Notes under the pieces: model-generated
Seen by the model: only the letters and a program-made list of their open reading frames with translations
Told to the model about the DNA's origin: nothing
Database searches by the model: none
Shown here: piece by piece, positions 1 to 64,000 of the stretch
How the letters are laid out: each line of letters begins with the position of its first letter
Position numbering within the stretch: the first letter of the stretch is position 1
Source: Sphingomonas ginsenosidivorax
GTDB taxonomy: Bacteria; Pseudomonadota; Alphaproteobacteria; Sphingomonadales; Sphingomonadaceae
Length of the DNA stretch: 64,000 nucleotides
Direction of reading: 5' to 3'
Assembly: GCF_007995065.1 (NCBI RefSeq)
Contig: NZ_VOQR01000001.1
Span: 2,483,001 to 2,547,000 of the forward strand
Position numbers and translations under genes: made by a program

Positions 1-2
1 CC

Positions 3-1319
3 GCCAACATCTCGGGCGAGCTGTTCGACCTGCCCGCGGGCGCAGTGGGCATCGCCGCGGGATACGAGCACCGCGTGCAGTTCGGACGGTTCACCCCCGA
101 CCCGCTGATCACCGCCGGGCTGGGCGCGGACATCCCGGCGCAGCCCGCACGCGGCCAGTTCAACTCGGACGAGATCTATGCCGAGCTGCGCGTGCCGCTG
201 ATCCACGACACGCCGCTAATCAAGTCGTTCGAGGTCGGCGGCGCGGTACGGCATTCCGACTATTCGACCAGCGGCGGCAACACGACCTATACGGGCAACG
301 CGCTGTGGAAGCCGGTCACCGACCTGCTTCTCCGCGGATCCTGGGCGCAGGGCTTCCGTGCGCCGAGCATCGGCGAGCTGTTCGGCGCGGCCTCGCGCTC
401 CGACGCGCCTATCGACGATCCTTGCACCAACGTCGCCGGATCGCCCTACCGGACATCGCCGTCGGTGCGCGCGAACTGCACCGCCAACGGCGTGCCCGCC
501 AATGGCAGCTACCAGGAGCCCAATGGCGGACAGCTTGGCGTTCTGACCGGCGGCAACACCGCGCTCAAGCCCGAGACGTCGCGGACGTTGCTGTTCGGCG
601 CGGTCTATGCGCCGGGCTGGGCGCGCGACAGCGGCTTTGCCAGCCAGCTGAGCATCGAGGGCAATTATTACGATATCAAGGTCGAGGACGCGATCGCGCC
701 GGTCGACGCACAGCTGACGCTCAGCCGCTGTGCGCAGAGCGGCGATGCCCTGAGCTGCGCGGCGATCACGCGGACGCCGAGCGGGCTGATCTCGCGGATC
801 AATGCGCAGTTGCAGAATATCGGCGGGATCCGCACCAAGGGCGTCGACGTGACCGCGGTGTACCGGTCGCCACGGACCTCGGCCGGCATCTTCGGTCTGT
901 CGCTCAACGGCAATGTGCTGTTGAAATATACCGAGACATTCCCCGCGGAGAACGGCTTCACCACCACCGACTATCGCGGCACGACGCGCGGCTTCCCCGA
1001 TCAGTCCTATCCGAAGTTCAAGGGCAACGCCGTGGCGGACTGGGATCTCGGTCTGGTACGGGCGTCGTTCACCGGGCGCTATATCGACAGCGTGAGGGAA
1101 GGTGACGGCAGCAAGCTCGACAGCACCTTCTATGGCGATGTGCAGCTGGCGTTCTCGCCGGCATGGATGGAGCATAGGTTGGCGGTGACGATCGGGGTGA
1201 ACAATGTGTTCGATCAGGATCCGCCGGCGTGCACGAGCTGCACCGGGCCGAATTACGATCCGACGACGTATGACGTGCCGGGGCAGTTCGGCTATGTGCG
1301 GCTTTCGTGGGGGTTGTGA
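3..1319 (+). CDS. TonB-dependent receptor, C-terminal part (5' end outside window)
   Basis: Open from the window edge, frame starting at base 3. The translation is a typical outer-membrane TonB-dependent receptor beta-barrel: the GSWAQGFRAPSIGELF stretch, long Gly/Asn/Thr-rich extracellular loops (one with the cysteines of DDPCTNVAG and RANCTANG) and alternating amphipathic strands. It ends in an aromatic strand, FGYVRLSWGL, as expected for barrel assembly. The plug domain and TonB box lie upstream. The family takes up siderophores, vitamins or oligosaccharides; the substrate cannot be told from this half. A terminator follows about 200 bases downstream. Confidence 0.93.
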   Translation, partial: ANISGELFDLPAGAVGIAAGYEHRVQFGRFTPDPLITAGLGADIPAQPARGQFNSDEIYAELRVPLIHDTPLIKSFEVGGAVRHSDYSTSGGNTTYTGNALWKPVTDLLLRGSWAQGFRAPSIGELFGAASRSDAPIDDPCTNVAGSPYRTSPSVRANCTANGVPANGSYQEPNGGQLGVLTGGNTALKPETSRTLLFGAVYAPGWARDSGFASQLSIEGNYYDIKVEDAIAPVDAQLTLSRCAQSGDALSCAAITRTPSGLISRINAQLQNIGGIRTKGVDVTAVYRSPRTSAGIFGLSLNGNVLLKYTETFPAENGFTTTDYRGTTRGFPDQSYPKFKGNAVADWDLGLVRASFTGRYIDSVREGDGSKLDSTFYGDVQLAFSPAWMEHRLAVTIGVNNVFDQDPPACTSCTGPNYDPTTYDVPGQFGYVRLSWGL

Positions 1320-1521
1320 CGTCGGCGGCCCGCTCCTGCCCTCTTCCCGACGTGGAGGTGACGGACGGGCGGGGCGGATGTCGCCCTTCGGCGCATTTCA
1401 GTACGCACCACACCATGAATGCAGAAAACGCAATCATGGTTGCGGTATCAGCAATTGTGATTTCGCCTGCTGCGACGCACAAAGATCAGGCCTTTCAGGC
1501 ATCCTCTCCTAAAAACTTTAC
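1320..1521 (+). other. Intergenic segment with possible short ORF or small RNA
   Basis: No standard gene. From about 1400 the base composition drops relative to both neighbours, and the segment runs straight into the strong terminator at 1522. A short open frame (ATG at 1414, beginning MNAENAIMVAV) runs through the hairpin itself, so it is unlikely to be a normal protein end. Either the receptor 3' untranslated region or a small transcript could explain it. I looked for a tRNA-Trp, common before secE, and did not find one. Bases 1550-1743 before secE show nothing further. Confidence 0.3.
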
Positions 1522-1549
1522 GGCCGGTCGCATGACCGGCCTTTTTTTT
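1522..1549 (+). terminator. Rho-independent terminator upstream of secE
   Basis: Perfect 8-bp stem GGCCGGTC / GACCGGCC with a GCAT loop, followed by eight T. It isolates the receptor (or a small transcript) from secE-nusG. Confidence 0.9.
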
Positions 1550-1743
1550 GGTCCGGGGTTTTGGCCACGGGTTTTCTGGTCCGGGCGAGGCGCGGGTCGC
1601 GTGAAATTGATGCCTAGCCCCCTGCCCTTGCTTTCACGCGGCGGCAAAGCTATCTGCCCGACCTTCCGACGGTATGCCGGCACCGCCTTTCGGGTGATGC
1701 CGCTGCCGCTCCTTTTCCTCAACATGCGGGTGCGAAGAACATC

Positions 1744-1941
1744 GTGGCGAAAACGTCCCCACTCGAATTCATCCAGCAGGTCCGCACCGAGACGTCGAAG
1801 GTCACCTGGCCGACGCGGCGCGAGACGGTGATGACCGGCGTGATGGTGGTGATCATGACGACGATCCTCGCGGTGTTCTTCTTCGGCGTGGATTCGATCC
1901 TGCAGGCGATCGTCACCATGCTCCTGAAACTCGCTCAATAA
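1744..1941 (+). CDS. secE: Preprotein translocase subunit SecE
   Basis: 65 residues, the short single-span SecE form. The conserved amphipathic helix reads VRTETSKVTWPTRRET (about 13-28) and is followed by one transmembrane segment (about 30-52). SecE clamps SecY in the inner-membrane translocon. The start is GTG at 1744, nine bases upstream of the ATG-less MAKTSP frame limit, with a purine-rich GCGAAG before it. It precedes nusG by 9 bases, the standard secE-nusG pair. Confidence 0.95.
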   Translation: MAKTSPLEFIQQVRTETSKVTWPTRRETVMTGVMVVIMTTILAVFFFGVDSILQAIVTMLLKLAQ

Positions 1942-1950
1942 GGTCCGCAC

Positions 1951-2487
1951 ATGGCGCGCTGGTACATCATTCACGCCTATTCGGGCTTCGAGGGCAAGGT
2001 CCGCGATTCGATCATGGCCGAGGCGACCCGCATGGGTCTCGAGCAGCTGGTCGAGCAGATCGAGGTGCCGACCGAGACGATCACCGAGGCCCGCCGCGGC
2101 AAGAAGATCGCGGTCGAGCGCAAGTTCATGCCGGGCTACGTCCTCGCCAAGCTGAACATGAACGACGACGTCTACCACCTGGTCAAGAACACACCCAAGG
2201 TGACGGGCTTCCTGGGCAGCATGGGCAAGCCGCAGGCGATCAGCGAGGCGGAAGCCACGCGGATGCTCAATTCCAAGGAAGAAGCCGCCGCGGCGCCGAA
2301 GCAGAAGGTCAAGGTCGACTACGAGATCGGCGATTCGGTCAAGGTGCTGGACGGTCCGTTCGCGACCTTCAACGGCGTGGTCGAGGAGCTCGACTTCGAC
2401 AAGTCGAAGGTCAAGGTCTCGGTCTCGATCTTCGGGCGCGCGACGCCGGTGGAACTCGATTTCGAACAGGTCGAACGCTCCAAGTGA
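1951..2487 (+). CDS. nusG: Transcription termination/antitermination protein NusG
   Basis: 178 residues, full length. The N-terminal NGN domain starts ARWYIIHAYSGFEGKV and carries the MPGYVLAKL segment. A C-terminal KOW domain begins near residue 127 (GDSVKVLDGPFATFNG). NusG binds the RNA polymerase clamp, aids processivity and Rho-dependent termination, and couples to ribosomal protein S10. It shares a transcript with secE and is followed by a strong hairpin, so it is not cotranscribed with rplKA by default. Confidence 0.97.
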   Translation: MARWYIIHAYSGFEGKVRDSIMAEATRMGLEQLVEQIEVPTETITEARRGKKIAVERKFMPGYVLAKLNMNDDVYHLVKNTPKVTGFLGSMGKPQAISEAEATRMLNSKEEAAAAPKQKVKVDYEIGDSVKVLDGPFATFNGVVEELDFDKSKVKVSVSIFGRATPVELDFEQVERSK

Positions 2488-2550
2488 GCCGCGCGCGGCT
2501 GGCCGAACTGAGGCTGCCGCGACACCGACCGACCAGATCGGTCGAGATCT

Positions 2551-2585
2551 GACGACCCGGCGCGGAGCCTCCGCGCCGGGTCGTC
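2551..2585 (+). terminator. Hairpin terminator after nusG
   Basis: Perfect 16-bp stem starting GACGACCCGGCGCGGA with a 3-base loop GCC. The T tail is poor (GCGTTTCG), so termination may be partial, but the stem is the strongest in this interval. Confidence 0.75.
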
Positions 2586-2661
2586 GCGTTTCGGGGAACA
2601 AACCCCGCCCCGACGGGTTATCGTTCGTCGGCGTTCGCGCCGTTCAGAACAGGGGTATTCC

Positions 2662-2931
2662 ATGAAGAAGATGATCGTTCTCGGACTTGCAGCCGGCCTG
2701 GCTTCGCTCTCCGCCTGCAACTCGAGCCCGCGCGAAAACGCAGCGGACGCCATCGAGTCGAACACCGAGGCGGTTGCCGACAACCTCGAAGAGGCCGCGG
2801 ACAACGCGACCACGGACGCTGCCGAGGCCGGCCTCGAGAACAAGGCCGACGCGGTCCGCGCGACCGGCCAGAACCAGGCCGAGGACATGCGCACCAACGA
2901 TCCCGACACCAACCTGTCGAACGGCATGTAA
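2662..2931 (+). CDS. Small Asn/Asp/Ala-rich lipoprotein
   Basis: 89 residues. A lipoprotein signal (MKKMIVLGLAAGLASLSAC) gives lipidated Cys19. The mature part is short, acidic and Ala/Asn/Asp/Glu-rich, with repeats of the form ADNLEEAADNATTDAAEA that predict a long helix. Function unknown. A paralogue with the same signal peptide and repeat style lies at 61985-62251. SD-like AGGGG sits 7 bases before the ATG. It is monocistronic, with its own terminator at 2988. Small helical lipoproteins of this kind are often envelope-structural, but that is only analogy. Confidence 0.85.
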   Translation: MKKMIVLGLAAGLASLSACNSSPRENAADAIESNTEAVADNLEEAADNATTDAAEAGLENKADAVRATGQNQAEDMRTNDPDTNLSNGM

Positions 2932-2987
2932 CAGCGGGTCACCGACCCGTAGGGTTCGGGCCGCTCCCAAGCACGGCCCGTATAGGA

Positions 2988-3020
2988 GGGCGTCCGAGGC
3001 AACTCGGGCGCCCTTTCGTT
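2988..3020 (+). terminator. Terminator after the small lipoprotein
   Basis: 11-bp stem GGGCGTCCGAG / CTCGGGCGCCC (one G-U pair), loop GCAA, tail TTTCGTTTT. Confidence 0.85.
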
Positions 3021-3070
3021 TTGGGGGGGTAGCTGGCAACGAGAGTTACCGCCCAGTTACGGACGTCGTT

Positions 3071-3119
3071 CCTAGCCCTCTCCCGCCTTCGCGGGAGAGG
3101 GTTGGGTGAGGGTCTTTTT
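3071..3119. repeat. Dispersed palindromic repeat, family A, left copy
   Basis: Palindrome CCCTCTCCCGC-CTTC-GCGGGAGAGGG (3076-3101) followed by TTGGGTGAGGGTC. An inverted copy lies at 3511-3553, so the DUF559 gene is bracketed. More copies lie between rpoB and rpoC (27427-27556). Confidence 0.9.
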
Positions 3120-3476
3120 CTACTTCGCCGTTCGTTCCAGGAGAGCGGCCAGGATGGTTTCAAGAACACCCACTCGATTCTCGATGACCTCGCTGTTCCA
3201 AAATCGCATCACGCGATATCCTCTGGCTTCGAGGACGGCAGTTCGCGGTGCATCGATTGTCGGATCATGATGCCCACCGTCCAGTTCCACGACAAGTCTG
3301 GCTTCGAGACAGGCAAAGTCCGCGACGTATTGGTCGGCGATCGTATGCTGTTCGCGAAACTTGAAGCCGCCAAGGCGTCGGCTGCGGACCGCCAGCCAGA
3401 TGATCTGTTCCACGTCTGTACGCTCGCGTCTCAGGCGCGCGGCATGACGGCTGACCTGGCGACGCACCGGATACAT
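3120..3476 (-). CDS. DUF559-type endonuclease-domain protein
   Basis: 118 residues from the ATG at 3476. The open frame continues upstream, but that part translates the flanking repeat (LSRLRGRGLGEG), so the internal start is preferred. The sequence matches the DUF559 / Vsr-like fold: GFKFREQHTIADQYVADFACLEARLVVELDGGHH, then RGYRVMRFWNSEV. The D-F-x(n)-E-x-D-G-x-x-H pattern is the restriction-endonuclease-like active site of this family. Substrate and role are unknown; these genes are commonly stand-alone. Its stop abuts the left repeat and its upstream region is the inverted right repeat, which suggests a compact transposable or co-dispersed unit. Confidence 0.8.
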   Translation of the reverse strand: MYPVRRQVSRHAARLRRERTDVEQIIWLAVRSRRLGGFKFREQHTIADQYVADFACLEARLVVELDGGHHDPTIDAPRTAVLEARGYRVMRFWNSEVIENRVGVLETILAALLERTAK

Positions 3477-3510
3477 CGGCACACGATAGAAGACCCAAGA
3501 GGCAGGAAGA

Positions 3511-3553
3511 AGACCCTCACCCAACCCTCTCCCGCGAAGGCGGGAGAGGGCTA
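3511..3553. repeat. Dispersed palindromic repeat, family A, inverted right copy
   Basis: Inverted copy of 3071-3119: AGACCCTCACCCAA then the CCCTCTCCCGC palindrome. With the left copy it flanks the DUF559 gene as terminal inverted repeats would. Confidence 0.9.
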
Positions 3554-3601
3554 AGCAGGGAACGTCCGCGTTCCACCTGTTTCCGACATCAGCGCACCGC
3601 C

Positions 3602-4468
3602 TCAACCGCCATCCTTCGGTCCGCGTTTCGTGCCAGCCCTGCTCCAGCCGGTGACCTGGTCGAGCGCGGGTAGCGCTGGGCCTTCGGCGAACCAGGCGCG
3701 TTCGCCGCGGATCTGGCGTTCGGCTTCGGCGATGGCGAAGGCCTCGCGGTCGCGATCGAGCTGGGCGCGGTACATGGCGGCGAGGCGGAAGCTGCAGGCG
3801 TCGGAGGATTCGCCGCGGCGGCGCTTGATGTGCGGCGGCTCGGCCAGAAGGCGGGCTTCGGTCTGGTGATGCTTGAGGAGTTGCAGCGCTTCGGTCACCG
3901 TCATCCTGGGCATCGGCGGCGGCTCGTTGTGGCGCCAGGCGTCGTCGGCGTGGGACCCGGGCGTGAAGCTATGGAGCAGCGCGGCCTCGATACGCTCGTA
4001 GCCGCATTGCAGCGCCAGACGCATTTCGCGCGCGAACGCCGGGCTTTTGCGCCGGCGCGCATAGAAGGTGCCGTAGCTGAACCCCGCAGCGGCGGCGGAC
4101 AGGCGCACGTTGGCGGTCGCGCTCAGCGCGGCGAGGAAACGCTGTTCGCCGTCATGCGTCAGGCGCCGCCGAGAGCTGCGGCGAAGTTGCATGCCGCCTG
4201 ACGGCGTTCTGCTGGGCTGGGGCGCAGGCGTCGCGGACGGGCCCTCCCCCTGCCCCTCCTGCAGTCGGGAGGGCGGATTGGCGTCGGCAAAGACCAGCGC
4301 GGCGTCCCAGTCGGCGGCGAACGCCGGATGCTTGCCGCGGCGCTTGATGAGCATCGAGCGATTGAGGCCGAGCGTTTCGGCGGCGGCGCGCACGTTGCCG
4401 GTGCGGCGGAGCGCGGCGAGGAAGGCGGCGTTCTGGGTCGCCTGCTTCGGGGTCAGCGGACGGATCAT
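3602..4468 (-). CDS. Hypothetical protein with duplicated HTH-like motif
   Basis: 288 residues from ATG 4468; an upstream in-frame ATG at 4504 would add 12 residues. Two related blocks are visible at residues 5-58 and 103-153, each of the form L-T-x(n)-FLAAL-x(2)-T-x-NV-x(3)-A-A-x(n)-RR-x(2)-PAFA. They look like helix-turn-helix units of the kind in phage terminase small subunits and transposase N-termini. The linker (64-92) contains the phrase RLQEGQGEG, which resembles a translated dispersed repeat (4239-4280). The C-terminal half has PPHIKRRRGESSDACSF and is charged. Function unknown; a DNA-binding role is inferred from the HTH-like blocks only. Confidence 0.7.
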   Translation of the reverse strand: MIRPLTPKQATQNAAFLAALRRTGNVRAAAETLGLNRSMLIKRRGKHPAFAADWDAALVFADANPPSRLQEGQGEGPSATPAPQPSRTPSGGMQLRRSSRRRLTHDGEQRFLAALSATANVRLSAAAAGFSYGTFYARRRKSPAFAREMRLALQCGYERIEAALLHSFTPGSHADDAWRHNEPPPMPRMTVTEALQLLKHHQTEARLLAEPPHIKRRRGESSDACSFRLAAMYRAQLDRDREAFAIAEAERQIRGERAWFAEGPALPALDQVTGWSRAGTKRGPKDGG

Positions 4469-4558
4469 GCCGCATGGGGTCGCTTGGGTTTTCCTACATT
4501 GCAATCCCCCTTCTGCTGGCGGCTTCGCGGCTTTGCGGGATCGGAAAGGAAGGGTGGT

Positions 4559-4640
4559 TCACGCAAAGACGCAAAGACGCGAAGGGGAGAAGGGGTTTCG
4601 CGCGGAGGCGCGGAGGCCGCGGAGAGAAGAAGAAGAAGGC
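4559..4640. repeat. Dispersed degenerate repeat (GCAAAGACGC type)
   Basis: Short direct iterations of ACGCAAAGACGCAAAGACGC then GCGGAGGCGCGGAGGCCGCGG. A related cluster in both orientations occurs at 22818-23003. The remaining bases up to rplK show no gene. Confidence 0.7.
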
Positions 4641-4764
4641 GGTAGGTGTTGCTGCTGCGCGGGTTTTGCGGTAGGGGCGCCGGCTTCCAGAGCGACAGCA
4701 TTGGATTGCCTGTGGGAGAGCGCCTCGGCGCTCGTCTGAACCACTCACCTTGAGAAGAGAGACC

Positions 4765-5196
4765 ATGGCTAAAAAGATTACCGGATACATCAAGCTGCAG
4801 GTGCCTGCAGGCGAGGCAAAGCCCGCGCCGCCGATCGGGCCTGCGCTGGGTCAGCGCGGCGTCAACATCATGGAGTTCTGCAAGGCGTTCAACGCCGGCA
4901 CGGGCGACCTGAAGAAGGGCATGCCGATCCCGACCGTCATCACGGTCTATGCGGATCGCTCGTTCTCGTTCGAGACGAAGACGCCGCCGGCATCCTACCT
5001 GATCAAGGAGGCCGCCGGCCTCAAGTCGGGGTCCAAGGAGCCCGGCAAGGTCGTCGCCGGCAAGATCAAGCGCTCGCAGCTGAGCGAGATCGCCACGACG
5101 AAGATGAAGGACCTCAACGCCAACGACATCGAGGCTGCGACGAAGATCATCGAAGGCAGCGCCCGCGCGATGGGCCTCGAAGTGGTGGAGGGCTGA
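4765..5196 (+). CDS. rplK: 50S ribosomal protein L11
   Basis: 143 residues, standard length. It begins [20 protein letters not shown] with the proline-rich [19 protein letters not shown] signature, then a C-terminal rRNA-binding domain. It forms the GTPase-associated centre with 23S rRNA. ATG at 4765 has GAGAAGAGAG upstream; a TTG five codons earlier is less likely. rplA follows 4 bases later, the usual rplKA pair, but nusG is 2.3 kb upstream and rplJL 13.4 kb downstream. Confidence 0.98.
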
Positions 5197-5200
5197 TATC

Positions 5201-5893
5201 ATGGCAAAGCTGACCAAGAAGCAGAAGGCCGTCACGGTCGACACCGTCAAGCTGCACGGCGTCGACGAAGCGATCGCACTGGCCCGTTCGGGTGCGACCT
5301 CGAAGTTCGACGAGACGATCGAAGTCGCGCTGAACCTGGGCGTCGACCCGCGTCACGCCGACCAGATGGTCCGCGGCGTGGTGACGCTGCCCAAGGGCAC
5401 CGGCAAGACCGTCCGCGTTGGCGTGTTCGCCCGCGGCGCGAAGGCTGAAGAGGCTCTGGCCGCCGGCGCAGACGTCGTCGGTGCCGAGGACCTGATGGAG
5501 GCCATCCAGGGTGGCACGATCGATTTCGATCGCTGCATCGCGACCCCGGACATGATGGGCATCGTCGGTCGCCTCGGCAAGGTGCTGGGCCCCAAGGGCC
5601 TGATGCCGAACCCGAAGCTCGGCACGGTGACGATGAACGTCGCGGCTGCGGTCGAAGCAGCCAAGGGCGGCCAGATCGAATACCGCGTCGAGAAGGCCGG
5701 CATCATCCATTCGGGCATCGGCAAGGCGTCGTTCCCGGCGGAAGACCTGCGCGCCAACTTCGACGCGCTGGTCGATGCGGTGGTCAAGGCCAAGCCGGCC
5801 GGCGCCAAGGGCAAGTATGTGCGGAAAGTCGCGATCTCGAGCACCATGGGTGCGGGGATCAAGGTCGATACGGCCGAGGTTGCGGGCGCCTAA
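5201..5893 (+). CDS. rplA: 50S ribosomal protein L1
   Basis: 230 residues. Typical segments are [22 protein letters not shown] in form, the L1 signature around [10 protein letters not shown], and [20 protein letters not shown]. It builds the L1 stalk of the 50S subunit and in many bacteria autoregulates the rplKA transcript. It lies four bases after rplK and ends at a strong terminator. Confidence 0.98.
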
Positions 5894-5920
5894 GCGCTTC
5901 GCATTTCGGTGAGACAGGAA

Positions 5921-5955
5921 GGGCCGGGAGAGCGATCTCCCGGCCCTTTTTGTTT
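5921..5955 (+). terminator. Terminator after rplK-rplA
   Basis: 11-bp perfect stem GGGCCGGGAGA / TCTCCCGGCCC, loop GCGA, tail TTTTTGTTT. It ends the rplKA transcript, so rplJL needs its own promoter. Confidence 0.95.
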
Positions 5956-5974
5956 GTGCGCGGTAAGCTCAGGA

Positions 5975-6080
5975 CCCACCCCCGGCGGAGGCCGGGGCCC
6001 AATTGGACGGTCGTGATAACGGAACGCAGTCCGCCGTCACGTCGGTTTCCCAATTGGGCCCCGGCCTTCGCCGGGGTGGT
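5975..6080. repeat. Paired inverted repeat, family B
   Basis: Two arms of a palindromic unit built on CCCCGGCGAAGGCCGGGGCCCAATTGG in opposite orientation around a short spacer. Other pairs lie at 40764-40854 (inside a gene) and 48969-49080. It resembles REP doublets (BIME/REPIN). Confidence 0.85.
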
Positions 6081-6088
6081 TGAGCCCG

Positions 6089-6946
6089 TCAGGCGTCCAC
6101 GGTTTCCGGGAAATCCGCCCCCAGGCTGACGTCGCGCGCGGCCGTGATGGCGTCGAGCCGTTCCTTGAGCTTCGCGGTCACGGCGTCGTAGCCGAACTCG
6201 CCGAGCACGAGGTGACGCGGCGCGGTGTTCTGCTGGACGGTGGCGATGATCGCCTCCCCTGCCCGCACCGGGTCGCCGACCTGCGTTCCGCTGACGTCCT
6301 TCGTGCCTTTCATCCGGGCCTTTGCGGTCTCGGCATAAGCGGGGATCGTGCTGGGCGTCTGCCTGAGCGAGCGGCCGGCCCAGTCGGTGCGGAACGGGCC
6401 GGGCTCGACGCAGGTGACGCCGATGCCGAGCGGGCCGACCTCGGCGAGCAGCGCGTCGGACCAGCCCTCGACCGCGTGCTTCGAGGCGGCGTAATAGCCC
6501 GAGCCGGGAAAGCCGACGAGCCCGGCGACCGAGGTGAAGTTGACGATGTTGCCGCTCCCCTGCGCGCGCATCACGGGCAGCACGGCGCGGGTCAGCGCGA
6601 ACAGGCCGAAGACGTTGGTGTCGAACTGCGCGCGGATCTCGGCCTCCTCGCCCTCTTCGACGGTCGCCTGGTAGCCATAGCCGGCGTTGTTCACGAGCAC
6701 GTCGATGCGGCCGAACTTGTCGGTCGCCGCGGCGACGGCGGCGTCGATCTGCGCCTGGTCGTTGACGTCCAGATCCAGTGCGAGCGCGCGGTCCTCGACC
6801 CCCTCGACCAGGTCGGCCACGCGGTCTGCGCCGCGCGCCGTGACGACGGCGTTCCAGCCGCGGTCGAGCACGAGTTTGGCAAGATCGCGGCCGAAGCCGG
6901 TCGAGCAACCGGTGATGAACCAGACGGGGGAATCGGGGAGAGACAT
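6089..6946 (-). CDS. SDR-family oxidoreductase
   Basis: 285 residues, classical short-chain dehydrogenase/reductase. Cofactor motif TGCSTGFG (12-19), NNAG at 86-89, catalytic Ser139, Tyr152 and Lys156 (YAASK). The absence of an acidic residue right after the second strand (TARGADR) suggests NADP(H), by family rule. The C-terminal third (LGEFGYDAVTAKLKERLDAI) is typical of the group annotated as general oxidoreductases. Substrate unknown. It is transcribed divergently from the small gene at 6983; its 3' end abuts the family B repeat. Confidence 0.92.
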   Translation of the reverse strand: MSLPDSPVWFITGCSTGFGRDLAKLVLDRGWNAVVTARGADRVADLVEGVEDRALALDLDVNDQAQIDAAVAAATDKFGRIDVLVNNAGYGYQATVEEGEEAEIRAQFDTNVFGLFALTRAVLPVMRAQGSGNIVNFTSVAGLVGFPGSGYYAASKHAVEGWSDALLAEVGPLGIGVTCVEPGPFRTDWAGRSLRQTPSTIPAYAETAKARMKGTKDVSGTQVGDPVRAGEAIIATVQQNTAPRHLVLGEFGYDAVTAKLKERLDAITAARDVSLGADFPETVDA

Positions 6947-6982
6947 GACGCGCGCCTTTTGTGGGGGACTTCAACAGGTAGG

Positions 6983-7312
6983 ATGCAAGGGCAGCCGGGC
7001 AAGGGCGGCAAGGCTTACAACGAGTCCCGGGCGCGGCTGGAGGCGGATCGGACCGGCAACTGCAGGGCGGCGGTGGCGGAGTCTGCCGACGACATCGTCG
7101 TCGTCGCGCGACGGCTGCGCCGGTTGCGGCTGACCTATGCGAGCAGCGGGCGGATCCTGCGGTGGTGCCGGACGTCGATCTCGAGCGGCGACAGGCGGGT
7201 CGACCGGATCGGGTGCGCGATCGTGCGGGCGTGCGTGCGCGAGGGGTTCGGCGACCGCGGCCCCGACATCGCGTGCTTCCGGCGCAAGGTGGAGTCGCTG
7301 GAGCCCGACTGA
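6983..7312 (+). CDS. Hypothetical protein, 109 residues
   Basis: ATG at 6983, 37 bases from the divergent SDR start. The core reads DDIVVVARRLRRLRLTYASS, then SSGDRRVDRIGCAIVRACV and DIACFRRKVESLE. The spaced cysteines (in CRT, CAIV, CVRE, ACF) and the SSGD-R-D pattern look like a conserved small protein I associate with sphingomonads; function unknown. No signal peptide is visible from this start. It converges with the nucleotidyltransferase gene 10 bases downstream. Confidence 0.5.
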   Translation: MQGQPGKGGKAYNESRARLEADRTGNCRAAVAESADDIVVVARRLRRLRLTYASSGRILRWCRTSISSGDRRVDRIGCAIVRACVREGFGDRGPDIACFRRKVESLEPD

Positions 7313-7322
7313 GGCGAGAGCG

Positions 7323-8417
7323 CTAGCGCCGGTTCCAGAGCTTCGGCCAGAGGTCGCCGAGATCGTTGGTGTCGATCGGATCGGTGCCGGGCGGCGGCAC
7401 CGCGGCCTCGGCGATGAAGTCCGCGACATGGCCGGGGAGTGTGAGGCCGAACCGCGGGAGGTGCTTGAAGACATGGTAGGCCGCGGCGGTCAGATTGTGC
7501 TCGCGCAGGATCGAGACCATCCGCAGGAAAGTGATCGGGTCGAGCAGCGGGACCAGCCGGATCAGGTCGGCATATTGGTAGAAGCCCTTGCCGTAGGTGT
7601 GGACGCTTTCCCAATAGAGCTTGAAGACCAGATGCGCGCCGAACCACGCGAAGTCGGGCAGCCCGATCACGTGGTCCGGATAGGCCTTCTGCCACGAGCA
7701 GGCGAGCAGGCCGTCGAGTTCGATGTCGAGCGAGAGCTTGTGGTGGATGTCGACCACTGCATAGCACCACGGCGCATCGGTGGTGGCGTCGTGCCAGAAC
7801 TGGTGCGTCCAGGGCTCGTCGCGGATCGCGGCGCGCGTCTCGTCGGACAGGTTGGTGACGAGCAGCCGCCGGGCGAGGAAGCCGAGTTCGAAATGCGATT
7901 CCTCGACGATCGCGCGCAGATCGCGGTCGGCGCGGACGAACCGGCCGCGCTCGGGATCGCGCTGCGCCTGATGGAAGCCGCAGTCGAGCGCGAGCGCCTC
8001 GGCCTGTTCGAGATCGTCCCAGCCGACGCCGAGGTCGAACTCCCACGCGCCACGCAGGTGCCGTGCGGGATAGAGCAGGCACCCCGCCGCCGCGCCCTTC
8101 AGCAGTGCGTAGCGGATCCCGGCGGCGTCGAGCGCCGCGAGGAACCCTGCGCACCCGGCGACCTGCGCCTGCACGAACGCGGTGACAGCGAGGCGCGCGC
8201 GTACGAACCGCGCGTGATCCTGTTCGACGAGCGTCGGCTCCAGCAGCGTCGGTGCGAGCGCCGGCAGGATCTGCCAGTTGGCGAACAGTGACGCGAGGAG
8301 TGTGGCCGAGCCGTCGGCACAGAGCGTCTCACCCTGCGGCGCCTGGCCTGCCAGCAGCCGGACGAGGGGGGCCTCGGACGGGTGCTCGGCTTGCACCATG
8401 ACGGTCTGGGACGACAT
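7323..8417 (-). CDS. PF14907-like nucleotidyltransferase family protein
   Basis: 364 residues. Residues 104-131 (ALLKGAAAGCLLYP, then RGAWEFDLGV) match the K-G-x-A ... R-x(3)-D-x-D core of the uncharacterised nucleotidyltransferase family NTP_transf_5. Here the acidic pair is Glu126/Asp128. The downstream H-x-K-L-S of VDIHHKLSLDIEL is also typical. Family members sit in capsule, lasso-peptide and other secondary-metabolite clusters, where some transfer nucleotidyl or sugar groups to a modified peptide. It is the last gene of a ten-gene same-strand run and starts 3 bases after the 78-residue repeat protein. Confidence 0.75.
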   Translation of the reverse strand: MSSQTVMVQAEHPSEAPLVRLLAGQAPQGETLCADGSATLLASLFANWQILPALAPTLLEPTLVEQDHARFVRARLAVTAFVQAQVAGCAGFLAALDAAGIRYALLKGAAAGCLLYPARHLRGAWEFDLGVGWDDLEQAEALALDCGFHQAQRDPERGRFVRADRDLRAIVEESHFELGFLARRLLVTNLSDETRAAIRDEPWTHQFWHDATTDAPWCYAVVDIHHKLSLDIELDGLLACSWQKAYPDHVIGLPDFAWFGAHLVFKLYWESVHTYGKGFYQYADLIRLVPLLDPITFLRMVSILREHNLTAAAYHVFKHLPRFGLTLPGHVADFIAEAAVPPPGTDPIDTNDLGDLWPKLWNRR

Positions 8418-8420
8418 GGC

Positions 8421-8657
8421 TCAGATCTCGACCGCTTCGAGGGGAAGTTCCAGGCGGCGGTCCGCCGCGGCGAGTTGTCCGGCGATGGCGGATGCGACCC
8501 GCTCGACCCCGTGGCGGCCGAGCCGGACCGTGGCCTGCGAGCGCTGCAGGTCTTGATGGCGCCCGCGCGCCGATGGGAGCAAGGGTTCGCGGCCCTGGTC
8601 GGCCGTCATCTGCCTGCAGATGGCGCTCGCAAGGGCGTCGACGAAGGTCATGGTCAT
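8421..8657 (-). CDS. Small repeat protein with two 13-residue motifs
   Basis: 78 residues; start at ATG 8657, with a second ATG two codons on. Two copies of an amphipathic unit are visible: FVDALASAICRQM (5-17) and GVERVASAIAGQL (50-62). The same unit recurs three times in the 126-residue and about six times in the 209-residue proteins upstream. There is no signal peptide and the linker is Arg/Gln-rich. No family recognised. It lies between the kinase (29-base gap) and the nucleotidyltransferase (3-base gap), so cotranslation with both is likely. It could be a precursor, scaffold or partner of those enzymes; that is inference. Confidence 0.65.
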   Translation of the reverse strand: MTMTFVDALASAICRQMTADQGREPLLPSARGRHQDLQRSQATVRLGRHGVERVASAIAGQLAAADRRLELPLEAVEI

Positions 8658-8686
8658 GGATTTTCCCGATCGACTATCGGAAAAGA

Positions 8687-9499
8687 CTATCCAGCGCGTG
8701 AAACTGCGGCAATTCGACTTGCATCCCGGTTGCGATCTACCGCGTCTATCGCCTCCATTATGGTTTCGAACGCCGCATCCGGGCTGCCTTCATTGTCGAT
8801 GACCATGACGGTGTCATAGTCCGCCATGCGCTGTCCGAGCGCATCGCGCATCCGGACGAGGTGTCCGAGCAACGGCACGGCCCCGTCGGCGGCGCCGCGG
8901 ATCGCCGGATCGCCTTCCGTCATCGTCTGGTGCAGCCCGCCGACGATCCGCGCGCCGCGTTCGAAATAGCTGACCGGGCGACCCCGCGCGATCATCCGGT
9001 CGCGACATATGGCGGGATCGCAGTCGATCAGGAACAGGATGGTCGGCCGCGGCGCATAGGCGGCGAGCGCGTGCATATAGTCCGTCGAGAGGCCCTCGAG
9101 GATGCCGCGGACCATCAAAGTGGGCACGTAGCGATCGAAGAAGACGAGCCCGTCGCCGTCGAGCGCGTGGCGGTGTTCGGCGACCTGCTCGACGATCGTG
9201 ACCCAGCTGAGCAGGCTGAAGGTGAGCGGCGTGGCGTTGCGCCATTTCGCGCGTTCCAGCGCGTGCGCGGTGATGTCGGAACGACCGAGCCTGAGCTTGA
9301 GCGTCTCGCGTCCACGCGCGGCATGCGCGGCGATGACGCGGTCGAGCAGAGTCGATTTGCCGGCACCGTCGATCCCCTCGAACGCGAACAGGTTGCGCGG
9401 GCGCAGCAGCCCGGGCTCGACCACCAGGTTGAGCGGCGGTCGGCAGGGATAGACCGGGGGCAGCGCACCGGGTTCGGGGGTATCGTCGTCGATCCGCAT
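8687..9499 (-). CDS. Thymidylate-kinase-like P-loop kinase
   Basis: 270 residues. After an N-terminal extension of about 35 residues come the Walker A GIDGAGKST (42-50), the FFDRYVPT DR(Y/H) motif at 121-127 and a LID-like DRMIARGRPVSYFERG. These match the dTMP kinase fold, but the extension and the weak substrate motifs make a housekeeping Tmk unlikely. A nucleotide or nucleotide-like phosphate acceptor is inferred. It sits in the run that begins with 7-deazapurine-type genes, so a modified NMP is one candidate substrate. SD-like AGGACG precedes the ATG. Confidence 0.75.
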   Translation of the reverse strand: MRIDDDTPEPGALPPVYPCRPPLNLVVEPGLLRPRNLFAFEGIDGAGKSTLLDRVIAAHAARGRETLKLRLGRSDITAHALERAKWRNATPLTFSLLSWVTIVEQVAEHRHALDGDGLVFFDRYVPTLMVRGILEGLSTDYMHALAAYAPRPTILFLIDCDPAICRDRMIARGRPVSYFERGARIVGGLHQTMTEGDPAIRGAADGAVPLLGHLVRMRDALGQRMADYDTVMVIDNEGSPDAAFETIMEAIDAVDRNRDASRIAAVSRAG

Positions 9500-9585
9500 G
9501 CGGTGCGTCCTGTCGGATAGGGGGTGGCTGCGGGCGCGGCGGATCGGCGCGGGTCCTCCCCCCGCTCAGGGGAGGAGGATTGGCG

Positions 9586-10215
9586 CTAGTCGCGTTTACG
9601 AACGGTGGCCGGGGGCGCAGCGGGAGGGTCGGACAGCGCCACGGTCGGCGCTGCGGTGGCAGCGGCCACCGGTTGCTCAGCCTCCGCCGCGGTCGGCTCG
9701 GCCTGCGCGGTGCGGAGCGAGGCGGTGACAATCGAGGCGACACGGCCTTGGAATGCGCGCGCGTCGGCCGGCGTGCCGACCAGCCGCACGCTGTTCAGCC
9801 GGCGCAGGATCGTGCTGGCCACGATAGCGGCGGGGTCGGCGGCGGCCTGACGGCTGCCGAGCGCGCCGGCCAGCGCCTTCGCCGCGGCGGCGGGATCGAT
9901 CGTGCTCAGCGCCACCGGTTCGGGACCCGGCGCCTTGCCGAGCTGCCGGGTGACCGTGCGCACGATGCCGCGGGTCAGGCGGCTGGCAGCGAGCGGGATG
10001 CCGGGTACCGCCGGCCCCGTCGCGAGCCGGCGGGTCACCGCGCTGGCGAGAACGGTCGCGAGACGATCGACCGATGGATCCGCGCCGGGTTTGCGGCCGC
10101 GGCGGGGAGCAGCGACGCTGGCGTACCGAGCGGCCGCCGGGCCGGCGCGCGGTCCCCGCGTCTGGAGCCGGCGCACGACGGCGGCGGCAACGCTATCGAC
10201 AACAGTTCTGGGCAT
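9586..10215 (-). CDS. Basic repeat protein, about six 13-residue motifs
   Basis: 209 residues, rich in Ala, Arg, Pro, Thr. Copies of the amphipathic unit occur at 5-17 (VVDSVAAAVVRRL), 52-64 (LATVLASAVTRRL), 80-92 (LTRGIVRTVTRQL), 128-140 (PAAIVASTILRRL) and 155-167 (FQGRVASIVTASL), with a weaker one at 107-119. Hydrophobic residues fall at unit positions 1, 5, 9 and 13. The last 40 residues are Ala/Pro/Thr-rich and ordered structure is unlikely. The leader AGGAGACAGGAC before the ATG almost duplicates that of the 126-residue gene. No known family; no signal peptide. Confidence 0.65.
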   Translation of the reverse strand: MPRTVVDSVAAAVVRRLQTRGPRAGPAAARYASVAAPRRGRKPGADPSVDRLATVLASAVTRRLATGPAVPGIPLAASRLTRGIVRTVTRQLGKAPGPEPVALSTIDPAAAAKALAGALGSRQAAADPAAIVASTILRRLNSVRLVGTPADARAFQGRVASIVTASLRTAQAEPTAAEAEQPVAAATAAPTVALSDPPAAPPATVRKRD

Positions 10216-10265
10216 GTCCTGTCTCCTGTAGCGCCGGACGAGGTCACCCCGCCCGGCGCATTCCC

Positions 10266-10646
10266 CTAGCGACGACGCAAGGCCGCGCGGCCGGCGAGCT
10301 GGCGCGAGACCGCACTGGCGACCGCCGCGACGAGGCTGCCGCGGGGTTTCGCCTTGCGCGCGGGCGTCTTGCGCGCGGCACCCGATGCCGAGAGCCGCCC
10401 GGTGACCGCGCTGGCGACGGCGGCAGCGAGCGTCGGCCGCCGTGCCCCCGTCTTGCCGCGTGCGGCCGGATGGCTGAGCGCGCCGGTCTTGCGCTTCGTT
10501 CTGACGGGTGCAGTGCGCGCCACCCTTCCGGATCCGACCGTCGTGGTGAGCTGCGCGACGACGGCGCTGGCGACGGCGGCGGGCAGGCTGGCGCGCTTCG
10601 CCGTCGGACGGCGCCGGATAGCCTTGCGGATAGTGGGTCGTGCCAT
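10266..10646 (-). CDS. Basic repeat protein, three 13-residue motifs
   Basis: 126 residues, strongly basic (Lys/Arg/Ala/Thr/Pro, H1-histone-like linkers). Three near-identical units occur: LPAAVASAVVAQL (21-33), LAAAVASAVTGRL (73-85) and LVAAVASAVSRQL (105-117). A strong SD (AAAGGAGACATGAC) precedes the ATG. It starts 13 bases after the HTH gene stops. The basic linkers suggest nucleic-acid or polyanion binding and the helices suggest self-association or partner docking; both are inference. No family recognised. Confidence 0.65.
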   Translation of the reverse strand: MARPTIRKAIRRRPTAKRASLPAAVASAVVAQLTTTVGSGRVARTAPVRTKRKTGALSHPAARGKTGARRPTLAAAVASAVTGRLSASGAARKTPARKAKPRGSLVAAVASAVSRQLAGRAALRRR

Positions 10647-10659
10647 GTCATGTCTCCTT

Positions 10660-11424
10660 TCAGTTCGGGGTGACCAGGGTCTTCTGGTGGGCGTGGGTCG
10701 ACGCCGGATCGGCGGGGACCGGGATCAGGCGGCTGGGCCAGCGTGCCCCGCACTGCGCGAGCGTCACGGCGGTCCAGAGCGGGTCGCCGGGCGGCGCGAC
10801 TAGCGACAGTCGCCCCCGCCAGAGGATGAGGAGCCGCGCGACGAAGGCTTCGCGCTCGGCCGCGGTCGGCGCATGCGGATAGGCGAGCACGCTCCAGTCG
10901 CCGCGCGGGCGGCGCGCCCAAAGCAGCCAATACGGATCGGGATAGGCGCGTTGGCCGCTTTGCAGGACGACCATCGTGGCGGCCGACCGCGGCGCGGCGC
11001 ACCAGCGCGCCGGTGCCGATGGAAGCGCGGGGGGCGCCACCCGCCACGCGTCGAGATACCGGAGCAACGTCCAGCGCGAGACCTGGATGCCGGTCTCGCG
11101 CTCGATCAACAGGCGCACCGCCGCGCCGTCCCACACGCCGTACGGCAGGCCCTGCGCATCGGGCGGTCCCGCCAGCAGATGCGTCGCAAGCCGGTCGATC
11201 GGCGTGTTGCCCGCGAGGCGTGGCGGACGACCCTGGCGTCTGGCGGCGAGATCGTCGGCGCCGCCACGGTGGAATCGCGACTTCCATTGGCTGACGCTTG
11301 CCACCGACGTGTCGAGCAGCGCTGCGACCTGTTTCTGCGTCAGCCCGCGTGCCAGCGCTTCGATCGCGCGACGCCGGCGCTCTTCGCGCTGCGCGGGGGT
11401 CAGGGAAGGAGGGGGCGGAGCCAT
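10660..11424 (-). CDS. IS630-like HTH protein without obvious DDE catalytic domain
   Basis: 254 residues. Residues about 8-70 (RRAIEALARGLTQKQVAALL, then SVSQWKSRF and GRPPRL) match the first HTH of IS630-family transposases. Residues about 92-125 (PYGVWDGAAVRLL, then VSRWTLLRYLDAW) match the second winged-helix unit. The remaining 125 residues (WLLWARRPRGDWSVLAYPHA and after) do not show a recognisable D-D-E arrangement, and no terminal inverted repeats were seen. It therefore looks like a domesticated regulator or DNA-binding protein at the head of the repeat/kinase genes. It starts 74 bases after queE stops, on the same strand, with no terminator between. Confidence 0.65.
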   Translation of the reverse strand: MAPPPPSLTPAQREERRRRAIEALARGLTQKQVAALLDTSVASVSQWKSRFHRGGADDLAARRQGRPPRLAGNTPIDRLATHLLAGPPDAQGLPYGVWDGAAVRLLIERETGIQVSRWTLLRYLDAWRVAPPALPSAPARWCAAPRSAATMVVLQSGQRAYPDPYWLLWARRPRGDWSVLAYPHAPTAAEREAFVARLLILWRGRLSLVAPPGDPLWTAVTLAQCGARWPSRLIPVPADPASTHAHQKTLVTPN

Positions 11425-11498
11425 GCCCCTTCATGGCATGTTCTAAAGCAGTTTATGCACCAACTGGCACCGTTTCGGCGGTAATGGGTGAACGCCGG

Positions 11499-12191
11499 TC
11501 AGGGCAGGTCGAGAAGCTTGTGCAGCTGGAGACAGAGGCGGTAGCCGTGACGCATCGCGATCCCCGCGGCGGTCGCCTGATGCGCGCGGTTCGCAACCGC
11601 GTCGCCGTCGTCACGCGGCATCACGAACACGCGTGTGTTGGACGGCGGGCGGAACAGGCGGGTGCGCTGGCCCGCCTTCTGGGTCGACGCCATCGGCAAG
11701 CCATCATCGGGATCGACCTCGCCCGCCGCCAGCACATATTTGTACGCGGTGATACGCGGCACGATCGCGTCGTGCAGCTGCTTGGTCTTGGGGCTGCACA
11801 CGATCGTCAGCCGGTCGTCGACGGGAAGCGGGATCGACAGCGTCCCGTTGGTCTCGATCTGGACGCGTAGTCCCCGGGCGAGGAGCTGCTGGACGAGCGG
11901 CGCGATGTTCTGGCGGAAGGGTTCGCCGCCGGTCAGCACGATCAGGTCGCAATGCGCCGGGCGATGCGTCTCGATCGCGGCGATCAGATCGGCCAAGGCC
12001 GGCCGCCAGGTCGAGCTTTCGAAGTCGGTGTCGCACCAGTAGCAGCGGATGTTGCATCCCGCGGTGCGTACGAAGACCGCGGGGTCGCCGGCGAAGGGGC
12101 CTTCGCCCTGCAGCGTGTAGAAGACTTCCTGGATCCAGAGGCTGGCGCCGTCGCCCATCTCCTGCGCGCGCGCGGGGTTGCCGCCGAACAT
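11499..12191 (-). CDS. queE: QueE-like 7-carboxy-7-deazaguanine synthase (radical SAM)
   Basis: 230 residues. The radical-SAM cluster cysteines 46, 50 and 53 lie in GCNIRCYWCDT (CxxxCxxC), and GGEP at 88-91 binds SAM. The N-terminal FYTLQGEGPFAGDPAVFVR is characteristic of QueE. It converts 6-carboxy-tetrahydropterin to CDG. Start ATG 12191 overlaps the UbiD-like stop as TGATG, giving translational coupling. Neighbours include queD-, UbiD- and PRTase-like genes but no queC, so CDG may be diverted from preQ0. Confidence 0.93.
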   Translation of the reverse strand: MFGGNPARAQEMGDGASLWIQEVFYTLQGEGPFAGDPAVFVRTAGCNIRCYWCDTDFESSTWRPALADLIAAIETHRPAHCDLIVLTGGEPFRQNIAPLVQQLLARGLRVQIETNGTLSIPLPVDDRLTIVCSPKTKQLHDAIVPRITAYKYVLAAGEVDPDDGLPMASTQKAGQRTRLFRPPSNTRVFVMPRDDGDAVANRAHQATAAGIAMRHGYRLCLQLHKLLDLP

Positions 12192-13378
12192 CAGAGCTCG
12201 GTCCAGCGATGATCGGTGCGACGGTCGCAGAGGATGCCGATGCGGTGGCCCTCCTGCCGGCCGCGACGGATATAGGGGCGGCGCTCGACCTCGGCGGGGA
12301 AGACGATCGCTTCCTTCAACACGTCGACGCCCGGGCGCGTCGCGACCACCAGTTTCGCGCGGCCGTCGAAATCGAGCGCGGCGGCGACCATCGCAGCGGA
12401 CGGCGCTTCGCTCTCGATGACGGCCATGTATTCGCCGAACGCGTCGAGCGGGTAGCGGACGGTGTCGACCGCGAACCCGGCGGTGCGCAGATGGTCGAAC
12501 AGCAGGACCTCGTTCTGCAGCGCCATCAGCGTGAGCCCACTGGTCTTGCCGCAGAACAGCCCCAGGCACTGCGCGTCGTCGCGGACGCGGATGCGATCGA
12601 CGATGACGACGGGGCTGGAGGTCGCATCGCTGTAATAGCCCTTGAACTCGCCGAACGGCGCCTCGGTGCGGTGTTCGCGCGTGACATGGCCCTCGATCAC
12701 GATCTCGGCGTCGGCCGGCGCGGACGGATAGTCGCCGCCGGCGAGCGCCACTGCGCCGCCGCCCAGCCGTCCGGCCGCGTCGTAGCTGTCGAGCGCGGAC
12801 GGCAGTTTCGCGGCGGCGGCGAGATAGGCCGCGAAAGGGCCGCCGTTGAACAGCGTGATCGGCACGCGCGGCGCGTCGGCGAGGCCTGCGGTCACGATCC
12901 GGTGCGCGTCGGTGCGCGGATCCATGAACAGCACAATCTCGCGCGGGCCGGCGACGAGGCCGCGGTAGAAGCCGAGATTGGTCCCGCCGCTCTCGTCCGC
13001 GAGCGCGCCGACGAACGCGGTCAGATATCGGCCCGCGTCGCCCGGCTGGTGCCAGAGCAGCGGCAGCTCGGCGAGCGAGCCGAGGTCGCGGGTGGCGAGG
13101 CTGGGCGCGAACACCGGCGGTGCGGGGACCGCGAGACGATCGGCGAGCCGCGTGACGGCACCGCGCGCATCGGCGAGCCCCATCTCGCCGAGCAGCGCGG
13201 CGCGGGTCGGCAGGTTCATCACCAGCGGCAGCCGCGACCCGATCACGTCGGTGAACAGGAAGCAGGGCTCGGCTCCGGTCCGCCGCTGCCAGTCGGACAG
13301 GAAGCGCGTGACGCCGAGATCCGGGTCGACCGGCTGGTCCACGCGGAACAGCTTCGCCGCCTGCAGCGCCTCACGCAT
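12191..13378 (-). CDS. UbiD-family decarboxylase
   Basis: 395 residues, shorter than UbiD proper (about 490). The family core is present: FNGGPFAAYLAAA, the EAPFGEFKGYYSDA stretch (counterpart of the GPFGEHTGYY motif) and VVIVDRI. UbiD enzymes use prenylated FMN to (de)carboxylate aromatic or heteroaromatic acids; the cofactor comes from UbiX, and a ubiX-like gene lies at 18329. Located between a phosphoribosyltransferase and QueE, its likely substrate is the 7-carboxylate of a 7-deazaguanine or its nucleotide; this is inference. Overlaps the PRTase by 8 bases and QueE by 1. Confidence 0.85.
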   Translation of the reverse strand: MREALQAAKLFRVDQPVDPDLGVTRFLSDWQRRTGAEPCFLFTDVIGSRLPLVMNLPTRAALLGEMGLADARGAVTRLADRLAVPAPPVFAPSLATRDLGSLAELPLLWHQPGDAGRYLTAFVGALADESGGTNLGFYRGLVAGPREIVLFMDPRTDAHRIVTAGLADAPRVPITLFNGGPFAAYLAAAAKLPSALDSYDAAGRLGGGAVALAGGDYPSAPADAEIVIEGHVTREHRTEAPFGEFKGYYSDATSSPVVIVDRIRVRDDAQCLGLFCGKTSGLTLMALQNEVLLFDHLRTAGFAVDTVRYPLDAFGEYMAVIESEAPSAAMVAAALDFDGRAKLVVATRPGVDVLKEAIVFPAEVERRPYIRRGRQEGHRIGILCDRRTDHRWTEL

Positions 13379-13889
13379 GAACGCTACCTTCCCAGGGGTC
13401 CTTCCCCTCCCACGGGAAGATCACCCAGCCGTGCACGTCGCACGCCCAGTGGTCGACGATCGCGCGGGGGTTGCGACCGGCGAGGTTGTCGCGGTTGACG
13501 ACCAGCGTGGCGGTGACCGGATCGGCGCCGGCCTGGACCAGGACACGGCAGGCCGCGTCCAGCGTCAGCCCCTGCCCCACGACGTCGTCGACCAGCAGCA
13601 CGCGGCGGCCGCGCATCCGTTCGAGACCGAGCGCGCCGTGGTTCGCCGGCTGCGATTTGTCCGCACGGATCGCATCGCTGTGCGTCCGTGCGATGTCGAG
13701 CACCGCGAACGGCCGGACGCCGAGCATGTGCGAGAGCATTACCGCGGGGACGAGGCCCGAGCGCGCGATCCCGACCACGCCGTCCACCCGCGCATCGGCC
13801 AGCCGGTCGGCGAGCAGCCGCGCCAGCCCTGCGATCTCCTCCCAGGAGAAGCGGTGGATCGTCGAGACCGGGCGCGCAGGGTCGAGCAT
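13371..13889 (-). CDS. Purine-type phosphoribosyltransferase
   Basis: 172 residues from ATG 13889, which overlaps the upstream stop as TGATG just like the queE junction; GTG 13892 is the alternative. The PRPP-binding loop reads VLLVDDVVGQGLTL (about 96-109). GVVGIARSGLVPAVML supplies the pyrophosphate loop, and the VHGWVIFPWE end is typical of Gpt/Hpt-like type I PRTases. It would attach ribose-5-phosphate to a purine-like base. With QueE and UbiD in the same operon, a 7-deazapurine base is the probable acceptor (inference). Confidence 0.85.
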   Translation of the reverse strand: MLDPARPVSTIHRFSWEEIAGLARLLADRLADARVDGVVGIARSGLVPAVMLSHMLGVRPFAVLDIARTHSDAIRADKSQPANHGALGLERMRGRRVLLVDDVVGQGLTLDAACRVLVQAGADPVTATLVVNRDNLAGRNPRAIVDHWACDVHGWVIFPWEGKDPWEGSVHA

Positions 13890-15076
13890 CACCCCGCGAC
13901 CGGACCGGCGACGAACGCCTGCGCGTAATCGGGATGCAGCGCGGGGACGCCGTCGCGGACGTGCGGGCGCCCCTCGGCATGGCCGGCGTTCGAGACGCGC
14001 ACGAACCGTGCGTGATCGGCAAGCTCGGCCACGGCCGCGCAGCCGCTATAGGTGACGCCGGAGCAGAGGCCCCTCGCCAGCTTGCCGAGCGTGTCGGCGA
14101 CGGGGCCGCTATGGTCGAAGGTCCCTTCCACGCCTTCGGGCAGATAGGCGTCGAAGGCGTCGCGCGAGATCGTGGCGCCGGCGAGGCGTTGCAGCGTGAG
14201 GTCGACGCCGAGCGTGACGAAGCCGGTGGTCACCTTGTAGCGGCGGCCGTCATGCTCGACCGCGCGCGCCTCGCTCTCGTCGGCGCCGGCGAGCAGCTTG
14301 CCGAGCATCACCGCGGACGCCCCCGCGGCGATCGCCTTGGCGATGTCGCCCGACCCGCGGATGCCGCCATCGGCGATCACGCCGACGCCGGCCTTGCGCG
14401 CGACCGCGGCGCATTCGAGGATCGCGGTGAGCTGCGGCATGCCGGCGCCGGTGACGACGCGCGTGGTGCAGACGCTGCCCGGGCCGATGCCGACCTTGAT
14501 CGCGTCCGCGCCGGCATCGATCAGGTCGCGTGCACCGTCCGCGGTCGCGACGTTGCCGACGATGCAGTCGAGCTGCGGATGCCGGGCCTTCAGCTCGAGC
14601 AGCGCGGCGATGACGTGATCCGAATGGCCGTGCGCGACGTCGATCGCGAGGATGTCGACGCCCGCATCGGCGAGGCGATCGGCACGCTCGAGATAGTCGC
14701 CCTTGATCCCGACCGCGCCGCCGACACGGAGGCGGCCTGCGAGGTCGAGCGTGGCGTGAGGCGTATCGCCGGCTGCCGCGGCCTTGGTTGCGGCGACCGC
14801 TTCCGCCTGGTCCTGCGGCGACCACATCCGGTGGACGATGCCGATGCCGCCCGCGCGCGCCATCGCGGTCGCCATCGGCGCGGCCGTGCACCAGGGGGTG
14901 TTGGCGGACACGATCGGGACCGCGAGCCGGATGCCGGGCGTGAGCTGCATCGCAGTGTCGACGTCGCGGCGGCTGCGCAAGCGGTTGCGGCGCGGCACGA
15001 GCAGGACGTCGTCGAACGACAGGCCGATGTCCGCGTCGACGCGATCGATGTCGAAGGATCCGTATCGAAGATTCAA
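13889..15076 (-). CDS. GMP reductase / IMP dehydrogenase-like enzyme
   Basis: 395 residues, TIM-barrel IMPDH/GMPR family without CBS domains. Key parts are [15 protein letters not shown], the catalytic-loop Cys203 in [26 protein letters not shown], and a flap beginning YLPEGVEG. The flap has features of both GuaB and GuaC, so the direction (oxidation or reductive deamination) is not settled. The start is TTG at 15076 with AAGGGCG upstream. First gene of the minus-strand run. In toyocamycin/tubercidin-type clusters a GMP-reductase-like enzyme acts on the 7-deazapurine nucleotide, which fits here. Confidence 0.85.
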
Positions 15077-15275
15077 GGTGATCGCCCTTCCTCGTCCGAT
15101 GCGGGGCGTCGATTGCCCCGCCTGTCCGCTGCGAGAAAAGGGTATCAGCGACGTCGAACCCGCTGCCTAGAGTTACAATCTCCGATACGGATACAAAAGC
15201 GCGTGATGCCGCAAGCATACCAGTGCCATACATCCGGATCGTTCACTGGCGGATACGCGCGATATCTTGGCATGG

Positions 15276-15325
15276 CGTGACGTAATGCCGTCGCCGCATC
15301 GCCCGTATCCTGTCTTTACGTCACG
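15276..15325. promoter_or_regulatory. Inverted repeat between divergent genes (possible operator)
   Basis: CGTGACGTAA at 15276-15285 and its exact complement TTACGTCACG at 15316-15325, 30 bases apart (three helical turns). It lies midway between the divergent GMPR-like and queD-like genes. The 400-base gap also has an AT-richer patch at about 15170-15200. No gene is visible in it. Confidence 0.5.
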
Positions 15326-15477
15326 GGGAGATGATCAGTTGAGCAGATATCATCGGATGAGCGCATCGCCTGCCGCCGCGCCGTGCGTGGGCGCGTTCCG
15401 TGGATAGCCCGCAGGCCCGCCTCGATGATGCGAGGGGCGATGGCGGGAATGGCCGCCTGCCCATCGTCGAGCTGCCG

Positions 15478-16044
15478 ATGCCCGGCGCGATGCCGCGCAC
15501 CACGAACGCGCACGACGCGACGACCTGGCACCTAATCAGCCGCGAGATCGGCATCGATGCGGGGCACCGGGTGATGGACCACGGATCGAAATGCCATAAC
15601 CTCCACGGCCATCGCTACAGGATCGAGGCGTGGTGTCGGGGCCCCTTGTTCGCCGCGGGCGAGCAGAACGGGATGGTGCTCGATTTCGGGTTCCTGAAGG
15701 ACGAGATGATGCACGCGATCGACGCGCGGTTCGACCATGCGTTCATGCTGTGCGTCGACGATCCGCTGTGCCGCGCGATGTTCGGGCTCGACGACGGCGC
15801 GCTGTCGCACAGGGTCGCGGCGGCGGTGTCGGAGGACGGCCTGTTCCTCGGCCACGGCCGCGACGGCATGCAGATCTGCGTGCTCGCGGTGGTGCCGACG
15901 GCGGAGAATCTGGCGAAGCTCTGGTTCGACCTGCTCGCGCCGCGGGTCGTCGCGCGGACCTCGGGCCAGGCAAGCCTGGTGTGCCTGAAGGTATGGGAGA
16001 CGCCCAATTGCTGGGCGTCCTATGGGCCGGTCATCCCGGGCTGA
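15478..16044 (+). CDS. queD: QueD-like 6-carboxytetrahydropterin synthase
   Basis: 188 residues from ATG 15478; GTG 15400 or ATG 15490 are alternatives, and no start has a clear SD. Zinc ligands His30, His43 and His45 and catalytic Cys39 sit in GIDAGHRV and KCHNLHGHRYRIEAWC. The C-terminal KVWETPNCWASY carries the glutamate that binds the pterin. It converts 7,8-dihydroneopterin triphosphate to CPH4, the QueE substrate. Longer than the usual 120 residues because of central insertions. Divergent from the GMPR-PRT-UbiD-QueE operon. Confidence 0.9.
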   Translation: MPGAMPRTTNAHDATTWHLISREIGIDAGHRVMDHGSKCHNLHGHRYRIEAWCRGPLFAAGEQNGMVLDFGFLKDEMMHAIDARFDHAFMLCVDDPLCRAMFGLDDGALSHRVAAAVSEDGLFLGHGRDGMQICVLAVVPTAENLAKLWFDLLAPRVVARTSGQASLVCLKVWETPNCWASYGPVIPG

Positions 16045-16193
16045 GCCTACCACGCCCGGAAGTTGACGTTCGCTTCTCACCACGATGCGACGGTCGGGCC
16101 AGCGATCGATCTGGCGGCAGATAACGCCCACTCCTTGCCATTCCCGACCGCCAGCAAGCCTCCCCATTGCGGACGATCGTTCGGCAAGACAGC

Positions 16194-16505
16194 ATGCTCG
16201 ATGACGAACAATACAAGGGCATGATGATGCGCGGGTTTGGGGTAGCATTGCTTGTCGTTGGGTCGCTCGCGGCGATCGGGATGCTCGGGTTACTAGCGCA
16301 GCTTCCTCACGCATCGGCAGCGCGAGATGGTGTTGGGGTCCGCTCGATAGTGTGGATCGGTGGCGCGCCGCTGGTGCTAATTTCGGGTGTTTTATGGGCG
16401 GGTTCGTTTTGCTTTTCCGTAGGCGGTAAGGGCTACGCACGACCGAAAGCAGAACGTTCGCTCTCCACCAATCCCGGACGTTCGTGGGACGATCGCAGCG
16501 AATGA
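16194..16505 (+). CDS. Small two-span membrane protein
   Basis: 103 residues from ATG 16194. Two hydrophobic segments are visible: GFGVALLVVGSLAAIGMLGLL (about 14-34) and SIVWIGGAPLVLISGVLWAG (about 51-70). The charged tail (KAERSLSTNPGRSWDDRSE) partly reads a sequence that looks repeated in sphingomonads, so the natural end may be earlier. Function unknown. Base and codon use is less GC-biased than the neighbours. Confidence 0.5.
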   Translation: MLDDEQYKGMMMRGFGVALLVVGSLAAIGMLGLLAQLPHASAARDGVGVRSIVWIGGAPLVLISGVLWAGSFCFSVGGKGYARPKAERSLSTNPGRSWDDRSE

Positions 16506-16599
16506 CAGCCGACGCCCACTTCCGGACACTCAGGCCCGAATCTGACGATCCTGAAACCAGCCGTTGACGGCGGGGAAGCTACGGTTACCATCCGCGACA

Positions 16600-16986
16600 A
16601 TGAGGGCAGCACTACTCCCGGCGTTGATGATTTGCTCAGGATGTTCAGACGCCTGCCAGAACACAGTGGCATCACGAAGCCTTTCACCTGATGGCACACA
16701 TGTCGCGGTGCTATTCCAACGGGACTGCGGAGCGACGACGGGCTTCTCCACCCAAATCTCGATATTGGACGCAGACGATAAATCATCCGGACGCGGCAAC
16801 GCCTTCGTTGCTGACGACGATCACGGTGCCGCTAGAGTCGGTGACTGGGAAGGGTCATGGGCTGATATGAAGTGGCTTTCGCCGGAACGCCTACTTGTCC
16901 GATACGCCGCAAAGTCGAGGATATTTAAACAGAGGGAGCGTGTTTCCGGCGTGACCATCAGCTATCAGATGGTCGGCGGCAGATAA
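16600..16986 (+). CDS. Hypothetical secreted protein or lipoprotein
   Basis: 128 residues from ATG 16600. Short hydrophobic signal MRAALLPALMICSGC with possible lipidated Cys15. Then SLSPDGTHVAVLFQRDCGATTGFSTQISIL, a stretch I recognise from small conserved proteins of unknown function, and WADMKWLSPERLLVRY. Looks intact. It lies in the lower-bias patch between queD and ubiX. Function unknown. Confidence 0.65.
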   Translation: MRAALLPALMICSGCSDACQNTVASRSLSPDGTHVAVLFQRDCGATTGFSTQISILDADDKSSGRGNAFVADDDHGAARVGDWEGSWADMKWLSPERLLVRYAAKSRIFKQRERVSGVTISYQMVGGR

Positions 16987-17127
16987 CGCCCAAACCCCCA
17001 CGTGCAACGATCGGTATATGGATCCCTATTGCGACTGTTCAGTCATGCGATATCATCGGTAAGATGTCGGGTAGAACTGCGCGTTCCATTGGCACAAGAT
17101 TGCCTGGTTCGAGGATTTTCCGTGCGA

Positions 17128-17844
17128 ATGCCATTCACTCTCATCTCCGGGGCGGTCATCACGTTACTGATCGCCTGCCTGATTGTAGGTGTCGGGTTAT
17201 TGACGGCACTGGTTCACCCGCCCGAACGGTCCCGCTATCGCTTGACGGTTGAAGTCGACACGCCTGACGGCCTGAAAAAGGGGGCAGTCGTTCGGGAGTT
17301 CAGCTGGAAAAAATCGTCTACGGCGTTTACCGGGAATGACATTCACTACACGGAGCGCGGCGAGGCCGTGGCGGTGGATTTACCATCCGGCAAGACCCTA
17401 TTCGTCCTTCTTAACACCAATCCAAGCGATCTGATCGAGATGGCGACGATGAGAGCCGATCTCCGTAGGGCCCCAATTGCGATCCAACGCGCTCGTGAAA
17501 CGGCAGACCTTTACCTAGTGCCGAATAAACACGCATTCGAAACCCACCGTCGCGAGTATCCGAAATTCGTCTTTTTCGAGGACATCAAAGATCCCGCTAC
17601 AGTTCGGAGCGTAGATCCTGGCAACCTTTCTAAGAGCTTTGGTCCGGACGTGGCGCTAAACAGGGTCACTTTTCAAATCACGAGCGACCCGGTTACGCAG
17701 AGTATCGAGGGAAGACTGCCGTGGCTAGCGGAACTACGGAACCGTCGCGTGGGTCTGAATGGAAAGCGGAACGTTGCTCAGACTCCCGGCGATCTTACCA
17801 CTATCCTAGGCTCGGGGTCGTTCGCGCGTAATAGAGCATTTTGA
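17128..17844 (+). CDS. Membrane-anchored hypothetical protein
   Basis: 238 residues from ATG 17128 (GTG 17122 also possible). One N-terminal transmembrane segment (LISGAVITLLIACLIVGVGL). Then an extracytoplasmic region with YRLTVEVDTPDGLKKGAVV, ERGEAVAVDLPSGKTLFVLL and KFVFFEDIKDPATVRSVDP. These phrases recur in hypothetical proteins of related bacteria but no function is known to me. Codon use is less biased than the surrounding core genes. Confidence 0.65.
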   Translation: MPFTLISGAVITLLIACLIVGVGLLTALVHPPERSRYRLTVEVDTPDGLKKGAVVREFSWKKSSTAFTGNDIHYTERGEAVAVDLPSGKTLFVLLNTNPSDLIEMATMRADLRRAPIAIQRARETADLYLVPNKHAFETHRREYPKFVFFEDIKDPATVRSVDPGNLSKSFGPDVALNRVTFQITSDPVTQSIEGRLPWLAELRNRRVGLNGKRNVAQTPGDLTTILGSGSFARNRAF

Positions 17845-18009
17845 TACAGCCGGACGCGACGTCGGCTAACTCATCTGCTTTCCCGATAGCGGACGGGTCG
17901 CTATCCACCTACAATCCGACAGTCGGGCAGCGATCGATCTTGCGGCATATAGCGCGCAATTGCGGACATAAGAGGATCGTGACATGTCTTACCGAACAGG
18001 GAGGCAGGT

Positions 18010-18240
18010 ATGGCGAACTTAACGGCGCGACTAACGAACTGGGTGCCGCCTCGATTGCGTATGTTCGTCACGCGGCTGTCGATTGTCGTTGTGGCCTGGC
18101 TCGCGACGACCGGTCTGATCGAGACGGTGCGCAGCGGCGACTATCCCGACCCGCTACTGTTTGCCGCCCTGATTATCGGGTGCGCCGGGGGTGCGATCCT
18201 TGGACCGCTCCCGCCCGCATCCCGGAACGCCACTGGCTGA
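18010..18240 (+). CDS. Small hypothetical membrane protein
   Basis: 76 residues. Two hydrophobic stretches (LSIVVVAWLATTGLI and LLFAALIIGCAGGAILGPL) behind a basic amphipathic start. A possible SD (GGGAGG) lies about 8 bases before the ATG. No family recognised. Converges with ubiX about 90 bases on. Confidence 0.45.
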   Translation: MANLTARLTNWVPPRLRMFVTRLSIVVVAWLATTGLIETVRSGDYPDPLLFAALIIGCAGGAILGPLPPASRNATG

Positions 18241-18328
18241 GGAGGTTGATAGCGGCAGCAGTAAAGTCCGCGCTCCACTCACGATCCGACAATCGCCCAT
18301 GCAATCGGCGAAACGACCGCCAACGCCG

Positions 18329-18898
18329 TCACTCGCCCCACCGACGGACGAGGCCGGCGTCGATGCCGAACAGGTCGAGCGCGCGGCCGATGCTGTGGTC
18401 GACGATGTCGTCGATCGTCTGCGGGCGCCGGTAGAAGGCGGGGACCGGCGGCATCAGGATCGCGCCGCTGGCGGTGGCGGTGGCCATCAGCGCGATGTGG
18501 CCGGCGTGGAGCGGGGTCTCGCGCAGCATCAGCACGACGCGGCGGCGCTCCTTGAGGCAGACGTCGGCGGCGCGCGCGACGAGGTCGCCGTCGGCGCAGT
18601 GCGCGATGCTGCTCAGCGTCTTCACCGAACAGGGCGCGACCAGCATGCCGCGGGTGCGGAACGATCCGGACGCGATCGCCGCGCCGAGATTGGCCGGGTG
18701 GTGGCAATGATCGGCGAGCGCGACGATGTCGGCGAGCGCCCAGTCGGTTTCCTCCGCGATCGTCCGCCGTGCAGCGGCGGTGACGACGAGATGCGTCTCG
18801 ACCTGCGCGAGCTGCCGGAGATGGACCAGCGCGCGGATCCCGTAGATCGCGCCGGACGCGCCCGTGATCGCCACGACAAGTCGGTCCGGTCTTTCCAT
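18329..18898 (-). CDS. ubiX: UbiX-like flavin prenyltransferase
   Basis: 189 residues from ATG 18898. The signature ITGASGAIYG binds the flavin and phosphate, and the central LVAPCSVKTLSSIAHC segment and the C-terminal ILMPPVPAFYRRPQTIDDIVDH are standard. UbiX transfers a dimethylallyl group to FMN to make prFMN for UbiD enzymes. The UbiD-like gene at 12191 is the obvious client in this window, though ubiquinone biosynthesis elsewhere could also use it. Confidence 0.93.
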   Translation of the reverse strand: MERPDRLVVAITGASGAIYGIRALVHLRQLAQVETHLVVTAAARRTIAEETDWALADIVALADHCHHPANLGAAIASGSFRTRGMLVAPCSVKTLSSIAHCADGDLVARAADVCLKERRRVVLMLRETPLHAGHIALMATATASGAILMPPVPAFYRRPQTIDDIVDHSIGRALDLFGIDAGLVRRWGE

Positions 18899-19236
18899 TC
18901 CGACGATGCTGGTCCCGGGGTGATCGCACAGGCAAGGACGATCGCGGCCATTCTGACGCGAACGCGCGACGGCATGCGGGGCACACCGGGCCGTTGACTC
19001 CGCGGCGCATTCCGCTATGGGGCGGCTTCGTTCGGCGGGCTTGCTCGTCGAACTCCGTCCGAGACGGTGGGTGTGCGGGGTTTGCCTGGACTTAATTGCC
19101 CATCTAGACGGGGAATGGAATTTCGCCTTCGTGCCCGTCACGTCGGCTGTGTCGCCTGCCCGTCAGGCGCCTCTCCCATGCCCCATCGATGAGACACCCC
19201 GGAAGCGTGGGATGTCCGCGCCTCCGGTTAGTGACC

Positions 19237-19264
19237 GGGTGGTCCGCCGCGAGGCGGATGACCC
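19237..19264 (+). promoter_or_regulatory. Candidate ribosomal L10 leader hairpin
   Basis: About 12-bp hairpin GGGTGGTCCGCC-GCGA-GGCGGATGACCC (one mismatch, one G-U) ending 18 bases before the rplJ start, inside a long 5' leader. L10 leaders bind the L10-(L12)4 complex and autoregulate rplJL translation. Position and shape fit; the kink-turn part (around 19220-19240, CGGTTAGTGACCGG) is not proven. The rest of the 18899-19282 gap holds no gene. A weak promoter-like TTGCCT-17-TAGACG begins near 19082. Confidence 0.5.
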
Positions 19265-19282
19265 AAAAACGTGGAGAATGGC

Positions 19283-19798
19283 ATGGATCGTGATCAAAAG
19301 ACCGCGGCCGTCGCCGAGCTGAACCGCACCTTTTCCGAGGTCGGCGTCGTCGTCGTGACGCGCAACCTCGGCCTGACCGTCGCACAGTCCACTGTGCTGC
19401 GGAACAAGATGCGCGACGCCGGCGCGACCTACAAGGTCTCGAAGAACAAGCTTGCCAAGATCGCGCTGGACGGCACCGACTATCTCTCGCTGGGCGACAT
19501 GCTCACGGGTCCGGTCGCGCTGGCCAGCTCCATCGATCCCGTCGCGGCCGCCAAGGTGGTCGTCGATTTCGCGAAGACGAACGACAAGTTCGAAATCGTG
19601 GGTGGGGCGATGGGTTCGACCGTCCTCGACGTGGACGGCGTGAAGGCTCTCGCGACGATGCCGTCGCTGGACGAACTGCGTGCCAAGATCATCGGTCTGC
19701 TCGTTGCACCCGCAACGAAGCTGGCGACGATCACGCAGGCTCCGGCAGCGCAGATCGCGCGCGTGCTTTCCGCCTACGCGGAGAAGGAAGACGCCTGA
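19283..19798 (+). CDS. rplJ: 50S ribosomal protein L10
   Basis: 171 residues from ATG 19283, with GGAG 8 bases upstream; an in-frame start 12 bases earlier is less likely. Typical [17 protein letters not shown] start, VRNKL-type [13 protein letters not shown] and a C-terminal helix that carries L7/L12 dimers. It forms the stalk base. Cotranscribed with rplL 61 bases downstream. Confidence 0.97.
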
Positions 19799-19859
19799 TC
19801 TTGGGCACTTTCGTCAATTTTGAACTGATGGGGCACACGCCCCGAGATGGAGACTACAC

Positions 19860-20240
19860 ATGGCAGACCTGAACGCACTGGTTGACCAGCTTTCGGCCCT
19901 CACCGTCCTCGAAGCAGCCGACCTGTCGAAGCTGCTCGAAGAGAAGTGGGGCGTTTCGGCCGCAGCAGCGGTTGCAGCACCCGCAGCCGGCGGCGCCGGT
20001 GGCGCAGCCGCTCCGGCCGCTGAAGAGCAGACCGAATTCGACGTCATCCTGACCGGCGACGGCGGCAAGAAGATCAACGTCATCAAGGAAGTCCGCGCGA
20101 TCACCTCGCTCGGCCTGACCGAAGCCAAGACGCTGGTCGAGTCGGCTCCGAAGGCGATCAAGGAAGGCGTGTCGAAGGACGAGGCCGCCAAGATCAAGGC
20201 GCAGCTGGAAGCAGCCGGCGCGACCGTCGAGGTCAAGTAA
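19860..20240 (+). CDS. rplL: 50S ribosomal protein L7/L12
   Basis: 126 residues, standard length. The N-terminal dimerisation helix ([21 protein letters not shown]), a flexible Ala/Gly/Pro hinge (about 37-57) and the factor-binding C-terminal domain ([29 protein letters not shown]) are all visible. It recruits translational GTPases. Followed by a terminator at 20356 and not directly joined to rpoB. Confidence 0.98.
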
Positions 20241-20355
20241 GCCGCAGCGGGAGAGACGGGCCACACTGGCCCGCACTCCCGCAAGGCCGGCCGGCGGTCC
20301 TTGGACCGACCGACGAGACTTCGGCTTTGCCGAAGTCGGCCGCAGCGAAGAGAAG

Positions 20356-20386
20356 GGGCGGCCGCAGCGATGCGGTCGCCCTTTTT
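20356..20386 (+). terminator. Terminator after rplJ-rplL
   Basis: 11-bp stem GGGCGGCCGCA / TGCGGTCGCCC (one G-U), loop GCGA, tail TTTTT. It closes the rplJL transcript, so rpoBC requires readthrough or its own promoter. Confidence 0.9.
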
Positions 20387-20397
20387 CGTGTCCGCGC

Positions 20398-20505
20398 GTC
20401 ATGCTGAACTCGGTTCAGCATCCACCGGGATGCAGGGGTTGTCTTCAAACCGCCGCGCTGCGCGTGCCGCCCGGTGGATCCTGAAACGAGTTCAGGATGA
20501 CGGAG
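20398..20505. repeat. Paired inverted repeat, family C
   Basis: Arms CATGCTGAACTCGGTTCAGC and CCTGAAACGAGTTCAGGATG enclose a spacer with CATCCACCGG / CCGGTGGATC. The same family forms the tandem array at 46431-46880, with a variant at 52507-52604. Confidence 0.85.
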
Positions 20506-20524
20506 GGGGTGGGTAGCGGCTATC

Positions 20525-21361
20525 GTGCGTCTCATGCGCCATGCCCTGCTCCTTCCGCTTCTCCTCACCGCCTCCTGCGCCGATGCACAGTCGATCCACG
20601 ACCGGATTTACCAGCCACACAGCACCCCGCTGACGGTCGCCGGCCTGCCGCCGGGCGCCGCGCTCGACCGGGTGAGGACCGCGGACGGGTTGCTGCTGGG
20701 CGGCGTCGAGGTCGCGGGGGCGGCGGACAAGCCGGTGCTTCTCGTGTTCCACGGCAATGCCGGCAGCGCGGACCGGAGCGTGGCGTGGTTCGCGCCGCTG
20801 GTGGCAGACGGCTACGGCGTCGTCGCGGCGGAGTATCGCGGGTACAGCGCCAATCCGGGGCGGCCCGATGCCAAGGGGCTCGCCGCCGATGCCGACGCCT
20901 TCTACGCGCGCGCCAGGGCGCTGGCGGGGACGCGGCGGGTGATCGTGGTCGGGCATAGTCTCGGCGGCGGGGTCGCGTTCGGGCTGGCGACGCGGCAGCG
21001 GCTCGATGCGCTGGTGACGGTCGGGACGTTCACGCGGCTGCGCGACATGGCGCCGAAGATCGCGCGGGCGTTCGTGCCGAACGATTACGACAACCTCGCC
21101 GCGGTGCCGGGGTTGGACGAGCCCTATTTCCTCGTCCACGGGACTGCGGACGATACCGTGCCGGCGGCGCTCGGCAACACGCTGCACGCAGCGGCGGCAA
21201 AGGCGCACAAGGCGGGCGCGTCGTTCGTGGTCGCGGGGGGCGGGCATCGGCCCGACGGCGCGGTGATGGCGGCGGTGATCGATGCGGTGGCGGCGAGCGT
21301 GGCGGGGACGGCGGCCCCTGCCCTGCCGGCCGGGGTGACGATGTATCCGTTCCAGCGATGA
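20525..21361 (+). CDS. Alpha/beta hydrolase, predicted lipoprotein
   Basis: 278 residues from GTG 20525 (ATG 20534 possible). Lipobox LTASC gives Cys18. Hydrolase features: oxyanion segment VFHGNAG (about 74-80), nucleophile Ser145 in GHSLGGG, acid near VHGTADDTV and catalytic His in GGGHRPD. It resembles the BEM46/ABHD13-like serine hydrolases. Substrate unknown. Flanked by repeat families C and E. Confidence 0.85.
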   Translation: MRLMRHALLLPLLLTASCADAQSIHDRIYQPHSTPLTVAGLPPGAALDRVRTADGLLLGGVEVAGAADKPVLLVFHGNAGSADRSVAWFAPLVADGYGVVAAEYRGYSANPGRPDAKGLAADADAFYARARALAGTRRVIVVGHSLGGGVAFGLATRQRLDALVTVGTFTRLRDMAPKIARAFVPNDYDNLAAVPGLDEPYFLVHGTADDTVPAALGNTLHAAAAKAHKAGASFVVAGGGHRPDGAVMAAVIDAVAASVAGTAAPALPAGVTMYPFQR

Positions 21362-21379
21362 TCGTGCGCCCCCCCTTAC

Positions 21380-21464
21380 GTCATCCCAGCGAAGGCTGGG
21401 ATCTCCCGTGGCTAGGGCGCAGCAGGAGCCGCGGGAGACCCCAGCCTTCGCTGGGGTGACGGAA
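21380..21464. repeat. Paired inverted repeat, family E
   Basis: Arms TCATCCCAGCGAAGGCTGGG and CCCAGCCTTCGCTGGGGTGA around a CTCCCG...CGGGAG spacer. A second pair lies at 55608-55688. Confidence 0.85.
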
Positions 21465-21490
21465 ATTGGTAAGCGATGGTCGCCGCGCGC

Positions 21491-22696
21491 CTACCGTTCG
21501 AACGCTGCCGCATGGGGCCGGGCGCCGATGTCGGCGTACATCTTCGGCGCGGCGTCGAGCCAGAAGGGGGCGAGCTTGGCGGAGTCGACGCGTTCGATGC
21601 CGATCGCCCAGGCGCGCGTGGTCTGGCCGTCGGGGTAGAGCAGGTTCACCGCAACGACCGGCACGAACATCGGGCGGTTGGCGGCGGTCATCGTCTGGAT
21701 CGCGTCGCGCGGGGTGGCGGCAATCGCCTTGACGGTGCGGCTCTCGCCGGGCGCGAGCGCGAAGGGCGGGGTCGAGGGGCGGCCGATCGGCGCGGCGGTG
21801 AGCGCGGCGAGGTCGGCGTCGAGCCCGGTGTGCGCGGTGAGCAGCGAGACCTGCGTGCGGATGCCCTCGGCGGGCGCGTCGCCGGTGTTGGTGATGACGA
21901 GTTCGCACTCGGCGACCGCGCTCAGCAGGTTGAGGCCGGCGCGCCGCGGGCGCATCTCGACGCCGAGGCGCGCCCGGGGCGCTGCGGGGACGGGCCGTTC
22001 GAGGAATTTCGGCGCGGCGGGCGCGGTTGCGACGGGCGTGGGGGCCACGGGGGCGGTAGCGACGGGGGCGACGGCGACCGGCTCGGGCGTGGGGGTCGCT
22101 TCGAGGACCTCGGGCTCGACGAAGGGTTCGGCGGGCTCGCGGCGGCGGCGGGTGAGTGCCCAGAGGCCAGCGAGGACCAGGACGATCACTGCGGGCAGGA
22201 TCCAGATCGGCATCGTCCGGCCGGTTTCGGGTGCGGCGATCGTGGGCTCGGCCTGCGGGGTCGCCGCGGGGGGCGCGGTCGGGGCGGCCGTTGGCGCGGG
22301 GGCCGGAGTCTCGACCGGTGCCTGAGCCTGGGGTTCGACGGTCGTCGGCGCAGGAGTCGCGGGTTGCTCCGGGGTGCGCGTGGGGCGCGCGCCGGGCGTC
22401 GGCGCGGGCGTCGGGCTGGACGAGCGGCTCGGCTCGCGGGCGGGTTCGGACGCGGGGCGCGTCGGTCGGGTGCGCGGCGTCGTCCGCTCGGGCGTGGCGC
22501 TGCCCGTGCCGCCGGGCGTCTGGGTCGGGAGGACGATCACCGGCGCCGGCGGAACGGGTACCGACTGCGGTGCGAGGCTTTCGAGACCGCGCGGCGGGGG
22601 CGGCGTGTCCTGGGCGTTCTGTGCCGCGGCGGGGGTCATCAGGCCGGCGGCTAGCGCCAGGGCGGCGGGCGTCACGGCGCGCCGGTCGATCGTCAT
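21491..22696 (-). CDS. Proline-rich membrane protein
   Basis: 401 residues from ATG 22696. Signal peptide (LALAAGLMTPAAAQ), then a long Pro/Thr/Ala/Glu-rich low-complexity region (about 30-160). One transmembrane segment WILPAVIVLVLAGLWALT (about 165-183), a basic stop-transfer RRRRE-like patch, another Pro/Val/Ala linker, then a C-terminal beta-rich domain (LGVEMRPRRAGLNLLSAV, CELVITNTGDAPAEGIR). The NTGD phrase recalls CARDB/DUF11-type folds. No enzyme motif. Probably an envelope protein; role unknown. Confidence 0.75.
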   Translation of the reverse strand: MTIDRRAVTPAALALAAGLMTPAAAQNAQDTPPPPRGLESLAPQSVPVPPAPVIVLPTQTPGGTGSATPERTTPRTRPTRPASEPAREPSRSSSPTPAPTPGARPTRTPEQPATPAPTTVEPQAQAPVETPAPAPTAAPTAPPAATPQAEPTIAAPETGRTMPIWILPAVIVLVLAGLWALTRRRREPAEPFVEPEVLEATPTPEPVAVAPVATAPVAPTPVATAPAAPKFLERPVPAAPRARLGVEMRPRRAGLNLLSAVAECELVITNTGDAPAEGIRTQVSLLTAHTGLDADLAALTAAPIGRPSTPPFALAPGESRTVKAIAATPRDAIQTMTAANRPMFVPVVAVNLLYPDGQTTRAWAIGIERVDSAKLAPFWLDAAPKMYADIGARPHAAAFER

Positions 22697-22817
22697 CTGT
22701 GCAATTCCCTCTACGCCTGTGAGTCGCGGACGACGAACGTCACGCGGCGGCAAGCCGTCTTGCGACGGGTCGGGGCGGGTTAGCGGTCGGGTCAGGGTTT
22801 TGCCAGTGGGATGGCGT

Positions 22818-23003
22818 AGAAGGGGTTCACGCGGAGACGCGGAGACGCGGAGGGGGTGTGGGGTGAGTAGAAGGGGTTTTCACGCGAAGCCGCGAAGGCG
22901 CAAAGGGGGTTCGCCCGGAACGGGCTTTGCTCTTCTCCATCAGCAAAGGTGCGACCATGGTTCCATCCGCTCCCTCTTTGCGTCTTCGCGGCTTGGCGTG
23001 AAA
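22818..23003. repeat. Dispersed repeat cluster (GCGGAGACGCGG and GCGAAGGCGCAAAG types)
   Basis: Direct iterations of GCGGAGACGCGGAGACGCGG, then CACGCGAAGCCGCGAAGGCG and its inverse CTTTGCGTCTTCGCGGCTTG near 22975. The same family occurs at 4559. The rest of the 22697-23258 gap holds the hairpin at 23149 and no gene. Confidence 0.75.
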
Positions 23004-23148
23004 ACACCTTCTTCCGGCTGCGCCGGGAGGGACCTTTGACATCGCCCCTGCCCTGCCCTATATCCGCCTCTCGCCACAGCATCCGGGAAATGACTCGCCG
23101 TCGCGCAGCGGGTCGATCGTATTGGGTCTTGAGGTATCATTCGCTTGG

Positions 23149-23177
23149 AGCCGCCGCATGTCATGCGCGCGGCTTTT
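23149..23177 (+). promoter_or_regulatory. Hairpin with T run upstream of rpoB (possible attenuator)
   Basis: AGCCGCCGCAT / ATGCGCGCGGCT stem (one bulge) with a 3-base loop, followed by TTTTG, 82 bases before the rpoB ATG. The position resembles the partial attenuator between rplL and rpoB in enteric bacteria. It may instead end upstream transcription. Confidence 0.45.
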
Positions 23178-23258
23178 GTGCGTTTCGCTGCGTCCCGTTC
23201 GGGGGTTCCCGGGCACGAATTTACGGCTGACCCAATCAGTTTGAGGGCAAAATAGACC

Positions 23259-27416
<4,158 letters not shown>

Positions 27417-27426
27417 GCCAAGCCAT

Positions 27427-27556
27427 TAGCCCTCTCCCGCCTTCGCGGGAGAGGGTTGGGTGAGGGTCTTCTTCTTCCCGCCCAAGAAGAAGACCCTCAC
27501 CTCCCACCGCGAAGAGCGGCGGGCCCCTCCTCTCCCGCGAAAGCGGGAGAGGGCTA
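27427..27556. repeat. Repeat cluster between rpoB and rpoC, family A
   Basis: Two complete palindromes (CCCTCTCCCGC...GCGGGAGAGGG) at the ends, with GGTCTTCTTCTTCCCGCCC / GAAGAAGACC inverted arms and a CACCGCGAAGAGCGGCGG piece inside. It ends 21 bases before the rpoC start and could fold into a large cruciform or mRNA hairpin inside the rpoBC transcript. Confidence 0.9.
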
Positions 27557-27577
27557 GATTTTTCTTAAGGACAGCTC

Positions 27578-31864
<4,287 letters not shown>

Positions 31865-31896
31865 TCGGGTTCGTCGGGTTCGCCTGACAGGAGAAA

Positions 31897-31931
31897 GGCC
31901 GCCGTCCGGGGATCCGGGCGGCGGCCTTTTT
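31897..31931 (+). terminator. Terminator after rpoC
   Basis: 13-bp stem GGCCGCCGTCCGG / CCGGGCGGCGGCC (one G-U), loop GGAT, tail TTTTTCG. Confidence 0.95.
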
Positions 31932-31989
31932 CGTTTGGGGCGGCGGTGGGCCCCGCCCCTGCCCGGATCGTCAACGGCCAGCGGGCGGC

Positions 31990-32448
31990 TCAGGCGTGCG
32001 CGGGCTTCGCGTTGGCGATGACGTTGGCGGCCGAGAAGACGATCGCCTCCTCGACGAAGCCGGTCGCGGTCTGGCCCCAGCGTGCCATCGCCCATTTGCG
32101 CGCGGCGAGGCCGGCATAGGACGAGCCGATCGCGGCCCCGATGCCGAGCGCGGCGCCGGCGAACTGGCGCTTGGGCGGGGCGAGCGCGGCGCCTGCGAAG
32201 CCAGCGGTGATCGTGCGCGCGAGCAGGCCGAGGAAGACGGTGCGGTCGGGCGCCGTCTTCATCTTGTCGCCCGCCATTTCCAACGCACCCATGGCCACGC
32301 CGCCCGTCGCGATCAGCGGGTGTGCCATCAGCCGGGCGCCGGGAGTGTCGTGGGGCAGCGTGCCGCGGCGTGCGGCGCCGGCGAGCGCGGCGAGCGGCGT
32401 CATCGAGCGCTGGCCCGCGACGAGGCCCATCAGAATCGAGCGTAGCAT
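31990..32448 (-). CDS. DUF4126-like membrane protein
   Basis: 152 residues from ATG 32448, with CAGGAG 6 bases upstream. Starts MLRSILMGLVAGQRSMTPLAA, the G-x-R-S-M-T-P pattern of the DUF4126 family. Several Gly/Ala-rich hydrophobic segments suggest three to four spans. Function of the family unknown. Transcribed toward the rpoC terminator; upstream lies a repeat-filled gap. Confidence 0.8.
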   Translation of the reverse strand: MLRSILMGLVAGQRSMTPLAALAGAARRGTLPHDTPGARLMAHPLIATGGVAMGALEMAGDKMKTAPDRTVFLGLLARTITAGFAGAALAPPKRQFAGAALGIGAAIGSSYAGLAARKWAMARWGQTATGFVEEAIVFSAANVIANAKPAHA

Positions 32449-32579
32449 TGGAAACTCCTGTTCGTTCGGAAACGAAACGGGCGAGCGGGGCGAGCGATCC
32501 CGCCGGAGATGCGCCGATGCCTGCTCTGGCCTTGTTGGCGTTGCGACGACCGTTAAGGCCACGGAGTGCGGCGCGTATG

Positions 32580-32712
32580 ACCCTGGATCCTGGGTCGAGC
32601 CCAGGATGACAGGGAGAAGGGCGCGGTCCGTCATCCTGACGAACGTCAGGACCCAGAGTTGCTGGCGGTGCGCCTGGAACCCTGGATCCCGGGACGAGCC
32701 CGGGATGACGGT
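32580..32712. repeat. Paired inverted repeat, family D
   Basis: CCTGGATCCTGGGTCGAGCC / GTCATCCTGACGAACGTCAG arms and a following CCCTGGATCCCGGGACGAGC arm. Related pairs lie at 35365-35508 and 38380-38466. Confidence 0.8.
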
Positions 32713-32721
32713 GTGGGGGCG

Positions 32722-33495
32722 TCAGCCGTTCAGGACGTGCTTGGGCTCGGAGGACAACGTGCGCGCGAGCGTCTCGAAGTTGCCGCCGTCGATGCGGATC
32801 TCGTTGAAGGCGGGCGGGCTGCCGCGGGTGCGCTTGGAGAGCGTGCCGGCGCCGATCATCCGGACGGTGCGCCCGGCGCGGTCGATCGGGATGTCGAACG
32901 GGTCGTGTACATGGCCCGACAGCACCGCGTGCCCGCCCGCATCGGCGAGCGCGGTCAGCGCGCTGTCGCCGTGGCGCGTGCGCGCGGTGCCGGTCGTGCC
33001 CGCCTCGATCAGCGGATGGTGCGCGGCGACGAAGATGAGATTGTCCTTGGGTGCATCGGCGATCATCGCCAGCGCGCGCTGCAGCGAGCCTGGGCTGACC
33101 CTGCCCTTCGACCAGTTCCATCGCCACTGGGCGCGCGCGGTGGTCTTGAGCGGGACGACGGTCAGGCCGGGCAGGTCGAGCGGCTTCTCGATCATCGTCT
33201 CGACCGCGGCATAGCGCTGATAGGGCGCGAACAGGCGGCGGAACGGGTCCCAGTAATAGGGGATGTCGTGGTTGCCGACCTCCAGCGTCACGGGCACGCC
33301 GAGCGAGCGCAGCCAGTCGCCGCCACGCTGGAACTCGTCCTTGGTGGCGCGCATCGTCAGGTCGCCGGTCATGATGACCGCGTCGGGCTTCTCCGCGGTC
33401 ACCAGCTCCGAGAACCAGGCGATCGCTGCCGGGTCCTCCGCACCGAAATGCACGTCGCTGACGTGGAAGAGCTTGAGCGCCCGAGCCTCAGACAA
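32722..33495 (-). CDS. Calcineurin-like metallophosphoesterase
   Basis: 257 residues from TTG 33495, which overlaps the end of the catalase-like gene by 8 bases; no ATG is available near the conserved start. Metal ligands lie in FHVSDVHFG (Asp14, His16), TGDL, GNHD, and the late GHVHDP. Similar to 3',5'-cyclic nucleotide phosphodiesterase-like and general phosphoesterases; substrate not deducible. Likely translationally coupled to the upstream gene. Confidence 0.85.
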   Translation of the reverse strand: MSEARALKLFHVSDVHFGAEDPAAIAWFSELVTAEKPDAVIMTGDLTMRATKDEFQRGGDWLRSLGVPVTLEVGNHDIPYYWDPFRRLFAPYQRYAAVETMIEKPLDLPGLTVVPLKTTARAQWRWNWSKGRVSPGSLQRALAMIADAPKDNLIFVAAHHPLIEAGTTGTARTRHGDSALTALADAGGHAVLSGHVHDPFDIPIDRAGRTVRMIGAGTLSKRTRGSPPAFNEIRIDGGNFETLARTLSSEPKHVLNG

Positions 33496-34576
33496 GGTCG
33501 GAAAGGCTCTTGGGCTGGTGCACCGGGCAGCCGTTGAACTGGCCGCGGAACGTCGAGGACAGCTCGTACGGGCTCTTCCGCGCACGGTTGATGCCACCGA
33601 GCGGCTGGTGCGCGGTCACGCCGTCCCACACGCTGTAGACCAGCGCGTCGTCGGTCTTGTCGGTGGTGCCGGGTGCCCAGCTCAGCTGTGCGGGCACTTC
33701 GAGCGTCGCGACGGTGACGAACGGGCTCTGCTTCTCGTCCCAGACGACGCTGGCGTCTTCGACCGGCATCGCGTCGAGATCGGTATTGAGCTGCACGCGC
33801 AGCTCCCAGGTGCCGCCATGCTCGATCAGCTCGTCGCGTACGACCTCGCGAAGCGCGTCGGGGCGCGCGGTGACGTTGACGAGGTCGCCGGTCAGCCGGG
33901 TCAGGCCGGGCGAGACCGGGAACAACGCGAACTTCGCGATGTAATCGCCGAAGCGGAACGGGGTCTGCGAGTAATAGGTCTCGCCGAGCGGATGGACCGG
34001 CGCGGCACCACCCAGCGTCTTGAGCGTCGCGGATTCGCCGCCGACGGCCTCCAGCGCGGATTCGACGACGCGGAACGTCGCCGACATAGCCTTCTTGACG
34101 CCGTCGAAGCGGTCCGTGGTCTTCGACAGCAGCTTCAGGTTCTTGCCGAACGCCTTGGCGTCGGGCGCGGAGAAGGCCGGGCCGTTGACCATGATGAAGT
34201 CCTGATTGGTCGAGTCCCCGGAGTCGGGCAGGCGATCACCCTGTACGCCGATGACCTTGAGCGCGACGCCGCGCGGCAGGCTGACGCTGTCGTCGAGGAT
34301 GTCGCCGGCGTTGGTCGAGATGCGGATCACCGCCTCATAGGTGCCGGGTGCCGCGAAAATGCCCTGCGCGAGCTGCGGCGGCAGGTGGCCGACGGTCAGC
34401 GTGCCACGCGCGATGCCGTGCGCCTTGGCGTGGACCGCGCGGACCGCATGGCCATAGTCCTGCGACGTGGTTTCGAGGATCTCCTGGAAGCTCTCGTTCA
34501 GCCCGGCGATCGTCTCGGCTTCGTCGGGGGCCACGGTCTCGACTGAGGGGGCGTAGCGGACGGGCGTGCTGGACAT
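33488..34576 (-). CDS. Catalase-family heme protein (SrpA-like)
   Basis: 362 residues from ATG 34576, with AAGGAGATA upstream. The distal-histidine region reads VRAVHAKAHGIARGTLTV, the counterpart of the catalase R-x-x-H-A-K-G motif, followed by SLPRGVALKVIG and TNQDFIMVNGPAF, which match minimal catalase-like proteins. It is much shorter than true catalases (about 480), as expected for this subgroup of peroxidase-like enzymes. No signal peptide. Forms an operon with the metallophosphoesterase. Confidence 0.85.
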   Translation of the reverse strand: MSSTPVRYAPSVETVAPDEAETIAGLNESFQEILETTSQDYGHAVRAVHAKAHGIARGTLTVGHLPPQLAQGIFAAPGTYEAVIRISTNAGDILDDSVSLPRGVALKVIGVQGDRLPDSGDSTNQDFIMVNGPAFSAPDAKAFGKNLKLLSKTTDRFDGVKKAMSATFRVVESALEAVGGESATLKTLGGAAPVHPLGETYYSQTPFRFGDYIAKFALFPVSPGLTRLTGDLVNVTARPDALREVVRDELIEHGGTWELRVQLNTDLDAMPVEDASVVWDEKQSPFVTVATLEVPAQLSWAPGTTDKTDDALVYSVWDGVTAHQPLGGINRARKSPYELSSTFRGQFNGCPVHQPKSLSDLV

Positions 34577-34690
34577 GCGGTATCTCCTTGATCTCGGTTG
34601 GGTAACCCACGCACGTCCGGGACGTTCCGCGCACGATTGCAAAGCGCGGGACACGGGTGCAATCGCGCCGCATCCCGAGGAGACCGTCCC

Positions 34691-35359
34691 ATGCTGCCTG
34701 TCGTCGTCGCCCCCACCATCGCCATCGCCGGGTCCACCGACCGCTTCCCGGTGCGGCGGATCTTCTGCGTCGGGCAGAACTATGCCGACCATGCGCGCGA
34801 GATGGGGAACGATCCGGATCGGCAGCAGCCCTTCTTCTTTGCCAAGCCCGCCGACGCGGTGGTGGATAATGGCACCACCCTGCCCTTCCCGGTGCGCACC
34901 GCCGACCTGCACCACGAGGTCGAGCTGGTCGTGGCGCTCGGCGCGGGCGGGCACGACATCGAGGCGAAGGATGCGATCGGGCTGATCTGGGGCAGCGCGG
35001 TGGGGATCGACCTGACGCGGCGCGACCTGCAGGCCGCGGCGAAGAAGGCGGGGCGGCCGTGGGACATGGCAAAGGGGTTCGACCGGTCGGCACCGATCGG
35101 GGCGCTGACGCCGGGGGCGCCACCCGAGACCGGGGCGATCGCGTTGTCGATCGGGGGCGAGACGCGGCAGTCGGGCGACCTGTCGATGATGATCTGGAGC
35201 GTGGCCGAGGTGATCGCGGTGCTGTCGACCTATGTCGAGCTGGCAGCGGGCGATCTGATCTTCACGGGGACACCGGCGGGGGTCGGGCCGATCCGCGCGG
35301 GCGAGCGGGTTCGGGCGGAGATTGCCGGGTTGGAGGCGCTGGAGGTGGGGTTCGCCTGA
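34691..35359 (+). CDS. Fumarylacetoacetate hydrolase-family protein
   Basis: 222 residues from ATG 34691, divergent from the catalase-like gene. Begins with the family block RIFCVGQNYADHAREMG. Metal-binding HHEVELVVALG and the late FTGTPAGVGP are diagnostic. This short form is close to fumarylpyruvate/acylpyruvate hydrolases of aromatic catabolism; the exact substrate is unknown. No ring-cleavage genes are adjacent. The SD before the start is weak (GGAGACC). Confidence 0.9.
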   Translation: MLPVVVAPTIAIAGSTDRFPVRRIFCVGQNYADHAREMGNDPDRQQPFFFAKPADAVVDNGTTLPFPVRTADLHHEVELVVALGAGGHDIEAKDAIGLIWGSAVGIDLTRRDLQAAAKKAGRPWDMAKGFDRSAPIGALTPGAPPETGAIALSIGGETRQSGDLSMMIWSVAEVIAVLSTYVELAAGDLIFTGTPAGVGPIRAGERVRAEIAGLEALEVGFA

Positions 35360-35364
35360 GCTCC

Positions 35365-35508
35365 GTCATCCTGACGGACGTCAGGATCCAGAGTTACGGG
35401 CGGTATCGCCTGGGGCTCTGGGTCCTGACTTTCGTCAGGATGACGGAAGGAAAGGGAAATGATGGTAGCGCCTGGGGCTCTCGGTCCCGGCTTTCGCCGG
35501 GATGACGG
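35365..35508. repeat. Paired inverted repeats, family D
   Basis: GTCATCCTGACGGACGTCAG and CTGACTTTCGTCAGGATGAC arms around a GCGGTATCGCCTGGGGCTCT spacer, plus a second half-unit ending GGCTTTCGCCGGGATGAC. Confidence 0.85.
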
Positions 35509-35513
35509 GGGGT

Positions 35514-36050
35514 TCAGCCTCCGCGGCGCATCTTGGCGAGCTTCTTCATCACCATGTCGCGCTTGAGGCGGCTGATATGGTCGGTGAAGAGCACGCCGTT
35601 GAGATGGTCGATCTCGTGCTGCATGCAGGTCGAGAGCAGACCGTCGAGGTCCTCCTCGAACGCCGCGCCGGTCTCGTCCTGCCAGCGGACGCGGCAGGCG
35701 GCGGGGCGGGCGACCTCGGCATATTGCTCGGGGATCGACAGGCAGCCTTCGTTGTAGACCTTGGTCTCGTCGCTGACCGAGAGGATCTCGGGATTGATGT
35801 ACGCGCGGGGGGCGCGGACCGGGGTTTCCTTGCCGTCGTCGTCGGTCGTCGTCTCTTCCTGCAGGTCGATGACGAGGATGCGCTGGTCGACACCGACCTG
35901 GATCGCGGCGAGGCCGATGCCGTGCGCGTCGTACATCGTGTCGATCATGTCGGTGACGAACGCACGCGTGGTGTCGTCGATCGTCTCGACGGGCTTGGAG
36001 ACCAGGCGCAGGCGCGGGTCTGGGACTTCTACGATTGGGAGGACGGCCAT
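35514..36050 (-). CDS. def: Peptide deformylase
   Basis: 178 residues. Three family motifs: GIGLAA (44-49), EGCLS (101-105) and HEIDH (145-149), giving the Cys-His-His metal site with catalytic Glu. An acidic loop [11 protein letters not shown] (65-75) is an insertion typical of sphingomonad enzymes as far as I recall. It removes the N-formyl group from nascent proteins. It lies downstream of recR on the same strand, opposite the divergent fmt. Confidence 0.97.
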
Positions 36051-36081
36051 TGTCGCGAGCTAGGAAACGCGGGGGCCAGCG

Positions 36082-36678
36082 TCAAGCCATCGGGCGCCGC
36101 GCGCGCAACGCCTGAGCCAATGTGCCCTCGTCCAGATAGTCGAGTTCGCCGCCGACGGGCAGGCCGTGCGCGAGCTGCGTGACGCGGACCGGGAAGCGTT
36201 CGATGCGATCGGCGATATAGTGCGCGGTGGTCTGGCCCTCGAGCGTCGCGTTCATCGCGAGCACGACCTCGTCGATCCCGCCGACCTCGATACGGCGGAC
36301 GAGGCTGTCGATGCTGAGATCCTCCGGGCGGATGCCTTCGAGCGCCGAGAGGCGGCCGCCGAGGACGTGGAAGCGGCCGGGGAAGAGGCGCGAGCGGTCG
36401 AGCGCCCAGAGGTCGGCGACTTCCTCGACCACGCACAGCGAACGCTGGTCGCGGCGCGGGTCGGCGCAGATGCCGCAGGGGTTGGTGGTGTCGACGTTGC
36501 CGCAGACGGTGCAGTTCTCGAGCCGTTCGTCGACCGCGGTCAGTGCCTCGCGCAACGGGCCCAACGCCGCCTCGCGCTTCTTGAGAAGATGGAGCACGGC
36601 GCGGCGTGCGGAGCGGGGGCCGAGGCCGGGAAGTCGCGCCAGGGCTTGAGTCAGCGCCTCGATCTCGGGGGATGCCAT
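36082..36678 (-). CDS. recR: Recombination mediator RecR
   Basis: 198 residues. Helix-hairpin-helix [16 protein letters not shown], zinc cysteines 56, 59, 68 and 71, and a Toprim domain with [10 protein letters not shown]. RecR acts with RecF/RecO to load RecA on gapped DNA. Convergent/tandem with def; divergent from fmt, whose start is 53 bases away. Confidence 0.97.
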
Positions 36679-36731
36679 GGAGAACAGATAGGGGGTTGCA
36701 TCGGGCTCCGCCAGCGTGTTCGAGAAGCGCC

Positions 36732-37643
36732 ATGCGGATCGTTTTCATGGGAACGCCGGACTTCGCGGTGCCGGTCCTCGATGCCCTGGTCGAGGCGGGG
36801 CACGACGTCGTCGCGGCCTATTGCCAGCCGGCAAGGCCGGGCGGGCGACGCGGGCGCGCGGTGGTGCCCTCGCCTGTGCAGGCGCGCGCCGAGGCGCTGG
36901 GGATAGCGGTGCGGTCGCCGGTGTCGCTCAAGACCGCCGAGGCGCAGGCCGAGTTCGCGGGCTTCGGCGCCGAGGTGGCGGTGGTTGCGGCGTACGGGCT
37001 GATCCTGCCGCGCGCGGTGCTCGACGCGCCGGTGCATGGATGCCTGAACGTGCACGGGTCGCTGTTGCCGCGGTGGCGCGGCGCGGCGCCGGTGCAGCGC
37101 GCGATCCTGGCGGGCGATGCCGAGACGGGCGTCGGGATCATGCAGATGGAGGCCGGGCTCGACACCGGGCCGGTGCGGCTGGAAGGGCGGACGCCGATCG
37201 GCCGAAAGACCGCGGGCGAACTCACCGCGGAGCTGGCGGCGATGGGCGGGCGATTGATGGTAGAGGTGATCCGCGACCTGGACGCCTACCCTGCCCGTCC
37301 GCAGCCCGAGGAGGGCGTGACCTACGCGGCGAAGATCGACAAGGCCGAGGCGCGGATCGACTTCACGCAGACCGCGCGCGCGGTCGAGCGGCTGGTGCGC
37401 GCGATGAACCCGGCGCCGGGGGCGTGGTTCGAGGTGGCGGGCGAACGGGTGAAGGTGCTTGCGGCGGACGTGCTGCCGTTCACCTTTCCCGGCGGCGAGG
37501 GCATCACCGTCGATGCCGGGCTGACGATCGGGTGCGGCGACGGCGCGATCCGGCCGACCCTGGTCCAGCGTGCGGGGCGCGGCGTGTCGTCGACCGCGGA
37601 GTTCCTGCGCGGCTTCCCGGTGGCGTCGGACACGCAGCTTTGA
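36732..37643 (+). CDS. fmt: Methionyl-tRNA formyltransferase
   Basis: 303 residues. [14 protein letters not shown] start, catalytic-loop [16 protein letters not shown] with the N-x-H-x-S-L-L-P core ([13 protein letters not shown]), and a C-terminal OB-like domain. It formylates initiator Met-tRNA, the step that def later reverses. Its stop overlaps the truA TTG start (TTGA). Confidence 0.97.
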
Positions 37644-38398
37644 GCCGATTCGCGCTGACCGTCGAGTTTGACGGCCGGCCGTTCATGGGTTGGCAGCGGC
37701 AGACGCACGGGCCGAGCGTACAGGCGGCGCTCGAGGCCGCGGTGCTGGCGGTGACGGGCGAGACGGTCGCGGTGCATGCCGCCGGGCGGACCGATGCGGG
37801 GGTCCACGGGCTGGCGATGCGCGCACATGTCGATATCGACAAGGAGATCGGGGCGTTCCGGTTGATGGAGGCGCTCAACGCACGGGTGCGGCCGGCGCCC
37901 GTCGCGGTGACGGCGTGCGCGGTGGTGGCGGACGACTGGCATGCGCGCTTTTCCTGCATCGGGCGCGCGTACGCGTATCGGATCGTCAACCGGCGGGCGC
38001 CGCTGACGGTCGAGGCGGGGCTGGCGTGGCAGGTGCCGCAGCCGCTTGATGCCGGTGCGATGGCGGAGGCGGCGCAGGCACTGGTGGGGCTGCACGACTT
38101 CACGACGTTCCGGTCGGCGCATTGCCAGTCGGCGAGTCCGGTGAAGACGCTCGATCGGCTGGACGTGGTGCGGGTCGGGGACCGGGTGACGATCGAGGCG
38201 GCGGCGCGGTCGTTCCTGCATCACCAGGTGCGGTCGATGGTCGGGTGCCTGGCGCTGGTCGGGATGGGGCGCTGGGCGGTCGGAGATGTGGCGGCGGCGC
38301 TCGAGGCGAAGGACCGCGCGCAGCTGGGGCTGAATGCGCCGCCGGACGGCTTGTATTTTATGGAGGCGGTTTACCCTCCCCCGTCATCCCGGACTTGA
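37640..38398 (+). CDS. truA: tRNA pseudouridine(38-40) synthase
   Basis: 252 residues from TTG 37640, the only plausible start, overlapping the fmt stop. Catalytic Asp52 in AGRTDAGVH, plus HHQVRSMVG. It isomerises uridines 38-40 in tRNA anticodon arms. The last residues (PPPSSRT) and the stop codon are read from a family D repeat, so the ancestral C-terminus was probably the preceding FMEAVY. Confidence 0.96.
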
Positions 38399-38466
38399 TC
38401 CGGGAGCCAGAGTTACAGGTGGTGGCGTTTGGGGCTCTGGATCCTGACTTTCGTCAGGATGACGAA
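38380..38466. repeat. Dispersed repeat, family D related, overlapping the truA end
   Basis: CGTCATCCCGGACTTGATCC and CTGACTTTCGTCAGGATGAC arms. It supplies the truA stop codon and abuts the stop of the next, convergent gene. Confidence 0.8.
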
Positions 38467-38468
38467 GG

Positions 38469-39665
38469 TTATTGGGGTGAAGGCCGCGTGAACTTGGCCG
38501 CGAGTTCGACGTGCGTGGACCAGCGGAACTGGCCTACCGGCTGGATCCAGTCGATCTGCCAGCCCGCGTCGCACAGGTCCTTCGCGTCGCGCGCGAAGGT
38601 CGCGGGATTGCACGAGACATAGGCGATCACCGGCGTCTTGCACGCGGCGAGCGCGACGGCCTGTTCGCGCGCGCCCGAGCGCGGCGGGTCGAGCACGACG
38701 GCGTCGAAGCGGTCGAGCTCGGCGACGGTGAGCGGGCGGCGGTAGAGGTCGCGGTGTTCAGGGAAGACCGGGCGGCGCGCGGCGTTGGCGCCGGCCTTCA
38801 GCGACCCCAGCGCGTCGCGGCCGGCTTCGGCGGCGTAGACCTTTGCGGGGATCGCCATGGTGAAGGTGCCGAGCCCGGCGAACAGGTCGGCGACGGTCGC
38901 GGGCTTGCCGATCGCGTCGAGGACCGCGGTGGTGAGTGCCGCTTCGCCGTCGACGGTCGCCTGGAGGAACGAGGCGGGCGGGAGCGGCACGGGGACGCCG
39001 CCGAGCGTGATCGTGCAGGCGTCGGGTTCCCAGAGCGTCTCGGGGCCCATGCCGTCGTTGAACGCAACGCGGGCGATCTTGTGCGCTTCGCAGAAGGCGA
39101 CGAGCGCTTCGGCGGCGGGCAGGCCTTCTGGGGCGAAGCCGGTGATCAGGATGTCGGGGCCCTGGTCGGCGAGCGTCAGGTGGACGTCGCCGCGGCGCTT
39201 GAAGTTCAGCTTCCGCAGCAGGACGCGCAAGGGGGCGACCAGCGCGAACAGCCGCGGGTCGAGGATCCAGCACTCCTTGATGTCGACGATCGCGTGCGAC
39301 TTCTCCTCGGCGAAACCAAGCGTCATGCGGCCACCCTTGGCTTCGGCGTGGAGCGTGGCGCGGCGGCGGGTGCGCGGCGGGGAGATGTGGGGTTCGCGGA
39401 TCATGGTGGTGATCCCCTGACCGTCGAGTGCCGAGGCAATGCGGTCGGTGACGAACTCGGCATAGCTCTGGTCGTCGAGCTGCTGGAGCTGGCAGCCGCC
39501 GCAGGTCGGGAAGTGGATGCAGGGCGGCGTCTGGTGATGCGGGCCGTGCGTCAGCGTGCCGTCGGCGGCGAGTGTGTCGCCGGGTGCGGAGAGCGCGGCG
39601 TGGCGGCCGTCGGCGGTAATGCCGTCGCCGCGCGCGGCGATGCGGATGATGGTGTCGTCGGTCAT
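38469..39665 (-). CDS. RlmD/RumA-like rRNA uracil-C5 methyltransferase
   Basis: 398 residues. N-terminal iron-sulfur cysteines in CIHFPTCGGCQLQQL, Rossmann SAM site DLFAGLGTFTM, the DPPRSGAR motif and catalytic C-terminal SCNPATFARD. It methylates uracil in 23S rRNA (U1939-type) or a related RNA; the exact site cannot be fixed from sequence. The ATG overlaps the preceding nnr stop by 4 bases, so it is the last gene of the ilvD operon. Confidence 0.92.
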   Translation of the reverse strand: MTDDTIIRIAARGDGITADGRHAALSAPGDTLAADGTLTHGPHHQTPPCIHFPTCGGCQLQQLDDQSYAEFVTDRIASALDGQGITTMIREPHISPPRTRRRATLHAEAKGGRMTLGFAEEKSHAIVDIKECWILDPRLFALVAPLRVLLRKLNFKRRGDVHLTLADQGPDILITGFAPEGLPAAEALVAFCEAHKIARVAFNDGMGPETLWEPDACTITLGGVPVPLPPASFLQATVDGEAALTTAVLDAIGKPATVADLFAGLGTFTMAIPAKVYAAEAGRDALGSLKAGANAARRPVFPEHRDLYRRPLTVAELDRFDAVVLDPPRSGAREQAVALAACKTPVIAYVSCNPATFARDAKDLCDAGWQIDWIQPVGQFRWSTHVELAAKFTRPSPQ

Positions 39666-41260
39666 AGGGAAGCGCGGGCTTTTCTTAGGGCGAGAGCGAG
39701 CTCGTCGGCGATGAAGGCGGGGCCGAGCCGGCGCGCGGCGTCGGCGTGGAGCCAGACTCCAGCGGCGGCGGCGTCGAACGGCGCGAGGCGCGCGGCGAGC
39801 ATCGCGCCGATCGCGCCGGCGAGGACGTCGCCGGTGCCGGCAGTGCTGAGCCAGTCGCTGGCATGGGGCGCGATGCGGACGCGTCCGTCGGGGGCGGCGA
39901 TGACGGTGTCGGCGCCCTTGAACACGACGATGGCGTTCGCGGCTTTGGCGGCGGCGCGGGTGCGGGTGATCTTGTCGGCGTCGGATTTCCCGAACAGCGC
40001 GTCGAATTCGCCGGCGTGGGGGGTGAGGATCGCGGGGCGGTTCGACGCGGCAATGCGGTCCGGGGTGAGGAGGCGGAGCGCGTCGCCGTCGAGGACGAGG
40101 GGGTGGTTGGTGGCTAGTGCGGATTGGAGCAATGATCTCGCTTCATCGCTGCGGCCGAGTCCAGGGCCGACGACAAGCGCGCCGATGCGGTCGTTGGCGA
40201 GTGCGTGGTCGCTGAACGGCGCGCGGACGAGCGCGTGGGGCGGGCCGCTGGTGTCGCCGAGGAGAGTCACATAGCCGGCGCCCGCGTGCATCGCGGCGAG
40301 GGCTGCGAGGTCCGAGGCGCCGGGCATGGCGCCGGCGATGATCGCAACCATGCCGCGGGTGTATTTGTGTGCGTCTGGACCTGGGGTCGGGAGGTCGGGG
40401 CGGTCGAGGACGTGGGTGTCGCTGGTGACGGGGATGGCGATGTCCAGGATGCGGACCTCGCCGCAATAGCGCGCGGCGGGTTGGAGGAGGTGCGACGGCT
40501 TTGCGGCGCCGAGCGCGAGGGTGACGTCGAAGATGGGGGGCGGGCTGAGCGCGGCGCCGGTGTCGGTGGCAAGGCCGCTGGGGAGGTCTATGGCGATCGT
40601 CAGATGCGCGGCGGTGGCGAGGTGGTGGAGCTGTTCGACGATCGGCCGTTCCCGCGCGGAGGCGGGGGTCCCGGGGTGGCGGGCGGAGTTGCTGCTTGGC
40701 TTCAGCTGGGCCCCCGCCTCCGCGGGGGAACGGTTCAGGGGTGGGCGTCCGTCTGCAACCGTTCCCACCCCGGCGAAGGCCGGGGCCCAAATGGGTGAGG
40801 CGGGCGGACTATCGATGGCGCTGCCCAGTTGGGCCCCGGCCTTCGCCGGGGTGGTGTTGGTGGTTTTGGTTGCTGGCTCATCCAGGGGGCGGGTTAGGCC
40901 GGTGCCGAAGAGGGCGTCGACGAGGATGGGGGCGGGTGCCGCGTCGGCGAAGGCTTCGACCGGGCCGGACCACCCTGCCCTGGCCGCCTTGGCCGCGTCG
41001 GTCTTGGGGTCGCCCAGCGCCGCGACGCGGACCTTCGCGCCGCGCTCGGCAAGTACGCGCGCGGCGACGTAGCCGTCGCCGCCGTTGTTGCCGGGGCCGC
41101 AGACGATCAGGATTTCGCTGCTGCTCGCCAGCCGCCGGACAGCGACCGCGATCGCGGTGCCGGCGCGCTCCATCAGCGCGGACACGCTTTCGCCGGTCGC
41201 CTCTTCCGCGGCGCGCATCTGCGCCGCGGTGAGGACCGGCCTGCCCTCCGGTCGGATCAT
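39662..41260 (-). CDS. nnrED: Bifunctional NAD(P)HX epimerase / ADP-dependent dehydratase
   Basis: 532 residues. N-terminal epimerase: MRAAEEATGESVSALMERAG, CGPGNNGGDGYVAARVL, DALFGTGLTRPLD and AIDLPSG. C-terminal dehydratase: HAGAGYVTLLG, VGPGLGR, LDGDALRLL, LTPHAGEFDAL and GTGDVLAGAIGAML. It repairs hydrated NAD(P)H. Odd: residues about 130-206, between the two epimerase blocks, are a proline/alanine-rich insertion (TTPAKAGAQ, IWAPAFAGV, SPAEAGAQ) translated from two repeat pairs; the frame stays open. Starts ATG 41260, overlapping the lipoprotein stop by 4 bases. Confidence 0.93.
   Translation of the reverse strand: MIRPEGRPVLTAAQMRAAEEATGESVSALMERAGTAIAVAVRRLASSSEILIVCGPGNNGGDGYVAARVLAERGAKVRVAALGDPKTDAAKAARAGWSGPVEAFADAAPAPILVDALFGTGLTRPLDEPATKTTNTTPAKAGAQLGSAIDSPPASPIWAPAFAGVGTVADGRPPLNRSPAEAGAQLKPSSNSARHPGTPASARERPIVEQLHHLATAAHLTIAIDLPSGLATDTGAALSPPPIFDVTLALGAAKPSHLLQPAARYCGEVRILDIAIPVTSDTHVLDRPDLPTPGPDAHKYTRGMVAIIAGAMPGASDLAALAAMHAGAGYVTLLGDTSGPPHALVRAPFSDHALANDRIGALVVGPGLGRSDEARSLLQSALATNHPLVLDGDALRLLTPDRIAASNRPAILTPHAGEFDALFGKSDADKITRTRAAAKAANAIVVFKGADTVIAAPDGRVRIAPHASDWLSTAGTGDVLAGAIGAMLAARLAPFDAAAAGVWLHADAARRLGPAFIADELALALRKARASL
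40643..40866. repeat. Two paired repeats inside nnrED
   Basis: One pair at about 40648-40734 (GGAGGCGGGGGTCCCGG / GGGCCCCCGCCTCCGCGGGG) and a family B pair at 40764-40854 (CCCCGGCGAAGGCCGGGGCC and inverse). Both are in frame with the gene. Confidence 0.9.
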
Positions 41261-41655
41261 TGCGTCGGCTTGACCGTGGCCGGCAGGCGGTAGCGGTCGC
41301 CACCGAGCGCGACTTCGATGCCGTCGGTGCCGACCACGGTGACCTTCGCCACCTCGGCACCGTCGGCGGCGATCACGCCGCGGCCGTCGGTCGTGACCTG
41401 AAGGCGGTGGAACGCGCCGTCGGGGTGGCGGACGGTGAGCAGCAGCCCGCCCTGCGCTTGCGTCTGCTCGATCGTGCAGTCGCGCGCGAGCGTGGCGCCG
41501 CCCTGCGCGCAGAGGATGCGGCCTTCCTCGGCCGCGTCGGTGCGCGTCTGCGCCTCGACTTGGGCCAGAGCGTTGGCGGGTTGCTCGCGCCCGCACGCCC
41601 AAAGGCCCGGGGCAAGCAGGAGCAGCAGGACCGCGCTAGATATCCGCGTAGACAT
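41257..41655 (-). CDS. Small predicted lipoprotein
   Basis: 132 residues from ATG 41655. Signal with lipobox LWAC (Cys21). The mature part has two further cysteines (ILCAQGG, RDCTIEQ) that may pair, and strands such as [17 protein letters not shown], ending DRYRLPATV. No family recognised. It overlaps the ilvD end by 20 bases and the nnrED start by 4, so it is embedded in that operon. Confidence 0.8.
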
Positions 41656-43357
41656 GGGTTTCGGCAGCGGCTCCGGGATGGGTGATCGCGCCCTTGTAGG
41701 CCGGACCCACCGTCTTCGCATAGCGCCACAATGCGCCCGACTGGTAATCGTTGGTGCGCGGTACCCAGTTTTTCCGGCGCTCGGTCATCACGTCCTCAGG
41801 CACGTCGAGGTCGATCGTGCCGGCTTCGGCGTCGATATGGATCGTGTCGCCGTCTTCGACGAGTGCGATCGGGCCGCCGTCGGCCGCCTCCGGACCGACA
41901 TGGCCGATGCAGAAGCCGCGCGTGCCGCCCGAGAAGCGGCCGTCGGTGATCAGCGCGACGCTCTCGCCCATGCCGAGCCCGTAGAGCGCAGCGGTGGTCG
42001 ACAGCATCTCGCGCATGCCGGGGCCGCCCTTGGGCCCTTCGTAGCGGATGACGATGACCTCGCCTTCGTTGATCAGCCGGTTCTCGACCGCGGCGAAGCA
42101 GTCCTCCTCGCAGTCGAACACGCGCGCCGGGCCGGAGAATTGCAGGCGGTGCATCCCGGCGACCTTCACGATCGCGCCGTTGGGCGCGAGGCTGCCGCGC
42201 AGGCCGACGACGCCGCCGGTCGGGCTGAGCGGGGTGGTGATGTCGTAGATGACCTTCTGGTCGGGGTTCCACGTGACCTGGTCGATATTCTCGCCGAGCG
42301 TCTTGCCGGTCACCGTCTTGCAGTTGCCGTCGAGCAGGCCGCCCGAAAGCATCGTCTTCATCAGCATGTAGACGCCGCCGGCCTCGTACATGTCCTTGGC
42401 CACGTACTTCCCGCCGGGCTTGAGGTCGGCGATGTAGGGGGTGGTCTTGAAGATCTCGGCGACGTCGAACAGGTCGAAGTCGATCCCCGCCTCGCTCGCC
42501 ATCGCGGGCAGGTGCAGCGCGGCGTTGGTCGAGCCGCCGGTCGCGGCTACGACGCGCGCGGCGTTGATGAAGGCCTCGCGCGTGCAGATGTCGCGGGGGC
42601 GGAGGTTGTCGGCGAGGCATTCCATGACCTGCGCGCCGGCGGCGACGGCGATCTGCTCGCGCGTGCTGTAGGGTGCGGGGACCATGTTCGAGTTGGGGAG
42701 CGACAGGCCGATCGCCTCGGCGACGCAGGCCATGGTGTTGGCGGTGTACTGCCCGCCGCACGCGCCGTGGCCGGGGCAGGCGACCTTTTCGAGCGCATGG
42801 ACTTCGGACAGCGGGCAGGCGCCGGCGGCGTATTTGCCGACGACCTCGAACACGTCGACGACGGTGACGTCGCGATTCTCGTAGCGGCCGGGCATGATCG
42901 AGCCGCCATAGACGAAGATGCCGGGGACGTTGAGGCGGAGCATCGCCATCATCATGCCGGGGAGCGACTTGTCGCAGCCGGCGAACGCGACGATTGCATC
43001 GTAGCAATGGCCGCGGACGCTGAGTTCGACCGAGTCGGCGATGACCTCGCGGCTGACCAGGCTCGACTTCATGCCCTGATGGCCCATCGCGATGCCGTCG
43101 GTGACGGTGATGGTGTTGAAACGCCGCGGCATGCCGCCGCCCTGGATCACGCCCTTCTGCGCGGCGTCGGCCTGTGCGTCGAGCGTCGTGTTGCAGGGCG
43201 CGGAGTTGTTGCCGGCGGAGGCGAGCGCGACGAAGGGGCGCGCGATCTGCTCCTCGTCGAGGCCCATGGCGTAGTAATAGCTGCGGTGCGGGGCGCGCTC
43301 TGGGCCGACGGAGACGTGCCGGCTCGGCAGGCGCGATTTATCGAACGTGCGGGTCAT
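41636..43357 (-). CDS. ilvD: Dihydroxy-acid dehydratase
   Basis: 573 residues. Iron-sulfur ligands: Cys55 in [17 protein letters not shown] and the [18 protein letters not shown] block. C-terminal [19 protein letters not shown] is typical. It makes the 2-keto acids of the valine and isoleucine pathways. First gene of the run ilvD, lipoprotein, nnrED, rRNA methyltransferase, all with overlapping ends. Confidence 0.98.
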
Positions 43358-43424
43358 GGCGCACGCCTATGTCGCGGGAGGGGGTGCGGACGCAAGAGTG
43401 TTGCGTGAAATTTGGTACCCAAGA

Positions 43425-43556
43425 TCATCCTCCCCCGCCAGGGGGAGGTGGCGCCGAAGGCGACGGAGGGGGCGGACACGGAACAAGGCGCTATCGTTTC
43501 CGCCCCCTCCGTCACGCTGCGCGTGCCACCTCCCCCTGGCGGGGGAGGATTGGCAT
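43425..43556. repeat. Paired inverted repeat, family F
   Basis: Arms TCCTCCCCCGCCAGGGGGAG and CTCCCCCTGGCGGGGGAGGA around GGCGACGGAGGGGGCGG / CCGCCCCCTCCGTC. A sister pair at 51281-51397. It abuts the response-regulator stop codon. Confidence 0.9.
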
Positions 43557-43557
43557 G

Positions 43558-43908
43558 TCAGAGCCCGGCCAGGGCTTGGGCGACGCCGTCCATCGTGAAG
43601 GGCTTCTGCAGGCGCGGGCGATCGCGGAAGCGTGCATCGACGCCGTCGTCGCCGCCGCCGGTCGCGAAGACGAAGGGGACGCCGCGCGCGGCCAGCGCCT
43701 CGGCGACCGGCGTGCTCTTCTCGCCGCCGCGCAGGTTGACGTCGAGGATCGCGCCGTCGACGCCGCCCTGTTCGATGCGGGCCAGCGCGTCCGCGACGGT
43801 GTCGACCGAACCGGCGACCCCCTTTTCAAGCACTTCCAGGAAGTCCTCGAGCATCATGGCGATCAGCGGTTCGTCCTCGACGATGAGGATCTGCGGAATT
43901 GAAGTCAT
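43558..43908 (-). CDS. Single-domain response regulator
   Basis: 116 residues, receiver domain only. Acidic pocket Glu11/Asp12, phospho-acceptor Asp56 in AILDVNL, switch Thr/Ser region FATGGGDD (Thr83) and Lys102 in LQKPF. No output domain, so it would act through protein contacts (CheY/Sma0114/DivK style). It lies directly downstream of cckA on the same strand, 49 bases away, suggesting a phosphorelay partner; that is inference. Confidence 0.88.
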   Translation of the reverse strand: MTSIPQILIVEDEPLIAMMLEDFLEVLEKGVAGSVDTVADALARIEQGGVDGAILDVNLRGGEKSTPVAEALAARGVPFVFATGGGDDGVDARFRDRPRLQKPFTMDGVAQALAGL

Positions 43909-43957
43909 CGCCGCCCTCTAATCACGATTGTTCCGCGATGCCAACAACTTGTTCGAT

Positions 43958-46363
43958 TCACCGCCCCGCGAGCACGTCTCGTGCCGCTTCCGCGAGCTGC
44001 TGGACCGAGAACGGCTTGGGCAGGAAGGCGACATTGTCGAGGTCGATCGACTTGCGCAGCTGTTCCTCGGCATAGCCCGACATGAAGAGCACGGGCAGGT
44101 CGGGATATTTCTCGCGCGCGCGGCGGACCATCGTCGGGCCGTCCATCGTCGGCATCACCACGTCGCTGACGAGCAGGTCGGGACGGCCGTTCTTCTCAAG
44201 TACCTGGAGCCCGATCTCGCCATTCTCCGCGGTCAGCACGCTGTAGCCTTGCCGCGTCAGCGCGCGTTCTGCGACGGCGCGGACCATGTCCTCGTCCTCG
44301 ACCAGCAGGATCGTGCCGGTGCCCCACAGGTCGGCGGGCCGGGTCGCGGGCTTGGGGGGCGCGAGCCGGGGGGCGGCGGGCGCGGCATGGACGGGCAGGT
44401 ACATGGTGAAGGTGGCGCCCTGCCCGGGCTTCGAGTCGGCGAAGATGTAGCCGCCCGACTGCTTGACGATGCCGTAGACGGTGGAGAGGCCGAGCCCGGT
44501 GCCCTTGCCGAATTCCTTGGTGGTGAAGAAGGGCTCGAAGATCTTCGGGAGGACGTCGGGTGCGATGCCGGCGCCGGTGTCCTGGACGACCAGCGCGGTA
44601 TAGTCCGCGACGGGGAGGATGTCGGACGCCATCTGGCGGACCTCGGCCGACGACACCGCGCGCGTGCTGATCGACAGCGTGCCGCCGCCGCGGGGGTTGG
44701 CCGCGAGGATCGCGTCGCGGGCGTTGACGGCGAGGTTGACGACGACCTGTTCGAGCTGGCCCGGATCGGCGCGGACCGGCCCGAGGTTGCGGCCGTGCGT
44801 CATGTCGAGGCGGACATTCTCGCCCATCAGCCGCTTCAGCAGGTTCGAGACTTCGGAAACGACATCGGGCAGCTGGAGGATCTGCGGGCGCAGCGTCTGC
44901 TGGCGGCTGAACGCGAGCAGCTGGCGCGTGAGGCCGGCGGCGCGGTTCGAGTTGGTGCGGATCTGCTGGATGTCGTCGTAATCGCTGTCGCCGGGCGAAT
45001 GGCGCATCAGCATCAGGTCGCAGTGGCCGATGACCGCGGTCAGGATGTTGTTGAAGTCGTGCGCGACGCCGCCGGCGAGCTGGCCCACCGCCTGCATCTT
45101 GGTCGCCTGCGCCACCTCGCGCTTGAGGCGCGATTCCTCGCTATTGTCCTTGAGGCTGAGCAGCACCGCGGCGTCGCCGAGCCCGCGCGCGCCGGCGATG
45201 GTCAGCGCGACCGGCTCGTCGGGATGATCCTTCAGCCGCACCGCCATGTCGCTGGAATGCGTCGCGCCGCCGGCGAAGCGGCGGATCGCGTCGGCGACCG
45301 CGGCCTTGTCCTCGCGCACCACCAGGTCGCCCGGGTAGAGCGGCGGCGCGGCCCCCGTGACCCCAGCGGCGCGCAGGAACGCGGTGTTCATCTGCAGGAA
45401 GCGGCCGTCGCGGTCGACCAGCGCCATGCCGAACGGCATCAGGCTGACCAGGCTGCGGACATGCGCGGCCGCGCTGGCGCCGACCGCGGGCGCATCCTCC
45501 TCGTCGTCGAGCAGCATGACGAGGACGGGGGCATCGTCGCCCTCGACGAACGGAATCTGGACGACGCGGAGCGGGGTACCGCCGAGCCCTTCGCGTTCGA
45601 AGCGGACGAGGCCGCGGCTGTCGGTGATCAGGAAGCGCGCGAAGTCGCGGCCCGCGATATCGCCGCCGCCGCCCTCCCCGCCGGTCTCTCCGCCATCCTG
45701 ACCGAGCGCGCGGACTCGCAGGACGCGGTTGGCGGCGCGGATGCGGCCGTCGGGGGTGATCAGCGCGATCATGATGCCGCTGCTGCCGAGCCGGTCGCCG
45801 GTCGGGCCGGCGATCAGCGCGCTCGCGGTCTCGGCGAGATCGTCCTCCTCGGTGGTGACGAAGCGCCAGACGAGCATGTCGGCCTCGTCGCCGGCCCGCG
45901 TGACTCGCACCGAGACGCGCGCGGTCGGCGTGGCGAGCCGGTCGGCGCGCGCGGATCCGTCGCGCCACGCGGCACGGCCGGCATTGCCGAGCGCGGCGAC
46001 TCCCACTTCATCGAGCGGCAGGCCGGGCGGCGTCGGGAAGCCGCCGAACACGCGTTCATAGGCGTCGTTGGCGCAGACCAGCCGGCCGGCGCGGTCCGTT
46101 ACGGCAACGGCGTCGGTGCTGGCCTCTGCGAGCGCACGCGCGAAATCCCAGTCGATCGCGCGCGGCCCTGCGGTGCTCGCCGCATCGAGCGTGCGCCACG
46201 CGATCACCGCGCCGCCCGCGATGATCCCGGCCGCGAGGAAGCCGGCCGCGGCGACGACGCTGCCGACGAGCAGCAGGATCAGCAACGCGGCGCCGAGCGC
46301 GGCGCCGGCGGCGATCAGCACGGCGGTGCGGACATGGGGGGTGGTCTGGGGAAGCGAGGCCAT
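43958..46363 (-). CDS. cckA: Hybrid sensor histidine kinase CckA-like
   Basis: 801 residues. Two N-terminal membrane spans (about 12-34, 37-56), PAS-like domains (about 75-400), HisKA with the phospho-acceptor in [11 protein letters not shown] (about 434), HATPase with [17 protein letters not shown] and [11 protein letters not shown], and a C-terminal receiver ([25 protein letters not shown]). This layout is that of CckA, which drives CtrA phosphorylation through ChpT in alphaproteobacteria. The CtrA/ChpT genes are not in the window. Confidence 0.9.
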
Positions 46364-46430
46364 CGGTGCGGTCTTCCGCCCTAGGGGGGCGGAGCGTCAA
46401 GCGGGATCGGTGTGCGGCGAGAGCTCCCCC

Positions 46431-46880
46431 GTCCTTGTGAACCCGGTTCGGCATCCACCGTGAGGCGCGTATCGGGGCTCGAGCCGGCCGGTGCGCTTGC
46501 CGCCTGGTGGACCCTGAAACGAGTTCAGGGTGACGGGGTGCTCGCCGCGATGCCAGCGACGGGCGGCCCCTGCACGCACGACCGGGTGCAGCCTGCCCCG
46601 TCATGCCGAACTTGGTTCAGCATCCACCGTGAGGCGCGTGTCGCGGCTCGAGCCGGCCGGTGGGCTTGCTGCCTGGTGGACCCTGAAACGAGTTCAGGGT
46701 GACGGGGGTGGGATCGGGAGCGATGCCTGCGACGGGCGGCCCCTGCACGCACGACCGGTTGCCGCCTGCTCCGTCATGCTGAACTTGGTTCAGCATCCAC
46801 CGTGAGGCGTGCACCGGGGCTCATGCCGGTCGGTGCGCGTGCCGCCTGGTGGACCCTGAAACGAGTTCAGGGTGACGGGG
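46431..46880. repeat. Three tandem copies of a family C repeat unit (~170 bp)
   Basis: Three units with periods of about 169 and 173 bases, each with GGTTCAGCATCCACCGTGAG (first copy slightly diverged), a CCTGGTGGACCCTGAAACGA arm and GTTCAGGGTGACGGGG end. The two spacers also share GCGACGGGCGGCCCCTGCAC. They fill the gap between cckA and the first M13 peptidase; no gene is visible. Confidence 0.9.
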
Positions 46881-46901
46881 TGGGTGTGGCTATGTCGGCC
46901 C

Positions 46902-48926
46902 TTACCAGATGCGGACGCGCTGGTCGGGGGTCAGGAACAGCTTCTGCCCGGGCGTCGGCTTGTAGGCGGCGTACCAGGGGTCGAGGTTGCGGACGACCGA
47001 GGCGCGCTGTTCGGAGGGCGAGTGCGGGTCGGTCAGCAGGCGCTGGCGCAGGTTCGCCTCGCGGTAGCTGCGGCGCCAGACCTGCGCCCAGCCGAGATAG
47101 AAGCGCTGGTCGCCCGAGAAGCCGTCGATCACCGGCGCCGCCTTGCCGCCGAGCGCGGCGTGATAGGCGTCGTAGGCGACGGTCAGGCCCGCCAGATCGG
47201 CGATGTTCTCACCCATCGTCAGCTGGCCCTTCACGTGCAGGCCCGGCAGCGGCTCGTACGCGTCATACTGTGCGCCGAGCTTGCCGGTCAGCGCGTTGAA
47301 GTTGGCGACGTCCTTCGGCGTCCACCAGTCGGTCAGCTGGCCCTTGGCGTCGTATTTGGCGCCCTGGTCGTCGAAGTGATGGCTGAGCTCGTGGCCGATC
47401 ACTGCGCCGATGCCGCCGTAATTGACCGCGGGGTCCGCCTTCGGATCGAAGAAGGGCGGCTGCAGGATCGCGGCGGGGAAGACGATCTCGACCATGCCGA
47501 AATTGGCGTAGGCGTTGACCGTCATCGGGGTCATGCCCCATTCCCAGCGCTGCAGCGGCTTGCCGAGATGGCCGACATTGTCCTGATGCGCCCATTCGTT
47601 CGCGCGCCACGAATTGCCGAACGCGTCGCCCTTGGTGATCGTCAGCGCGTCGTAGCTCTTCCACTGGCTGGGATAGCCGATCTTCGGGGTGAACGCGGCG
47701 AGTTTCGCATGCGCCTTGACCTTGGTCTCGGGCGCCATCCATTCGAGCGTGTCGATGCGCTTGCCCATCGCGGCGAGCACGTTCTTGACGAGCGTATCGG
47801 CCGCGGCCTTGGTCTCGGGTGGGAAGTACTGGGCGACGTAGAGCTTGCTGACCTCGTCGCCGAGCGCGTCGCTGGTGAACTGGACGCCGCGCTTCCAGCG
47901 GGCTTCCTGCTCGGGCGTGCCCGACAGCACGGTGCCGGCAAACGCGAACTGCTCGTCGTCGAACGCCTTGGGCAGCACGTCGGCATATTGGTCGAGCGAG
48001 CGCAGCATCAGCTGGTCCTGCAGCACGCCGATCGGGGCGGCGGCGACGAGCTTGGCGATGCCGGTGACCGCGGTCGGCTGTGCGACAATCAGCGTGTCGA
48101 CGGGCGTGCCGATGCCCTTGAAATAGGTCGCGAAGTCGAAGCCGGGCGCGGCCCTGGTCAGGTCGGCGACGGACATCTTGTTGTACGTCTTGGTGGCGTC
48201 GCGGCTGTCGATGCGGGTCCAGCTGACACGCGCGATCTCGGTCTCGAACGCGACGAGCGCGGCGGCGCGGGCCGCCGCGTTGGGTTCGCCGGCGAGCGTC
48301 AGCAGCTTGGCGAGGTGCGCCTGGTACGCCGCCTTGGTCTCGACGAGCTTGGCGTCGGTGCCGAGATAATAGTCGCGGTCGGGCATGCCAAGGCCGGCCT
48401 GCGACAGCGACAGCGCGTAGATCTCCGGCTGCTTGTCGTCCTGGCCGACATAGGCACCGAACGGTCCGCGGATGCCGGCGCGCGAGGCTTCGGCGACCAG
48501 CGCGGGATAGGTCGCGCGGGTCGCGCCCTTTACCTTGGCGAGCCAGGGCTGGATCGGCGCCAGGCCCTTCGCGTCGATCGCGGGGCGGTCGAGGAAGGTG
48601 GCGTAGGCGCGGCCGATCTTCGAGTTCGGGTCCTTGGCGGCGGTGTCGAGGATGCCGCGGGTGCGGCTTTCCGACAGGTCGGACAGGAAGTTGAACGCGC
48701 CGTAGTTCGCGTTGTCGGCGGGAATCGGCGTGGTCTTCGCCCAGGTGCCGTTGGCATAGGCGTAGAAATTGTCGCCGGGCTGTACCGCGCGGTCCATGCC
48801 TTTTTCGTCGAAGCCGAAGGTGCCGTACTGGGCGCCGGTGGTCTTGGTGGAGGTCTGCGAGGTCGCGGCGGTGACGCCGGCGATGGCGGTTGCGGCGAGG
48901 AGGCTCGCGGCGATGAGGGACTTCAT
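46902..48926 (-). CDS. M13-family zinc metallopeptidase (neprilysin-like), copy 1
   Basis: 674 residues with a signal peptide (MKSLIAASLLAATAIAGVTA). Zinc motif H512-E513-L-S-H516 with the downstream ENIADLAGL carrying the third ligand, and the preceding NAYANFGMVEIVFPAAILQPP block. Exported oligopeptidase; natural substrate unknown. A paralogue with the same architecture lies immediately upstream on the same strand (49111). Confidence 0.95.
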   Translation of the reverse strand: MKSLIAASLLAATAIAGVTAATSQTSTKTTGAQYGTFGFDEKGMDRAVQPGDNFYAYANGTWAKTTPIPADNANYGAFNFLSDLSESRTRGILDTAAKDPNSKIGRAYATFLDRPAIDAKGLAPIQPWLAKVKGATRATYPALVAEASRAGIRGPFGAYVGQDDKQPEIYALSLSQAGLGMPDRDYYLGTDAKLVETKAAYQAHLAKLLTLAGEPNAAARAAALVAFETEIARVSWTRIDSRDATKTYNKMSVADLTRAAPGFDFATYFKGIGTPVDTLIVAQPTAVTGIAKLVAAAPIGVLQDQLMLRSLDQYADVLPKAFDDEQFAFAGTVLSGTPEQEARWKRGVQFTSDALGDEVSKLYVAQYFPPETKAAADTLVKNVLAAMGKRIDTLEWMAPETKVKAHAKLAAFTPKIGYPSQWKSYDALTITKGDAFGNSWRANEWAHQDNVGHLGKPLQRWEWGMTPMTVNAYANFGMVEIVFPAAILQPPFFDPKADPAVNYGGIGAVIGHELSHHFDDQGAKYDAKGQLTDWWTPKDVANFNALTGKLGAQYDAYEPLPGLHVKGQLTMGENIADLAGLTVAYDAYHAALGGKAAPVIDGFSGDQRFYLGWAQVWRRSYREANLRQRLLTDPHSPSEQRASVVRNLDPWYAAYKPTPGQKLFLTPDQRVRIW

Positions 48927-48968
48927 GGGGTTCTCCTGAATATTGGTCGAGTGCCGGCCGATCCGCCG

Positions 48969-49080
48969 TCACCGCCCCGGCGAAGGCCGGGGTCCAGTTG
49001 GGAAGGCAGATGTAACAGCGGACAGGACTTCCGTTACGTCTGTCCCCCAACTGGGCCCCGGCCTTCGCCGGGGTGGGGGT
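48969..49080. repeat. Paired inverted repeat, family B
   Basis: CCCCGGCGAAGGCCGGGGTC and GGGCCCCGGCCTTCGCCGGG arms between the two M13 genes; same family as 5975-6080. Confidence 0.9.
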
Positions 49081-49110
49081 TTGGTCGACGGTATGTCCGA
49101 GGCCTCGACG

Positions 49111-51186
49111 TTACCAGATGCGGACGCGGGCTTCGGGGGCGAGGTAGCTCTTCTCGCCGGGCTTGGCGCCGAACGCCGCGTACCAGGGGTCGAGGTTGCG
49201 GACCGTCAGCACGCGCTGGTGGCCCGGCGAATGCGGGTCGGACAACAGGGTCTGCTGCAACGCGGCGTCGCGGAACTTGGTGCGCCAGACGCCCGCCCAG
49301 CCATAGTAGAAGCGCTGGTCGCCGGTGGTGCCGTCGATGATCGGAGCGGTCTTGCCGCCCAGGGACTTGTGGTAGGCGTCGTAGGCGACCGTCAGGCCAG
49401 CGAGATCGGCGATGTTCTCACCCAGCGTGAGGCCGCCCTGGATGTGCTGGCCGGGGAGCGGTTCGTACGCGTCGTACTGCTTGACCAGCGCGTCGGTGAA
49501 GACCTTGAACTGCGCGACGTCCTTGGCGGTCCACCAGTCGGTGAGCTTGCCGTTGAGGTCGTATTTGCGGCCCTGGTCGTCGAAGTGATGGCTGATCTCG
49601 TGGCCGATCACCGCGCCGATGCCGCCGTAATTGACCGCAGGGTCCGCCTTCGGATCGAAGAAGGGCGGCTGCAGGATCGCGGCCGGGAAGACGACTTCGT
49701 TCATCGTCGGGTTGGCGTACGCGTTGATCGTCATCGGCGTCATGAACCATTCGCCGCGATCGATCGGCTGGCCCAGCTTCTTGAGGTCGCGGTCGTATTC
49801 GAAGGCGTTGGCGCGCGCGACGTTGCCGACGAGGTCGCCGGGCTGGATCTGCAGCGCCGAATAGTCGCGCCACTTGTCGGGATAGCCGATCTTGGGGGTG
49901 AAGGCGGCGAGCTTGGCGAGCGCCTTGGTCTTGGTCTCGGGTGCCATCCAGGCGAGGTTGCGCAGGCGGTCGCCCATTGCGGCGATGACGTTCTTGACGA
50001 GCTGGTCCGCCGTCGCCTTGGCCTCGGGCGGGAAATACTGCGCGACATATTGCTGGCCGATCGCCTCGCCCATCGCGCCCGACACGGTCGAGACGCCGCG
50101 CTTCCAGCGGGGCTGCTGCTCGGGCGTGCCCGACAGCGTGGTGCCGTAGAAGGCGAAGTTGGTCTTGTCGAAGTCGCTCGACAGATAGGGCGCGAACGAG
50201 CGCAGGACCTTGAGCATCGCGAAGTCCTGCAGCACCGGCAGCGGCGTGTCGGCATAGACCTTCGCCTCGCCGGTCACCGCGCTCGGCTGGGCGACGAGGT
50301 AGAAGGGGCGACCCGACACGCCCATCGCGGTCATGTACTCGGCCCAGGGGAAGCCCGGCGCCTTCGCGGCGAAGTCGGCGGCGGTCCATTTGTTGTAGGT
50401 CTTGTCGGCGTCGCGGCTCTCGATCCGCGTCCAGTGCGCGGTCGCCAGCGCCTTCTCCATGCCGAACACGGCGGCGGCGCGCGCGGCGGCGTTGGGCTCG
50501 CCGGCCAGCGTCAGCATCTGCGTCAGATAGGCCTGGTAGGCGGTGCGGATCGTCGCGAGCTTGGCGTCGTCCTTGAGATAATAGTCGCGGTCGGGAAGGC
50601 CGAGCCCGCTCTGCCCGAGATTGACGACGTAGCTGGTCGGATCCTTGTCGTCCTGCCCGACGCCGACGCCGATCAGCCCCCCTGCCCCCTGGCGCTGGAG
50701 CTTTGCGATCTGGGTGGCGAGCGCGGTCTTGTCGCGCGTGCCCTTGATGGCGGTCAGCCAGGGCTTGACCGGCGCGGCGCCCTTCGCGTCGACCGCGGCC
50801 TGGTCCATGAAGCTGGTGTAGAAGGTGCCGACCTTGTCGTTCGGCGTCTTCGCCGCGGCGTCGAGGATGGTGCGGGTACGCGTGAGCGACAGGTCCTGGA
50901 GGACGTGGAACATGCCGTAGGACGAACGGTCCTGCGGGATCGGCGTCGCCTTAACCCAGCCGCCATTGGCATAGTCGAAGAAGTCGGTGCCCGGCGTCAC
51001 GGTGGTGTCGCGGCCCGCCATATCGAAGCCGAAGTCGCCGATCTGCGGCTTGTTCGCGTCCTTCGGGGCGACGGGTCCGGTAGCGGCGCCGGTCGGCGCG
51101 GGCGCCTTGGACGGGGTATTCTGGGCGATCGCGATGGTCGAGACGGTGGAGGCGAGCAGAAGGGCAGTCAGGATCGGCGTGCGCAT
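49111..51186 (-). CDS. M13-family zinc metallopeptidase, copy 2
   Basis: 691 residues with signal peptide (ILTALLLASTVSTIAIAQ). H529-E530-I-S-H533 plus ENIADLAGLTVAYDAYH. It keeps the NYGGIGAVIGHE and DPHSPGHQR signatures of the family. An N-terminal Ala/Pro/Gly linker follows the signal. Tandem with copy 1; the two share most core motifs but differ at the N-terminus. Function as for copy 1. Confidence 0.95.
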   Translation of the reverse strand: MRTPILTALLLASTVSTIAIAQNTPSKAPAPTGAATGPVAPKDANKPQIGDFGFDMAGRDTTVTPGTDFFDYANGGWVKATPIPQDRSSYGMFHVLQDLSLTRTRTILDAAAKTPNDKVGTFYTSFMDQAAVDAKGAAPVKPWLTAIKGTRDKTALATQIAKLQRQGAGGLIGVGVGQDDKDPTSYVVNLGQSGLGLPDRDYYLKDDAKLATIRTAYQAYLTQMLTLAGEPNAAARAAAVFGMEKALATAHWTRIESRDADKTYNKWTAADFAAKAPGFPWAEYMTAMGVSGRPFYLVAQPSAVTGEAKVYADTPLPVLQDFAMLKVLRSFAPYLSSDFDKTNFAFYGTTLSGTPEQQPRWKRGVSTVSGAMGEAIGQQYVAQYFPPEAKATADQLVKNVIAAMGDRLRNLAWMAPETKTKALAKLAAFTPKIGYPDKWRDYSALQIQPGDLVGNVARANAFEYDRDLKKLGQPIDRGEWFMTPMTINAYANPTMNEVVFPAAILQPPFFDPKADPAVNYGGIGAVIGHEISHHFDDQGRKYDLNGKLTDWWTAKDVAQFKVFTDALVKQYDAYEPLPGQHIQGGLTLGENIADLAGLTVAYDAYHKSLGGKTAPIIDGTTGDQRFYYGWAGVWRTKFRDAALQQTLLSDPHSPGHQRVLTVRNLDPWYAAFGAKPGEKSYLAPEARVRIW

Positions 51187-51280
51187 CGATGGTCCTCGAT
51201 CAGGAAGTCAGGATGCAGCGTGTTCTACGCCGTTAACACGGCTCGTCAATTCGGGGATTGGGCGATTGTGGCGGTCAATT

Positions 51281-51397
51281 CTCCCCTTGCAGGGGAGGTG
51301 GCTGGCGAAGCCAAGCGGAGGGGTAACACGCCATCGATAGGGCGACACCCCTCCGTCAGTCCTGCGGACTGCCACCTCCCCTTGCAGGGGAGGATTG
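51281..51397. repeat. Paired inverted repeat, family F
   Basis: CTCCCCTTGCAGGGGAGGTG and CACCTCCCCTTGCAGGGGAG arms with AAGCGGAGGGG / CCCCTCCGTC inside. Confidence 0.9.
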
Positions 51398-51404
51398 AGG
51401 TGGC

Positions 51405-51947
51405 TCAACCGTGCTTCGCATGCCGGTGGCGCCACTTGCGCCCGATCCAGACGCGCCAGCCGAACGCGCTGAGCGCATAGCCCGCAACCGCGGAGACGAC
51501 CGCGATCACGATCAGCCCGAGCGCGGTCGCGGGGCCCGCCTGCATCAGCCACGGAATCCAGCCGGTATGCGCGGCGGCATCGGCGACCGGCTGGCCGGGC
51601 ACATGCGCGTCGAGCCGCAGCAGCCAGCGGCCGATCCAATAGGCCGCGACCCAGATCGGCGGCGTGGTCAGCGGGTTGGTGATGAAGGTGGTCAGCGCCG
51701 CGGTCGGCACGTTGGCGCGGAACGGCAGCGCGAACAAAGCGGCGACCGCGGTCTGCGCGACGGGGACGAGGATGCCGGCGATCATCCCCAGCGCGACGCC
51801 GCGCGGGACCGAACGACGAGTGAAGCGCCAGAGTTCGGGGGCCAGCACGCGGTGCGCGACCGGGCGGAGCAAGCGGTTGCGCTCCATCGACTCGCGCGTC
51901 GGCAGGTTGCGCCTGCTCCATGCGCCGAAACGTTGCCAGCCGCTCAT
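51405..51947 (-). CDS. DUF2062-domain membrane protein
   Basis: 180 residues. The family hallmark is SVPRGVALGMIAGILVPVAQT, then the NPLTTPPIWVAAYWIGRWLL block; three predicted spans. The tail is very basic (RKWRHRHAKHG). Function of the family not established, often near murein or lipid genes. It starts 16 bases after smpB ends, so the two are probably cotranscribed. Confidence 0.88.
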   Translation of the reverse strand: MSGWQRFGAWSRRNLPTRESMERNRLLRPVAHRVLAPELWRFTRRSVPRGVALGMIAGILVPVAQTAVAALFALPFRANVPTAALTTFITNPLTTPPIWVAAYWIGRWLLRLDAHVPGQPVADAAAHTGWIPWLMQAGPATALGLIVIAVVSAVAGYALSAFGWRVWIGRKWRHRHAKHG

Positions 51948-51963
51948 CGCCTGCGAACCCCGA

Positions 51964-52446
51964 TCAGCCGCGGTCGCGCATGATGCGGCCCTGTTCGCGC
52001 TTCCAGTCCTGTTCCTTCACCGAATCGCGCTTGTCGTGGTTCTGCTTGCCCTTGGCGAGCGCGAGTTCGACCTTCGCGCGGCCCTTGGAATTGAAGTAGA
52101 TCATCAGCGGCACGAGCGTCATGCCCTGGCGCGCGACGGCGCCGTGCATCTTGTTGATCTCGCGCTCGTGGAGCAGCAGCTTCCGAGGGCGCTTGGGCTC
52201 GTGGTTGAAGCGGTTGCCGTGGCTGAATTCGGGGATGTTCGAATTGACCAGCTGGACGGTGTTGCCCTTCACCTCGGCATAGGCCTCTGCGATCGAACCC
52301 TCGCCGCCGCGCAGCGCCTTCACCTCGGTGCCGGTGAGCGCGATGCCCGCCTCGAACACCTGTTCGATGTAATAGTCATACCGCGCGCGCCGGTTCTCGG
52401 CGACGATCTTGGTCTTCTCGAAGGTGGGGGGCTTGGGACGCGACAT
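51964..52446 (-). CDS. smpB: SsrA-binding protein SmpB
   Basis: 160 residues. The OB-fold with [50 protein letters not shown] and the C-terminal lysine-rich [22 protein letters not shown] tail piece (the region that sits in the mRNA channel). It works with tmRNA in trans-translation. The tmRNA gene is not in the window. Confidence 0.97.
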
Positions 52447-52506
52447 GCGTGCGATGTAGGGGGGCGGAAGGGTTTGGGGAAGGTGGGCCGTGGAATAGCC
52501 CTAGCT

Positions 52507-52604
52507 TCGTCACCCCGGACTTGGTCCGGGGTCCACCGTTCCGCACACTCGATAGTTTAGAGTATGCGGGGCGGTGGATGCCGGAACACGTCCGGCATGA
52601 CGGA
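52507..52604. repeat. Paired inverted repeat, family C variant
   Basis: GTCACCCCGGACTTGGTCCG and GGAACACGTCCGGCATGACG arms with GGTCCACCG / CGGTGGATGCC inside. Confidence 0.85.
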
Positions 52605-52609
52605 GGGGG

Positions 52610-53494
52610 TCAGGCGAGGCCCGCGTGCGCGAGTGCGGCATCGACTGCGGCGCGCGACGTCGCGTTCGCAGGTGTCATCGGCAGGCGGAGCGTTTCGGGG
52701 AAGCCGGGGCGCACGACGGTCATCGCGTATTTCACGGGCCCGGGCGACGCGTCGGTGAACAGCGCGTCGTGCAAGGGATAGAGCGTGTCCTGATAGCTAA
52801 GCGCCTTGACGAAATCACCCGCCTGGCACGCCGCCTGGAACTCGGCGCACAGCCGCGGCGCGACGTTGGCGCTGACCGAGATGCAGCCGGTGCCGCCCAT
52901 CGCGTCGAAGGCGAGCGCGAGGTCGTCATTGCCCGACAGCTGCGCGAAATCGGGACCGCACGACGCGCGGTGCTGCGACACGCGCGCGAGCACGCCGCTG
53001 GCATCCTTCACGCCGACGAAGATCGCGGGGTACGCCGCGACGATGCGTGCGAGCGTCGCGGGCTGGATGTCGGTCGCGGTGCGCGTCGGCACGTTGTAGA
53101 GGATGATCGGCAGCGGCGCGGTCGCGCCAAGCGCCGCGAAATGCTGGAAGATGCCCTCCTGCGACGGGCGGTTGTAATAGGGCGGGACCATCAGCGCCGC
53201 GTCGGCACCGGCGTCCTTGGCGGCCTGCAGGTTGCTGGCGGCGACCTGCGTGTCGTTCGAGCCTGCGCCGGCGATCACGGGCACGCGACCACGCGCCTGT
53301 TCGACGCAGACGCGGACGACTTCGAAATGCTCCTCGTACGACAGGGTCGCGGCCTCGCCGGTGGTGCCGCAGGCGCAGAGCGCCGACGAGCCCTCGGCGA
53401 TCTGCCATTCGATCAGGTCGCGATACGCGGGTTCGTCGAAGCTGCCGTCGGGCGCGAACGGCGTGACGAGCGCGGGGATGGATCCGGAGAACAT
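52610..53494 (-). CDS. dapA: 4-hydroxy-tetrahydrodipicolinate synthase
   Basis: 294 residues from ATG 53494, normal length. Schiff-base Lys163 in VGVKDASG, Tyr133 in LYNVP, GTTGE near 43-47 and PPYYNRP. It condenses pyruvate with aspartate semialdehyde in lysine/diaminopimelate synthesis. Divergent from the lytic transglycosylase; both serve the cell wall. Confidence 0.97.
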   Translation of the reverse strand: MFSGSIPALVTPFAPDGSFDEPAYRDLIEWQIAEGSSALCACGTTGEAATLSYEEHFEVVRVCVEQARGRVPVIAGAGSNDTQVAASNLQAAKDAGADAALMVPPYYNRPSQEGIFQHFAALGATAPLPIILYNVPTRTATDIQPATLARIVAAYPAIFVGVKDASGVLARVSQHRASCGPDFAQLSGNDDLALAFDAMGGTGCISVSANVAPRLCAEFQAACQAGDFVKALSYQDTLYPLHDALFTDASPGPVKYAMTVVRPGFPETLRLPMTPANATSRAAVDAALAHAGLA

Positions 53495-53587
53495 GGGGGC
53501 TGCGCGCTCCTGTTGCGCTGGAAGAATAGGGTCGGTTTTCGGGATTTCGTTCAGGACAGATACGGGTTGAAGGCGTATGATGTCCAC

Positions 53588-55597
53588 ATGGTAGCATCTG
53601 CGTTGAAGACGAGCATTCTCCTGGCCCTGGCGGCCGGAACCGTAGCGGCATCGGGAGGCGCGCAGGACGAGCTCGACCGCTATCGCACGCAGATGGCGAA
53701 CATGGGGCCGCAGCCGGTCGCGACGACGAACCCGAGGACCGCCGACGGCGCGATCGCGGCGACGATCGCACAGTGGCGGGCGCTGCAGCAGACCGACGCG
53801 CTGCCGTTCGACAGCTATGCCGGGTTCCTGATGGCGCATCCGGGCTGGCCCAACGCCGCGGCGAACCGCCGCGCGGCGGAGAAGCAGGCGGGCAACGCCG
53901 CGCCGGGCAGCGTGGTCGCGTTCTTCCGGCGCTATCCGCCGACGACCGCGTCGGGCAACCTGGCGTTCGCGCGCGCCGCGATGGCGACGGGCGCGCGCGG
54001 CGAGGCCTATGCGGCGGCGCGCGCGGCGTGGCGCTCGGCGGGGCTGAGCCCGTCGGACGAGGCGGCGGTGATCGGCGGGTTCCCGGGGGCGCTGACGCCC
54101 GAGGACCAGGATGCGCGGATGGATGCGCTGCTCTGGGCCGGACAGACGAGCGCGGCGCAGCGCCAGCTCGGTTATGTGAGCCCAAGCCGCCGCCCGGTGT
54201 TCGAGGCGCGGCTCGCGTTCCGCACCAACGCGCCGAACGCCTCCGACCTGTCGGCGTCGACACAGGAGCTGTACCGGAACGACGCGGGCTATGTCGCGGA
54301 TCGTGCGATCTGGCTGCGCAATTCGGGCGCGAGCCCGAGCGCGCGGGCGTGGCTGGCGCGGCCACGGTCGCTGACGACGCGGCCGGGCAATGCGGGCGAA
54401 TGGTACGAGGTGCTCGCCACCAACGCGCGCGGCGCGGCGGCGGATTCGCAGTGGCAGACCGCGTACGACATCGCGCGGCAGATCGACGACGCCTATCCAA
54501 CGGGCGCCGACATCTCGGCCAAATCCTATGCCGAGCGCGACGAATATACCAACCTCGCCTGGCTCGGCGGGCAGGCGGCGATGAAGCAGCTGCGCCGGCC
54601 GGCGGATGCGATGACGCTGTTCGACCGCTATGCGCGCGGGTCGAAGTCGCCGACGGTGCGCGCCAAGGGCTATTACTGGGCGGGCCGTGCGGCAGAGGCG
54701 GCGGCGCTGCAGCCGCAGGCCGCCGCCTATTACGGGCAGGCCGCCAGCTACCGCGACCAGTTCTATGGCCAGCTCGCGATCGAGCGGACCGGCCAGCCGC
54801 TGGTCGCGCCGCCGCCGATCCCGGCGGTGCCGATCGCGCCCGCGGTGCGCGCCGCGTTCGACGCACGCGAGACGGTACGCGCGGTGAAGTTCCTGGGGAT
54901 GATCGGCGACTGGCAGGACCAGACCGCGTTCGTCCGCCAGATCGCCGCCGATGCGACGACCGAGACCGACCACCGGCTCGCGGACGAATTGTCGCGGACG
55001 ATCAATCGTCCGGACCTGGGCGTGATGGTCGGGCGCAGCGCGATGACCAACGGGCTCAGCGAATATTCGGCCGTAGGCTTCCCGACGGTGCCAGTGCCCA
55101 CGGGGTATGAGAGCAACTGGACGATCATCCACGCGATCTCGCGGCAGGAGAGCCAGTTCGATCGCGCTGCCGTCAGCCATGCCGGGGCGCGCGGGCTGAT
55201 GCAGCTGATGCCGGGCACCGCGCGCGAACAGTCGGGAAAGATGGGGCTCGCCTATTCGCAGGCGGCGCTGACCACCGACCCGAACCTGTCGATCATGCTG
55301 GGGTCGAGCTATTTTCAGCGCGTCTACGCCAATTACGGCAGCTATCCGCTGGCGGTGGCGGCGTACAATGCGGGCGGCGGCAACGTGAACAAGTGGCTGC
55401 GCGCGAACGGCGATCCGCGGACGGGGGCGGTCGACATGGTCGACTGGATCGAGGCGATCCCGTTCCAGGAGACGCGCAACTATGTGCAGCGCGTGCTGGA
55501 GAACGCCGTGGTGTACGACCTGCTCAATCCACCGCGCGCCGCGAGCCGGGGGTCGGCGCGGCTTTCCTGGTATCTGGGCAAGAACCGGCCGGGTTGA
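53588..55597 (+). CDS. Soluble lytic murein transglycosylase
   Basis: 669 residues from ATG 53588, an N-terminal hydrophobic signal (SILLALAAGTVAA). A long alpha-helical superhelix occupies about 40-500. The C-terminal SLT domain has catalytic Glu521 in ISRQESQFD, then AGARGLMQLMPGTA and a late VAAYNAGGG. It cleaves glycan strands to 1,6-anhydromuropeptides in the periplasm (Slt70-like). Ends at a family E repeat. Confidence 0.95.
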   Translation: MVASALKTSILLALAAGTVAASGGAQDELDRYRTQMANMGPQPVATTNPRTADGAIAATIAQWRALQQTDALPFDSYAGFLMAHPGWPNAAANRRAAEKQAGNAAPGSVVAFFRRYPPTTASGNLAFARAAMATGARGEAYAAARAAWRSAGLSPSDEAAVIGGFPGALTPEDQDARMDALLWAGQTSAAQRQLGYVSPSRRPVFEARLAFRTNAPNASDLSASTQELYRNDAGYVADRAIWLRNSGASPSARAWLARPRSLTTRPGNAGEWYEVLATNARGAAADSQWQTAYDIARQIDDAYPTGADISAKSYAERDEYTNLAWLGGQAAMKQLRRPADAMTLFDRYARGSKSPTVRAKGYYWAGRAAEAAALQPQAAAYYGQAASYRDQFYGQLAIERTGQPLVAPPPIPAVPIAPAVRAAFDARETVRAVKFLGMIGDWQDQTAFVRQIAADATTETDHRLADELSRTINRPDLGVMVGRSAMTNGLSEYSAVGFPTVPVPTGYESNWTIIHAISRQESQFDRAAVSHAGARGLMQLMPGTAREQSGKMGLAYSQAALTTDPNLSIMLGSSYFQRVYANYGSYPLAVAAYNAGGGNVNKWLRANGDPRTGAVDMVDWIEAIPFQETRNYVQRVLENAVVYDLLNPPRAASRGSARLSWYLGKNRPG

Positions 55598-55607
55598 GGT
55601 TCCCCCT

Positions 55608-55688
55608 TATCGTCACCCCAGCGCAGGCTGGGGTCTCGTGAGGCGGCGCGCGCTTCGTTACGGGAGACCCCAGCCTGCGCTGGGGTGA
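55608..55688. repeat. Paired inverted repeat, family E
   Basis: GTCACCCCAGCGCAGGCTGG and CCAGCCTGCGCTGGGGTGAC arms. Confidence 0.85.
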
Positions 55689-55719
55689 CGCGGGTAATCG
55701 CGCTGGCTAAGCGACGCTG

Positions 55720-56202
55720 ATGGATCGCCCGAACTATATCACCCCTGCCGGCTATGCGACGCTGCGCGCTGAATACGAACAGCTGCTCTCGACCGAACGC
55801 CCGGCACTCGTCGAGGTCATTTCCTGGGCGGCCGGCAATGGCGACCGCTCCGAAAACGGCGACTATATCTATGGCCGCAAGCGGCTGCGCGAGATCGACC
55901 GGCGCCTCGGCTGGCTGTCGCGGCGGATGAAGGCGGCGAAGGTGGTCGATCCCGCTGCGCAGGCCGACCGGTCGAGGATCTGGTTCGGCGCCTGCGTGAC
56001 GGTGGCCGACGAGGACGATGCCGAACGCGTGCTGACGCTGGTCGGCGACGACGAGACCGATGCGAGCGCGGGGCGGATCGGGTGGAACTCGCCCTTCGCA
56101 CGCGCCCTGCGCGGCGCCGCGATCGGCGATGTCCGGCGCGTCGACCTGCCGGCGGGCGAGCGCGAGTACGAGGTCGTGGCGATCCGCTATCCGTCACCCT
56201 AG
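55720..56202 (+). CDS. greB: Transcript cleavage factor GreB
   Basis: 160 residues. N-terminal coiled coil begins YITPAGYATLRAEYEQLL; the tip acidic pair lies in GNGDRSENGDYIYGRKRLREID, the GreB-type sequence. The C-terminal FKBP-like domain has VTLVGDDETDA-like strands. It stimulates RNA polymerase backtrack cleavage. Stand-alone gene. Confidence 0.92.
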   Translation: MDRPNYITPAGYATLRAEYEQLLSTERPALVEVISWAAGNGDRSENGDYIYGRKRLREIDRRLGWLSRRMKAAKVVDPAAQADRSRIWFGACVTVADEDDAERVLTLVGDDETDASAGRIGWNSPFARALRGAAIGDVRRVDLPAGEREYEVVAIRYPSP

Positions 56203-56277
56203 CGTTTCGCGCCGTCGCATTGACCGGATCGAGGGCGCATGGGATTTTCCGCGCAACGATACGCCGGAGACCCGTTC

Positions 56278-56658
56278 ATGCCGATACCCGCTACCTGGAG
56301 CCCGCGCCTGCTGAGCGTCATGCGCGTCGTCGTCGCGCTCGTCTTCTTCAGCCACGGCATCTCGAAATTCTTCGGCGTCCCTCCCTTCCCGATGGCGCTG
56401 ACGCCGTTGCTGATGGTGGCGGGCGTGCTGGAGGTGGTCGGCGGCGGCCTGCTGATCGTCGGGCTGTTCACGCGGCCGGTCGCGTTCCTGCTGTCGGGCA
56501 TGTCGGCGGCCGCCTATTTCCTGGCGCACGCGCCGCAAGGGCCGTTCCCGATCGCCAATGGCGGCGAACCCGCGGTGCTCTATTGTTTCGTCTTCCTGTA
56601 TCTGGCGGCCGCGGGCGGCGGCGCATGGAGCGTGGACGCGGCGCGCGGGCGGGTCTAA
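56278..56658 (+). CDS. DoxX-family membrane protein
   Basis: 126 residues from ATG 56278 with GGAGA 7 bases upstream (ATG 56239 is less likely). Begins RLLSVMRVVVALVFFSHGISKFFG, the family start, with four hydrophobic spans and a G-L-F-T-R-P motif (LIVGLFTRPVAFLL). Possible role in thiol/redox stress is family-level only. Ten bases before the NYN gene, so probably cotranscribed. Confidence 0.88.
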   Translation: MPIPATWSPRLLSVMRVVVALVFFSHGISKFFGVPPFPMALTPLLMVAGVLEVVGGGLLIVGLFTRPVAFLLSGMSAAAYFLAHAPQGPFPIANGGEPAVLYCFVFLYLAAAGGGAWSVDAARGRV

Positions 56659-56667
56659 CCCCGCGGG

Positions 56668-57432
56668 ATGACCGACACTCCCACCCGCAACGTCGCCCTG
56701 CTGATCGACGCCGACAACGCGTCCGCCGCGACGCTCGACCCCGTGCTGACAGTGCTGGCCGAGCTCGGCACCGTCAACGTCCGGCGCGTCTACGGCAACT
56801 GGTCGAAGCCCGCGCTGAAAGCGTGGCGCGACATGTCGATCATGCACGGCATCGAGCCGCAGCAGCAGTTCGACCTGACCAAGGGCAAGAACGCGACCGA
56901 CATGAAGATGACGATCGACGCGATGGACCTGCTGTTCCGCGGGCGGATCGACGGGTTCGGGATCATGTCGTCGGACAGCGACTTCATGCCGCTGGCGACG
57001 CGGATCCGGCAGGACGGCGTGCCGGTCTATGGCTTTGGCACGAGCAGGACGCCCGAGGGCTTCCGCCAGGCGTGCACGCGGTTCATCGACGTCGGCGCGC
57101 TCAACGACACGTCCGAGCCGGTGCCCCTGCCCCTGCCCCCCTCGATCACCGGCACCGCACCGGCGCCGAAACCGGCGGCACCGAAGGCCAAACCCAAGCA
57201 GGAGATCGGCGCCGACGTGATCAAGCTGCTGATCGACGCCTACGGCGCGAGCAAGCGCGACGAGCGCGGCTATGTCAGCCTGTCGGCGATGGGGACGCTC
57301 GCGGGCAACCGGTCGAGCTTCGACACGCGCAACTACGGCTATTCGCGGCTGCAGGACCTGATCGCGATGATCCCGAACTTCCAGTCGGAGACGCGCGACG
57401 ACGGGCGCGTCTTCGTCAAGCGGTTGCGCTAG
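56668..57432 (+). CDS. NYN-domain (LabA/DUF88-like) protein with OST-HTH/LOTUS domain
   Basis: 254 residues. NYN nuclease-type fold: LLIDADNASA (Asp14/Asp16), VRRVYGNWSK, KGKNATDMKMTIDAMDLL and MSSDSDFMPLATRIR, with conserved acidic residues of a metal-dependent RNase. After a Pro/Ala/Lys linker (about 150-178) a C-terminal LOTUS-like domain (VIKLLIDAYGASKRDERGYV, FDTRNYGYSRLQDLI) likely binds RNA. Substrate unknown. Its stop codon TAG is shared on the other strand with the convergent kinase. Confidence 0.9.
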   Translation: MTDTPTRNVALLIDADNASAATLDPVLTVLAELGTVNVRRVYGNWSKPALKAWRDMSIMHGIEPQQQFDLTKGKNATDMKMTIDAMDLLFRGRIDGFGIMSSDSDFMPLATRIRQDGVPVYGFGTSRTPEGFRQACTRFIDVGALNDTSEPVPLPLPPSITGTAPAPKPAAPKAKPKQEIGADVIKLLIDAYGASKRDERGYVSLSAMGTLAGNRSSFDTRNYGYSRLQDLIAMIPNFQSETRDDGRVFVKRLR

Positions 57433-58619
57433 CCCGCGACCTGCGGGTCCGGGATGTCGAGCGTCGCGCAGGTGCCGCCGCGCAGCGTGTTCTCGATCGT
57501 GATCGTTCCGCGCAGCTGGCGCGTCAGGCTCGCGATCATCCGCATGCCGAGGCTTTCGCGCGATACGGCCTTGATATCGAAATCGGCAGGCAGGCCCGCG
57601 CCGTCGTCGATCACCGTCAGGATGATCCGGTCGCCGGCCTGGCGCAGCGCGACGCTGATCGGCCCGCCCTCGTCGCCATAGGCGTATTTGATAGCGTTGG
57701 TGACGAGTTCGGTCACCAGCAGACCGACGGGAATCGCGGTGTCCGCGCTGATCTCGATCGGCGCGATGTCGCAATCGATGTGATGATTGGAGGCCTGTTC
57801 GGCGAGCCCGCCGGCGATCCCGCCGATCAGTTCGTCGAGCGAGACGATGCCGACCTGTGCGCCGCGCCACAACTGGTCGTGCGTCCGTGCGATCGCGGTG
57901 ATCCGCGCCTGCGCGTCGCCGAGCAGCCGCGTGATGCGCGGGTCGTCGTCCTCCTGCATCTGCAGGTTGAGCATGGCGGACACCAAAGCGAGGCTGTTCT
58001 TGACCCGGTGGCTCGCCTCGCGCGTGAGGAGTTCCTGGTGCTGGATCGCGTCGCTCAGGCGCTGTTCGGCCTGTTGGCGTTCGATCGCGACCCCGATCAG
58101 GTTGGCGAACCCCTGCATGAACGCCAGATCGGCGGGCTCGAAGCTGCCTTCGTCCGCGCTGTCGACTTCGAGCACGCCGAACCGCTCGCCCGACGCCTCG
58201 ACCAGGACGTTGATCGCGCGGCGGATATTATGCTTGGCCATGAACGCGGGCGTTCGGAAGCGGGTCTCGTTCTCGAGATGGTTCGAGATCACCGCCTCGC
58301 CGGTCTGAAAGGCGAATCCCGCGGGCGAGCCGAGATCGGCGCGCATCTCGGTATTCCCGACCACGCCGTCGGACCAGCCGACACCGGTCCGAACGAGCAA
58401 CGCATCGTCGTTCGGCAGGCGTTCGAGGAACTTGCAATAGCGCGACCGCATGCCGCGGGCGCACAGCATCACGGCACGCTGCAGCATCGGCTCGAGCTCG
58501 CGTGCGCGCAGGGCTTCGATGCCGAACTCGGCCAGTACCGACTGCTGGCGCAGCCGGTATTGCAGTTCGTCCGCCCCGGGCGGCGTGTCGCCGCCGGGGG
58601 ATTCCTCGATGACCGGCAT
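57429..58619 (-). CDS. Sensor histidine kinase, GAF plus HisKA_2
   Basis: 396 residues from ATG 58619. GAF-like region about 40-190 (RELEPMLQRAVMLCARGM, IRRAINVLVEASGERFGVLEVDS), then phospho-acceptor His in EASHRVKNSLALV (HisKA_2/HWE style), and ATPase with VTELVTNAIKYAYGD and DDGAGLP. Cytosolic. Such kinases feed the general stress pathway (PhyR-EcfG) or light responses; the partner is not present here. Convergent with the NYN gene by a 4-base overlap and 6 bases after ettA. Confidence 0.88.
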   Translation of the reverse strand: MPVIEESPGGDTPPGADELQYRLRQQSVLAEFGIEALRARELEPMLQRAVMLCARGMRSRYCKFLERLPNDDALLVRTGVGWSDGVVGNTEMRADLGSPAGFAFQTGEAVISNHLENETRFRTPAFMAKHNIRRAINVLVEASGERFGVLEVDSADEGSFEPADLAFMQGFANLIGVAIERQQAEQRLSDAIQHQELLTREASHRVKNSLALVSAMLNLQMQEDDDPRITRLLGDAQARITAIARTHDQLWRGAQVGIVSLDELIGGIAGGLAEQASNHHIDCDIAPIEISADTAIPVGLLVTELVTNAIKYAYGDEGGPISVALRQAGDRIILTVIDDGAGLPADFDIKAVSRESLGMRMIASLTRQLRGTITIENTLRGGTCATLDIPDPQVAG

Positions 58620-58624
58620 TTCGA

Positions 58625-60304
58625 TCAGCGCGTGAGCTTCTTGTAGGACAGCGCGGTCGGACGATCCGCCGCATCGCCCAGGCGGCGACGCTTGTCCTCT
58701 TCGTAGGATTCGAAATTGCCTTCGAACCATTCGACGTGGCTGTTGCCCTCGAACGCGAGGATGTGCGTGGCGAGGCGATCGAGGAAGAAGCGGTCGTGGC
58801 TGATGACCACCGCGCAGCCTGCGAAATTCTCGATCGCTTCCTCGAGCGCGCCCAGCGTCTCGACGTCGAGATCGTTGGTCGGCTCGTCGAGCAGCAGCAC
58901 GTTGCCGCCGCGCTTCAACATCTTGGCGATGTTGACGCGGTTGCGCTCACCGCCCGACAGCTTGCCGACGTTCTTCTGCTGGTCCTGGCCCTTGAAGTTG
59001 AACGCGCCGACATAGGCCCGCGTCGACTGGTCGAAGCCGTTGACCTTCATCGAATCGAGACCGTCGGAGATTTCCTCCCAGACGTTCTTCTTGTCGTCGA
59101 GATGATCGCGGCTCTGGTCCACATAACCCAGACGGACGGTCGAGCCCTTCTCGATCGTGCCGCTGTCCGGGGTTTCCTGCCCGGTGATCAGCTTGAACAG
59201 AGTCGACTTGCCGGCGCCATTGGGACCGATGACGCCGACGATGCCGCCGGCCGGCAGCGTGAAGCTGAGATTGTCGAACAGCAGCTTGTCGCCGTACGCC
59301 TTCGACACGTTCTCGACTTCGATCACCTTGCCGCCGAGGCGCTCGGGCACCTGGATGACGATCTGCGCCTTGCCCGGGCTGCGGTTTTCCTGCTGCGCGA
59401 CGAGGCGTTCGAAGTTGGCGATACGCGCCTTGGACTTGGTCTGGCGCGCCTTGGCACCCTGCCGGATCCATTCGAGCTCGTTCTTGATCGCGGTCTGGCG
59501 ACCCGATTCCTCGCGATCCTCCTGCTCGAGGCGCTTGGCCTTCTTCTCGAGATAGGTCGAGTAGTTACCCTCGTACGGGAAATACTTGCCACGATCGAGT
59601 TCGAGCACCCAGCCGACGACATTGTCGAGGAAGTAGCGGTCGTGGGTGATCATCAGCACCGCGCCCGAATAATCCTTCAGGTGATTCTCCAGCCACTGGA
59701 CGCTCTCGGCGTCGAGATGGTTGGTAGGCTCGTCGAGCAGCAGGATCCCCGGCTTCTGGATCAGCAGGCGGGTCAGCGCGACGCGGCGCTTCTCACCACC
59801 CGACAGCTTGTCGACCGGCCAGTCGCCCGGCGGGCAGCGCAACGCTTCCATCGCGACCTCGAGCTGGTTGTCGAGCGTCCAGCCGTCGATCGCGTCGATC
59901 TTCTCCTGGAGCGTGCCCATTTCCTCGAGCAGCGCGTCGAAGTCGGTGTCGTCCTGGGGATCGCCCATCTCGGCCGAGATCGCGTTGAAGCGGTCGACCA
60001 TGTCCGCGACGCCGCGCGCGCCGTCCTTGACGTTCTCCAGCACGGTCTTGGACGCGTCGAGCTGCGGCTCCTGCTCGAGATAGCCGACGGTGACGTTCTC
60101 GCCCGGCCAGGCTTCGCCGGTATAGTCCTTGTCGATCCCGGCCATGATCTTGATCAGCGTCGACTTGCCCGCGCCGTTGGGGCCGACGATGCCGATCTTG
60201 GCGCCGTGATAGAATTGCAGGTTGATGTTCGACAGCACCGGCTTGGGCGCGCCGGGGAAGGTCTTCGTCATGTCCTTCATGACATACGCGTATTGGCCGG
60301 CCAC
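58625..60304 (-). CDS. ettA: Energy-dependent translational throttle protein EttA (ABC-F)
   Basis: 559 residues from GTG 60304 with GGAGA 6 bases upstream. Two ABC cassettes: Walker A GPNGAGKST twice, signatures LSGGEKRRVALTRLL and LSGGERNRVNIAKML, and the long arm/linker between them. The MAGQYAYVMKDMTKTFPGAPK start is typical of EttA. It binds the ribosomal E site and senses ATP/ADP. The kinase at 57429 follows it directly. Confidence 0.95.
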   Translation of the reverse strand: MAGQYAYVMKDMTKTFPGAPKPVLSNINLQFYHGAKIGIVGPNGAGKSTLIKIMAGIDKDYTGEAWPGENVTVGYLEQEPQLDASKTVLENVKDGARGVADMVDRFNAISAEMGDPQDDTDFDALLEEMGTLQEKIDAIDGWTLDNQLEVAMEALRCPPGDWPVDKLSGGEKRRVALTRLLIQKPGILLLDEPTNHLDAESVQWLENHLKDYSGAVLMITHDRYFLDNVVGWVLELDRGKYFPYEGNYSTYLEKKAKRLEQEDREESGRQTAIKNELEWIRQGAKARQTKSKARIANFERLVAQQENRSPGKAQIVIQVPERLGGKVIEVENVSKAYGDKLLFDNLSFTLPAGGIVGVIGPNGAGKSTLFKLITGQETPDSGTIEKGSTVRLGYVDQSRDHLDDKKNVWEEISDGLDSMKVNGFDQSTRAYVGAFNFKGQDQQKNVGKLSGGERNRVNIAKMLKRGGNVLLLDEPTNDLDVETLGALEEAIENFAGCAVVISHDRFFLDRLATHILAFEGNSHVEWFEGNFESYEEDKRRRLGDAADRPTALSYKKLTR

Positions 60305-60427
60305 GGGGGTCTCCGTTCGGGTGTTCGTGAGTGCGGGATTGATGTGCGCATGTAAGCGCAGGCGCCAAGGTTGGCAACGCGCGCGGTGGGACCTAACGGT
60401 GGGCCAACCACTCAGGGGGAATAGACA

Positions 60428-61831
60428 ATGACGCGTATCGCACCATTTCTGGCGGCCTGTGCCGCGATCACCGCCGTTCCCCTCTCGGCACAGCGCACAG
60501 CCGCCCCGCCGACCGCGGCCGACCCCAAGGTCGCCGCACTGCGCGACAAGGCGCTGACCGACGACACCGCCTATCAGATCGTCGAGGGCCTCACGACCGA
60601 GGTCGGGCCGCGGATGACCGGGACCGAGGCGGCGCCGCGCGCCCGGGCGTGGTCGGTCGCCAGGTTGAAGGCGATGGGGTTCAAGAACGTCCGGATCGAG
60701 CCGTACCAGCTGCCGGTCTGGTCGCGCGGCACGGAGAGCGCCGACCTCGTCGCGCCCTATGCGCAGAAGCTGCATGTCGTGGGGCTCGGCAATTCGGGCG
60801 CGACTCCGGCGGGCGGGCTGACGCTGCCGATCGCCTATTTCGCGACGTACAACGACCTCGCGCTGGCGGCCGACGGCAGCCTGAAGGGCAAGATCGCCTT
60901 CGTCTCGAACGCGATGCAGCCGACGCAGGACGGGTCGAGCTATGGCTCGCAAGGCACCGCGCGGTTCGTCGGGCCGAACGTCGCGGCGAAGAAGGGTGCG
61001 GCGGCGATCGTAATCCGCTCGATCGGGACCGACCATGGCCGCGGGCCGCATGCCGGCAACACCAATTTCGAGGCCGGCGTCACGCCGATTCCCGCCGCCG
61101 CGCTGTCGGTCGCGGACGCCGAGCAGGTCGAGCGGCTGGTCAAGCTGGGCAAGCCGGTGACGCTGAAGCTGGTGCTCGACGACCGCCAGGTCGGCATGCG
61201 CGAATCGGGCAACGTCGTCGCCGAGGTGCCGGGCACCGACCCGAAGGCGGGGATCGTGCTGGTCGGCGGGCATCTCGACAGCTGGGATCTCGGCACCGGC
61301 GCGATCGACGACGGCGCAGGCGTCGCGATCACCGCTGCAGCGGCGAAGATCGTGATGGACGCGCCCGGCACGATGCGCCGGACGATCCGCGTGGTCTGGT
61401 TCGGCGACGAGGAGAGCGGCGGGTTCGGCGGTGCGGCCTATGCCAAGGCGCATGCGGGCGAGCGCCACGCGACCGCAGCCGAATCCGATTTCGGTGCCGA
61501 CAGCGTCTGGCGGTTCGAAAGCAGCCTGCCCGACGCGGCCAAGCCGATCGTCGATCGCCTCGCGGTCGCGCTCACGCCGCTGGGGATCATCCGCGGCGCC
61601 GACATGCCGCATGGCGGTACCGATGTCGGGCCGATCATCGCGACCGGGGTGGCCGGAATCGACCTCAACCAGTCGGGCCAGCGCTATTTCGACTGGCATC
61701 ACACGCCCGAGGATACGCTCGACCGGATCGACCCCGCACAGCTGAAGCAGAATGTCGCGGCGTGGACCGCGATGCTGGCCACGGTGGCCGATGCACCCGA
61801 GGAAATCGGACCGATCGCCCCGAAAAAGTGA
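60428..61831 (+). CDS. M28-family zinc peptidase with PA-type insert
   Basis: 467 residues with signal peptide (FLAACAAITAVPLSAQ). Metal ligands: GGHLDSWDLGTGAIDDGAG (His, Asp), GDEESGGFGG (Glu pair), ESDFGAD and the late WHHTPEDTLDRID. The region about 130-230 fits a PA domain insert. Exported aminopeptidase/carboxypeptidase; substrate unknown. Divergent from ettA. Confidence 0.93.
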   Translation: MTRIAPFLAACAAITAVPLSAQRTAAPPTAADPKVAALRDKALTDDTAYQIVEGLTTEVGPRMTGTEAAPRARAWSVARLKAMGFKNVRIEPYQLPVWSRGTESADLVAPYAQKLHVVGLGNSGATPAGGLTLPIAYFATYNDLALAADGSLKGKIAFVSNAMQPTQDGSSYGSQGTARFVGPNVAAKKGAAAIVIRSIGTDHGRGPHAGNTNFEAGVTPIPAAALSVADAEQVERLVKLGKPVTLKLVLDDRQVGMRESGNVVAEVPGTDPKAGIVLVGGHLDSWDLGTGAIDDGAGVAITAAAAKIVMDAPGTMRRTIRVVWFGDEESGGFGGAAYAKAHAGERHATAAESDFGADSVWRFESSLPDAAKPIVDRLAVALTPLGIIRGADMPHGGTDVGPIIATGVAGIDLNQSGQRYFDWHHTPEDTLDRIDPAQLKQNVAAWTAMLATVADAPEEIGPIAPKK

Positions 61832-61984
61832 CCAGACGAGGGCTCGATCTTGTCTTCGAACCGTCGCAAACCGGGCCGAACGGTGCATTTAGCGGATTGA
61901 CCGGGGGGACCCGTGCGCTATTTGCGGCGCTTCGCGACGGCAATCGGGTCGGCCGCGAAGTGAACTATGCTTGGGAGCATTCGA

Positions 61985-62251
61985 ATGAAGAAGATCGTTC
62001 TGATCGCTGCTGCCGCCGGCCTGATGTCCGTCGCAGCCTGCAACAAGTCGCCTGAAGCTGCCGCTGTTGAGAACAACGCGGACATGCTGGCGGACAACAT
62101 GGAAATGCAGGCCGACAACATCGACGCGATGGCGGACAACACGTCCAACGCCGCTGCTTCGGACGTTCTCGAGAACGTGGCCGACAACGTCAACGCTGCT
62201 GCGGACAACGTCCGTGACCAGGCTGACGCCAAGATCGACAACATGCAGTAA
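61985..62251 (+). CDS. Small Asn/Asp/Ala-rich lipoprotein (paralogue of 2662)
   Basis: 88 residues from ATG 61985 (an upstream in-frame ATG at 61967 lacks the signal). Same signal pattern MKKIVLIAAAAGLMSVAAC (Cys19) and repeats of ADNMEMQADNIDAMADN and VADNVNAAADNVRDQAD type. Helical, acidic, function unknown. Monocistronic with its own terminator, like the copy at 2662. Confidence 0.85.
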   Translation: MKKIVLIAAAAGLMSVAACNKSPEAAAVENNADMLADNMEMQADNIDAMADNTSNAAASDVLENVADNVNAAADNVRDQADAKIDNMQ

Positions 62252-62296
62252 TATCGCACCAGGGTGTTCGCACCCGGTACGATTTGCATGACGAAA

Positions 62297-62325
62297 GGGC
62301 GCTCCTTCGCGGGAGTGCCCTTTTT
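62297..62325 (+). terminator. Terminator after the small lipoprotein
   Basis: 9-bp stem GGGCGCTCC / GGAGTGCCC (one G-U), 6-base loop TTCGCG, then five T. Its sequence resembles the terminator after the paralogue at 2988. Confidence 0.9.
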
Positions 62326-62372
62326 CTTTGCCTTTTTCTTTGGCGGCCGCTGCGCTATCGCAGCCTCAGGTG

Positions 62373-62448
62373 GGGCCTGTAGCTCAACGGTTAGAGCTGG
62401 CCGCTCATAACGGCTAGGTTGCGGGTTCGATTCCTGCCGGGCCCACCA
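62373..62448 (+). tRNA. tRNA with CAU anticodon, probably tRNA-Ile2 (lysidine type)
   Basis: 76-nt cloverleaf. Acceptor GGGCCTG pairs with CGGGCCC, D-arm AGCTCAACGGTTAGAGCT, anticodon stem-loop with CAT at 62406-62408, T-arm GCGGGTTCGATTCCTGC, genomic CCA. The anticodon alone fits elongator Met or Ile2. The C4-G69 and C5-G68 acceptor pairs are TilS (lysidine synthase) determinants, which favours Ile2. Confidence 0.9.
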
Positions 62449-62538
62449 AATTTCTCCGATCGACATGACAAGCGATCAGCGCTTGCGCGACCGCGAACCC
62501 GCGGGCAGGAGGCGGCCATTCGCTTCCAGGAGTTCCCT

Positions 62539-62808
62539 ATGTCCAGCCGCCTCGATATCGACCAAGCCAGCCTGACCGACAACGACCGCCAGAAGCAGGT
62601 CGAATTCACCGGTGAGATCGACGGCGAGGACCGGGATTTCGCGGTCAAGTACGCGGTTCTGAAAGAACTGAGCGGCGACGAGCCCGAGGACGACGCGCTC
62701 GAGCTGTTCGAGCGGTTCAGCGACGAGATCGTCGACATCTGCGCCGAGGCCGCGGTCGCCAAGCCCAACGCGACGTTGATCGTGATCGACGAGGGCGACC
62801 TCGAATAG
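62539..62808 (+). CDS. Small acidic hypothetical protein (possibly DUF1488-like)
   Basis: 89 residues from ATG 62539 with CCAGGAG upstream. Acidic throughout: KQVEFTGEIDGEDRDFAVKY, then LELFERFSDEIVDICAEAAV and VIDEGDLE. The early beta strands resemble DUF1488, but this match is from memory and loose. Cytosolic, function unknown. Lies 90 bases after the tRNA. Confidence 0.65.
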   Translation: MSSRLDIDQASLTDNDRQKQVEFTGEIDGEDRDFAVKYAVLKELSGDEPEDDALELFERFSDEIVDICAEAAVAKPNATLIVIDEGDLE

Positions 62809-63016
62809 ACCTGGTCCGTCGAACGCGTGTCATCCGCGGGGCAGGCCCGTGATGACGCGCGGATGTGCGAATCCCGTTGCGCGCGGCCGAATGCTCGGCT
62901 TCAATCGTGCATTCCTGACGAACCGCCCGGACGTGGATCCGGCGGGCGCCGGGCGGGGATGCTGCGACAGGCCGTCGACGGGGGGTCCCCGCGACGTCGC
63001 GTCCGGGAGATTCCGC

Positions 63017-63523
63017 ATGATCAAGACGACAGCCTTCGCCGCCTGCCTGCTCGCCACCCTTCCCGTCGCCACCCCCGCCGCCGCGCAGACCGTCGTTCGG
63101 CACGCGAACACGCCGCCCGCGCTCATCCTGCAGGGCGTGACCGTGAAGCCGGGCGCGGAAATGCTCTATCTCAGCGGCCAGCTCGCCGCGCCGATCGACC
63201 CCACCAAGACGGTCGCGCCCGCGGCGCTGACGATCGCGGACTTCGGCGATACGAAGACGCAGACGATCAGCGTGCTCAAGAAGATCAAGGCTCTGGTCGA
63301 GGCCAAGGGCTTCACAATGTCCGATATCATCAGGCTGACGGTGTTCGTCGCGGGCGATCCGAAGCTCGGCGGCAAGATGGATTTCGCGGGCATGAACGAC
63401 GCCTACAAGATGTATTTCGGGAGCGCCGAGAACCCCAACACCGTCGCACGATCGACGGTGCAGGTCGCCGCGCTGGCAGCGCCGCAGTTCCTGGTCGAGA
63501 TCGAGGCGACCGCGGCGAAGTAA
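63017..63523 (+). CDS. Exported RidA/YjgF-family protein
   Basis: 168 residues from ATG 63017 with GGGAGA 6 bases upstream. An N-terminal signal (FAACLLATLPVATPAAAQ) precedes a RidA domain: LYLSGQLAAP, TISVLKKIKALVEAKG, IIRLTVFVAGD, and AAPQFLVEIEATA. RidA proteins deaminate reactive enamines/imines; a periplasmic version is a variant seen in this lineage, and the usual arginine (R-x-x-V near the end) is not clear here, so activity is uncertain. Confidence 0.85.
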   Translation: MIKTTAFAACLLATLPVATPAAAQTVVRHANTPPALILQGVTVKPGAEMLYLSGQLAAPIDPTKTVAPAALTIADFGDTKTQTISVLKKIKALVEAKGFTMSDIIRLTVFVAGDPKLGGKMDFAGMNDAYKMYFGSAENPNTVARSTVQVAALAAPQFLVEIEATAAK

Positions 63524-63617
63524 GCCCCCTGCCCGCGACACCTTTGCCCCCGATACCGCGGTTGCCGTGAGCGGTGCCGGGGGCGTAACGCTCCCTGGAC
63601 ATTCCAGGAGCAGACCC

Positions 63618-64000
63618 ATGTCCCATCTCGATCGCCGCCAGGTGCTGAAAGCCAGCGCGACCATTGCCGGCCTTTCGCTGGGCGGCGCGGCCGTCGCTCA
63701 GAGCGACCGGGTCGAAAGCCTGATCGCGCAGATGACGCCCGCCGAGAAGGCGGGGCAGTTGAGCTGCTTCTCGGACCAGATCCGGCCGATCGGCGTGCCG
63801 TTCAATCCGGGGCTGGCGAACGGCGGCGCGACCGAGCAGCTCGCGCGGATCAGGACCGGTGCGATCGGGATGCTGTTCAACGGCGTCGGCTATGCAGGCG
63901 CGAAGGCCGCGCAGGATGCGGCGATGGCGACGCGGCTGAAGATCCCGCTGATCTTCGCCGGCGACGTGATCCACGGGCTGCGGACCGCCTATCCGCTGCC
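63618..64000 (+). CDS. Glycoside hydrolase family 3 (beta-glucosidase-like), N-terminal part
   Basis: ATG 63618 with AGGAG about 9 bases upstream; truncated by the window end (127 codons seen). Twin-arginine-style signal HLDRRQVLKASATIAGLSLG. Then RVESLIAQMTPAEKAGQLS, the GH3 entry segment, and LKIPLIFAGDVIHGLRTAYPL, the family motif around the substrate site. Likely a periplasmic beta-glucosidase or beta-xylosidase. The catalytic Asp lies beyond the window. Confidence 0.9.
   Translation, partial: MSHLDRRQVLKASATIAGLSLGGAAVAQSDRVESLIAQMTPAEKAGQLSCFSDQIRPIGVPFNPGLANGGATEQLARIRTGAIGMLFNGVGYAGAKAAQDAAMATRLKIPLIFAGDVIHGLRTAYPL

Follow-up and report, generated by a model that had tools for sequence, protein, structure and literature searches.

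Described 7-Deazapurine Clusters and the Sphingomonas Locus

Tubercidin-type nucleosides are potent antimetabolites and are best known from Streptomyces. The tubercidin cluster tubA–I of Streptomyces tubercidicus is presented in PMC6112128. In the accessible part of that paper, ribosylation of CDG was demonstrated for TubE, and reductase activity for TubD, with GMP as the only substrate assayed. The route of the toyocamycin/sangivamycin (toy) and huimycin (hui) clusters leads to preQ0 through the QueC-type enzymes ToyM and HuiB, as given in the accessible parts of PMC6112128 and PMC7439116.

The locus described here lies in a stretch of 64,000 nucleotides from Sphingomonas ginsenosidivorax (the window). 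The locus as a whole sits between rplA and rplJ. The features of the locus are listed in Table 1. As far as tub is set out in the accessible part of PMC6112128, it has the QueD, QueE, GMPR-like, CDG phosphoribosyltransferase (PRTase) and UbiD genes in common with the window, and the Streptomyces loci fetched for comparison (L008 and L010–L018) have this gene set as well. Unlike tub, the window provides no match for GCH1, the TubG Nudix hydrolase or the TubH PfkB kinase at positions 4001–30000. It carries in addition UbiX, an IS630-derived helix-turn-helix (HTH) protein, the repeat proteins R1–R3, a thymidylate-kinase-like enzyme and a PF14907 nucleotidyltransferase, and its QueD gene is divergent. 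The GTP-to-CDG steps are shared with toy and hui in the accessible descriptions of these clusters, and genes for a PRTase and a GMPR occur in toy as well, whereas QueC of the window's genome is encoded far away and a UbiD is present instead. The likeness to the Streptomyces toyocamycin and tubercidin clusters that was noted in the initial annotation extends to QueD, QueE, PRTase, GMPR and, for tub, UbiD. The core is already known from tub-type Streptomyces loci; the six-gene extension of the operon is new here.

Table 1. Genes of the locus, with positions in the window
Feature	Positions	Strand	Supporting matches and motifs
PF14907 (NTP_transf_5) minimal nucleotidyltransferase	7323..8417	-	Pfam 39.8 vs cut-off 31.2 bits
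R3 repeat protein, 78 aa	8421..8657	-	two motif copies; ends 3 bases before nucleotidyltransferase start
Thymidylate-kinase-like P-loop kinase	8687..9499	-	FEGIDGAGKST, DRY; PF02223 4.7e-9
R2 repeat protein, 209 aa, pI 11.9	9586..10215	-	VASAV motif as in R1; 32% identical to Bradyrhizobium R2
R1 repeat protein, 126 aa, pI 12	10266..10646	-	three VASAVxxxL repeats and LSHPAARG
IS630-derived HTH protein	10660..11424	-	HTH_28 2.8e-11; IS630 model 63.7 bits (cut-off 100)
QueE-like CDG synthase, CxxxCxxC at 46/50/53	11499..12191	-	radical SAM PF04055 1.1e-7; QueE models
UbiD-type decarboxylase, TubF clade	12191..13378	-	UbiD PF01977 2.6e-36
Purine-type phosphoribosyltransferase (TubE type)	13371..13892	-	PRTase PF00156 3e-14
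GMP-reductase-like enzyme (TubD/ToyE type)	13889..15076	-	IMPDH/GMPR PF00478 2.9e-119; Cys203
QueD-like 6-carboxytetrahydropterin synthase	15478..16044	+	PF01242 2.8e-31; CxxxHGH motif; divergent from main operon
UbiX flavin prenyltransferase	18329..18898	-	NF004685 243 bits (cut-off 188); TIGR00421 above cut-off

Core Enzymes

The six core genes were described first, and all are intact open reading frames with families assigned by Pfam or NCBIfam. The motifs agree with the first description: CxxxCxxC in QueE, CxxxHGH in QueD and, by alignment, Cys203 in the GMPR-like protein. The GMPR–PRTase–UbiD–QueE junctions overlap by 4, 8 and 1 bases. The locus is longer than first described, since the second half of the operon, on the same strand down to position 7323, had been overlooked.

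CDG-forming QueD and QueE are present as judged by family, motif and context, both under their equivalog cut-offs (best NCBIfam scores of 72.5 vs 89.25 bits for QueD and 85.7 vs 240 bits for QueE). The nearest solved structure to QueE is the QueE 4njg (3e-17), and the similarity of QueD to solved structures is weak (best 2.9e-5). The copies in the Bradyrhizobium cluster are 69% (QueD), 69% (QueE) and 59% (UbiX) identical. UbiX likely supplies prFMN for the cluster UbiD.

For the GMPR-like protein, IMP dehydrogenases are the top matches in both the PDB and NCBIfam, in the latter below the cut-off. The protein was aligned to IMPDH 7oj2, the best PDB match, and to GMPR 6lk4, the second. Thr-Ile is found where the IMPDH flap has an Arg-Tyr dyad, which we take to be the mark of IMPDH. 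Since this dyad is absent and the protein is 53–60% identical to the copies in 18 loci, identity as an IMPDH was set aside and GMPR was preferred.

Phylogeny of UbiD and Distribution of the Core

Protein searches with UbiD, the nucleotidyltransferase and R1 each scored about 8,000 candidates. Among the best 120 of 342 listed UbiD matches, 74 score at least 213 bits and the next scores 115 bits, which sets the cluster UbiD in a discrete clade. This clade includes Streptomyces proteins and has a support of 100/99 against 13 outgroup rows, none of them named as a ubiquinone enzyme, in a tree that carries long-branch warnings. Of the 46 non-clade UbiDs listed, 33 were omitted from this tree, as was the fragment P0035. 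The name TubF clade rests on Streptomyces loci that carry the tub genes and stand in for TubF itself. Grouping with ubiquinone biosynthesis, against which the first reading was to be judged, was not found; the cluster UbiD lies with the Streptomyces proteins, apart from ordinary UbiDs. Fifty-three UbiDs (54 rows taken) and 44 nucleotidyltransferases were aligned, with near-duplicates and short matches left out. R155, E239 and E244, presumably the catalytic residues, are invariant among the 53 aligned clade UbiDs, as is the stretch around E239–Y249, with G243 nearly so.

GMPR-like and PRTase genes were found near the clade UbiD in 18/18 loci fetched from other genomes, and the same neighborhood occurs in the tub-type Streptomyces loci. 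The association of the core genes is therefore not due to chance. The other core genes are QueD (16/18), QueE (17/18) and GCH1 (15/18), and full-length matches to the PRTase, a relative of which is present in all 18, are 31.8–58.6% identical. L019, with 24% identity and outside the clade, was dropped from these counts. Two of the 21 query pieces used for gene matching (QueE_L14 and GCH1_L11) contain stops as a result of rough trimming, and the genes they represent are covered by further queries.

The clade UbiD was found in 1/295 genomes of the genus, 1/397 of the family and 1/385 of the class, always the window's own. The other 294 genus genomes gave no UbiD match at E<=1e-45. The family survey at E<=1e-20 gave 18/397 matches, of which 17 are other UbiDs with at most 142 bits vs 572 for the window, and the class survey at E<=1e-45 gave 4/385, three with at most 163 bits. 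Conservation of the association, which the first description had set as a test, holds for loci of other phyla, though not in close relatives; this test, like those on UbiD grouping and on the QueD/QueE copies, came out in favor of the first reading. Among the fetched loci the pathway core is found in alphaproteobacteria, Pseudomonas and cyanobacteria. The initial annotation knew of no such cluster in Proteobacteria. Related clusters are present in genomes of Bradyrhizobium, Azospirillum, Methylocystaceae and Pseudomonas; a paper describing a tubercidin-type cluster in Proteobacteria was not found among those listed by searches of open-access PMC. Supplementary Figure S10 of PMC6112128, on further predicted pathways, may depict some of these clusters.

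Queuosine and Ubiquinone Synthesis

A role of these genes in queuosine or ubiquinone synthesis is extremely improbable, even though the cluster holds the one QueD and the one UbiD found in the genome. The only QueC match (G000:C1:389959) is far from the cluster, in accord with the first description, and adjoins a second QueE that passes the equivalog cut-off; the QueE of the cluster is accordingly an additional copy. The suspicion that QueD and QueE might be the sole genomic copies beside queC is thereby removed for QueE; QueD is the only genomic PTPS match, yet 28/31 genus genomes have no PTPS match. FolE is encoded elsewhere in the genome. Both roles were rejected on the separate queC–queE pair, the genus surveys for PTPS and UbiD, and the placement of UbiD in the TubF clade.

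Downstream Module and Missing Nudix Hydrolase

The operon continues through six further conserved genes in the order HTH-R1-R2-kinase-R3-nucleotidyltransferase. The same order is found in Bradyrhizobium on two plasmids, which are identical over 10.5 kb except for 4 bases and count as one observation; the order was read in only two lineages. The HTH protein is at the same position in Bradyrhizobium (38% identity), has no DDE domain match and is a probable regulator. R1 and R2 match no Pfam family above cut-off. The R1 search gave 18 matches among 7,992 scored candidates, six of which presumably share contigs with the pathway's UbiD or nucleotidyltransferase, as judged from equal contig sizes. 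The kinase is 53% identical to the Bradyrhizobium copy and matches the thymidylate kinase 2plr in the PDB (2e-12). It is remote from characterized enzymes, and its predicted structure is poor (pLDDT 38.8) and unfit for a fold search.

Residues K107, R122, D128, D223 and H225 of the nucleotidyltransferase are invariant in the 44 aligned sequences. By structure comparison its nearest folds include MenT, ANT(2'') and LnuA. The window enzyme is only 10–20% identical to these and differs from them in its link to a 7-deazapurine pathway; its acceptor is putative. Nine UbiDs appear, from contig size, to share a contig with a PF14907 nucleotidyltransferase (eight equal-sized contig pairs and one pair differing by 1 base). 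All nine fall in one 24-member clade, with a support of 94/83 that is slightly under the tool's star mark, and none is found among the other 49 TubF-clade tree rows. In other genomes, two loci with a PF14907 gene (66 bits), read over 11.6 and 13.5 kb, contain no kinase, R1 or UbiD match.

A TubG-type Nudix hydrolase is present in 17/17 of the loci L002–L018. It is lacking in the window, L001 and L058; both lineages with the module, the window's and Bradyrhizobium, are without it. No such Nudix was found among window frames of 80 aa or more. With the TubG-type model, Nudix proteins of the window's own genome score 47–51 bits vs 167–235 for cluster members, and two cluster members score 102 and 149 bits when each is withheld from the model; no protein at the level of TubG was found in this genome. 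One clade departs from the known logic: it lacks the releasing Nudix and has a kinase, a minimal nucleotidyltransferase and a family of repeat proteins not described before. The variant also gives PF14907 enzymes a first pathway context, and no mention of the terms PF14907 or NTP_transf_5 was found in the literature searched.

Proposed Pathway

The locus probably encodes a tubercidin-type pathway to 7-deazapurine nucleotides that was acquired horizontally and in which release by the Nudix is replaced by a kinase and nucleotidyl transfer to an acceptor. GTP would be converted to H2NTP by FolE from elsewhere in the genome, H2NTP to CPH4 by QueD, and CPH4 to CDG by QueE. CDG and PRPP would then give the CDG ribotide by action of the PRTase, and UbiD with prFMN from UbiX would form 7-deaza-GMP, which the GMPR-like enzyme would reduce to 7-deaza-IMP. 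Ribosylation and decarboxylation of CDG followed by a GMPR-like step had been proposed initially; the UbiD clade, the 18/18 loci and the biochemistry of the TubE and TubD homologues in the accessible part of PMC6112128 support this proposal. The scheme builds on the genes observed, on their order, conservation and families, and on a single fold; its PRTase step and the reduction of GMP were demonstrated by others on those homologues. We infer decarboxylation at the level of the ribotide, all steps beyond 7-deaza-GMP and the identity of the acceptor.

Housekeeping PurA and PurB are assumed to convert 7-deaza-IMP to 7-deaza-AMP. Without a Nudix in this lineage, free tubercidin would not be released by that step. 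The thymidylate-kinase-like enzyme would instead form the nucleotide diphosphate and a general kinase the triphosphate, from which the PF14907 enzyme would move the nucleotide to an acceptor hydroxyl, most simply on R1–R3 or on a molecule that they organize. R1–R3 are perhaps the acceptors. The cluster product may be something not yet seen, and the variant points to a new type of 7-deazapurine conjugate by a route that is concrete and can be tested. A bolder form of the proposal is rather unlikely: R1–R3 would be the first ribosomally made repeat proteins to be decorated, on conserved VASAV serines, with a 7-deazapurine nucleotide from the same operon, either as a nucleoside antibiotic bound to protein or peptide or as a protein carrier for nucleotide assembly, and would be spread between alphaproteobacteria by plasmids. 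Against R1–R3 as acceptors, conservation does not extend to the Ser in the first repeat of R1.

Alternative Readings of the Product and the Module

The cluster encodes the enzymes from H2NTP to 7-deaza-IMP, and with PurA/PurB assumed and a phosphatase of another kind supplied from elsewhere, free tubercidin or 7-deazainosine could be made and secreted. The kinase, nucleotidyltransferase and R proteins would then serve in self-protection or regulation. The authors of PMC6112128 proposed, in its accessible part, that the PfkB kinase TubH of Streptomyces confers self-resistance, and the antibiotic-modifying enzymes ANT(2'') and LnuA are among the nearest folds of the nucleotidyltransferase. This reading is possible but somewhat doubtful. 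It is opposed by the lack of a TubG-type Nudix in window and genome, by the lack of a transporter among the scanned operon proteins, and by the position of the module in the same operon, with its genes in both branches of one UbiD clade.

MenT-type toxins transfer nucleotides to tRNA, block growth and are paired with an antitoxin. In another reading, the nucleotidyltransferase, kinase and R genes would form a separate mobile element (e.g., a tRNA-nucleotidyltransferase toxin system) riding with the core. Fold likeness alone proves no function. Position and order are the same in two distant lineages, and the only two plasmid records matching the kinase or the nucleotidyltransferase are both of this cluster. 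The nucleotidyltransferase, HTH protein, R1–R3 and UbiD (6/8 proteins) gave no PADLOC match, and a role in anti-phage defense was rejected. There are weak matches for the kinase (best 19.1 bits) and, with viperin, for QueE (23.8 bits), which are attributed to shared P-loop and radical SAM folds. A mobile element is unlikely, and transfer of the nucleotide to an acceptor is the reading that we favor.

The plasmid search with R1 was uninformative; it missed the R1 known on the Bradyrhizobium plasmids, the low-complexity filter being the likely cause. A structured RNA is not indicated: shuffled sequences fold as well as positions 15077–15399 (minus strand; z 0.07), and within 5800–19400 Rfam has 0 matches at the gathering threshold. 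The nucleotidyltransferase has no match in viral contigs or phage records, and UbiD has one distant relative in viral contigs, at 29% identity.

Core Genes and Genomic Setting

The initial annotation had proposed six genes for QueD-, QueE-, UbiD-, UbiX-, PRTase-, and GMPR-like proteins, and all six were recovered as intact open reading frames at the places given there. The overlaps it reported were confirmed; the GMPR-like, PRTase, UbiD, and QueE genes share 4, 8, and 1 bases at their junctions. All six products match the proposed families, with reservations for three. QueE and QueD fall below the NCBIfam equivalog cut-offs; QueE carries CxxxCxxC and its closest solved structures are QueE enzymes, and QueD has weak similarity to solved structures. 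The GMPR-like protein matches IMP dehydrogenases best. The IMPDH family is characterized by an Arg-Tyr flap dyad, which is replaced by Thr-Ile in this protein.

The cluster QueE is not the sole genomic copy, since the single QueC match of the genome lies beside a second QueE that exceeds its Cx14CxxC equivalog cut-off. One FolE, one TGT, one PTPS, and one UbiD were counted in this genome. The queC-queE pair of the window's genome is a housekeeping one. A PTPS-type QueD match is absent from 28 of the 31 genus genomes searched.

The genes rplA and rplJ are usually side by side. Here the cluster lies between them, which suggests that a ribosomal protein operon was interrupted by an insertion of 13.4 kb. 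Three open reading frames in a lower-GC patch (~0.57) between QueD and UbiX reached the cut-off of no Pfam family.

Coordinates of features and identities of downstream proteins to their Bradyrhizobium counterparts
Feature	Sequence	Coordinates	Identity
rplA	window	5201-5893	
Three ORFs, + strand	window	16167-17844	
rplJ	window	19271-19798	
folE beside queD	Bradyrhizobium plasmids L001/L058	7380-8024	
Full and partial GMPR/PRTase pairs	Westiellopsis locus L003	818-2474, 8564-9989	
HTH	window		38%
R1	window		44%
R2	window		32%
Kinase	window		53%
R3	window		38%
Nucleotidyltransferase	window		~61%

Distribution of the UbiD Clade

A protein search with UbiD scored 7,999 candidates. Among the best 120 of its 342 matches, a discrete clade of 74 proteins stood out with scores of at least 213 bits, the next match having 115 bits. 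In a tree of 73 clade proteins and 13 others, the clade was supported at 100/99 and included Streptomyces members. Nineteen loci were obtained from the genome collection, and L019 (24% identity), which falls outside the clade, was left out. The hosts of the remaining 18 are Streptomyces (10), Pseudomonas (2), cyanobacteria (2; Plectonema and Westiellopsis), and one each of Bradyrhizobium, Azospirillum, Actinopolyspora, and a Methylocystaceae MAG. The expected association of core genes holds in this set, with GMPR and PRTase genes inside the fetched flanks of the UbiD gene at 18/18 loci, QueE at 17/18, QueD at 16/18, and GTP cyclohydrolase I at 15/18. The Westiellopsis locus has a full GMPR/PRTase pair and a partial, diverged second pair beside UbiD. 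A distant UbiD (29% identity; L060) is located on an IMG/VR viral contig.

Conservation is found in distant hosts but not in close relatives; the clade UbiD occurs in 1/295 genus, 1/397 family, and 1/385 class genomes, each time the window's own. The genus as a whole thus does not need this UbiD for ubiquinone. The rarity, the scattered hosts, and the Bradyrhizobium plasmid copies point to horizontal spread of the cluster.

Nine UbiDs among the best 120 of 342 matches (P0053-P0057, P0060, P0065, P0069, and P0071) are named Candidatus Dasytiphilus stammeri, which lives as an endosymbiont in a beetle and has a genome of 437-601 kb (PMC11191362). They adjoin Pseudomonas within the TubF clade. The main text of that article contains none of the terms UbiD, queuosine, deaza, or nucleoside. 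If true, retention of a tubercidin-type pathway by a symbiont with such a reduced genome would be remarkable.

Downstream Module

Past QueE, the same strand encodes, in this order, an IS630-derived HTH protein, the repeat proteins R1 and R2, a kinase resembling thymidylate kinase, the repeat protein R3, and a nucleotidyltransferase of family PF14907. The gene set and order are identical in Bradyrhizobium, and third codon positions are the most divergent in 8/8 genes compared, R1-R3 among them. The UbiX gene follows the nucleotidyltransferase in Bradyrhizobium, whereas it lies beyond QueD in the window; folE, adjacent to queD in Bradyrhizobium, is missing from the window cluster. In the incomplete plasmid gene table, the HTH, R2, and kinase genes are labelled hypothetical, and R1 and R3 have no entry. 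The two Bradyrhizobium plasmids differ at only 4 bases across 10.5 kb of cluster and were therefore counted as one observation. An ungapped side-by-side comparison of the whole 21-kb stretches gave 3,353 differing places; the near-identical cluster in differing surroundings is a sign of recent movement.

Eight contig sizes, plus one off by one base, are common to the listed UbiD and nucleotidyltransferase matches, which suggests that both genes reside on the same contigs. All nine such UbiDs belong to one 24-member clade (94/83), composed of a Sphingomonas branch (100/98) and a Bradyrhizobium branch (100/97); none was found among the other 49 TubF-clade proteins. A Nudix gene is present at 17/17 loci outside the 24-member clade and at neither the window nor the Bradyrhizobium locus. 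The best Nudix protein of the window's genome scores 47-51 bits versus 167-235 bits for cluster members, two of which scored 102 and 149 bits when left out in turn.

Proposed Pathway

Gene content, order, conservation, and one fold were established directly. With its association of clade UbiD, GMPR, and PRTase, the core resembles the tubercidin pathway of Streptomyces and very probably encodes a pathway of this type. CDG ribosylation and GMP reduction, predicted here by analogy, were shown by others on homologues; in the article text of PMC6112128, TubE forms CDG ribotide, TubD reduces GMP to IMP, and the Nudix hydrolase TubG is active on AMP. The UbiD step is a proposal in that text, and amination by PurA/PurB is inferred there as well. 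In the window pathway, UbiD would act on CDG ribotide, PurA/PurB would carry out the amination, the kinase may phosphorylate the nucleotide, and the nucleotidyltransferase may transfer it to a putative acceptor. We lean toward a main product other than free tubercidin. That R1-R3 serve as covalent acceptors is unlikely, although conceivable.

No description of the proteobacterial cluster was found among the listed matches of open-access PMC searches, and the terms proteobacteria, pseudomonadota, and cyanobacteri are absent from a 2025 review (PMC12648386). The core is already known; neither the downstream module nor the R family is described in the open-access PMC literature searched.

Repeat Proteins R1-R3

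At least two VASAVxxxL-type motifs occur in 3 of 337 window ORFs of at least 60 residues (R1, R2, and R3), and no ORF has a single copy. None of 200 residue shuffles produced such repeats. In Bradyrhizobium, the motif is found twice in both R1 and R2 and once in R3. R1 is Ala-rich, with a pI of 12 and no more than 1% acidic residues; acidic residues make up 6-7% of R2, which has a pI of 11.6-11.9. The pI of R3 varies (8.0 and 11.7). Each has at most one Trp or Tyr.

R1 gave 18 database matches (7,992 scored candidates). Among the listed matches, six are on contigs equal in size to UbiD/nucleotidyltransferase ones (12955, 212796, 76655, 29314, 2689031, and 6019). No Pfam family matched more than one of 20 R1 sequences. 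In the alignment of these 20, S79 of the second VASAV is invariant, S111 of the third and most of LSHPAARG are nearly invariant, and the serine of the first is variable. The first part of one R1 homologue (P0193, contig 2689031) matches HEAT repeats (precomputed PF13646), as a fusion or an assembly error.
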